Notes under the pieces: generated by a model
Databases searched by the model: none
Seen by the model: the letters and a program-made list of their open reading frames with translations, nothing else
What the model was told of the DNA's origin: nothing
Shown: positions 1 to 22,529 of the stretch, piece by piece
Position numbering within the stretch: position 1 is the first letter of the stretch
Layout of the letters: the number at the start of each line of letters is the position of its first letter
Source of the DNA: a virus
IMG/VR virus record: IMGVR_UViG_3300032217_000665
Span: 1 to 22,529 of that record
Direction: 5' to 3' (one strand)
DNA: 22,529 bases
Position numbers and translations under genes: made by a program

Positions 1-966
1 GTTTGGTGTTACAAGTGTTGGTGTGTTAGCAAAAACAAGTGCTCCAGTACCAGTCTCATCTGAAATTACTCCAGCAAGTTCTGATGATGAAGTTGCTGCA
101 AAAGCACTTAACTTATTATTTGTAAGAGCAACAGTACCTGTAGCATCTGGGAAAGTTACTGTACGGTCAGCAGTTGGGTCTGTAACTGTAAGTGTTGTCT
201 CAAACGCATCAGCGGTTGCACCTTCAAGAACAATTGAACCATCTGAAAGTGTAAGTCCTGAAATTACTGGACTTGTAAGTGTCTTGTTTGTAAGTGTCTG
301 TGTATCAGTTGTACCAACAATTGCGCCAGAAACACCGTGTGTTGATGTAAGACCTGCGTGTGTTGAAACATATCCTGAAGCAGTTGATTCAGCATTTGTT
401 TGCGCTGTTCCTGCTGCACCGTATGCATCATAAGTATTTGGTGTTACTTTAATTTCACCAGTTGAGTCTGTATATGTAAGGCCAGTTCCAACAGAGTTTC
501 CTACTGCGTCTTGTGCTCTTTCATCTGTAAAGTAAAGGTTTGTACCTTCTTCAATAACAGTTGTTGTAATTGCATCTACTGCAGAAGTAATATCTGAAGT
601 AAGTGCTACTGTACCAGTTGCGTCTGGAAGTGTAATTGTGCGATCTGCTGTTGGGTCTGTTACTGCAAGAGTTGTTTCGTAAGCATTTGCTGTTGCACCT
701 TCAAAACTAATGCTTTCTCCAAAAACACCAACTGCTGCTGGGTCTGACCACTGAACGCCATATGTTGCACCTGACGCTGCTGTGAGGACCTGTCCGTTGG
801 TTCCAACGCCAAGACGTGCTACTGCATCATCTGCGCTACCTACAATTAAATCACCCTTAGCATCTACAACGCCTGCTGTGATTACATTCTTGCCGTTAAC
901 TGTTGCTGTTGAACCTTCAACGACCAAACCATTCTTTAATCTAAAATCTTTATTTACTGTTGCCAT
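1..966 (-). CDS. Long tail fibre / virion structural protein, C-terminus beyond window
   Basis: The reading frame is open from ATG at 966 to the left edge (322 codons, no stop), so the gene is cut by the window. An AAGGAG ribosome site lies 7 bases before the ATG. The low-complexity Ala/Thr/Gly/Val-rich protein has the phage-fibre phrases GDLIVGSADDAVARLGVG (residues 38-55) and TQTLTNKTLTSP (222-233). A module of about 35 residues occurs twice (about 89-123 and 248-282), each copy containing TDPTADRT and PDATGTVALT. These phrases are common in tail fibre or virion proteins of environmental phages. It is probably the last gene of the tail operon, 13 bp after the preceding gene. A role in host contact is inferred from family and position. 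Confidence 0.8.
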   Translation of the reverse strand, partial: MATVNKDFRLKNGLVVEGSTATVNGKNVITAGVVDAKGDLIVGSADDAVARLGVGTNGQVLTAASGATYGVQWSDPAAVGVFGESISFEGATANAYETTLAVTDPTADRTITLPDATGTVALTSDITSAVDAITTTVIEEGTNLYFTDERAQDAVGNSVGTGLTYTDSTGEIKVTPNTYDAYGAAGTAQTNAESTASGYVSTHAGLTSTHGVSGAIVGTTDTQTLTNKTLTSPVISGLTLSDGSIVLEGATADAFETTLTVTDPTADRTVTFPDATGTVALTNNKLSAFAATSSSELAGVISDETGTGALVFANTPTLVTPN

Positions 967-979
967 TTTTTCTCCTTAG

Positions 980-1426
980 TTATGCCTTCAAACCAGTACG
1001 CATATAGCGCAAGGTTATAGGGGTTATTCCACCCACTGGAATTACAGACAGTGAAACTGTATTCCCTGCCTTAGACACGGAGATGGTGCCAATATTCCCA
1101 TCATTGTCCATAATGTTATATTCGCTAACAGAAATATCAGTTCCGTCAACTAATATGCTTATCTCTGAAGAATAAAATTTATTATCTCCTCCAGAAGTCT
1201 TTTTAATTGAGACAGTGTATTTTACTGATCTCCATTCACTTGCTAAAAAGTTATCAAAAACAGTTGAGTTTTCAATTCCATTAATTGTTGACTCGTTATT
1301 ACCAGCAGAGCCAAGATCTGTTGCCTGTGCTGATGCAGTATCAATCAAATCTTCATAATTTGCTTGAGTTGGTCTATCTCCCGTTTGAAACAGGGCCTTT
1401 ACACTTGATAATGATATTTTAGCCAT
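980..1426 (-). CDS. Putative phage tail-associated protein
   Basis: 148 residues. The N-terminus carries LFQTGDRPTQANYEDLIDT (about 13-31), a helical segment of a kind seen at the start of small phage tail-fibre proteins. The rest is rich in Ser, Thr, Val and Ile and looks beta-structured (TDISVSEYNI, SVSLSVIPVGG). There is no signal peptide or membrane segment. No Shine-Dalgarno sequence precedes the ATG. Instead an extended -10 (TGATATAAT) ends 6 bases before it, so the transcript is probably leaderless. It lies directly upstream of the long fibre gene, which fits a fibre-attachment or structural role. Exact function is not recognised. Confidence 0.7.
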   Translation of the reverse strand: MAKISLSSVKALFQTGDRPTQANYEDLIDTASAQATDLGSAGNNESTINGIENSTVFDNFLASEWRSVKYTVSIKKTSGGDNKFYSSEISILVDGTDISVSEYNIMDNDGNIGTISVSKAGNTVSLSVIPVGGITPITLRYMRTGLKA

Positions 1427-1432
1427 AACTGA

Positions 1433-1441
1433 ATTATATCA
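1433..1441 (-). promoter_or_regulatory. Extended -10 promoter for leaderless gene at 1426
   Basis: On the minus strand the sequence reads TGATATAAT and then TCAGTT before the ATG. The expected start point falls at or next to the start codon. No good -35 is visible. It matches the TGN-TATAAT form at 2099, 12741, 14515, 15742, 15821 and 16314. Confidence 0.55.
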
Positions 1442-1458
1442 TAATTTATTTAATTAGT

Positions 1459-1683
1459 TTAAAGTATCCAGTTGCTAACACCAATAACAGCAATACCAAT
1501 TCCTGGAGGATTTGTAGAAGAATAACCTTCAATTCCTATATTAGTAAAACGAATTCTAAATGGTAAAACTTCATTAATTTTAACTGAACCATATTGTTCT
1601 TTAATTGCAATTAGTGGATAACTATATGAATCAATTAACTTAGCACCATGAATGCTATCATCAATTATGACAGCAGTAGCCAT
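1459..1683 (-). CDS. Small conserved phage protein, unknown function
   Basis: 74 residues, with no Cys pair, signal peptide or clear membrane helix. The sequence is beta-rich with a Gly/Pro-rich centre (STNPPGIGIAVIGVSNW near the C-terminus). Its ATG overlaps the TAA of the upstream gene by one base (TAATG), so the two are probably translationally coupled. A GAGGATG sequence about 12 bases upstream may act as ribosome site. Position between a BppU-like protein and fibre genes suggests a minor tail component. This is an inference from context only. Confidence 0.65.
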   Translation of the reverse strand: MATAVIIDDSIHGAKLIDSYSYPLIAIKEQYGSVKINEVLPFRIRFTNIGIEGYSSTNPPGIGIAVIGVSNWIL

Positions 1684-2090
1684 TAGTTTGTTACATCCTC
1701 AAGGATGATCATGCTTCCCTGAGCAACTGTCCAAACCTTAGTAGGTTGTGATAATTCAATATCAAAAATATCTCCTGTATTTAACAGTGAAGATTCACCA
1801 GATGTTAATGAAACTGTAAACTCTCCGTTACCGTCAAATTCTGATGCTGACGGAAATAATGTTAAAATTGGTGTTGCATCGTCTGTCATAAATGGGGTTA
1901 CTTGTAAAGAATTTGGTCTTTTAATTTCCATTTTAATTGTCCAATCAACAATAACAAGAGGATCTTTATTATCGTCTGTTACATATACCCTAAAAGAGGC
2001 TGTATCTCCCCTTACAACGGTCCAGGATATCAACGGAGGTTTTTGCCCTACATCGTATGAACTTGCGCCTTGACCTCTAAAAGTTGCCAT
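1683..2090 (-). CDS. BppU-like small tail (baseplate) protein, RGDT motif
   Basis: About 135 residues. It contains ISWTVVRGDTASFRVYV near the N-terminus, followed by alternating beta segments. This resembles the N-terminal domain of baseplate upper proteins (BppU type), where an RxGDT turn begins the fold. Two other proteins here share the phrase: 15338-15733 (IQWTVVRGDT) and 14143-14499 (YYRGDTAEF). ATG at 2090 is chosen because a TGC-TATAAT extended -10 at 2099-2107 would start the RNA almost exactly there. An in-frame ATG at 2096 would lie only two bases after the -10. Its stop overlaps the next start. Likely a tail-tip or fibre-adapter component. Confidence 0.7.
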   Translation of the reverse strand: MATFRGQGASSYDVGQKPPLISWTVVRGDTASFRVYVTDDNKDPLVIVDWTIKMEIKRPNSLQVTPFMTDDATPILTLFPSASEFDGNGEFTVSLTSGESSLLNTGDIFDIELSQPTKVWTVAQGSMIILEDVTN

Positions 2091-2098
2091 AATCATCT

Positions 2099-2107
2099 AT
2101 TATAGCA
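2099..2107 (-). promoter_or_regulatory. Extended -10 promoter (TGCTATAAT), leaderless
   Basis: The minus strand reads TGCTATAAT, then AGATGATT, then ATG at 2090. It restarts leftward transcription after the bidirectional terminator at 2820-2858. The -35 region is only a T-run. Confidence 0.55.
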
Positions 2108-2161
2108 CTATCTGTCATTAAAAAAATAATAAAAATATTTTTTTGACTTATGCGTAGCAAT

Positions 2162-2191
2162 TTGACTTAAAACCCAAAAACATGTTATACT
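2162..2191 (+). promoter_or_regulatory. Promoter of the lysin gene, with 5' leader hairpin
   Basis: TTGACT (2162-2167), an 18-bp spacer and TATACT (2186-2191) preceded by TG (TGTTATACT). The expected start is about 2198. The transcript would open with a 6-bp hairpin, AACACC (2199-2204) with GGTGTT (2211-2216). This is the only rightward promoter with a downstream gene in the first 16 kb. Confidence 0.75.
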
Positions 2192-2238
2192 TGGTAGTAA
2201 CACCTACCAGGGTGTTGTTGTTTTCTAAGGAGGAAACT

Positions 2239-2814
2239 ATGAAAAATGATCAAAAATTTCTAATAGGGGTACTCGCAACTGTGCTTGGTTTGACTATGAT
2301 TATGAATAGGGCTAATGCTTTATCTACCGAAAATAATTTGAGTAAAACTGGCGTATCTGCTACATCAACCGCTCAGGCGGTTTTTTTGGTTTCTAGACCA
2401 AAAAATATTACACATCTAACAAAGAATGCTGATACTTTATTAAAATATCAAAATTCAACAAAATTAACAGATAGACAATTAAAAGAACTTCTTTCTGCTG
2501 TTGGTTTTCAAGGCAAGCATTTGGCAGAGGCTTGGGCAGTAGCAAAAAAAGAAACTCACGGAAACCCATTAGCCTTTAATGGTAATGAAAAAACTGGTGA
2601 TGCTTCTTTTGGTTTATTTCAAATAAATATGTTAAGAGATCTTGGACCAGAAAGAAGGGCTAAGTTTGGTCTTAATTATAATGCTGATTTATTAAATCCT
2701 GTATTAAATGCACAGGTTGCCTACTATATGAGCGATGGTGGCACTAACTGGTCTTCTTGGCACGGAATAACTCCAAAGACTAAAGAACTAATAGTCCAGT
2801 TCTACAAAAATTAA
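2239..2814 (+). CDS. Lysozyme/transglycosylase-like endolysin (SLT fold), with signal peptide
   Basis: 191 residues. Start chosen at 2239, where AAGGAGG lies 6 bases upstream; an in-frame ATG at 2182 overlaps the promoter. Residues 6-23 form a hydrophobic segment followed by ANA (25-27), which looks like a Sec signal peptide or anchor. The C-terminal domain (about 78-191) has the soluble lytic transglycosylase pattern: KKETHGNP with a likely catalytic Glu105, GLFQIN (125-130), and NPVLNAQVAYYMS with GTNWSSWHG. It should cleave peptidoglycan glycan strands, for lysis or for entry. It is the only rightward gene among the late genes, has its own promoter, and contains an intrinsic-terminator hairpin at 2367-2387. 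Family call is strong; the exact bond cleaved is not known. Confidence 0.85.
   Translation: MKNDQKFLIGVLATVLGLTMIMNRANALSTENNLSKTGVSATSTAQAVFLVSRPKNITHLTKNADTLLKYQNSTKLTDRQLKELLSAVGFQGKHLAEAWAVAKKETHGNPLAFNGNEKTGDASFGLFQINMLRDLGPERRAKFGLNYNADLLNPVLNAQVAYYMSDGGTNWSSWHGITPKTKELIVQFYKN
2367..2387 (+). terminator. Intrinsic terminator-like hairpin inside the lysin coding sequence
   Basis: AACCGC (2367-2372), loop TCAG, GCGGTT (2377-2382), then an uninterrupted T-run to 2387. It has the full form of an intrinsic terminator and points in the direction of the gene. It falls at about codons 43-50, between the signal peptide and the catalytic domain. Confidence 0.6.
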
Positions 2815-2819
2815 TAAAA

Positions 2820-2858
2820 ATAAAAAAATGCCCTCCTAGAAATAGGGGGGTATTTTTA
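2820..2858. terminator. Bidirectional intrinsic terminator between convergent genes
   Basis: An 11-bp stem, with G-T pairs, spans 2828-2853 around a GAAA tetraloop (2839-2842). It has T-rich tails in both directions. It closes the rightward lysin gene and overlaps the 3' end of the leftward GT32 gene, ending the glycan operon. Confidence 0.85.
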
Positions 2859-3515
2859 TATACTTTCAGTTTTCCAAGATTTATACGATGAGTCAAAAAT
2901 TCCACCATTACCTGCATAGTAGTGTTCAATTGAGTCTTGGTGAATTATCTTTGCATCATCACCAACAAATTCTATAAAACCATCTTGTGTATTTTTTAGA
3001 GTTTTATTAATTGAATCAGTAAAAATAATATATCCTGTTTCTTTAATTTCATAATCTATAATATTGCTATATTGTATATTTTTGCAGTATTGATCTTTGA
3101 TATCATTTAATATATTTGTTAAAAATATGCTTTTAGGCTCTGAAGCAAATATTGATTGCGTATACCCATCTGTATCTGGTTCAATAGAAACTACAAACTT
3201 AGAACTAATATCTAGCCAACTTTCAATTGGTTTCTTGCATAACATATCTAAATCAGAGTATAGTCCTCCATATAGATATAGACACATATATCTCCATAGA
3301 TCTGATCGTAAAACATCTAACTTGTAAGACTTGTATATTTGATACCATTCTTCTCCAAAATTATTCTTTACAATCAATTCCCTTTTTTCTTTAGAACAAT
3401 ATTGATATTCCCATTCTGGATTTAAACTTTTCCAAGAGTCAATAAGTTGTTTTGCCTTATCCGATAAATCTTTATAGTCTGTCTCATACGTTTGCCAAAT
3501 AATTTTAGGTATCAT
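2856..3515 (-). CDS. Glycosyltransferase family 32 (OCH1-like sugar transferase)
   Basis: 219 residues. Starts IPKIIWQTY with NPEWEYQYC near residue 32. The core is KLDVLRSDLWRYMCLYLYGGLYSDLD, split here as residues 65-90, where DLD at 88-90 is the metal-binding DXD of GT32-type enzymes. These transfer a sugar from a nucleotide donor to a glycan. The length suits a single-domain bacterial or viral member. No membrane segment, so probably cytosolic. It is the last gene of the nine-gene operon and overlaps the methyltransferase stop by 4 bp. Likely substrates are a phage virion glycan or host surface glycan, which is inferred from context. Family call is strong; donor and acceptor are unknown. 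Confidence 0.85.
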   Translation of the reverse strand: MIPKIIWQTYETDYKDLSDKAKQLIDSWKSLNPEWEYQYCSKEKRELIVKNNFGEEWYQIYKSYKLDVLRSDLWRYMCLYLYGGLYSDLDMLCKKPIESWLDISSKFVVSIEPDTDGYTQSIFASEPKSIFLTNILNDIKDQYCKNIQYSNIIDYEIKETGYIIFTDSINKTLKNTQDGFIEFVGDDAKIIHQDSIEHYYAGNGGIFDSSYKSWKTESI

Positions 3516-4141
3516 TTTATTCCTAGTTCATAATCATATGTAAATATATAATCTTTTGTATTATATTGCATTGGTATACCAGTAAACCTTGTAAGTCCAA
3601 CAATATGATTTATTTCTGAAATATTTTTAATAATTTCAATGTGCTCATATTCATTATTTTCAAAAGATGTTTTTATAAAGTTAAATGTTCTTTCATTTGC
3701 AGTCCAAATAATATAAGCATTATTATTTAAAAGTTGTTTAATTTTTATAACTGTATTTTCTATATCATTAAAAGATAAATGTCCAAAAAAACCAACTGCT
3801 AATAAAAGGTCTGCTCTAAAGTTATCATAAGTTTTTATAAATCCAGCATCGGCTGATACTGCTTTAATATTATACATGTTATGAGTAAATATATATTGTT
3901 TTGCTAAATTAATTGATTCTTGATCACTATCTACTAATAAAACATTATTATAATTTAAATTATTTTCTAATATAGTTTCTAGGATATCTTTTCCTTCTCC
4001 AGAGCATATGCTTAAGACATTTGGAGTATCTAATAATTTAAAACAATTTAAAATATTATTTTTTATAATTTTTAACCTTTTATTTAAATGAGACTCTTTA
4101 TTATTATATTCCTCATTCCAGAATCGCCAACCTGTCTTCAT
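3512..4141 (-). CDS. Class I SAM-dependent methyltransferase
   Basis: 209 residues. Motif I of Rossmann methyltransferases is visible as NVLSICSGEGKDIL (41-54). The acidic residue closing strand 2 is in VLLVDSDQES (67-76). A later strand reads ADLLLAVGFFGHLS. These bind S-adenosylmethionine. The target cannot be read from sequence. Located between a radical SAM enzyme and GT32, with 4-bp overlaps to both, it probably methylates a sugar or glycan intermediate. Very AT-rich, with many Asn and Ile codons. Confidence 0.75.
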   Translation of the reverse strand: MKTGWRFWNEEYNNKESHLNKRLKIIKNNILNCFKLLDTPNVLSICSGEGKDILETILENNLNYNNVLLVDSDQESINLAKQYIFTHNMYNIKAVSADAGFIKTYDNFRADLLLAVGFFGHLSFNDIENTVIKIKQLLNNNAYIIWTANERTFNFIKTSFENNEYEHIEIIKNISEINHIVGLTRFTGIPMQYNTKDYIFTYDYELGIK

Positions 4142-5130
4142 ATATTAATACTTGATGACAAGGGTGGGTTAACTCCCTCATCCCAAACTGCTCTAAAGCA
4201 ACTAGTACATATTCCACTATATGCTTTTTTAATTGCATCTTGTCTTTCTTGACTATTCCAAATTTCTTTAATTGTTTTATTGTTTATATTATCATAAGTG
4301 GTTTCATAACTAAAGTCTGCACAGCAAAGATATACATTTCCAGTTGCTGATATAAATAATTCTTGATCTGGATATTTGTTTCCACAACCAATTACTTTTC
4401 CTTTTTGATTTTGTTTGATAGCACTTTGGTTTGATATAATTTTAAGTTCTGAAAGAATATTGGTTCTATCTGATAAGTTATTTCTTAAAGAAACCATAAA
4501 TTTTGGAAACATTGCTTGCATTTTATTTACAATTCTTAGATGCTCTCCTTCTGAATAAAATGGTGCATCTTCTAAAACTTCCATCCATCCACCATTTTCT
4601 ATTTTTGCTTCTGGGCTTATTCCATTTACAAGGATCATAAGTTGTTCGCCCTTAAAGGTATCTGAAAGAATGTCGCTTGCATAGTGAAGGTTGTTTATTA
4701 ATTTATCAAACAATTTTGGATGAAATCCAGTAAATTTACTCCACTGTTCTTGTTCTATTGATGGGATATTAAGAATTACATCTGTAACTACATCACTATA
4801 GTCTTTTATTAAATCAGTTTTATCTATTGTTAAATTTACCCCATTAGAAAAAATATACATTTTAATATTATATTTTCTATGAAGATCTAACATTTCTTTA
4901 AAATATGGATAAAGTAAAGTTTCGTTATAGTGTATTGGATTGTTTATAATATCAATATTTGGATCAACAAAATCGCCTCTACCATCGTCAATTTGTTTTA
5001 AAATATTCTCCATAGTTTCAAGAGACATTGTTCCACGATTTTCTTTTGGGTTTCCTAGGTAAGCGACTGGACAAAACCAACATTTAGCATTGCAAATGCC
5101 ATTTGGATCTATGTTTATGTGTTTAATCAT
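4138..5130 (-). CDS. Radical SAM enzyme with SPASM-like C-terminal domain (copy 2)
   Basis: 330 residues from ATG at 5130. A GTG six codons upstream is possible, but the ATG aligns with the start of the paralogue at 6023-7006. The CX3CX2C cluster motif, Cys13, Cys17 and Cys20 in NGICNAKCWFC, binds the 4Fe-4S cluster that cleaves SAM. Downstream are FSNGVNLT and LNIPS, usual barrel elements. The C-terminus has further Cys sites (IGCGNKY, NVYLCCADF, GICTSCF), as in SPASM domains that hold extra Fe-S clusters. SPASM enzymes modify peptides or other substrates; here the glycan neighbours suggest sugar chemistry or a modified virion component. Overlaps the epimerase by 8 bp and the methyltransferase by 4 bp. 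Confidence 0.85.
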   Translation of the reverse strand: MIKHINIDPNGICNAKCWFCPVAYLGNPKENRGTMSLETMENILKQIDDGRGDFVDPNIDIINNPIHYNETLLYPYFKEMLDLHRKYNIKMYIFSNGVNLTIDKTDLIKDYSDVVTDVILNIPSIEQEQWSKFTGFHPKLFDKLINNLHYASDILSDTFKGEQLMILVNGISPEAKIENGGWMEVLEDAPFYSEGEHLRIVNKMQAMFPKFMVSLRNNLSDRTNILSELKIISNQSAIKQNQKGKVIGCGNKYPDQELFISATGNVYLCCADFSYETTYDNINNKTIKEIWNSQERQDAIKKAYSGICTSCFRAVWDEGVNPPLSSSINI

Positions 5131-6019
5131 TATTTTTAATCCATTCACCTAATTGAGTTTTTGGTTCCCAGCCAAGGATATACTTTGCTTTTTCTATATT
5201 GGAAAGAATTGACCTGGACTCTCCTGGTCTTTGTGGTATATTAATTGTCTTGTAATTAAAAAACTTTGCTATTTCATTTACAGAATAACTTTTGCCTCCG
5301 CCAATATTAAATACTTGACCAATATATTTACTATCTACGTCTTTTGTTGCTGCAAGAATATTTGCCTCAACTACATCTCCAACATATGTAAAATCTCTAG
5401 TTTGTTCACCATCTCCAACAATAGTTAATGGCATTTTATTTTGTTTTTGATTTTTAAATGTTCCAATGACTGGAGCATAAATACCTCTTGATGGTTGGCG
5501 ATCACCATAGACATTGAAGTATCTTAAAGTAATTGTTTCAAGTCCATATAAATCAAAATATGTTTTGCATAATGTTTCTGCACAGACCTTAGATGTTGAA
5601 TATGGTGTCAGGCAGTCGGTTGGCTGTGTTTCAATATTAGGAACTGGATTTCTACCATATGATGAAGATGTTGATGAAAAAACTACTCTTTTAACTCCTG
5701 CTTGTCTAGCACACTCTAAGACAGTTGCAGTGCCTAATGCATTAACTCTAACAGTTTCTACTGGATGATCAATAGTTCTTTGTATTCTAGCCATGGCTGC
5801 CAGATGAAAAACATAGTCAACATTATCATATAATTCTCTAGTATTTACATAATCACAGATATCTCTTTTATAGTTTTGTGCTTTTTCATTCCAATGAAAT
5901 TCATTATTTGCTACTGCAGATTCATTATCAATTACCACTACATCATATCCAAGATCAATTAAACAATCAACTAGAGTTGATCCAATAAATCCTGCTCCAC
6001 CTGTAACCAATGCTTTCAT
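5123..6019 (-). CDS. NAD-dependent nucleotide-sugar epimerase/dehydratase (extended SDR)
   Basis: 298 residues. The NAD-binding GxxGxxG is at 7-13 (GGAGFIGS), with Asp31 closing strand 2 as expected for NAD(H). HLAAMA follows at about 72. The catalytic triad is SSTSSSYG (115-122) and YSTSK (Tyr140, Lys144). RYFNVYGDRQ and RPGES match UDP-glucose/UDP-glucuronate 4-epimerases and related dehydratases. It should change the stereochemistry of a UDP- or similar sugar in the cytosol and so feed the glycosyltransferases in this operon. Exact donor sugar is not predictable. It lies between the two radical SAM paralogues, which suggests they act on the same pathway or arose by duplication around it. 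Confidence 0.88.
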   Translation of the reverse strand: MKALVTGGAGFIGSTLVDCLIDLGYDVVVIDNESAVANNEFHWNEKAQNYKRDICDYVNTRELYDNVDYVFHLAAMARIQRTIDHPVETVRVNALGTATVLECARQAGVKRVVFSSTSSSYGRNPVPNIETQPTDCLTPYSTSKVCAETLCKTYFDLYGLETITLRYFNVYGDRQPSRGIYAPVIGTFKNQKQNKMPLTIVGDGEQTRDFTYVGDVVEANILAATKDVDSKYIGQVFNIGGGKSYSVNEIAKFFNYKTINIPQRPGESRSILSNIEKAKYILGWEPKTQLGEWIKNND

Positions 6020-6022
6020 TTT

Positions 6023-7006
6023 TTACTCCCAAATCGCATACTTGCAACTTCTACAAAAATTATTATATGATTTTTTAATCATATCTTGTCTTTCTGAACT
6101 TTCCCAAATTTCCTTAATTGTTTTATCTTTTATATTAATATATGCTGTCACAAAATCATAATCGTGACAACATAAAATTATATCACCGTTGGCGTTTATA
6201 TGCAGCCATTCTTCTGCACGGCTTAAGCCAAAGGATTCTCCTCCAGCACAGGCAACAACCTTTTTGCTAAAATTTTGTGCTTGAATCTTTATAATATCGT
6301 AATTGCTTAATACATCATTTTGTTCTAGTTTTCCAGATCTATCATTTAAATGTATATCTGAAAATACACCTGATCTTGGAAAAAGTTTTTTAAATTCTGC
6401 AAGAGATTTAGCAACATCTCCACTATCTTTATCATAGTTTAAGTGTGGTGCCTTTTTTAGAAGTTTTACTGCTCCGCCATTTTCAAAAAAAGATTCTTCC
6501 TGAACTCCATTAACTTGAATTCCAAACATCATTCCAACTTTAGAAAATTCTTCTTCTGCATATTGTAAATTTTGTATTAATTTATCAAACATCTTTACAT
6601 TAAAGCCAGTATATGCTGCCCATTGTTCTGGGAATGCTGAGGGAATGTTTAGTGTTATATGATTAACTACATTGGGGTACTGCTTTATAAAATCAATTTT
6701 ATCTTTAGTCAAGGTTGTTCCATTGCTAAATAAAATTGTTGTTAGGCCATATTTGTGATAAGCCTCAATCATTTTTTTAAAATCTGGGTATAAAAGAACT
6801 TCATTATAGTGAGCATTAATTACAATGTTAAAGTTAGGATCAACAAAATCTCCCCTACCTTTATGCAACTGATCTAAGACATTAATTAATACATTTATGT
6901 CCATATTTTTTCTTCCAATTACTGGATTTCCACCATATGCTACAGGACAATACCAACACTTGGCATTGCAAAGTCCATTTGGATCTAATTCAAGAACTTT
7001 AATCAT
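6023..7006 (-). CDS. Radical SAM enzyme with SPASM-like C-terminal domain (copy 1)
   Basis: 327 residues. Cys13, Cys17 and Cys20 form CX3CX2C in NGLCNAKCWYC, the radical SAM 4Fe-4S site. The C-terminal Cys sets (VVACAGGES, DIILCCHDYD, NFCRSCKYAIWE) look like a SPASM domain. It is a clear paralogue of the enzyme at 4138-5130. They share CPVAY-GNP, KGRGDFVDPN/DGRGDFVDPN, YNE-LLYP, LNIPS, FDKLI-NL-YA and IKEIW-S-ERQD. The start overlaps the sulfotransferase stop by one base. Reaction unknown; role in a sugar or peptide modification is inferred from neighbours. Confidence 0.85.
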   Translation of the reverse strand: MIKVLELDPNGLCNAKCWYCPVAYGGNPVIGRKNMDINVLINVLDQLHKGRGDFVDPNFNIVINAHYNEVLLYPDFKKMIEAYHKYGLTTILFSNGTTLTKDKIDFIKQYPNVVNHITLNIPSAFPEQWAAYTGFNVKMFDKLIQNLQYAEEEFSKVGMMFGIQVNGVQEESFFENGGAVKLLKKAPHLNYDKDSGDVAKSLAEFKKLFPRSGVFSDIHLNDRSGKLEQNDVLSNYDIIKIQAQNFSKKVVACAGGESFGLSRAEEWLHINANGDIILCCHDYDFVTAYINIKDKTIKEIWESSERQDMIKKSYNNFCRSCKYAIWE

Positions 7007-7848
7007 TAGTAATATCTTTCTATAAAAATACCTTTGTCATTTAATTTTTTTAACATAAAATTATATTTTTCATCTATTTTGTTTGCAATATCTAAATTTT
7101 TCCATTTACCAAGATCAACACTATCTGTGGATATTTGATTATTAAAAAATGCAATCATTTCTAGATTTTCTTTTATTGAAAGAAAAGACAATATTTTTTC
7201 TTTTTCTACATTTTTTGATACAAAATCTTCCAACCTTATATTTAAATAAGATTTTTCTGGAATTTTTGATAATGATTCAAAAGAATCTATAACTCTATTG
7301 TACCACCAGTCTAAGGCATCTAATTGATTATTTCTTTTTTCTAAATTCCAAAAATTTTTCATTTGAAAAATTGAATATGCCGTATCTCTTCCGTCTCTAA
7401 TCATATTAATAAATTTAGCATCTTCCCATATTTCAAAAATATCGTCAGCATACTTAATATTAGATGGGGTTGAGTCTCCAAGGTATAAGGAATTTTTATT
7501 AAATGTTTTTTGATTTAAAAATAAATCTTTATAAAAAACATCTATTGCTAGTTTATTATTTTGAATAAACGTATTAATTAATTTATTTGTCATCTGTTTT
7601 ATATTTTCAACATCTATATTTGAATAAATGCCAGTTGTTTTATCTGTTGGATTTAACCAGGCATCTTCTAAATAGAATAAAAAACTATTAATGTCTTTTG
7701 TTTTATATAAATCAAGCAACCCATATTGCTCGGTTAATATTCTTAGTTCTATTGGATCACTTGCATGGACTAGGTTACTTTTACCAAGATACTCTAGTAA
7801 GATTGTTGTTCCACTTCTTCCAGTGCCACCAATAAAAAGAGGTATCAT
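7006..7848 (-). CDS. PAPS-dependent sulfotransferase family protein
   Basis: 280 residues. The N-terminal IGGTGRSGTTILLEYL (6-21) is the 5'-phosphosulfate loop of sulfotransferases. FINMIRDGRDTAYS (146-159) is the 3'-phosphate binding strand and helix, with Arg151 and Asp155. LYLGDSTPSN (121-130) is also typical. The enzyme would move a sulfate group from PAPS to a hydroxyl or amine of a glycan or protein. No signal peptide. Neighbours overlap by 4 bp and 1 bp. A second, more divergent sulfotransferase-like gene is at 8560-9234. Carbohydrate sulfation is inferred. Confidence 0.83.
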   Translation of the reverse strand: MIPLFIGGTGRSGTTILLEYLGKSNLVHASDPIELRILTEQYGLLDLYKTKDINSFLFYLEDAWLNPTDKTTGIYSNIDVENIKQMTNKLINTFIQNNKLAIDVFYKDLFLNQKTFNKNSLYLGDSTPSNIKYADDIFEIWEDAKFINMIRDGRDTAYSIFQMKNFWNLEKRNNQLDALDWWYNRVIDSFESLSKIPEKSYLNIRLEDFVSKNVEKEKILSFLSIKENLEMIAFFNNQISTDSVDLGKWKNLDIANKIDEKYNFMLKKLNDKGIFIERYY

Positions 7849-8567
7849 TTTTGAAAAAACTCTCTACGAAAATTATTTGTAGTGCTCATTTGTTCAATTT
7901 CTTTCCAAAATTTATTTCTATATATCTGTCTTAGATCATCGTCATATTTTAAAATCATATTATCGTCTGTGATTTCAGCATAATATAAAATTTCTTGTAG
8001 TGTATATGTAATCATTTGATTATTTCCACAATAAATATTTAATCTATTCCAGTAGTCTTCGTCTCCACTGTATCCTATATCATCAAAATATCCTAAAACC
8101 TCAAAGGCTTTTTTATTAAAAAAAGCATGGGCTAGGTTTACCATTGGTGTAAAGGGTTCTCCATACCAACTTGGGGGAGTGTTTCCAAATCTTAATTCTA
8201 AATCTTGTACTCCTAAAACCTTGTCATTCTCTTTAAACGTATTGACTATTTTTTCAAACCGATCTGGTTGTGAAAAATCATCTGCATCATGTGTTGTGTA
8301 TATATCATATAAACCAGACTCCATAAACTTTATTCCTGTATTTTTACTATAAAAACATCCACTATTTTTAACATTATTCACAATTGTAACTCTTGGATCG
8401 TATAAAAATTTTTCTGCTTCTTTTAAAGAGTTATCAGTAGATGCATCATTCACAATTATTAAAGAAAAATTTGAATATGTTTGTTCCAGTATACTATTAA
8501 TTGCTCGTTTAAGAAGTCTTGCTTCATTGTATACTGGCAAAGACACTAATATTTTTAAATTATTCAT
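7845..8567 (-). CDS. Glycosyltransferase family 2 (GT-A fold)
   Basis: 240 residues from ATG at 8567. An in-frame TTG at 8579 is possible but has no better ribosome site. VSLPVYNEARLLKRAINSIL (8-27) and IIVNDASTDNS (37-47) are the nucleotide-binding start of GT2 enzymes. THDADD (92-97) contains the metal-binding DXD, and GYSGDEDYWNRL near residue 165 is the usual ED acid/base region. It transfers a sugar from a nucleotide donor with inversion. No membrane helix is seen, so cytosolic action is likely. The start overlaps the preceding gene's stop by 8 bp. Confidence 0.87.
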   Translation of the reverse strand: MNNLKILVSLPVYNEARLLKRAINSILEQTYSNFSLIIVNDASTDNSLKEAEKFLYDPRVTIVNNVKNSGCFYSKNTGIKFMESGLYDIYTTHDADDFSQPDRFEKIVNTFKENDKVLGVQDLELRFGNTPPSWYGEPFTPMVNLAHAFFNKKAFEVLGYFDDIGYSGDEDYWNRLNIYCGNNQMITYTLQEILYYAEITDDNMILKYDDDLRQIYRNKFWKEIEQMSTTNNFRREFFQK

Positions 8568-9234
8568 ATTTATACCCAAAATATTCTAACTCCCAGGACC
8601 ATTCTTGTTTGATTAATTTGATATGGTTGTCTAAAAAAATATCATGATAGTGTATCTGTTTTGGTCTAAATGATTTTTCTTGTATATCTAGCGTAATTTT
8701 TGGAAGATTGTGCAAAGGAAGAATTTTATTTATTTCTTTTTCTATTCCATTTTCATATCTTAAAAATTCATTTATTTGAATAGTTCCCTCTTTAGATGTA
8801 TATAAATGCCTATTGCTCTTAAGCCATCCCCAGCCTAACTCTCCATTAAAATATTTAAACAAAAGTTTTGATTGTTCTTTATCTGTTAATTCTAACCATT
8901 TAGTATTTAATCCTTCAAATTTTAATCTATGAAAAAAATGAGACAAAACCATTTCAAAAGGATTTCTTATAAAGATATAAGATTTTACTCCAGATAAAGA
9001 TATTTTATTATTTATTTCAGAATATGACATGTGGTTATAAAAACCTTCATAATTTCTTGGATTATAATCTTTATAGATAGGCTCATCACTTAATTTCCAG
9101 GCTGGATCGTCTGATGTCTTTGGAGTAATTATTGCATCTGCTGGCATTATCCTAGATAGTGGCACTTCTAATGAGGTTCCACCAACTTTTTGATTTTTAA
9201 GCAATAAAAAATTATTTTTTAATGAAAGAATCAT
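8560..9234 (-). CDS. Sulfotransferase family 2-like protein
   Basis: 224 residues. NQKVGGTSLEVPLS (14-27) corresponds to the PKxGGTS 5'-phosphosulfate loop of carbohydrate sulfotransferases of the Sulfotransfer_2 type. YIFIRNPFEMVLSHFFHRL (86-104) is the 3'-phosphate site (vRnPfer-vS-y pattern). The C-terminal part is Lys/Glu-rich and less conserved. It probably sulfates a carbohydrate. There is no clear Shine-Dalgarno before the ATG. The gene begins 15 bp after the unknown gene at 9250-9576. Confidence 0.75.
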   Translation of the reverse strand: MILSLKNNFLLLKNQKVGGTSLEVPLSRIMPADAIITPKTSDDPAWKLSDEPIYKDYNPRNYEGFYNHMSYSEINNKISLSGVKSYIFIRNPFEMVLSHFFHRLKFEGLNTKWLELTDKEQSKLLFKYFNGELGWGWLKSNRHLYTSKEGTIQINEFLRYENGIEKEINKILPLHNLPKITLDIQEKSFRPKQIHYHDIFLDNHIKLIKQEWSWELEYFGYKYE

Positions 9235-9249
9235 TTCGTATCGGTTTTA

Positions 9250-9576
9250 TCATAGAGGCTTAATGTCTAATATTTCGCAAATATCGGAAATTAACTTAAC
9301 TGGATCTCCATTGCTATCTTTAGACTCATATACCTTCATCTTTGCCAAGGTAACTTTTGCATTTAATTCATTATATTTATGCTTTGCAGCAATAAATTCT
9401 TCTAGCAAACTTTCTACATTTTTAATAGTAGAATTAATATAAATAATATCATTTTTATAATTTTTTGCTTTAAAATAAATTAATTTTGACTCATCATAGT
9501 TTTCTGGTTCTTTTTCAATACCAAAATCTAAAATACCTCCAGTAATTATGCTATCTACGGATGTGTTATCTATCAT
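9250..9576 (-). CDS. Unknown protein, first gene of the glycan-modification operon
   Basis: 108 residues, preceded by a good ribosome site (AAAGGAG, 6 bases from ATG). It is acidic at the N-terminus and helical from about 48 to 85, with a Leu/Ala/Lys pattern (VESLLEEFIAAKHKYNELNA) that could form a coiled coil. It ends CEILDIKPL. No Cys pair, signal peptide or membrane helix. I do not recognise the family. As first gene before the sulfotransferase, glycosyltransferase and radical SAM genes it could be a scaffold or substrate for the modification enzymes, or a small virion protein. None of these is shown by the sequence. Confidence 0.6.
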   Translation of the reverse strand: MIDNTSVDSIITGGILDFGIEKEPENYDESKLIYFKAKNYKNDIIYINSTIKNVESLLEEFIAAKHKYNELNAKVTLAKMKVYESKDSNGDPVKLISDICEILDIKPL

Positions 9577-9605
9577 TTTGTGCTCCTTTTTTGTAGTTGT
9601 TTGAC

Positions 9606-10304
9606 TTATTCAAAAGTCTTTTTTATCCATATATTTTTTTTATACCATCCAGTTGTTGAATTAAGTGTTGTTTGAATAACATTAAAAGATTTTTGCAATA
9701 GTGTGTTGTCTTTTTTGCTTGACCAATTTTCTCTTTTAAAAGGAAGAATTTGTATAATTGGAGTTCCCATTGGAATTATTCCTTCAAAGTCTTGTTTAAT
9801 AAAAAATGGAATATTACCAGGTGTTAATAAAAACTCTCCATCAACAATTCCTGAAGGAACAACAAATGGTAAATCAAATCTATTAAAAGGATGTGTAATA
9901 AGAGCACTATATCCTTTTGGAAAAAGAATTACATTTTTTGTTTTAAATGCAAATTGTTGGGCAGAACATCCTATTGGAACTGGAATATTGCTATTTTCCT
10001 TATTATTCCTTATTTCTACATAAATTGAATTTTGATCTGTCCAAGAAATATAAGAATTTCCATTTACTATTTCTACTGCAAGATCTACTGCAAGAGAAAT
10101 CATATATCCAGATGTAAATGATTCTTGAAAAGGTGTACACATTTTAAATGACGATGTTGAAAGTGGAAGTCTTTTTATATTTTTTGATATACTCTTTGTT
10201 GTTTTATACCAATCTGGCACAAAAGATTTTGCTGGTTTTACATCTGGATACCACTCTTGCTCTGAAGCATGAAACAATGTTCTTTGTTTATTTTTTTTAA
10301 ACAT
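9606..10304 (-). CDS. Conserved phage protein of unknown function, paralogue of 16724-17437
   Basis: 232 residues with a GGAGGAA ribosome site. Shared with the protein at 16724-17437 are CTP followed by S-TSGY (about residues 56-68), the phrase KGYSA-IT, and the C-terminal GFEGII/DFEGII, GTP--Q, then PFKRE-W. The overall pattern, a beta-rich core then a GTP--Q--PFKRE close, is seen in hypothetical proteins of environmental phages. The closing part recalls the end of dUTPase/dCTP-deaminase-like trimers, but no catalytic residues of those enzymes can be placed, so I do not assign that activity. It follows 10305-10862 with no gap. Confidence 0.7.
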   Translation of the reverse strand: MFKKNKQRTLFHASEQEWYPDVKPAKSFVPDWYKTTKSISKNIKRLPLSTSSFKMCTPFQESFTSGYMISLAVDLAVEIVNGNSYISWTDQNSIYVEIRNNKENSNIPVPIGCSAQQFAFKTKNVILFPKGYSALITHPFNRFDLPFVVPSGIVDGEFLLTPGNIPFFIKQDFEGIIPMGTPIIQILPFKRENWSSKKDNTLLQKSFNVIQTTLNSTTGWYKKNIWIKKTFE

Positions 10305-10862
10305 TTATTCCTCCACCGTATTTTTTAATAAAATTATTTCAATTTGTTTTTTAAAGTTATTCTCAAGTATAGCATACTCTCCAATTTCAAAATCATCATC
10401 TAATAGCGTTCTCATAAATGGACAAAATACTCTTGCCTGCCTCATGCACTCTAAATGATGTGGATAACTATCTGAATAAACACGATGTCTTGGATGTCCA
10501 TCTATAATTGCCCCTGGAATGCTTCCATCTATAGAGGGAGGTAGAGTTTGTGTTTTCCATCTAATTACAATATCTGTATCTTTAAATCCAAGCCCACAAT
10601 ACCCACATAAATTATTTTCTCTAGCCTCAATTTCATGTTCTACATTAACTGATAAAAGTTTATTAAAATTTTCATCAAAAAAAGGAATTGACTGCCAAGG
10701 AATAGGAACAATTTTGTGTAAATATCTTTTAAACCTGCTATTGAATGCAAAAGGTTTTCTAAAATAATAAATATTTGGTGGAGTTATATAAGGTCTTGGT
10801 AAACCTTTGGTATTGCCAGTTTCACCATTCCAGATAAAGCCTTCTTTATAATAGTTTGGCAC
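10305..10862 (-). CDS. Putative zinc-binding phage protein
   Basis: 185 residues with a GTG start. An in-frame TAA lies directly before it and GGGG 8 bases upstream can act as ribosome site. A CGYC pair (about residues 85-88) and a later HHLEC with FCPF (about 136-149) could bind one zinc ion in a treble-clef-like arrangement, with DGHPRHRVYSDSYPHHLEC between. Pro and aromatic residues are frequent in the first 60 residues. The next gene starts directly after the stop. Function unknown; it pairs with the 9606-10304 protein, so the two probably act together. Confidence 0.65.
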   Translation of the reverse strand: MPNYYKEGFIWNGETGNTKGLPRPYITPPNIYYFRKPFAFNSRFKRYLHKIVPIPWQSIPFFDENFNKLLSVNVEHEIEARENNLCGYCGLGFKDTDIVIRWKTQTLPPSIDGSIPGAIIDGHPRHRVYSDSYPHHLECMRQARVFCPFMRTLLDDDFEIGEYAILENNFKKQIEIILLKNTVEE

Positions 10863-10893
10863 TTATTAACCCCACACCAACTAATTTATTTTT

Positions 10894-11331
10894 TTATTCT
10901 GGATATTCTACAGTAATTGGATCTGATGCTTTTGTTGGTACTGATACAATTTCTTCTCCAGTTACTGGATTGAAAGGAACCCAAGTATTATTTACTAATT
11001 TATATTTTTTTCCATCATCTGGCATAGGTTCTGCAAATACTACTGGGTCTATCCATTCTTGATTATCTTCATCCCATGTATAAACTATTCCGTCATCTGG
11101 CATTGCAATTGGTGCTTGCCAAACCAAATCTTTATTTAAAGACCAAGATAAATGTGGTTGAGGTTTAACAAACTTATTGGTTTTTTTAATATATGGACTG
11201 CCAATAGTTACGTCAACTCCTTCTTCTATTAAAACACATGTTTCTCCAGAAGATGTTTCAGCAATTTCTTTTGTTTCAGCAACAATAATGTTACTAACAA
11301 AGTTGTCTTTTATAACTGCATAATTAGCCAT
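10894..11331 (-). CDS. Small tail-fibre-associated phage protein
   Basis: 145 residues. MANYAVIKDNFVSNIIVAETKE, read as two halves around residue 11, followed by SGETCVLI, is a start seen in small proteins next to tail fibre genes of T4-like and environmental phages. PMPDDGIVYTWDEDNQEW and PMPDDGKKYKLVNNTW form an internal repeat (about residues 77-117) with a W residue at each end. No membrane segment. A TGGAGA sequence is the likely ribosome site. It follows the poly-glycine adhesin by 23 bp. A role in fibre assembly or the virion is inferred. Confidence 0.65.
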   Translation of the reverse strand: MANYAVIKDNFVSNIIVAETKEIAETSSGETCVLIEEGVDVTIGSPYIKKTNKFVKPQPHLSWSLNKDLVWQAPIAMPDDGIVYTWDEDNQEWIDPVVFAEPMPDDGKKYKLVNNTWVPFNPVTGEEIVSVPTKASDPITVEYPE

Positions 11332-11354
11332 TTTATATAATCTCCATATTCCTT

Positions 11355-12410
11355 TTATGCAAACCGCAAAACATAAACTACGCCTGATGTACCAAGTGCT
11401 CCACCTTTGCCATTGTATGTGGTATTTCCACCGCCACCACCACCGCCACCTGCTCCATAGCCAGAACCAACGCTTCCTGCAAGACCTGGGTTTGAGTATG
11501 TTGCTGGTGCATATGGACCACCTGCGCCACCTGCGCCACCAGTTCCAACTCCAGATCCACCGCCTGAACCACCTGTTTTTCCTGGATATCCAGAATATCT
11601 ACTAGTATAAGTATATCCATCGGGACCACCACCGCCACCACCACCAGTTGTTCTACCTGCTATAATTCCATTTGCATAAATTACTGGAAGTGATGGTGAA
11701 TATGCAGAGCCATTACCTGGGGTTCCACCAGTGCTAGCACCTGCACCGCCATTTGCTCCGCCTACTCCTGCTGCACCTGGATTACCAGCGCCACCGCCAC
11801 CACCACCAGTTGCTGTAACGCCAGCAAATGTTGTAGATCCTCCAGTTCCACCAGATCCATAAGGACTTCCTGCTGTTCCACCTGCGCCAATTGTTACTGC
11901 CATTCCTGATGATAAAGCAGACATTCCGTAGGCTGCATAGCCAGAACCGCCTCCGCCACCAGATGCTGCATATGCACTATATCTTCCACCTGCGTTTGCA
12001 GCGCCACCGCCACCTCCGCCTGCTCCAAAACAAACAAAATATCCAAATCCAGAGCCAGCATATGTTCCAGTTGTAGTAATGGTATCAATAGTTCCGCTTG
12101 CTGTTGGTAGTGCTGATGCAGTTAGTGTCATCAAAATTGTAATGCTTGAACCTGCTGTTAAATAATAAACAATTCTAGTTGCTGTAAATGTAATATTAAG
12201 GTTAGTTCCAGTAGTACCAGATAAAGTTGTTACATATGTGCTACCGTTATAAAAATCCATATATACTGTTCCGCCACCAGAAAATGAAAGAGTGTACGCT
12301 CCTGGTTTGATTACTGCGGTAGCATTATATGGATAGTTGGCAGTTGTTGCTACAAAAGATTGACCTGATGAGGTGCTTGATGATGCTATAGGAAAAACTG
12401 TTGATGCCAT
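11355..12410 (-). CDS. Poly-glycine-rich tail adhesin / receptor-binding protein candidate
   Basis: 351 residues. The first ~118 residues are Ser/Thr-rich and beta-structured. The rest, about 128-340, is dominated by Gly: many GGGGGG runs alternate with short Ala/Ser/Tyr/Asn/Pro loops, closing with GGALGTSGVVYVLRF. Such glycine-rich tail-tip proteins are common in phages. In S16 gp38 the Gly motifs fold as a polyglycine-II sandwich with variable receptor-binding loops between them. By analogy this is the host-recognition tip. The DNA is unusually GC-rich here because of GGN codons. It overlaps the upstream gene by one base and is followed by a small fibre-associated gene, which fits an adhesin cluster. 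Confidence 0.75.
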   Translation of the reverse strand: MASTVFPIASSSTSSGQSFVATTANYPYNATAVIKPGAYTLSFSGGGTVYMDFYNGSTYVTTLSGTTGTNLNITFTATRIVYYLTAGSSITILMTLTASALPTASGTIDTITTTGTYAGSGFGYFVCFGAGGGGGGAANAGGRYSAYAASGGGGGSGYAAYGMSALSSGMAVTIGAGGTAGSPYGSGGTGGSTTFAGVTATGGGGGGAGNPGAAGVGGANGGAGASTGGTPGNGSAYSPSLPVIYANGIIAGRTTGGGGGGGPDGYTYTSRYSGYPGKTGGSGGGSGVGTGGAGGAGGPYAPATYSNPGLAGSVGSGYGAGGGGGGGGNTTYNGKGGALGTSGVVYVLRFA

Positions 12411-12718
12411 TATACGATCTCCACTCCGCTAATATGAAAATTAACTGCTGTATTTGATGCTCCACCTTTAATAGTCTTAGTTGTCTCAAGAACCTGTTTA
12501 ATATCAATATATGCAGTTGAGTTTGCTGCGATTGTTGAAGTGGTGTGTAATGCAACTGAGTCCAAAGCAATGGTAAACGTATAATCATTGCTTGATGTAT
12601 TAGTAACTGCAATATTCGTTACAATTGCAGTAGTTGATGCTGGAACTGTATATAGCGTCGTCGTTGTTGTTGTTGTTGCTGCTCCACGAAATAGAGCCTT
12701 ACTTGTAACTGTAGCCAT
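12410..12718 (-). CDS. Small beta-rich virion protein
   Basis: 102 residues. It starts with a Thr-rich segment including a TTTTTTT run (about 15-21), then VPASTTAIVTNIAVTNTSS, a beta-sandwich-like pattern common in small phage head or tail decoration proteins. There is a strong AGGAGG ribosome site and an extended -10 (TGTTATAAT) just upstream. Its stop overlaps the adhesin start by one base, so the two are probably coupled. A tail-tip or fibre component is likely; the specific role is not known. Confidence 0.65.
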   Translation of the reverse strand: MATVTSKALFRGAATTTTTTTLYTVPASTTAIVTNIAVTNTSSNDYTFTIALDSVALHTTSTIAANSTAYIDIKQVLETTKTIKGGASNTAVNFHISGVEIV

Positions 12719-12740
12719 TTTAACTACCTCCTAGGTTTAT

Positions 12741-12749
12741 ATTATAACA
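12741..12749 (-). promoter_or_regulatory. Extended -10 promoter (TGTTATAAT)
   Basis: It lies in the short gap before the gene starting at 12718 and leaves a leader of about 16 bases that contains AGGAGG. It gives the adhesin pair its own late promoter. Confidence 0.5.
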
Positions 12750-12751
12750 CA

Positions 12752-13090
12752 TTATTGAGCACCCATAATGTTCATTATGTTATGATCGCTTACTGGGCTT
12801 ATCCATGTTGTACCATCATAAATTTGAAGTTCATTAACGTTATTTCCAAAAGAATCTTGTCTGACTATACAAAATGATCCACGAATTGGAACCGATATCG
12901 CTGTATCTCTTGAAGTAGGATTAAGAAAATTATTAATACCATTTTTACCAATAATAGATGCTAAAAATACATGGTCTCCTGCCCACTCATAGCCAGATCC
13001 AGTGTCTGCTTTTGCTGAAATTTCATACCAAGTATCATCTGCTGCGCTATAAACAAATCCTGGTCTAGGTACGGAACTAAATGATGTCAT
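12752..13090 (-). CDS. Small tail protein, unknown function
   Basis: 112 residues. PRPGFVYSAADDTWYEIS (about 8-25) and ELQIYDGTTWISPVS (about 87-101) are typical of short phage fibre proteins, where WY/TW segments close beta arches. No Cys pairs or membrane helix. The ATG overlaps the upstream stop (TAATG), with GGAG just before it. Part of the run of one-base-overlap tail genes from 14499 to 12752. Function is inferred from position. Confidence 0.65.
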   Translation of the reverse strand: MTSFSSVPRPGFVYSAADDTWYEISAKADTGSGYEWAGDHVFLASIIGKNGINNFLNPTSRDTAISVPIRGSFCIVRQDSFGNNVNELQIYDGTTWISPVSDHNIMNIMGAQ

Positions 13091-13572
13091 TAGGCTCCTA
13101 TCTGATTAAATGTAGAAGTTGTAGAATTATAAACATACATTTTTAGTGGACTAGAACCTTTTTGTACCCAAATCAAACCATTGGTTAAATTTTGTGTTGG
13201 GGCGGTAGTTGTATAAACCGATGTTGCTGCAAAATACCCAACAGATGACTGAGCATTTTTATCCATCCACACATATCCATTTGGAATACCAGTCATAAAT
13301 GAGGTAAAATCTGCTGCAGTTGGTGGCTCATTAGAAACTCTTGAAGAATCTCTTGCTGCTAACTCTAATGCAACCTGTGTTGTAATTTGATTTTGAAGAC
13401 TATTAAGTGTATATGCAATTGATGGATTTATAAGGTTTGCTGCATTTGTTTCTGCTATATCATAGTTATATGATCCATAATGGTATAAACGCAAAGCCTC
13501 TTGTATATCAGCATTATCAATAAGTGCTGGTATTTTTGTTGGTACTAAATTTCCTATATTTTCGGCTGCCAT
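13090..13572 (-). CDS. Tail fibre-related protein
   Basis: 160 residues. The N-terminal helix-rich part contains IPALIDNADIQEALRLYHYG (about 14-33) and SLQNQITTQVALELAARDSS, which may form a coiled coil or trimer stalk. The C-terminal part has NGYVWMDKNA and NGLIWVQKGSSPLKMYVYN, short beta arches like those of fibre heads. No clear ribosome site precedes the ATG; a TATAAA sequence lies about 12 bases upstream. Recognised only as a phage tail or fibre type protein. Confidence 0.65.
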   Translation of the reverse strand: MAAENIGNLVPTKIPALIDNADIQEALRLYHYGSYNYDIAETNAANLINPSIAYTLNSLQNQITTQVALELAARDSSRVSNEPPTAADFTSFMTGIPNGYVWMDKNAQSSVGYFAATSVYTTTAPTQNLTNGLIWVQKGSSPLKMYVYNSTTSTFNQIGA

Positions 13573-13585
13573 AATATTTTATCTT

Positions 13586-14143
13586 TTATACTATTGATAT
13601 AAAAAGATTTATTTTCACCGCCCCACTTAAATTAGACCAAGTTGAACTGCTATATTTAACAGCATGAAAATTAATGACAAGATAATCTGGATCGACTAGT
13701 GTTGGTATTTCAATAGAAGATGCTATTGGATTACTATTAAGAATATTATACTGAACATTAAAATTATTTGCGGTAAGTGAAGTTCCAGTAAGTGATGCTA
13801 TATCTGCAATAGCAATAGTAAGTGTTGCATTACCTCCAGTAAAAGTTATTTCATTAATTTTTGAGTAAAGAACTGGATTCATTTTTAATACAGCAATCCA
13901 AGTATTTCCACCTGGTTCTGAAACATACTGATATATATATGAGTATTCTTCTCCAGCAGCAATATTTAAATATAAATCATTTAAGATTGGGGTTTGTCCA
14001 ATTTCAACTTCATTTGGATTTCCTGCTCCAACAAAAATTTGACTGCCACGATCTCCAACTGGTCCAACATCAATTAATAGTTCAACTATTTCTGGTGGAC
14101 CTAAAACTGTTATGTCATCGTTGGATAATAAAACGCTTGGCAT
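13586..14143 (-). CDS. Tail fibre protein with short collagen-like stretch
   Basis: 185 residues. Near residue 27 it has GPVGDRGSQIFVGAGNP, a short Gly-X-Y-like stretch typical of the hinge of minor tail proteins. LNDLYLNIAAGEEYSYIYQYV and NTWIAVLKMN follow, then a beta-rich C-terminal domain (about 110-185) with FNVQYNIL and LVINFHAVKYSSSTWS. The ATG overlaps the TAA of the BppU-like gene upstream by one base. Probably a small fibre or appendage attached to the tail tip. Confidence 0.7.
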   Translation of the reverse strand: MPSVLLSNDDITVLGPPEIVELLIDVGPVGDRGSQIFVGAGNPNEVEIGQTPILNDLYLNIAAGEEYSYIYQYVSEPGGNTWIAVLKMNPVLYSKINEITFTGGNATLTIAIADIASLTGTSLTANNFNVQYNILNSNPIASSIEIPTLVDPDYLVINFHAVKYSSSTWSNLSGAVKINLFISIV

Positions 14144-14499
14144 TAAACCGCTCCAGTTACATCATCTGTTACTGTAATAGTTCCAGTCAGCAGTGTAAAA
14201 ATTACATTTGCACCGCTAGAAATTTGAACATCATAAACATATGTGCCTGAAGATAAAGTTCTTCCTAATGTTGGAAGAATTGTGCATGTTATTAAGTCAT
14301 TGACTGTATCAATTACTGCTAATCCAGTAAATTGTGATCCAGTAGAACCACGTCTATTTGCAATAGTAAACTTTGCTCCAGTTGCCGAGTTATATCCAGA
14401 TAAATCAAAAGATGATCCATTAGATGCTTTTGGACGCACTACAAATTCTGCAGTATCGCCACGATAGTAATTAAAATTATAGGTGCCTGGAAATGCCAT
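14143..14499 (-). CDS. BppU-like small tail protein, RGDT motif (copy 2)
   Basis: 118 residues. NFNYYRGDTAEFVVRPKASN (about 7-26) opens the protein, then SGYNSATGAKFTIANRRG and SSGTYVYDVQISSG. This is the expected order for a BppU-type N-terminal domain: RGDT turn, strand with residue pattern GAKFTI, then a YDV strand. An AGGAGG ribosome site and a TGG-TATAAT promoter lie directly upstream. Related in motif to the genes at 1683 and 15338. Likely an adapter that joins fibres to the tail. Confidence 0.7.
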   Translation of the reverse strand: MAFPGTYNFNYYRGDTAEFVVRPKASNGSSFDLSGYNSATGAKFTIANRRGSTGSQFTGLAVIDTVNDLITCTILPTLGRTLSSGTYVYDVQISSGANVIFTLLTGTITVTDDVTGAV

Positions 14500-14514
14500 T
14501 ATTCCTCCTCAATT

Positions 14515-14523
14515 ATTATACCA
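14515..14523 (-). promoter_or_regulatory. Extended -10 promoter (TGGTATAAT)
   Basis: It sits between the collagen-like fibre stop (14524) and the BppU-like start at 14499. The predicted leader contains GAGGAGGAAT. The preceding sequence TTAA is shared with no clear -35. Confidence 0.5.
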
Positions 14524-15240
14524 TTAAGAAACAGATATATAGATACCTTTTAAAATGGCAGAGCAAGGAGTATCAGTTCTTATTTGAACTATTGCACAAT
14601 CATTTTTAGTTTTTTGGGTATCTACAAATATTGTTTGATTTATAGATATGTCATATATGTACTGATACTTTAACATGCCCATATATCCTGTTGGTGAATC
14701 AGATTTTGATAGATAGGTTCTAATCCATGCTTCGGTATTATTTTGCTCTGTGTTTAAAATAATGTCGTATCTGATATCTACCTTTGTACCAATTTTTAAT
14801 TGCTTTAAATTAATATACTGCCCAGAATCACTCCATAAAGAAACTGAACCTTTTGGCAAAAAATCAACTATACTATTAGAGTCATCTGAATTCATCAATA
14901 GTTTAGTCCAACCATCTGTATCATTGTTTGGATCTAATTGAATAAAAGATTTATTTTTGTTTTTATAATATGCCCATCCAGAATTATTGGACGATACTTC
15001 ATATACTCCAGTTCCAGGATCCCCTTTGGGTCCTTGTAAACCAGTTTTACCTTCTATTCCACGCTCTCCCCTAGGGCCTGCAGGACCAGGCTCTCCTTGG
15101 TCTCCCTTGGGGCCTTGTAAACCACGTTCTCCTTGAGGGCCAGGCAGCGGGATGTACTCAGTGTTTGTAAAAACTTCTTGTTGGGTTTTTTGAATTATTT
15201 CTGAATATGATTTTTTAGGAAAATCCATGCTTTTAGCCAT
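14524..15240 (-). CDS. Collagen-like minor tail / fibre protein
   Basis: 238 residues. Fifteen Gly-X-Y triplets run from residue 34 to 78, rich in GPQ, GER, GPK and GDP, as in collagen-like phage fibre stalks that form trimeric helices. The N-terminal 33 residues ([21 protein letters not shown]) may attach to the tail. The C-terminal ~150 residues are beta-rich ([29 protein letters not shown]) and probably form the fibre head. Codons are T/A-rich except in the collagen part. It follows a 29-residue gene by 8 bp. Confidence 0.78.
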
Positions 15241-15248
15241 GGAGATGC

Positions 15249-15338
15249 CTACTTACTTTGAACCTTAAAAACTTTGTTATTAATTTTAATAACAGGTGGT
15301 ATATTATTTTTTTTAGTTGAAATTTTTACAACTGGCAT
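15249..15338 (-). CDS. 29-residue basic peptide between tail genes
   Basis: ATG at 15338 overlaps the TAA of the BppU-like gene by one base, with an AGAGGAAG ribosome site 7 bases upstream. It ends TAG just before the collagen-like gene. The product [20 protein letters not shown] plus nine more residues (NKVFKVQSK) is Lys/Asn/Val-rich and basic. It is too short for family assignment. The coupled start and strong ribosome site argue for real translation; it may be a small virion or regulatory peptide. Confidence 0.55.
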
Positions 15339-15733
15339 TATAAACTTCCTCTAGGTGAAACATCCCCAAGAACACATATTGTTCCAATTACAGGAGTCCA
15401 AGTTATATCTTCACCATTTTCTGGAATTGTTACCTGAAGGTCAAATGGAAGTTCTGCTACTACCGATTTATATTTTAATCCCCAAAATTCTGTTAATGAG
15501 CCAGGGGCAGAGATTATAACTTTTCCGTTAGAAGAAGTAGTTGTTAGTTCATCTAATAGATCTCCATTTGGATCATATGATGTGGCTAAAAATGTCCATC
15601 CAGATGTGTTCCATTTAGTAATCTCATCGTCTTCAAAAAATTCAATTGTTATTGTTGAGGTATCTCCACGGACAACGGTCCACTGGATATTTGCTGGCGT
15701 AGCGCCATATTTTTCTATTGTAGGAGCACACAT
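15338..15733 (-). CDS. BppU-like small tail protein, RGDT motif (copy 3)
   Basis: 131 residues. NIQWTVVRGDTSTITIEFF (about 15-33) is close to the SWTVVRGDT phrase of the gene at 1683, down to shared bases over the WTVVRGDT codons. TSGWTFLATSYDPNGDLL follows, the expected next strand pair of the BppU-type N-terminal fold. TWTPVIGTICVLGDVSP closes the protein, parallel to TVAQGSMIILEDV in the 1683 gene. No Shine-Dalgarno: TGG-TATAAT ends 8 bases before ATG, so it is probably leaderless. First gene of the main tail-tip block. Confidence 0.72.
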   Translation of the reverse strand: MCAPTIEKYGATPANIQWTVVRGDTSTITIEFFEDDEITKWNTSGWTFLATSYDPNGDLLDELTTTSSNGKVIISAPGSLTEFWGLKYKSVVAELPFDLQVTIPENGEDITWTPVIGTICVLGDVSPRGSL

Positions 15734-15741
15734 AATACTTG

Positions 15742-15750
15742 ATTATACCA
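15742..15750 (-). promoter_or_regulatory. Extended -10 promoter (TGGTATAAT), leaderless gene
   Basis: The minus strand reads TGGTATAAT then 8 bases and ATG at 15733. A second extended -10 (15821-15829) is 79 bp upstream, giving tandem promoters. Confidence 0.55.
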
Positions 15751-15763
15751 TAATTCATTTAGG

Positions 15764-15813
15764 CTAGACACTCTGAGCGCAGTGGGGTGGGGTATAGCAT
15801 CCCAGAGTGCTAG
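15764..15813 (-). promoter_or_regulatory. GC-rich leader hairpin at predicted 5' end of the tail transcript
   Basis: CAGAGTGCTAG (15803-15813) pairs with CTAGACACTCTG (15764-15775) over 11 bp with a one-base bulge, enclosing a GC-rich loop of about 27 bases. It lies in an otherwise AT-rich gap and begins at about the start point expected for the promoter at 15821-15829. It may stabilise the late mRNA or serve as a protein site. It has no T-run, so it is not an intrinsic terminator. Confidence 0.45.
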
Positions 15814-15820
15814 CACTAAA

Positions 15821-15829
15821 ATTATAACA
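15821..15829 (-). promoter_or_regulatory. Extended -10 promoter (TGTTATAAT)
   Basis: On the minus strand TGTTATAAT is followed by about 7 bases and then the GC-rich leader hairpin. No clear -35. Confidence 0.5.
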
Positions 15830-16019
15830 TTGTTTATATTATTAATTTAAACTACAGTGAATTTAAAAAGTTATCAAATTGTTATAATCAAAAAACCAGG
15901 GAACAGTGGAAAAAACTTTAAAACCAGTGTATACTTAAAATATATAAAGAAAAGAAGTATAAGATAAAGTTTATATATTAAATATCTTATATATTATATA
16001 ATAAGGAAAAAGGAAAACT
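15830..16019. other. AT-rich non-coding gap with inverted repeat
   Basis: No convincing gene. It holds a perfect 9-bp inverted repeat, TATAAGATA (15958-15966) with TATCTTATA (15983-15991). Two rightward extended -10-like words also occur, TGTTATAAT (15880-15888) and TGTATACT near 15930, with no rightward gene downstream except 16498. Such words arise easily in AT-rich DNA. Confidence 0.35.
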
Positions 16020-16304
16020 CTATTTAGAGCGAGTAATATACTCAATCAATATATCATACATATGATCAAGTTTATCGCTAGTTGCTTTACGAAGTTCTTT
16101 GGCTTCTTCTTGCTCGGATTTAATTGCCCGAATTTCATCCCTCATTGAAGTTCCGCCGTTAGTTTTAGTTTCGGATCTTATGTCGCAAACGGCTTCACGA
16201 ATAGGTTCGATTTGAGTTTTAACGTACCATCTGATTCCGCCGAGTAATATTGCTCCGATAGATAATAAAGTGAGCGTTAAACCAGCCCAATCACTAATAG
16301 TCAT
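16020..16304 (-). CDS. Putative holin-like small membrane protein
   Basis: 94 residues from ATG at 16304; an in-frame TTG at 16313 lies inside the leader. One membrane helix spans about 7-28 (AGLTLTLLSIGAILLGGIRWYV). The rest is cytosolic, charged and probably coiled coil (MRDEIRAIKSEQEEAKELRKATSDKLDHM, about 54-82, quoted in part). SETKTNGGTSMRDEI near 44-58 is like the NGGxSxxD linker of small membrane proteins encoded near lysis or tail genes of actinophages, where they are often called holins. The lysin is 13 kb away, so a lysis role is only a suggestion. No Shine-Dalgarno; TGA-TATAAT ends 9 bases before ATG. Confidence 0.65.
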   Translation of the reverse strand: MTISDWAGLTLTLLSIGAILLGGIRWYVKTQIEPIREAVCDIRSETKTNGGTSMRDEIRAIKSEQEEAKELRKATSDKLDHMYDILIEYITRSK

Positions 16305-16313
16305 AATAAACAA

Positions 16314-16322
16314 ATTATATCA
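16314..16322 (-). promoter_or_regulatory. Extended -10 promoter (TGATATAAT), leaderless gene
   Basis: TGATATAAT is followed by 9 bases and ATG at 16304. The -35 position holds TTATTT, a weak match. Confidence 0.5.
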
Positions 16323-16484
16323 TTATATGATACAAAAAATAAAAAGTTCGACGGTATTTTGATTCGCCGAAAATAGAGTTAACAAACCACCTATAGACAA
16401 ACAATGAGTTTAACAACTCACTATGTCTGGTGATGGAATGTATTCCCTGATATGCGAGTTATCTCAGATAAAAGGTTTATAGGC

Positions 16485-16490
16485 TATAAT
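16485..16490 (+). promoter_or_regulatory. -10 element for leaderless rightward gene
   Basis: TATAAT followed by 7 bases and ATG at 16498. Upstream are a GGAAT/ATTCC dyad (16435-16446) and a nested inverted repeat (TGAGTT with AACTCA, flanked by AGACA with TGTCT, 16395-16428), which may be regulator sites. Confidence 0.45.
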
Positions 16491-16497
16491 GGATTAT

Positions 16498-16722
16498 ATG
16501 TCAAGTTCTAACGATTCAGATGACCAGAAAGATGTTAATGTTTGGGATTTATTAAATCCTAATAAGCCTAGATCATCAGAAGAGTTGGCTGCATACCGCC
16601 TTGAAATATGCAAACAGTGTGAATTTTATAGAGAACGTACAAACCAATGTAAGAAGTGTGGATGTTTTATGAAACTAAAGACATCTCTTGAACATGCTAA
16701 ATGTCCTATAGGTAAATGGTAA
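16498..16722 (+). CDS. Small zinc-ribbon phage protein (CGCFM family)
   Basis: 74 residues from ATG at 16498. An ATG at 16489 overlaps the -10. WDLLNPN (16-22) is followed by RLEICKQCEFY with Cys38 and Cys41, CKKCGCFMKLKT with Cys51, Cys54 and Cys56, and CPIGKW with Cys69 at the end. Four of these Cys can bind zinc. This compact pattern is widespread in marine and freshwater phages as a protein of unknown function. It is the only rightward gene between the lysin and the early region, and is convergent with 16724-17437 with one base between stops. Confidence 0.78.
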   Translation: MSSSNDSDDQKDVNVWDLLNPNKPRSSEELAAYRLEICKQCEFYRERTNQCKKCGCFMKLKTSLEHAKCPIGKW

Positions 16723-16723
16723 A

Positions 16724-17437
16724 TTACTTATAACTTTTTTTACTCCAGAAATGTTTTACATAATTATTTACAATTGTACCCAATAAATCTCTATTTTTTA
16801 TTTCTTGATATTTACCTTCAGGCAAAAAGTTAAACTCTGCTTGCCAAGATTCTCTTTTAAATGGAGTTAGTTGAAACATAGGGGTTCCTTTTTCTATAAT
16901 ACCTTCAAAACCTTCTTTAATGTATCCAGGCGGAACAAGTTCATGTGGAGATGCATCATAATCAATTATTGCAGATATAGGTCTATAGATTGCATCTGGA
17001 TTGCCAGCAACAGGTGTTATGAAAGCAGAATATCCTTTAGGTAGTTTTGGTATCCACTTGTTTATGTATTTAAATGCTTGAGGGTTATACCCCGCAATTG
17101 TTGGTATACCGCTTGAATCGTGTGTTTCAAAAACAGGACTTTCAACTTTCCAACTTATGTTAGGACTGCCATTAATTTGTTGTATGTGTACATCTGCCCA
17201 TAAAGGAAATACATATCCAGAGGTAATTGAGTCTAGCATTGGTGTGCATTTTTTAAATGTTGCTGCATAGCCTATTCCATCAAAAATAAGTTTATTTCCT
17301 TTTGGGTTTTTTTCATTTACTGTATATGGTGTTGCATCTTTCCAATATTTAGGAACAGCCTGTGATGCTGGAAATGGTTTTAGACAGACTTCATATGCTG
17401 ATGGATCTTGTGCTATAAATTTAATAATGTTTGTCAT
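16724..17437 (-). CDS. Conserved phage protein of unknown function, paralogue of 9606-10304
   Basis: 237 residues. It shares CTPMLDSITSGY with CTPFQESFTSGY of the 9606 protein, also KGYSAFIT, EGFEGIIEKGTP and QLTPFKRESW. The N-terminus (PASQAVPKYWKDATPY) parallels KSFVPDWYKTT of the other copy. It contains FKKCTP and an H-rich ADVHIQQING stretch but no recognised catalytic motif. An AAGGGG ribosome site and an extended TGG-TATACT promoter precede it. It is the first late gene after the early leftward operon's terminator. Function unknown. Confidence 0.72.
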   Translation of the reverse strand: MTNIIKFIAQDPSAYEVCLKPFPASQAVPKYWKDATPYTVNEKNPKGNKLIFDGIGYAATFKKCTPMLDSITSGYVFPLWADVHIQQINGSPNISWKVESPVFETHDSSGIPTIAGYNPQAFKYINKWIPKLPKGYSAFITPVAGNPDAIYRPISAIIDYDASPHELVPPGYIKEGFEGIIEKGTPMFQLTPFKRESWQAEFNFLPEGKYQEIKNRDLLGTIVNNYVKHFWSKKSYK

Positions 17438-17454
17438 GAGTTCCCCTTAGTTCT

Positions 17455-17463
17455 AGTATACCA
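17455..17463 (-). promoter_or_regulatory. Extended -10 promoter (TGGTATACT)
   Basis: Lies 17 bases before the ATG at 17437; the leader contains AAGGGG. It starts late leftward transcription about 80 bp after the early-operon terminator. Confidence 0.5.
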
Positions 17464-17543
17464 TTTTCTGAAAAAATTTTCATTTTAAAAAAATCTGAAT
17501 ATTTTTCTTAAATGTATGATACATGTATTTGTAAATAAAAACC

Positions 17544-17576
17544 AAAAAAAATAGTGAGCACACAAGCACCCACTAT
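17544..17576 (-). terminator. Intrinsic terminator of the leftward early operon
   Basis: ATAGTG (minus strand) pairs with CACTAT, extended inward by mixed and G-T pairs to an 11-bp stem around TTGT (stem 17551-17576), followed by eight T residues on the minus strand. Confidence 0.85.
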
Positions 17577-17597
17577 CTTTAATGTTTATTTAGTTAG

Positions 17598-17705
17598 TTA
17601 GAAACCATTTTGCTTAATGTCTTGGATCATCATTCTAAATAACTTAATCGTAACACCTAGCATAATTAGTTGCACGATTGTAGTTAGTAATCTATTTAGT
17701 GTCAT
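17598..17705 (-). CDS. 35-residue membrane peptide
   Basis: ATG at 17705, TAA at 17598-17600. The start lies 14 bp inside the preceding gene, with an AGAGGGG ribosome site about 8 bases upstream. One hydrophobic helix spans about residues 5-23 (RLLTTIVQLIMLGVTIKLF), and the C-terminus is polar (QDIKQNGF). It is last in the leftward early operon, just before the terminator. It may be a small membrane effector, such as one acting on host membrane proteins or lysis timing, but this is a guess. No family recognised. Confidence 0.55.
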   Translation of the reverse strand: MTLNRLLTTIVQLIMLGVTIKLFRMMIQDIKQNGF

Positions 17706-17853
17706 TAGTAGATACCCCTCTAACGTTATAGGTAAAGCCCTTACCTAGTTTTTCTAGTTCTTTCATAACGCTTAGGATATCCTCTGCGCTATTAGCCTTG
17801 TTATCTACTGAGAGTAGATTGCTACCCTGCCATAGTGAGTAAGTGATTGTCAT
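17692..17853 (-). CDS. 53-residue early protein, unknown
   Basis: ATG at 17853 shares one base with the stop of the previous gene (TAATG). The product starts MTITYSLWQGSNLLSVDNKA and continues with a helical EDILSVMKELEKLGKGF segment, ending NVRGVSTNDTK. There are no Cys residues and no membrane helix. It resembles actinophage mini-proteins in which a short beta hairpin precedes a helix. Part of a four-gene leftward operon with one-base or short overlaps. Confidence 0.6.
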   Translation of the reverse strand: MTITYSLWQGSNLLSVDNKANSAEDILSVMKELEKLGKGFTYNVRGVSTNDTK

Positions 17854-17984
17854 TAGTTATTCTCCTCTAGTGTGTTAAAGATTTCGGTTAGTGTGGCGTT
17901 AGCCTTAGTTAGTGTAGCGATAGCCTCTGCTAGGCTTGCTTTCTGTGTAGCCTCTATATGGGCTATATATTCTTCTAGTGTCAT
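17853..17984 (-). CDS. 43-residue helical early protein, unknown
   Basis: ATG at 17984 overlaps the stop of the gene upstream by one base. The product starts MTLEEYIAHIEATQKASLAE and continues AIATLTKANATLTEIFNTLE. It is almost wholly helical, with hydrophobic residues spaced by 3-4 positions, so a coiled coil or helical dimer is likely. Acidic overall. No recognised family; position suggests a regulator or host-interaction peptide. Confidence 0.6.
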   Translation of the reverse strand: MTLEEYIAHIEATQKASLAEAIATLTKANATLTEIFNTLEENN

Positions 17985-18172
17985 TAGTTATTGACCTTTC
18001 TTTTTTGTAGTGAGGCATATCGCTTAGCGATAACCATAGCCTTATCAAAACCATATTTATTTAATAGTATTTGACACTCTCTAATTGAGAGAGCCTCTTT
18101 TGGTAGAGGATTGTTGATAGATAGAGCAGATGAACCAAACTCTTCTGCTATTTCGTTATATATAGTGTTCAT
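17984..18172 (-). CDS. 62-residue early protein, possible DNA-associated helix bundle
   Basis: The product starts MNTIYNEIAEEFGSSALSIN and then has LPKEALSIRECQILLNKYGFDKAMVIAKRYASLQKRK. The basic C-terminus and helix-turn-helix-like spacing (RECQILLNKYGFDKAMVIAKRY, quoted in part) would fit nucleic-acid or protein contact, but no family match is certain. It is first in the leftward operon, 140 bases or more from its promoter. An AAAGAAAGG ribosome site follows a leader hairpin (18197-18213). Confidence 0.65.
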   Translation of the reverse strand: MNTIYNEIAEEFGSSALSINNPLPKEALSIRECQILLNKYGFDKAMVIAKRYASLQKRKVNN

Positions 18173-18196
18173 ATTAGTGAACCTTTCTTTTAATGC

Positions 18197-18213
18197 GATA
18201 ACCTTGTGTTATC
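18197..18213 (-). promoter_or_regulatory. Leader hairpin before ribosome site
   Basis: GATAAC with GTTATC, loop of 5 bases, followed on the minus strand by 8 bases and AGAAAGG. The same hairpin-then-AGAAAGG layout is found before the starts at 18526, 18791 and 19408. Confidence 0.5.
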
Positions 18214-18329
18214 TTTTCCTTGCCTAGGTTATTTGCTCTTATTTGCTACGCTCATACTATTTCTAGTCTTATTTGGTAGGCTCAGAGGCTCACTAGGATT
18301 TTTCTTTATTTAATTTTTCTTATAGTAGA

Positions 18330-18369
18330 ATACTATCACACTATCCCCGAAAAGTCAAGACGACACGCC
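18330..18369 (-). promoter_or_regulatory. Early leftward promoter with GGCGTGTCG element
   Basis: Minus strand: GGCGTGTCG (18361-18369), 2 bases, TTGACT (18353-18358), a 17-base spacer, and TAGTAT (18330-18335) preceded by TGA. A leader of about 150 bases leads to the gene at 18172. Confidence 0.8.
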
Positions 18370-18379
18370 GTAGGCTAGG

Positions 18380-18395
18380 TGTGATTTAGCCCACA
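18380..18395. promoter_or_regulatory. CRP/GlxR-like palindrome
   Basis: TGTGATTTAGCCCACA matches TGTGA-N6-TCACA with one mismatch. Its centre is 57.5 bp from the downstream end of the -10 at 18330. It overlaps the last codons of the gene at 18386-18526. Confidence 0.55.
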
Positions 18396-18526
18396 TATTT
18401 AGAGCATAGAGGGTATCTGGAGTGTATGGCTAGGTAGCCACACTCTGGGCAGATAGCGTCTCCTAGACGCTCTAGTAGGGCTTCTGGACTCTCTAAAGAG
18501 TTTCTATTTTCATATAGTGAGTTCAT
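18386..18526 (-). CDS. 46-residue Cys-pair (zinc) mini-protein
   Basis: ATG at 18526, 5 bases after AGAAAGGAG, TAA at 18386-18388. Product starts MNSLYENRNSLESPEALLER; then CPECG (Cys26, Cys29) and Cys41 form a probable small zinc knuckle with His35 nearby. It has its own promoter (18572-18600) and a leader hairpin. A 7-bp inverted repeat (AGCGTCT with AGACGCT) lies inside the coding region. Function unknown; probably an early host-interaction or regulatory protein. Confidence 0.65.
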   Translation of the reverse strand: MNSLYENRNSLESPEALLERLGDAICPECGYLAIHSRYPLCSKYVG

Positions 18527-18541
18527 CTGAACTCCTTTCTT

Positions 18542-18560
18542 ATAGTTATACTTTAACTAT
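18542..18560 (-). promoter_or_regulatory. Leader hairpin at 5' end of early mRNA
   Basis: ATAGTTA with TAACTAT (7 bp, 5-base loop) begins about where the promoter at 18572-18600 should start RNA, and is directly followed by AAGAAAGGAG and the ATG at 18526. Confidence 0.55.
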
Positions 18561-18571
18561 CTAATACTGCA

Positions 18572-18611
18572 AGTATAACATAGATACCCCCAAAAGTCAA
18601 GACGACACGCC
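18572..18611 (-). promoter_or_regulatory. Early leftward promoter with GGCGTGTCG element
   Basis: GGCGTGTCG (18603-18611), 2 bases, TTGACT (18595-18600), a 17-base spacer, and TATACT (18572-18577) preceded by TGT. It has the same layout as the promoter at 18330-18369. Confidence 0.83.
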
Positions 18612-18621
18612 GTATAATTAA

Positions 18622-18637
18622 TGTGATTTAGGCCACA
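18622..18637. promoter_or_regulatory. CRP/GlxR-like palindrome
   Basis: TGTGATTTAGGCCACA, one mismatch to TGTGA-N6-TCACA. Its centre is 57.5 bp from the -10 end at 18572, identical to the spacing at the other leftward promoter. Confidence 0.6.
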
Positions 18638-18649
18638 CGGGGCGGGTGC

Positions 18650-18709
18650 TGTGGATAACCTGTGGATTGTTGTTCATCTGTTGTTCATCTTGGAATCCCA
18701 CGACACGCC
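18650..18709. other. DnaA-box cluster with 11-bp tandem repeat; possible replication origin
   Basis: TGTGGATAA (18650-18658) is the reverse complement of the perfect DnaA box TTATCCACA; TGTGGATTG follows at 18661-18669 with two mismatches. TGTTGTTCATC occurs twice in tandem (18668-18678, 18679-18689). A minus-strand GGCGTGTCG closes the block (18701-18709). Early genes diverge from this region. Origin function is inferred. Confidence 0.4.
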
Positions 18710-18738
18710 GATAAAATGTCAGTGGTAGGTGATAGACT
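18710..18738 (+). promoter_or_regulatory. Early rightward promoter, ATGTCAGT type
   Basis: GATAAA at the -35 place, 17-base spacer beginning ATGTCAGT, and TAGACT (18733-18738) preceded by TGA. Similar promoters are at 20705-20733 and 21890-21918. The leader then folds an 8-bp hairpin, GTTGAGAA with TTCTCAAC (18753-18771), just before AAGAAAGG. Confidence 0.65.
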
Positions 18739-18790
18739 TCTAGGTATAGAAGGTTGAGAAAGGTTCTCAACAAGAAAGGTAGGTCATAAA

Positions 18791-18973
18791 ATGACTACAC
18801 TAATAAAAGAGATAACACTCTCAAATGTTACCGCTGACGAGGCTAATCAAATCGTCTGCGTGTTCTGTTCTGATTATTGCTCAGAAAATTTCTGCGTATC
18901 TTGTAATGAATACAAGGGTCTGATGACTCTTGGTGAGTGGTTATCATACACTCAAGAAAGTTGGTTAGCATAA
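18791..18973 (+). CDS. 60-residue Cys-rich mini-protein
   Basis: The N-terminal part MTTLIKEITLSNVTADEANQ suggests a short strand and helix. It is followed by Cys23, Cys26, Cys30, Cys35 and Cys38 (VCVFCSDYC, FCVSC), which could form a zinc or other metal site. The C-terminus ends LGEWLSYTQESWLA. It is the first gene of rightward operon A, with an AAGAAAGG ribosome site behind a strong leader hairpin. The stop overlaps the next ATG by one base. No family recognised. Confidence 0.68.
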   Translation: MTTLIKEITLSNVTADEANQIVCVFCSDYCSENFCVSCNEYKGLMTLGEWLSYTQESWLA

Positions 18974-19095
18974 TGGGTTATGTAGAAATTTTTCGCCTTG
19001 ATGAACAAGGTGCTGGTTGGGTAGATTTATCTGAGGCTACCCCGTCAGAATTGCTTGACTTAGAAATTGGTTTATTTCAGGAAGGTGCATTGTAA
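18973..19095 (+). CDS. 40-residue early protein, unknown
   Basis: TAATG overlap at both ends (18971-18975 and 19093-19097) shows tight coupling. The product starts MGYVEIFRLDEQGAGWVDLS and ends with an acidic helix, PSELLDLEIGLFQEG. It has no Cys or membrane helix. Codon use is like its neighbours. Function unknown. Confidence 0.6.
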   Translation: MGYVEIFRLDEQGAGWVDLSEATPSELLDLEIGLFQEGAL

Positions 19096-19196
19096 TGACT
19101 AAAGATATTTTTGGATTTGAAAAATCAATTCAACTTGATCATCTTAATGATGAACAAATTAATTTACTTGATGAAATTTTTAAAGATTTCAAATAA
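19095..19196 (+). CDS. 33-residue acidic early peptide
   Basis: Starts in the TAATG of the previous gene; product MTKDIFGFEKSIQLDHLNDE then QINLLDEIFKDFK. It is helical and acidic. It is last in operon A, and a terminator-like hairpin starts 10 bases after the stop. Real translation is supported by coupling; function unknown. Confidence 0.55.
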   Translation: MTKDIFGFEKSIQLDHLNDEQINLLDEIFKDFK

Positions 19197-19205
19197 ATAA
19201 AAACT

Positions 19206-19255
19206 AAAGTTGCAGAATAATAAACTGCAATTTTAGGGGCGCCCGTGGTCGGGCG
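19206..19255 (+). terminator. End of operon A: AT-rich stem plus GC hairpin
   Basis: TTGCAG (19210-19215) with CTGCAA (19225-19230), loop of 9 bases, stem extended by A-T pairs into TTTT (19231-19234). Directly after is CGCCCG-TGGT-CGGGCG (19240-19255), which leads into GGCGTGTCG (19252-19260). The same pair of elements ends operon B. Confidence 0.6.
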
Positions 19256-19267
19256 TGTCGCTGCTTA

Positions 19268-19283
19268 TGTGATAAAGAACACA
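19268..19283. promoter_or_regulatory. CRP/GlxR-like palindrome
   Basis: TGTGATAAAGAACACA, one mismatch to TGTGA-N6-TCACA, 7 bp after GGCGTGTCG. Centre 77.5 bp from the -10 end at 19353. Confidence 0.5.
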
Positions 19284-19289
19284 CTCTCT

Positions 19290-19334
19290 GAGCGTCTCAT
19301 TATTTGGAATTACTGGAAAGTAACTTGATATTTT
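19290..19334 (+). repeat. 45-bp promoter-region repeat, copy 1
   Basis: Begins GAGCGTCTCA, contains AATTACTGG and ends TTGATATTTT. It matches 21779-21823 at 38 of 45 positions by hand alignment. It includes the -35 of the promoter at 19325-19353. Confidence 0.7.
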
Positions 19335-19353
19335 GAGGTTTTTATGGGATAAT
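19325..19353 (+). promoter_or_regulatory. Early rightward promoter of operon B
   Basis: TTGATA (19325-19330), 17-base spacer, GATAAT (19348-19353) preceded by TGG. The leader contains AGTGG...CCACT (19371-19389) and then AAGAAAGGAAG before ATG at 19408. Confidence 0.78.
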
Positions 19354-19407
19354 AGTATTATTAGAAAGTAAGTGGTAAAGAAATCCACTAAAGAAAGGAA
19401 GTTAAAA

Positions 19408-19602
19408 ATGACTTCATTAAAAAATAAAACCAATATTGGTTTAGCACTAGGAATTTCTGGTGTTCTCGAAAATCGTATTTTACACGATTGGAATAATGGT
19501 GGATGTAAATCTGCTTATGGTCTTAGCGTTTATCAACGCAAAGTTTTGCTAAAAGTTTTAATTAGCGAAAATCCTAAATGCGAATGCGTGGTGTGTTTAT
19601 AA
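19408..19602 (+). CDS. 64-residue early protein, unknown
   Basis: ATG at 19408 chosen because AAAGAAAGGAAG lies 8 bases upstream; a GTG at 19372 falls in the leader hairpin. The product starts MTSLKNKTNIGLALGISGVL, then NRILHDWNNGGCKSAYGLSV and ends NPKCECVVCL. The basic, helical middle (QRKVLLKVLIS) and Cys cluster at the C-terminus (KCECVVC) may bind metal. First gene of operon B; stop overlaps the next start. Unknown function. Confidence 0.68.
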   Translation: MTSLKNKTNIGLALGISGVLENRILHDWNNGGCKSAYGLSVYQRKVLLKVLISENPKCECVVCL

Positions 19603-19841
19603 TGAGCATATCACTCGCTAATAAATTGGCTAAAGATAAATTCTTTTTGCCACCTTCAAAATATATTAACCACAAAGTTGTGGAAATTATTTCGCTAAAT
19701 GACGAAACTGAAATGGTTTCAGTTACACTTCAGAAATATGGAATTAGTCGTAGTGCTAATGCCGTAAAAGGTAATTTAATAACTATTGAATTGCCATATT
19801 CAGAATTCAAAAACTTAAATGGTTGGGGAAATAATAAATGA
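19602..19841 (+). CDS. 79-residue early protein, unknown
   Basis: ATG at 19602 in a TAATG overlap is preferred over ATG at 19578, which lies inside the previous gene. The product starts MSISLANKLAKDKFFLPPSK, then a beta-rich part HKVVEIISLNDETEMVSVTL and KYGISRSANAVKGNLITIEL. The spacing suggests a small barrel. The ATGA overlap with the next gene couples translation. No family recognised. Confidence 0.68.
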   Translation: MSISLANKLAKDKFFLPPSKYINHKVVEIISLNDETEMVSVTLQKYGISRSANAVKGNLITIELPYSEFKNLNGWGNNK

Positions 19842-20044
19842 CAATTAAAATTGGTGGGCTAGGACAAGAAGTTTCTTGTTACTGCCCTATATGTTCAGAA
19901 AAAATGACTCATATGTGCGTGGCTACTCTTGGAACGGGCAAAACAATTCGCTATGAGTGGCAATGTAATTCTTGCGAACTTTATCTAAAATCAGATAGAG
20001 ATGGAAATGCTAAGATGTTAAAAGAAATGGAGTTAATAAAATGA
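19838..20044 (+). CDS. 68-residue zinc-ribbon mini-protein
   Basis: Two Cys pairs, CPIC (16-19) and CNSC (43-46), with Cys14 and Cys27 nearby, give a classical zinc-ribbon order separated by a beta hairpin (MTHMCVATLGTGKTIRYEWQ). Overlaps both neighbours by 4 bp (ATGA). Zinc ribbons of this size in phages often bind nucleic acids or host RNA polymerase, but nothing here proves that. Confidence 0.72.
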   Translation: MTIKIGGLGQEVSCYCPICSEKMTHMCVATLGTGKTIRYEWQCNSCELYLKSDRDGNAKMLKEMELIK

Positions 20045-20205
20045 GCACTTTTGTAAATCTTGATTCCGTTTGCGGAAAATCATCTGCTTCTGTTGATGTC
20101 TATGACTTAGACCTCAATCCTCATGGCGTTATCTGTTGCGATAACTGCCGTTCAATTTTAATCTGCCGTAAGGCGTGGGACTTTTTATACAAGGAGAATA
20201 AATAA
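20041..20205 (+). CDS. 54-residue Cys-rich early protein
   Basis: ATG at 20041 overlaps the previous TGA. Product starts MSTFVNLDSVCGKSSASVDV; the middle has GVICCDNCRSILICRKAW with Cys32, Cys33, Cys36 and Cys42 plus Cys11. This looks like a knuckle-type metal site. Ends FLYKENK with TAA directly before the next ATG. Function unknown. Confidence 0.62.
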   Translation: MSTFVNLDSVCGKSSASVDVYDLDLNPHGVICCDNCRSILICRKAWDFLYKENK

Positions 20206-20298
20206 ATGAAAACACTACAAGAAAAATTAGATGAAAGCGCAAAAGCGTTAGAGCCAATTCTTTGGGAACTACTAGATGAGATTGAAGAGAATAAATAA
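20206..20298 (+). CDS. 30-residue acidic helical peptide
   Basis: ATG immediately after the previous TAA; AAGGAG 10 bases upstream is a good ribosome site. Product MKTLQEKLDESAKALEPILW then ELLDEIEENK, nearly all helix and strongly acidic. The next gene starts directly after its stop. Possibly an anti-host peptide; no family can be given. Confidence 0.55.
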   Translation: MKTLQEKLDESAKALEPILWELLDEIEENK

Positions 20299-20469
20299 AT
20301 GATGACTAGAAAAGACTATGTTGCAATTTCAACAATTCTAAATCAACATGCAAAATCTTATATGGATGAAACTGATTTCCAAATTTTAGTTGATGAGTTT
20401 GGAGAATTCTTTTTTGCTGATAATAAAAATTTTTCTCCAAACCAATTTGAAGTTGCTTGTTTCAAATAA
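20299..20469 (+). CDS. MTRKDYV-family small phage protein (copy 1)
   Basis: 56 residues: MMTRKDYVAISTILNQHAKS, then TDFQILVDEFGEFFFADNKN and FSPNQFEVACFK. It is a paralogue of 21314-21502: both start MMTRKDYV, have FFADN-xFSPN-FE-AC and end an operon's soluble genes. This family, with an ADNPRFD-like C-terminal phrase, is widespread in actinophages and other environmental phages and has no known function. It is last in operon B, with a terminator-like hairpin 8 bases after. Confidence 0.75.
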   Translation: MMTRKDYVAISTILNQHAKSYMDETDFQILVDEFGEFFFADNKNFSPNQFEVACFK

Positions 20470-20476
20470 TAAAAAT

Positions 20477-20526
20477 AAAGTTTGCAAAATAAAAACTTGC
20501 AAATTTTAGACCGCCCCGTTCGGGCG
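20477..20526 (+). terminator. End of operon B: AT-rich stem plus GC hairpin
   Basis: TTTGCAA (20481-20487) with TTGCAAA (20497-20503), 9-base loop, then TTTT. Next is CGCCC (20512-20516) with GGGCG (20522-20526), running into GGCGTGTCG (20523-20531). Same order as at 19206-19260. Confidence 0.65.
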
Positions 20527-20534
20527 TGTCGCAA

Positions 20535-20550
20535 TGTGTTTAAGATCACA
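20535..20550. promoter_or_regulatory. CRP/GlxR-like palindrome
   Basis: TGTGTTTAAGATCACA, one mismatch to TGTGA-N6-TCACA, 3 bp after GGCGTGTCG. Centre 67.5 bp from the -10 end at 20610. Confidence 0.5.
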
Positions 20551-20570
20551 GAAATAGTTGCCCGTTTTAC

Positions 20571-20610
20571 GGCGTGTCGATTTGCTTTTTTGATATTTTT
20601 CTGTTATACT
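20571..20610 (+). promoter_or_regulatory. Early rightward promoter with GGCGTGTCG element
   Basis: GGCGTGTCG (20571-20579), 2 bases, TTGCTT (20582-20587), 17-base spacer, TATACT (20605-20610) preceded by TGT. Mirror copy of the layout of the two leftward early promoters. The leader could fold GCTAATG (20645-20651) with CATTAGC (20689-20695). Confidence 0.8.
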
Positions 20611-20667
20611 TACAGAGTAAGAAAAACTAAATAAGGACAAATTGGCTAATGAGCCTAATCAAATAAG

Positions 20668-20683
20668 TGTGATAAATATCACA
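20668..20683. promoter_or_regulatory. Perfect CRP/GlxR-consensus palindrome
   Basis: TGTGATAAATATCACA fits TGTGA-N6-TCACA exactly, with 7 paired bases per half-site. Centre 57.5 bp from the -10 end at 20733, the same distance as at both leftward promoters. It also lies 58 bp downstream of the TATACT box at 20605-20610. Confidence 0.65.
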
Positions 20684-20704
20684 ATGAGCATTAGCGAATA
20701 AGTA

Positions 20705-20733
20705 GCCAAAATGTCAGTGCTTAGTGATAGGAT
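20705..20733 (+). promoter_or_regulatory. Early rightward promoter, ATGTCAGT type
   Basis: GCCAAA at the -35 place, ATGTCAGT at the start of a 17-base spacer and TAGGAT (20728-20733) preceded by TGA. A perfect dyad, GATAGGA-TAG-TCCTATC (20726-20742), overlaps the -10 and could be an operator. Confidence 0.6.
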
Positions 20734-20763
20734 AGTCCTATCAAATAAAGAAAGGAAGTCAAA

Positions 20764-20955
20764 ATGACTTATACTATGAAAATAGAAACTTTTAGCGGTT
20801 TAGTCAAAACCGTTGCCCTTCCCTCAAAGGGAGCCGTTGCTCAATTCGTAAATACTTACCCTGAACAATTACCAGTTGGCATTAGTGTCAAAGTGTCGTG
20901 TGATGTTCTAGGTATTCGTGGAGTGCTACGAGGAAAGTCGTTGGTGAGTAAATGA
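20764..20955 (+). CDS. 63-residue early protein, unknown
   Basis: Starts MTYTMKIETFSGLVKTVALP, then SKGAVAQFVNTYPEQLPVGI and a beta-rich basic C-terminus, GVLRGKSLVSK. Good AAGAAAGGAAG ribosome site. The alternation of charged and hydrophobic residues suggests a small alpha/beta fold. First gene of operon C; the stop overlaps the next start by 4 bp. No family recognised. Confidence 0.7.
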   Translation: MTYTMKIETFSGLVKTVALPSKGAVAQFVNTYPEQLPVGISVKVSCDVLGIRGVLRGKSLVSK

Positions 20956-21092
20956 TAAACTCAGTAATGACAATTCCTTGCGATGAGTGTAATGGTGTTG
21001 GTCTTATCTTTTTTGGTAATGACCAAGACTATGATGTAGAAACTTGCGATTGCCAAGAAGTAAAACAATTTAACCAAACAGAAAAAGAATAG
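20952..21092 (+). CDS. 46-residue DnaJ-type zinc-knuckle mini-protein
   Basis: CDECNGVG (Cys10, Cys13) followed by TCDCQ (Cys32, Cys34) is the CxxCxGxG-type half of DnaJ-like zinc fingers, reduced to one site. Starts in the ATGA overlap. A later ATG (20967) is also possible. Such mini-proteins are common in actinophage early regions; role unknown. Confidence 0.65.
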   Translation: MINSVMTIPCDECNGVGLIFFGNDQDYDVETCDCQEVKQFNQTEKE

Positions 21093-21104
21093 GAAATAAA
21101 ATAA

Positions 21105-21314
21105 ATGATAACACTAAACCACTCAATAAACCTTGTAACGGAAATTGACGAAAACAAAATGCCTGACCACTTGCTAAACACTTTTTTAAACCTTAGCGAA
21201 CTTCAAATGGAAATGCTATTGCGTGAGACTTTTGTAAGAGCGCTAAACGATTTAAATGTATTTGAAAAAATAAACGAGCATAACACTTATGCGATTGTAA
21301 AGGTGGCTGACTAA
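21105..21314 (+). CDS. 69-residue early protein, unknown
   Basis: Starts MITLNHSINLVTEIDENKMP, then a helical part LLNTFLNLSELQMEMLLRET and ends KINEHNTYAIVKVAD. No Cys or membrane helix. Weak AGGAAA ribosome site. Stop overlaps the next ATG (TAATG). Helical Leu/Met-rich middle may mediate dimerisation. Unknown family. Confidence 0.66.
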   Translation: MITLNHSINLVTEIDENKMPDHLLNTFLNLSELQMEMLLRETFVRALNDLNVFEKINEHNTYAIVKVAD

Positions 21315-21502
21315 TGATGACCAGAAAAGACTATGTGTCTACTGCTGAAATTCTTGCTACTTATTCAAACGAAATTCCTCAAATTATTTTTGAGGATTTG
21401 GTTGGTGATTTTTGTGATATGTTTTTTGCAGATAATCCAAGATTCTCACCAAATAAATTTGAAGAGGCTTGCTATAAAGAATTAGAAGGTGAGTTAAAAT
21501 AA
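21314..21502 (+). CDS. MTRKDYV-family small phage protein (copy 2)
   Basis: 62 residues: MMTRKDYVSTAEILATYSNE, then FEDLVGDFCDMFFADNPRFS and PNKFEEACYKELEGELK. FADNPRFSPNKFEEAC is the usual C-terminal signature of this family. Paralogue of 20299-20469, with a longer acidic C-terminus. Coupled by TAATG at both ends. Function unknown. Confidence 0.77.
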   Translation: MMTRKDYVSTAEILATYSNEIPQIIFEDLVGDFCDMFFADNPRFSPNKFEEACYKELEGELK

Positions 21503-21651
21503 TGATACTAGATACTGGCACACTTATTGCAATAACAATTGCACTCGCTGCACCTATTGTGGTAATGTTTTGGAAACAGAACATTGAAATGCAAAAAGAA
21601 ATTAGGCGATTGCAAGTTGCACTAAGAACTGAGCGACGCAAAACTAAATAA
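21502..21651 (+). CDS. 49-residue small membrane protein
   Basis: MILDTGTLIAITIALAAPIV then VMFWKQNIEMQKEIRRLQ and a basic end (RTERRKTK). One membrane helix spans about 7-24 and is followed by a short basic coiled coil, so an N-out, C-in topology is likely by the positive-inside rule. Starts within the preceding TAA (TAATG). Last in operon C. Similar single-helix proteins are common in phage early regions; function unknown. Confidence 0.68.
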   Translation: MILDTGTLIAITIALAAPIVVMFWKQNIEMQKEIRRLQVALRTERRKTK

Positions 21652-21685
21652 TAAAATAAAAACCTAAGCAAGATCTAAAACTGCT

Positions 21686-21713
21686 CCCAATTTTTGGGCG
21701 CCCCGTTCGGGCG
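21686..21713 (+). terminator. End of operon C: CCCAA/TTGGG and GC hairpin
   Basis: CCCAA (21686-21690) with TTGGG (21694-21698) and, alternatively, CGCCC (21699-21703) with GGGCG (21709-21713). The latter hairpin and the following GTGTCG match 20512-20531 almost base for base. No strong T tail follows, so termination is uncertain. Confidence 0.45.
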
Positions 21714-21735
21714 TGTCGTCCACAGTTTAAGAAAG

Positions 21736-21744
21736 TTATCCACA
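21736..21744. promoter_or_regulatory. Perfect DnaA-box sequence
   Basis: TTATCCACA. A related word, TCGTCCACA (21716-21724), one base from the actinobacterial form TTGTCCACA, overlaps the GGCGTGTCG copy at 21710-21718. Confidence 0.45.
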
Positions 21745-21756
21745 ACCTCTGGAACT

Positions 21757-21772
21757 TGTGAGATTTATCACA
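21757..21772. promoter_or_regulatory. Perfect CRP/GlxR-consensus palindrome
   Basis: TGTGAGATTTATCACA, an exact TGTGA-N6-TCACA, extended by one further T/A pair. Centre 77.5 bp from the -10 end at 21842, equal to the distance at operon B. Confidence 0.65.
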
Positions 21773-21778
21773 ACACTT

Positions 21779-21823
21779 GAGCGTCTCACTATCTGAAATT
21801 ACTGGCTAGTAGTTTGATATTTT
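21779..21823 (+). repeat. 45-bp promoter-region repeat, copy 2
   Basis: Partner of 19290-19334, 38 of 45 positions identical by hand alignment. It includes the -35 of the promoter at 21814-21842. Confidence 0.7.
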
Positions 21824-21842
21824 ATGTCTAATAGGCTAGACT
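21814..21842 (+). promoter_or_regulatory. Early rightward promoter upstream of operon D
   Basis: TTGATA (21814-21819), 17-base spacer and TAGACT (21837-21842). A second promoter lies 76 bp downstream. Confidence 0.68.
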
Positions 21843-21878
21843 TACATAGTAAGAAAAAATAAATAAATAAGTATTTAC

Positions 21879-21918
21879 GGCGTGTCGTTTAGGAAATGTC
21901 AGTCTTATCTGCTAAGAT
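21879..21918 (+). promoter_or_regulatory. Early rightward promoter, GGCGTGTCG plus ATGTCAGT type
   Basis: GGCGTGTCG (21879-21887), 2 bases, TAGGAA, 17-base spacer starting ATGTCAGT, and TAAGAT (21913-21918) preceded by TGC. It joins both early promoter elements in one site. A GATAT/ATATC dyad (21916-21927) overlaps the -10. Confidence 0.6.
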
Positions 21919-21953
21919 ATTTATATCAACAAAAAAAGAAAGAGGTTGCCCTA

Positions 21954-22163
21954 ATGGCTACTAAACTATACACAATAGAGGAATTACTAATTGGTAAAAC
22001 CTATCGCTCCCGTAATCGCCACTTTGAAGGTGAGATTGTATCAGCAGAAAAAAGAGATGGAATTTGGTATGGAGAAAATACTGAAGCCTATCTAATCAAA
22101 ATTTACTACAAGGGTAGTATCGGAAATAAATATGCGACTATCGCAGTAAGGGTTGGTGAGTAA
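21954..22163 (+). CDS. 69-residue early protein, small beta-barrel-like
   Basis: ATG at 21954 selected because AAGAGG lies 9 bases upstream; an ATG at 21882 overlaps the promoter. Starts MATKLYTIEELLIGKTYRSR, then RHFEGEIVSAEKRDGIWYGE and AYLIKIYYKGSIGNKYATIA. Alternating strands with Gly turns suggest a small SH3-like or OB barrel. First gene of operon D. Function unknown. Confidence 0.7.
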   Translation: MATKLYTIEELLIGKTYRSRNRHFEGEIVSAEKRDGIWYGENTEAYLIKIYYKGSIGNKYATIAVRVGE

Positions 22164-22165
22164 TA

Positions 22166-22360
22166 ATGGGAAATATATTTGACGAAATTGGCACTTGCTA
22201 CACTTGCTATGACGAAGGTATTGTCTTTACTAATTTTGATAACGACAATTTCATAAACGATTTTTGCCCTGATTGTGAAAAGGGTCAAGGACTTGCTCAG
22301 GAGTATATCGAATGGTATGCTAAACACGAGATGAATGAATACACTAAGGAGAATGCATAA
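22166..22360 (+). CDS. 64-residue Cys-pair early protein
   Basis: CYTCYDEG (Cys11, Cys14) and FCPDCEKG (Cys34, Cys37) form a probable single zinc site of the DnaJ or ribbon type, then an acidic helix, LAQEYIEWYAKHEMNEYTKE. Two bases after the preceding stop; its stop overlaps the next start by one base. Unknown role. Confidence 0.7.
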   Translation: MGNIFDEIGTCYTCYDEGIVFTNFDNDNFINDFCPDCEKGQGLAQEYIEWYAKHEMNEYTKENA

Positions 22361-22529
22361 TGGAATATTTATATGCCGTAACAGTATCGTATGATAGCAA
22401 GCCCGTTCATTGGACAGGGCGTTATTCAGACGCACTATCAGCAGTTAATACTTTTAACAGTTTTGAGGATTGGGGATTTGCTGATGAATATGCTACAGTT
22501 AATCTTTCTGAACCTAGTGGCAAAATGCA
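22360..22529 (+). CDS. Small early phage protein, 3' end beyond window
   Basis: Open from ATG at 22360 (TAATG overlap) to the right edge, 56 full codons. Product starts MEYLYAVTVSYDSKPVHWTG and continues with DALSAVNTFNSFEDWGFADE, then ATVNLSEPSGKM. The DWGFADE-ATVNLS-PSGKM phrase occurs in small actinophage proteins of unknown function. Third gene of operon D so far. Confidence 0.72.
   Translation, partial: MEYLYAVTVSYDSKPVHWTGRYSDALSAVNTFNSFEDWGFADEYATVNLSEPSGKM

Follow-up and report, generated by a model that had tools for sequence, protein, structure and literature searches.

Phage-encoded glycosylation of virions, as in the mycobacteriophages Che8 and Rita (Freeman 2023, as cited in PMC11256854), is only beginning to be recognized. 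BtrN, a radical SAM/twitch enzyme, is a 2-deoxy-scyllo-inosamine dehydrogenase, i.e. a sugar-cyclitol dehydrogenase (PMC9012708). Freshwater phages were found to carry cysC in the COBRA study, where whiB-bearing actinophages are described as well (PMC10914622), and the function of phage sulfotransferases was stated to be unclear in one paper (PMC10580990). Our literature search, itself incomplete, found no report of phage virion sulfation or of Thr-rich phage glycoproteins.

Here, we analyzed the window, a stretch of 22,529 nucleotides of viral DNA (IMG/VR record IMGVR_UViG_3300032217_000665), in which an apparently swappable slot brings fibre genes together with sulfotransferases and with radical SAM enzymes that may edit sugars. 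Our preferred reading (probability roughly 0.6) is that the cassette in this slot encodes a soluble pathway that would build a rare sugar and sulfate it on a virion fibre, suggesting that this lineage builds unusual sulfated sugar coats on its own particles.

Results

All nine co-directional genes (g1 to g9, Table 1) were found where an earlier note on this DNA had placed them, running from 9576 to 2856 as an operon of overlapping or nearly touching frames closed by a terminator. Intergenic distances from g1 to g9, in transcription order, are +15, -20, -4, -1, +3, -26, -4 and -4 bases; the overlaps of 20 and 26 bases become smaller if downstream ATG starts replace TTG 8579 and GTG 5148. The strong hairpin that forms this terminator probably also ends the convergent lysozyme-like gene, i.e. 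it is bidirectional. Since the frames at 9606-10304, 10305-10862 and 10894-11331 are spaced by 29, 0 and 31 bases, the operon probably starts upstream of g1, and two to three further genes are probably members of it. A u1-type (phrog_7084) protein lies beside or near a radical SAM gene in several loci, and the counterpart of u2 immediately precedes an APS kinase gene in two relatives (L050 and G001). The arrangement is conserved in independent contigs and is therefore far beyond chance.

Table 1. Features of the window discussed in the text.
Feature	Position	Strand	Assignment	Evidence
Downstream frame	1..2814		Lysozyme-like gene 2182-2814 (+), then d1, d0, tail fibre gene (-)
Hairpin	2824..2857	.	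Terminator	15-pair stem, 4-nt loop, A/T tracts on both sides
g9	2856..3515	-	Soluble GT32-like glycosyltransferase, Gly_transf_sug	PF04488 6.9e-18; DxD = DLD at residue 88
g8	3512..4141	-	SAM methyltransferase-like	Methyltransf_25 1.3e-5, below cut-off
g7	4138..5148	-	Radical SAM/twitch enzyme B	PF04055 1.1e-8, above cut-off
g6	5123..6019	-	NAD-dependent nucleotide-sugar epimerase/dehydratase	PF01370 3.1e-60; phrog_540 5.6e-84
g5	6023..7006	-	Radical SAM/twitch enzyme A	PF04055 8e-12, above cut-off
g4	7006..7848	-	PAPS-dependent sulfotransferase, Sulfotransfer_3	PF13469 4.2e-20, above cut-off
g3	7845..8579	-	Soluble family 2 glycosyltransferase	PF00535 Glycos_transf_2 1.5e-26; DxD = DAD at residue 98
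g2	8560..9234	-	Probable second sulfotransferase, Sulfotransfer_2-like	PF03567 only 0.028
g1	9250..9576	-	108-aa protein, no family	First gene of the nine
u1	9606..10304	-	phrog_7084 protein, probably same operon	phrog_7084 3.2e-32; 29-base gap to g1
u2	10305..10862	-	Cys-rich protein, probably same operon	0-base gap to u1
u4	11355..12410	-	Glycine-rich, fibre-like; candidate substrate	29% Gly, 13% Thr
u5	12410..12718	-	Small slot protein; candidate substrate	24.5% Thr; homologues in L003/L004
Upstream frame u7, u8, u9, u10, u11	13090..15733	-	Tail fibre PHROGs	Same order in many relatives
u10	14524-15240	-	Collagen-like, in upstream frame

The gene identities proposed in the earlier note stood for the family 2 glycosyltransferase, the Sulfotransfer_3 protein, the radical SAM enzymes, the epimerase and the GT32-like protein, all of which have family matches, but the methyltransferase match is weak and g2 was assigned through motifs. 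For g1 there is no family above the cut-off in Pfam and none in PHROGs or NCBIfam. The epimerase carries GGAGFIG and YSTSK motifs, g9 is 64% identical in L003, L006 and G001, and g8 has no counterpart in the L003/L004/L006 cassettes.

Both radical SAM proteins have the CX3CX2C motif, as CNAKCWYC in one and CNAKCWFC in the other (g7). The twins had been described as SPASM enzymes, which the cysteine count rules out, as a SPASM domain has a seven-cysteine region and two auxiliary clusters. After the core, each twin has five cysteines, four of them invariant and one extra, forming a single four-cysteine auxiliary-cluster region (C253/C279/C318/C321; in g7, C255, C275, C314 and C317) as in BtrN-like twitch enzymes, and both are therefore assigned to the single-cluster twitch type; PF13186 also matches twitch domains. 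The structural check suggested for the pair was run on g5, whose AlphaFold model (pLDDT 89.5) has BtrN as its best solved fold (Z 18.8, rmsd 3.1, 225 aligned residues, 19% identical). Profile comparison with the PDB also gave BtrN (1.5e-12), with the HMM match covering both ends. The twins are old paralogues: A and B form separate clades (support 0.999 each) and occur singly in related phages (A in L005/L050, B in L007/G001), so a recent duplication was rejected. The L003 counterpart of g7 is 91% identical to it.

In relatives, members of this radical SAM family are fused to a GT8/glycogenin-like glycosyltransferase domain in eight locus groups (model pLDDT 93.7; glycogenin Z 14.6, LgtC Z 14.5) and, independently in L024, to a PF11397 GlcNAc-transferase (1.1e-61). 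The 111 immediate neighbours of the family in 60 viral locus groups include PF11397 proteins (12), family 2 glycosyltransferases (7), GT32-like proteins (4) and epimerases (4), almost none of which appear in a distant-gene control. These fusions to two unrelated glycosyltransferase families, together with the glycosyltransferase-rich neighbourhoods, suggest that the radical SAM enzyme works with glycosyltransferases. Apparent tandem extra radical SAM genes near the family (RSAM*) proved to be glycosyltransferases that had been linked through the fusion proteins.

The same neighbourhoods hold Thr/Pro/Ser-rich, mucin-like ORFs: all 21 lie at most 2.5 kb from a radical SAM gene, against 0 of the 726 ORFs beyond that distance (Fisher p 1.4e-9). 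Their Thr tracts use mixed codons, and two of them belong to the virion structural proteins, with phrog_14478 matches of 1e-206 or better. Mucin-like Thr/Pro proteins beside glycosyltransferase-radical SAM fusions are concrete candidate substrates. They accompany other branches of the family (35-41% identical), not the A/B clade of the window, which contains no mucin-like gene. The window's own candidates (u4, u5, u10 and the fibre) were picked from position and composition only. Collagen-like u10 became less convincing as a cassette-specific target, as most relatives have it in their conserved frame whether or not they carry the cassette.

Among the sulfotransferases, g4 has both PAPS-binding motifs (5'-PSB P-loop GTGRSGTT; 3'-PB RDGRDTAYS). 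Assignment of g2, for which no solved relative was found in the PDB, is probable and draws on conserved motifs, KVGG(T/S)SLE and R-x-P-x4-LS (RNPFEMVLS), that are invariant or near-invariant in five homologues. As noted earlier, the window holds no PAPS-making gene; no APS kinase was found in it. The corollary that the host alone must supply PAPS was not supported, as the cassettes of L050 and G001 include an APS kinase gene (PF01583 1.2e-16, above the curated cut-off; top PDB matches are APS kinases). There, the APS kinase and DUF2061 genes stand directly before ST2-GT2-ST3-(epimerase)-rSAM-GT32. Such phages could therefore help make PAPS, while the host may still need to supply APS, as no ATP sulfurylase was found in 20 APS-kinase records.

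The source phage belongs to a freshwater tailed lineage that probably has actinobacterial hosts; the window contains no WhiB gene. Its cassette lies between tail genes, as the earlier note had stated, in the variable slot of a conserved frame (u11-u10-u9-u8-u7-[slot]-lys-d1-d0-fibre), the downstream part of which has the same order in most relatives longer than 9 kb (tail fibre phrog_38058 3e-35). In relatives, the slot instead holds fibre-like proteins, PF11397 glycosyltransferases, 2OG oxygenases, epimerases or another radical SAM gene. For example, L260 has a (TPTPV)n protein beside a PF11397 GlcNAc-transferase and an epimerase, and L248 has a glycine-rich protein whose MASTVFP start is similar to that of u4. 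The cassette also recurs in unrelated freshwater phages, although its setting varies: it stands between tail genes in the window lineage, but near a portal-like gene, not between fibre genes, in L006 and L050. In G001 (actinophage-like, 129.5 kb, GC 0.46), it has a GC of 0.32 and is surrounded by collagen-like and fibre-like genes; hardly any other gene there is related to the window. Gene order and content thus suggest that the cassette is one interchangeable gene set that moves between phages. No cultured-phage relative was found by tblastn of g5, g4 and g2 against 50,697 phage records.

Discussion

From the observed gene content, conservation, slot, families, fusions and neighbourhoods, we infer an order of steps, a sugar, a radical SAM reaction and an acceptor. 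In the host cytoplasm during infection, soluble enzymes would produce an unusual sugar and link it to a fibre-like phage protein. The epimerase g6 would make or interconvert the nucleotide sugar, and the family 2 and GT32-like glycosyltransferases would place sugars on the protein and then extend the chain. Each BtrN-like twitch enzyme may act by hydrogen-atom abstraction to oxidise or else epimerise one sugar position, the methyltransferase may cap a position, and the two sulfotransferases would add sulfate from PAPS. The edited, sulfated glycan could alter adsorption, surface charge or particle recognition.

The earlier note had proposed carbohydrate modification of either the virion or the host surface; the modification itself is upheld, and the virion fits better. 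A cassette that alters a cell-wall glycan or exopolysaccharide during infection, e.g. excluding other phages, would agree with weak GtrB-like PHROG matches of g3 (1e-7), with cyanophage nucleotide-sugar epimerases related to g6 and with sulfated bacterial polysaccharides, which are known (PMC11641403, PMC11766843). We nevertheless consider it unlikely, because the operon products appear soluble, with no obvious membrane segment, and include no flippase, polymerase, polyprenyl-phosphate transferase or membrane protein, while the syntenic slot is filled by fibres and modifiers and the radical SAM family adjoins mucin-like virion genes.

Less probable again is sugar-free modification: amino acids of a phage structural protein would be the substrates of the radical SAM enzymes and sulfotransferases (tyrosine sulfation, RiPP-like oxidation), with the glycosyltransferases acting separately. 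The best PDB relative of g4 by profile is the protein-tyrosine sulfotransferase TPST1 (3e-13), making protein sulfation possible, but the match is mainly to the PAPS-binding region common to all sulfotransferases. Likewise, the fold of the peptide-modifying radical SAM enzyme SkfB scores almost as high (Z 17.0) as that of BtrN (Z 18.8) and 2OG oxygenases often lie nearby in relatives, but neither g5 nor g7 has a peptide-recognition domain by Pfam or NCBIfam, and the family is fused to glycosyltransferases. Small-molecule metabolism, i.e. a diffusible sulfated sugar compound or sulfur assimilation by an auxiliary metabolic module, accords with the assimilatory role that published work assigns to phage cysC (PMC10914622, PMC9529941) but is very improbable given the cassette's place among tail genes, ATP sulfurylase in 0/20 records, and PAPS reductase (PF01507) in 0/50 phage records with this APS-kinase family versus a sulfotransferase candidate in 15/50.

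Beyond decoration of a fibre by this cassette, we tentatively propose that such phages run a self-contained sulfation system for their own particles. PAPS would come from an APS kinase joined to a small HxGH nucleotidyltransferase, and radical SAM-edited sulfated glycans would be assembled on fibres or on mucin-like proteins of the virion, selected by cassette swapping in a dedicated slot; much phage "assimilation" cysC might then serve virion-decoration sulfation.

Compared with known systems, the cassette departs from Gtr-type O-antigen conversion (GtrA flippase, polyprenyl GtrB, membrane Gtr) in having no membrane-spanning products. The epimerase/LPS-type clusters of cyanophages P-SSM2 and S-SKS1 contain a relative of g6 (64-67% DNA identity across part of its length), but the phage reference set yielded no homologue of the cassette's radical SAM or sulfotransferase types. 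Related slots and loci that pair PF11397 glycosyltransferases with 2OG oxygenases beside Thr/Pro repeats resemble Skp1/hydroxyproline glycosylation (PF11397 GlcNAc-transferase and prolyl hydroxylase), to which the phage loci add a radical SAM enzyme; they run in parallel to the window cassette and are distinct from it. As in Che8 and Rita, where phage glycosyltransferases are proposed to modify the phage's own structural proteins, the target would be virion protein, here probably fibres; the cassette has an epimerase, a pair of sulfotransferases and radical SAM enzymes for editing as well, to which relatives add an APS kinase. The twins share with BtrN the CX3CX2C motif and the four-cysteine region, and BtrN ranks first among solved proteins in both fold and sequence comparison. 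Unlike it, they are encoded by a phage, occur as a pair and, in relatives, are fused to glycosyltransferases or lie next to them. The COBRA cysC likewise is an APS kinase of freshwater phages, attributed there to assimilatory sulfate reduction (PMC10914622), whereas in the cassettes studied here it stands ahead of sulfotransferases, and none of the 50 records held a PAPS reductase; cassette context offers a testable alternative to that reading. Finally, the order of domains in the APS kinase-HxGH nucleotidyltransferase fusion matches that of animal PAPS synthase.

Cassette organization and radical SAM enzymes

The cassette in this 22.5-kb viral record comprises nine minus-strand ORFs, spaced from +15 to -26 bases (gaps or overlaps) and closed by a 15-pair hairpin. 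Domain searches bore out the gene content that an earlier note had read from the sequence, namely an unknown 108-aa protein, a weak Sulfotransfer_2, GT2, Sulfotransfer_3, radical SAM, NAD epimerase, a second radical SAM, and methyltransferase-like and GT32-like proteins. Three co-directional genes upstream (gaps of 29, 0 and 31 bases) are probably part of the operon. The window also holds two phrog_7084 paralogues, the second of which is 26–29% related to a haloarchaeal tailed virus protein.

Coordinates of the window features and of related loci
Feature	Record	Positions
Nine-ORF cassette (minus strand)	window	9576 to 2856
Three upstream co-directional genes	window	9606-11331
phrog_7084, first copy	window	9606-10304
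phrog_7084, second copy	window	16724-17437
Tail gene used to find relatives	window	980-1426
Three same-family radical SAM genes in tandem	L054	7978-10990
Three same-family radical SAM genes in tandem	L055	7984-10990
PF11397-radical SAM fusion	L024	6725-8590
Run of 2OG oxygenase-like genes	L252	1386-7960
APS kinase-HxGH nucleotidyltransferase fusion	L050	3453-4208
APS kinase-HxGH nucleotidyltransferase fusion	L063	5849-6598
APS kinase-HxGH nucleotidyltransferase fusion	L137-L216	
Tryptophan halogenase-like flavoprotein near APS kinase	L179	3067-4590

The two radical SAM proteins, g5 (A-type) and g7 (B-type), are 45% identical, and each carries CNAKCW[YF]C plus five later cysteines, four of which are invariant across 15 homologues; judged by sequence, this is the pattern of a one-cluster twitch. 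The AlphaFold model of g5 (pLDDT 89.5) best matched BtrN (Z 18.8, 3.1 A, 225 residues), which was also found by a PDB profile search (1.5e-12; only one further protein, weak). BtrN uses a four-cysteine auxiliary cluster in aminocyclitol oxidation (PMC9012708). The A- and B-types fall into separate supported clades of a tree, and phages carry A alone (L005, L050), B alone (L007, G001/L063) or both (window, L003/L004, L006), which rules out recent duplication as the origin of the twins and makes them separable enzymes. Two other loci (L054, L055) have three such genes in tandem.

Scans found relatives of this family in at least 120 viral contigs, whereas very few cellular contigs showed comparable full-length similarity. 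Eight locus groups encode a radical SAM protein that is extended at its N terminus by a domain with a GT8/glycogenin-like GT-A fold. L024, a contig from an uncultured proteobacterium, encodes one joined instead to a PF11397 GlcNAc-transferase, which is unrelated to that domain; this gene adjoins Tox-PAAR-like and DUF3540 genes. Relative to a distant-gene control, immediate neighbours were enriched in PF11397 (12), GT2 (7), GT32-like proteins (4) and epimerases (4), and 2OG oxygenases were equally frequent in both sets. A prolyl-hydroxylase-like 2OG oxygenase, a radical SAM and a PF11397 GlcNAc-transferase stand in a row in L100, L101, L102, L104, L116 and related loci, several of them flanked by (TP)n proteins; these rows are possibly a phage version of hydroxyproline glycosylation.

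Candidate mucin-like substrates

Among 60 distinct viral locus groups, strongly Thr/Pro/Ser-rich tracts occurred in 21 ORFs, all of them no more than 2.5 kb from the radical SAM gene, and in 0 of 726 ORFs farther away (p 1.4e-9, which overstates independence as some groups are interrelated). These groups carry other radical SAM branches than g5/g7. Many of the ORFs are immediately upstream of a GT-radical SAM fusion, and two are recognised virion structural proteins (L088, L090). Their threonine codons are mixed, which argues against simple trinucleotide expansion. Poly-threonine (AAP/EPP-punctuated) or (TP)n proteins are encoded directly or closely upstream of GT-radical SAM genes in L068, L072, L077, L008, L011, L066, L080, L088, L090 and others, and look like candidate mucin-like phage glycoproteins.

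A variable tail slot and cassette mobility

Scanning with a window tail gene recovered >480 relatives, with the gene order u11, collagen-like u10, u9, u8, u7, variable region, lysozyme-like gene, d1, d0 and fibre gene. The cassette occupies the variable region, which elsewhere in the lineage holds fibre-like proteins, 2OG oxygenases, PF11397 GTs, epimerases or a different radical SAM; in L260, a PF11397 GT and an epimerase accompany a (TPTPV)n protein. In L252 this slot contains several 2OG oxygenase-like genes, one Pfam-confirmed. The host is most likely an actinobacterium, because five large lineage members carry WhiB, an actinophage marker (PMC10914622); no WhiB was found in the window fragment.

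A 129.5-kb WhiB-bearing contig (G001), whose other genes mostly have no window homologues, holds a version of the cassette that lacks the methyltransferase and one of the radical SAM genes and has collagen-like and fibre-like genes on its flanks. Its cassette has 32% GC versus 46% for the whole record, and the window's 28% versus 35–37% in the flanks. The cassette is real, conserved and mobile.

Sulfate donor

The cassettes of L050 and G001 open with a gene for a possible minimal PAPS synthase, in which an APS kinase domain (PF01583, 1.2e-16; the top PDB matches are without exception APS kinases) is linked to an HxGH nucleotidyltransferase; a DUF2061 membrane protein follows. The latter nearly always follows the fusion (family within 2.5 kb in 68/80 loci), which is common in WhiB-bearing freshwater phages. 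Tryptophan halogenase-like flavoproteins lie near the kinase gene in L179 and 11 other loci.

Among 20 radical SAM-bearing records, seven had both APS kinase and Sulfotransfer_3, two only one, two only the other and nine neither (Fisher p 0.012); the two genes are a few hundred bases apart in G005 and G006 and ~1.3 kb in G007. Of 50 longer APS-kinase records, 11 had Sulfotransfer_3 at E<=0.001 (seven above cut-off counting frame neighbours, the rest weak), four a g2-type sulfotransferase and none PAPS reductase, although these records are fragments and absences are weak. Phage cysC has been interpreted as sulfur assimilation (PMC10914622, PMC9529941); a sulfation role fits the neighbourhood of this family better.

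Proposed pathway and relation to known systems

The cassette products are predicted to be soluble, which makes lipid-linked synthesis of host glycans less plausible than cytoplasmic glycosylation of a phage protein. We infer the step order, sugar, acceptor and radical chemistry: the epimerase would supply a nucleotide sugar, GT2 and the GT32-like enzyme would assemble a short glycan on protein, the radical SAM pair would oxidise or epimerise ring positions, and methyl and sulfate groups would be added last. A literature search did not find this gene combination or its setting. The parts belong to known families, the combination and setting appear to be new, and the cassette is probably a variant of phage-encoded virion glycosylation.

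Follow-up and report, generated by a model that had tools for sequence, protein, structure and literature searches.

Helically phased CRP/GlxR-like palindromes at a promoter block of predicted actinobacteriophages

Phages are mostly thought to begin infection from strong, largely unregulated promoters, and host CRP is known at phage promoters in only a few cases, such as T1. Why, then, would a phage genome place a CRP/GlxR-like palindrome upstream of promoter after promoter? We addressed this question in a 22.5-kb window (the whole stretch of DNA analysed), which is itself a fragment. A whole-window scan for TGTGA-N6-TCACA with at most one mismatch returned six sites, all within 18380-21772, and none in the late region. 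Two of the six were perfect and four carried one mismatch, exactly reproducing the coordinates and mismatch counts of the original prediction. A first-order Markov model yielded 0.81 ± 0.87 such palindromes per window, with a maximum of 4 in 300 runs. Each palindrome lies upstream of a -35 and never overlaps the core promoter. Two further promoters lack a palindrome, at least nearby, and no Rfam families or tRNAs were found in the window. Centres below assume that the -10 ends at -7.

18330..18358, minus strand: promoter p1, TTGACT (18358-18353), 17 bp, TAGTAT (18335-18330), TG-extended
18380..18395, minus strand: palindrome p1, TGTGGGCTAAATCACA on the minus strand, centre about -64.5
18572..18600, minus strand: promoter p2, TTGACT (18600-18595), 17 bp, TATACT (18577-18572)
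18622..18637, minus strand: palindrome p2, TGTGGCCTAAATCACA, centre about -64.5
18715..18738, plus strand: promoter without a close palindrome, AATGTCAG (18715-18722, at -30), TGA-TAGACT (18733-18738)
19268..19283, plus strand: palindrome p3, TGTGATAAAGAACACA, centre about -84.5
19325..19353, plus strand: promoter p3, TTGATA, 17 bp, GATAAT
20535..20550, plus strand: palindrome p4, TGTGTTTAAGATCACA, centre about -74.5
20582..20610, plus strand: promoter p4, TTGCTT, 17 bp, TATACT
20668..20683, plus strand: palindrome p5, TGTGATAAATATCACA, perfect, centre about -64.5
20710..20733, plus strand: promoter p5, AATGTCAG (20710-20717, at -30) replacing the -35, followed by an extended -10, TAGGAT (20728-20733)
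21757..21772, plus strand: palindrome p6, TGTGAGATTTATCACA, perfect, centre about -84.5
21814..21842, plus strand: promoter p6, TTGATA, 17 bp, TAGACT
21879..21918, plus strand: promoter without a palindrome, GGCGTGTCG (21879-21887, at -46), AATGTCAG (21895-21902, at -30), TGC-TAAGAT (21913-21918)

The promoters also carry two elements at fixed positions that the original prediction had overlooked, GGCGTGTCG at -46 to -38 and AATGTCAG at -30. Both are probably sites of additional regulators acting on the same promoters. Further copies of GGCGTGTCG are as follows.

18361..18369, minus strand: GGCGTGTCG, 2 bp upstream of the p1 -35
18603..18611, minus strand: GGCGTGTCG, 2 bp upstream of the p2 -35
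18701..18709, minus strand: reversed GGCGTGTCG, upstream of the promoter with AATGTCAG at 18715
19252..19260, plus strand: GGCGTGTCG, upstream of palindrome p3
20523..20531, plus strand: GGCGTGTCG, upstream of palindrome p4
20571..20579, plus strand: GGCGTGTCG, 2 bp upstream of the p4 -35
21710..21718, plus strand: GGCGTGTCG, upstream of palindrome p6

GGCGTGTCG contains GTGTC, the complement of the GACAC core of Streptomyces WhiA sites, a weak match of 5 bp only. Like those sites it adjoins promoters, and the long relatives encode a Wbl protein; unlike them, this candidate site is a conserved 9-bp block fixed at -46 to -38.

Distances were measured from the palindrome centre to the last base of the -10 (D). 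For p1 to p6, D was 58, 58, 78, 68, 58, and 78 bp; the previously given values (57.5 and so on) differ by convention only. The leaders had been described as non-homologous, but two pairs are paralogues (p1/p2, 71% identity over 89 nt; p3/p6, 75% over 67 nt), and the window alone therefore provides four independent cases rather than six.

Phasing in relatives was measured against an extended -10 defined independently of the palindrome; scrambled palindromes gave 2-10 matches with no preferred distance. Across more than 100 contigs, 93 of 126 sites were in phase (D = 58, 68, or 78) compared with 37.1 expected, and a further set similarly gave 30 of 44 (12.9 expected); the associated p-values are approximate, as the relatives are phylogenetically linked. 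The predicted 10-bp phasing thus holds in relatives, and it was retained in more than 100 deduplicated promoters from other contigs. A collection-wide scan over D = 49-79 returned 93 matches, including 30 at 58, 18 at 68, and 11 at 78. Phasing is not a by-product of GGCGTGTCG, as 77 of 107 sites lacking this element were still in phase. Overall, an in-phase TGnTAnnnT neighbour accompanied 329 of 616 palindromes, leaving about half without one.

The sites are also restricted in location. Relatives of 98-117 kb contain 4-8 perfect sites each (0 for a reversed-pattern control), concentrated in a single block of small-gene operons. In G003 and G006, 9 of 10 and 11 of 14 sites, respectively, fall within one block of ~13 kb. 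Among strong promoters of two long genomes, 10 of 14 inside the block have a site compared with 1 of 24 elsewhere. Judging from gene content, the genes of this block are probably early. Neither the core-promoter overlap nor the genome-wide dispersal that would indicate phage repressor operators or stoperators was observed.

Relatives conserve both the half-sites and their spacing. At six orthologous p5 promoters, the TGTGA and TCACA half-sites are invariant while N6 varies, and in G003 a 1-nt deletion and a 1-nt insertion compensate each other such that the spacing stays at 58 bp. Across 537 distinct sites, the unconstrained positions read TGTGATnTAnATCACA, with the inner bases that CRP/GlxR operators prefer (TA at the centre, T at 6, and A at 11) emerging without having been used in the search. 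The predicted likeness to CRP/GlxR operators therefore extends to positions that were not searched on. The GlxR consensus is likewise TGTGA-N6-TCACA (PMC7999487), and the operators of Corynebacterium glutamicum share the central TA and an actinobacterial host; the difference is that the candidate sites here lie on phage promoters.

The relatives resemble Stanwilliamsviridae-like actinobacteriophages in having homologous portal and capsid proteins and a WhiB-like gene. The host of the 109-117 kb clade is presumed to be actinobacterial. Streptomyces phage Comrade (MH651172) shares portal (47-49%), capsid (~40%), DnaE, WhiB, and a similar gene order. In contrast, its only perfect palindrome (122405) is 247 bp from GGCGTGTCG, and it has no reiterated operators. 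Clustered sites were also absent from DSL-LC01, the closest reductase relative. An exact tRNA-Glu match, used to seek the host among genomes, led to nothing but a phage contig that had been misbinned in a MAG of Chitinophagaceae, and literature look-ups for the host crp gene yielded nothing.

For a second phage family an actinobacterial host is proven: its members include LanE43-AprE7 and AprF5 (E7 and F5; PMC10202952), Ca. Planktophila phages available in culture. These phages share perfect palindromes with the window's clade but have 39-kb genomes and a TerL only marginally similar. In their family the palindrome and its register both recur, with distances of 47-49, 57-58, and 69-70. The E7 site at 2477 has TTGACT-17-GAGATT at 68 bp. 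Eighty relatives chosen by TerL contained 74 perfect sites in 1.0 Mb, compared with 0-2 for scrambled patterns. None of 71 sites lay inside a long open frame, and the palindrome centre was 71% T/A. Together with the Markov counts and the scrambled-palindrome controls, these counts rule out a chance origin of the palindromes and their phasing. Short leader stretches (24-46 nt) are common to G023, a member of this family, and the window's clade, and may reflect limited exchange of promoter modules.

At class I CRP promoters of E. coli, the activator is centred at -61.5 (lac) or at the helically phased positions -71.5, -82.5, and -92.5. The phage sites share the dyad, its location upstream of the -35, and permitted positions one helical turn apart. 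They differ in register: if the -10 ends at -7, the centres fall at about -54, -64.5, -74.5, and -84.5, bearing out the constant shift of ~3 bp that had been predicted, and the host polymerase is presumably actinobacterial. We consider it likely that the palindromes are host CRP/GlxR operators that activate phage early sigma-70-type promoters in a class I-like manner. Weighing against this view are the ~3-bp offset from the E. coli optimum and the roughly half of palindromes that have no in-phase neighbour. A host CRP/GlxR dimer on the palindrome would occupy one helix face relative to RNA polymerase and would recruit it to these promoters from an adjacent position, probably via the alpha C-terminal domain. 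CRP/GlxR binding, the role of cAMP, activation, and early timing of the operons are all inferred.

The protein bound is probably the host's, because no relative encodes a CRP-type protein: neither PF00027 (cNMP-binding) nor PF13545 (HTH_Crp_2) matched in the long relatives tested. The same result rejects a phage-encoded CRP and disfavours the proposed variant in which a phage protein copies the host's site. A phage regulator of another family, or one encoded on an unassembled part, could bind a CRP-like palindrome to time its own operons. The confinement of palindromes to the phage's own regulatory block, where most genes have no known function, would suit such a regulator, but the complete CRP/GlxR consensus and its recurrence in a second family make it unlikely. 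A phage sigma factor was rejected, given only two PF04545 matches, both sub-threshold.

Alternatively, host cAMP-CRP may bind and yet repress or delay the promoters. GlxR-type regulators are capable of both activation and repression, and in phage T1 host cAMP-CRP represses the pir, dam, and recE promoters (PMC6737242), a precedent for the host CRP control that we predict here. However, T1 repression is tied to induction from lysogeny, whereas the present clade has reiterated, phased operators across a promoter block, which suggests activation. Whole-turn steps upstream of the -35 are the pattern expected of an activator, and no tyrosine integrase was found in eight long relatives, rejecting temperate-phage operators and making a lysogeny switch less likely. 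Repression is thus distinctly improbable. A role of the palindrome in DNA architecture or replication (bending, origin, or packaging), with promoter phasing due to copied leader modules, has a very slim chance of being correct: some leaders are paralogous and perfect DnaA boxes (TTATCCACA) lie nearby, but three to four discrete one-turn-spaced distances in deduplicated leaders, compensating indels, and strand-specific placement upstream of promoters all argue against it.

None of the computational tests proposed to refute the original prediction, all of which were run, did so. Its central idea, tuning of early transcription to a host CRP-family regulator, gains from clustering, phasing, consensus, and recurrence in a second family, which support the interpretation in part. 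A broader reading, to which we give even chances, is that at least two phage families of the most abundant freshwater actinobacteria converged on a code read by the host: early promoters gated by cAMP-CRP/GlxR in an actinobacteria-specific register, with two further fixed elements, such that the start of infection follows host metabolic state.

A large and widespread group of uncultured actinobacterial viruses appears to route a whole promoter block via the host cAMP regulator, with spacing so exact that it can be read from sequence. Infection may accordingly take its starting cue from a host metabolic switch. If true, the infection by viruses of a freshwater lineage that is dominant would be linked to carbon or energy state. 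The code would also serve as a marker for finding phages of this kind and the hosts they infect, and would supply evidence from nature on the register in which an actinobacterial CRP activates. The cultured Ca. Planktophila phages make this code directly testable.

The window is a fragment from IMG/VR with a length of 22,529 bp. Allowing one mismatch, TGTGA-N6-TCACA occurred in it exactly six times, always within 18380-21772, compared with about 0.8 sites expected by chance for its entire length. These were the positions named in the original prediction, with no further site of this quality. The distance D, from the palindrome centre (the boundary of bases 8 and 9) to the last base of the -10, was 58, 58, 78, 68, 58 and 78 bp for the six palindrome-promoter pairs, p1 to p6. 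The leaders had been called non-homologous; this held for four classes, but p1/p2 and p3/p6 have paralogous leaders.

Using the protein of the gene at 19605-19838 in this promoter block as query, we found 11 related contigs, two exceeding 100 kb. Sites with at most one mismatch were concentrated at 94.3-103.6 kb in G003 (9 of 10; 116.6 kb) and at 55.8-66.5 kb in G006 (11 of 14; 109 kb). Strong sigma-70-type promoters of these two contigs had a site in 10 of 14 cases within the block versus 1 of 24 elsewhere, bearing out the expected clustering at one promoter block. When perfect matches were counted in 14 records, each genome of 98-117 kb had 4-8, while the pattern read backwards gave zero.

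Phasing was assessed against an extended -10 (TGnTAnnnT) set independently of the palindrome. Matches with D of 40-90 were counted, and those within 1 bp of 48, 58, 68, 78 or 88 were considered in phase. The 10-bp phasing originally predicted was retained in relatives, with 30 of 44 matches in phase in protein-selected genomes (12.9 expected) and 93 of 126 in pattern-selected contigs (37.1 expected), although shared ancestry makes all p-values indicative only. Scrambled palindromes yielded 2-10 matches each, with no preferred distance. Among the 93 matches listed when the entire viral collection was scanned for palindrome-N12..42-TTGA-N16-TGnTAnnnT, D was 58 in 30, 68 in 18 and 78 in 11. Across six p5 orthologues the half-sites were invariant and the N6 variable; in that of G003, the stretch separating palindrome and promoter had lost bases at one point and gained them at another, for a retained net distance of 58 bp.

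Several other elements accompany the sites:
18361, 18603, 18701, 19252, 20523, 20571, 21710, 21879: exact copies of GGCGTGTCG
18715, 20710, 21895: AATGTCAG, starting exactly at -30, within the spacer
18237-18296 (minus strand), 20645-20705 (plus strand): leader repeat ATGAGCCTAnCAAATAAG, located in 5' untranslated regions
18650 (minus strand), 21736 (plus strand): perfect DnaA boxes TTATCCACA, close to palindromes
19240, 20510, 21698: GC-rich perfect palindromes of GGGCGCCC type, between operons
Loci L020 and L024 of relatives G003 and G006: GC-rich perfect palindromes GGGACGTCCC, between operons

The eight copies of GGCGTGTCG compare with 0.3 expected even allowing one mismatch. In several promoters the element occupies -46 to -38, ending 2 bp before the -35 in p1, p2 and p4; it is also present beside operon ends. 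Its spacing to the palindrome is likewise stepwise (8, 10-12, 20-23, 30-31). It is a candidate site of a second regulator. Matches at palindromes lacking it were in phase in 77 of 107 cases (31.5 expected). GGCGTGTCG includes GTGTC, which is complementary to GACAC, the core of WhiA sites (PMC3781837); we regard this possible connection as only a lead. At L042, L044, L048 and L071, a composite palindrome-N10/20-GGCGTGTCG-N2-TTGACA without a -10 runs into GC-rich hairpins. AATGTCAG occurs in about one-third of the group's in-phase promoters, often standing in for a recognisable -35. Of 111 promoters that were in phase after deduplication, 38 have AATGTC starting exactly at -30, as in p5. ATGAGCCTAnCAAATAAG, a possible RNA element, is kept in relatives. 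DnaA boxes, about 11-fold enriched in the block, are also near sites in G003, G006 and G009-G011.

The phages of this clade are probably actinobacterial: 9 of 21 records have Wbl genes, the portal matches Streptomyces phages at 47-49% and the capsid at ~40%, and the reductase matches Actinomycetia phage DSL-LC01 and Mycobacterium phage Gaia (60-61%). A Chitinophagaceae MAG includes a contig, L163 (CANGYR010000020.1), that has a tRNA-Glu and a small heat-shock-like gene of the clade and is probably a misbinned phage contig. In the late region (2856-9234, minus strand), genes named by reading ORFs rather than by profile search (radical SAM, methyltransferase-like, sulfotransferase-like and glycosyltransferase-like) adjoin tail genes and possibly serve surface decoration.

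Unconstrained bases over 537 distinct sites gave TGTGATnTAnATCACA, which by sequence is the CRP/GlxR consensus. The published GlxR site is TGTGA-N6-TCACA, and GlxR of C. glutamicum is a cAMP-dependent activator of ldhA (PMC7999487). No relative tested encoded a cNMP-binding or HTH_Crp_2 protein. The palindromes most likely serve as operators for an activator of the CRP/GlxR family that the host encodes, a prediction that includes class I-like geometry.

Where an ATG closely followed the -10, it began 6-7 nt after it in 13 of 20 promoters, a pattern that fits leaderless starts with the -10 ending at -7; centres would therefore fall at -64.5, -74.5 and -84.5. E. coli class I centres lie at -61.5, -71.5 and -82.5. 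The predicted mode of action resembles that of E. coli class I promoters, but the register differs by a constant shift of about 3 bp, so we do not class these promoters as E. coli-type class I.

Among the scan matches was G023, a contig of a second phage family, whose TerL is 77% identical to those of OX376640 and OX376641. These records are titled LanE43-AprE7 and -AprF5, which were the first Ca. Planktophila phages to be brought into culture (PMC10202952), and both contain perfect palindromes. In 80 relatives selected solely by TerL (1.0 Mb), there were 74 perfect sites versus 0-2 for scrambled patterns. Of 71 sites, none fell within a long open reading frame; D was 47-49 (n=7), 57-58 (n=3) and 69-70 (n=4). 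Because short leader stretches in G023 are shared with the window's clade, the two families may have exchanged some promoter modules. As site and register are the same and the virus family is different, a host regulator is the simplest common factor.
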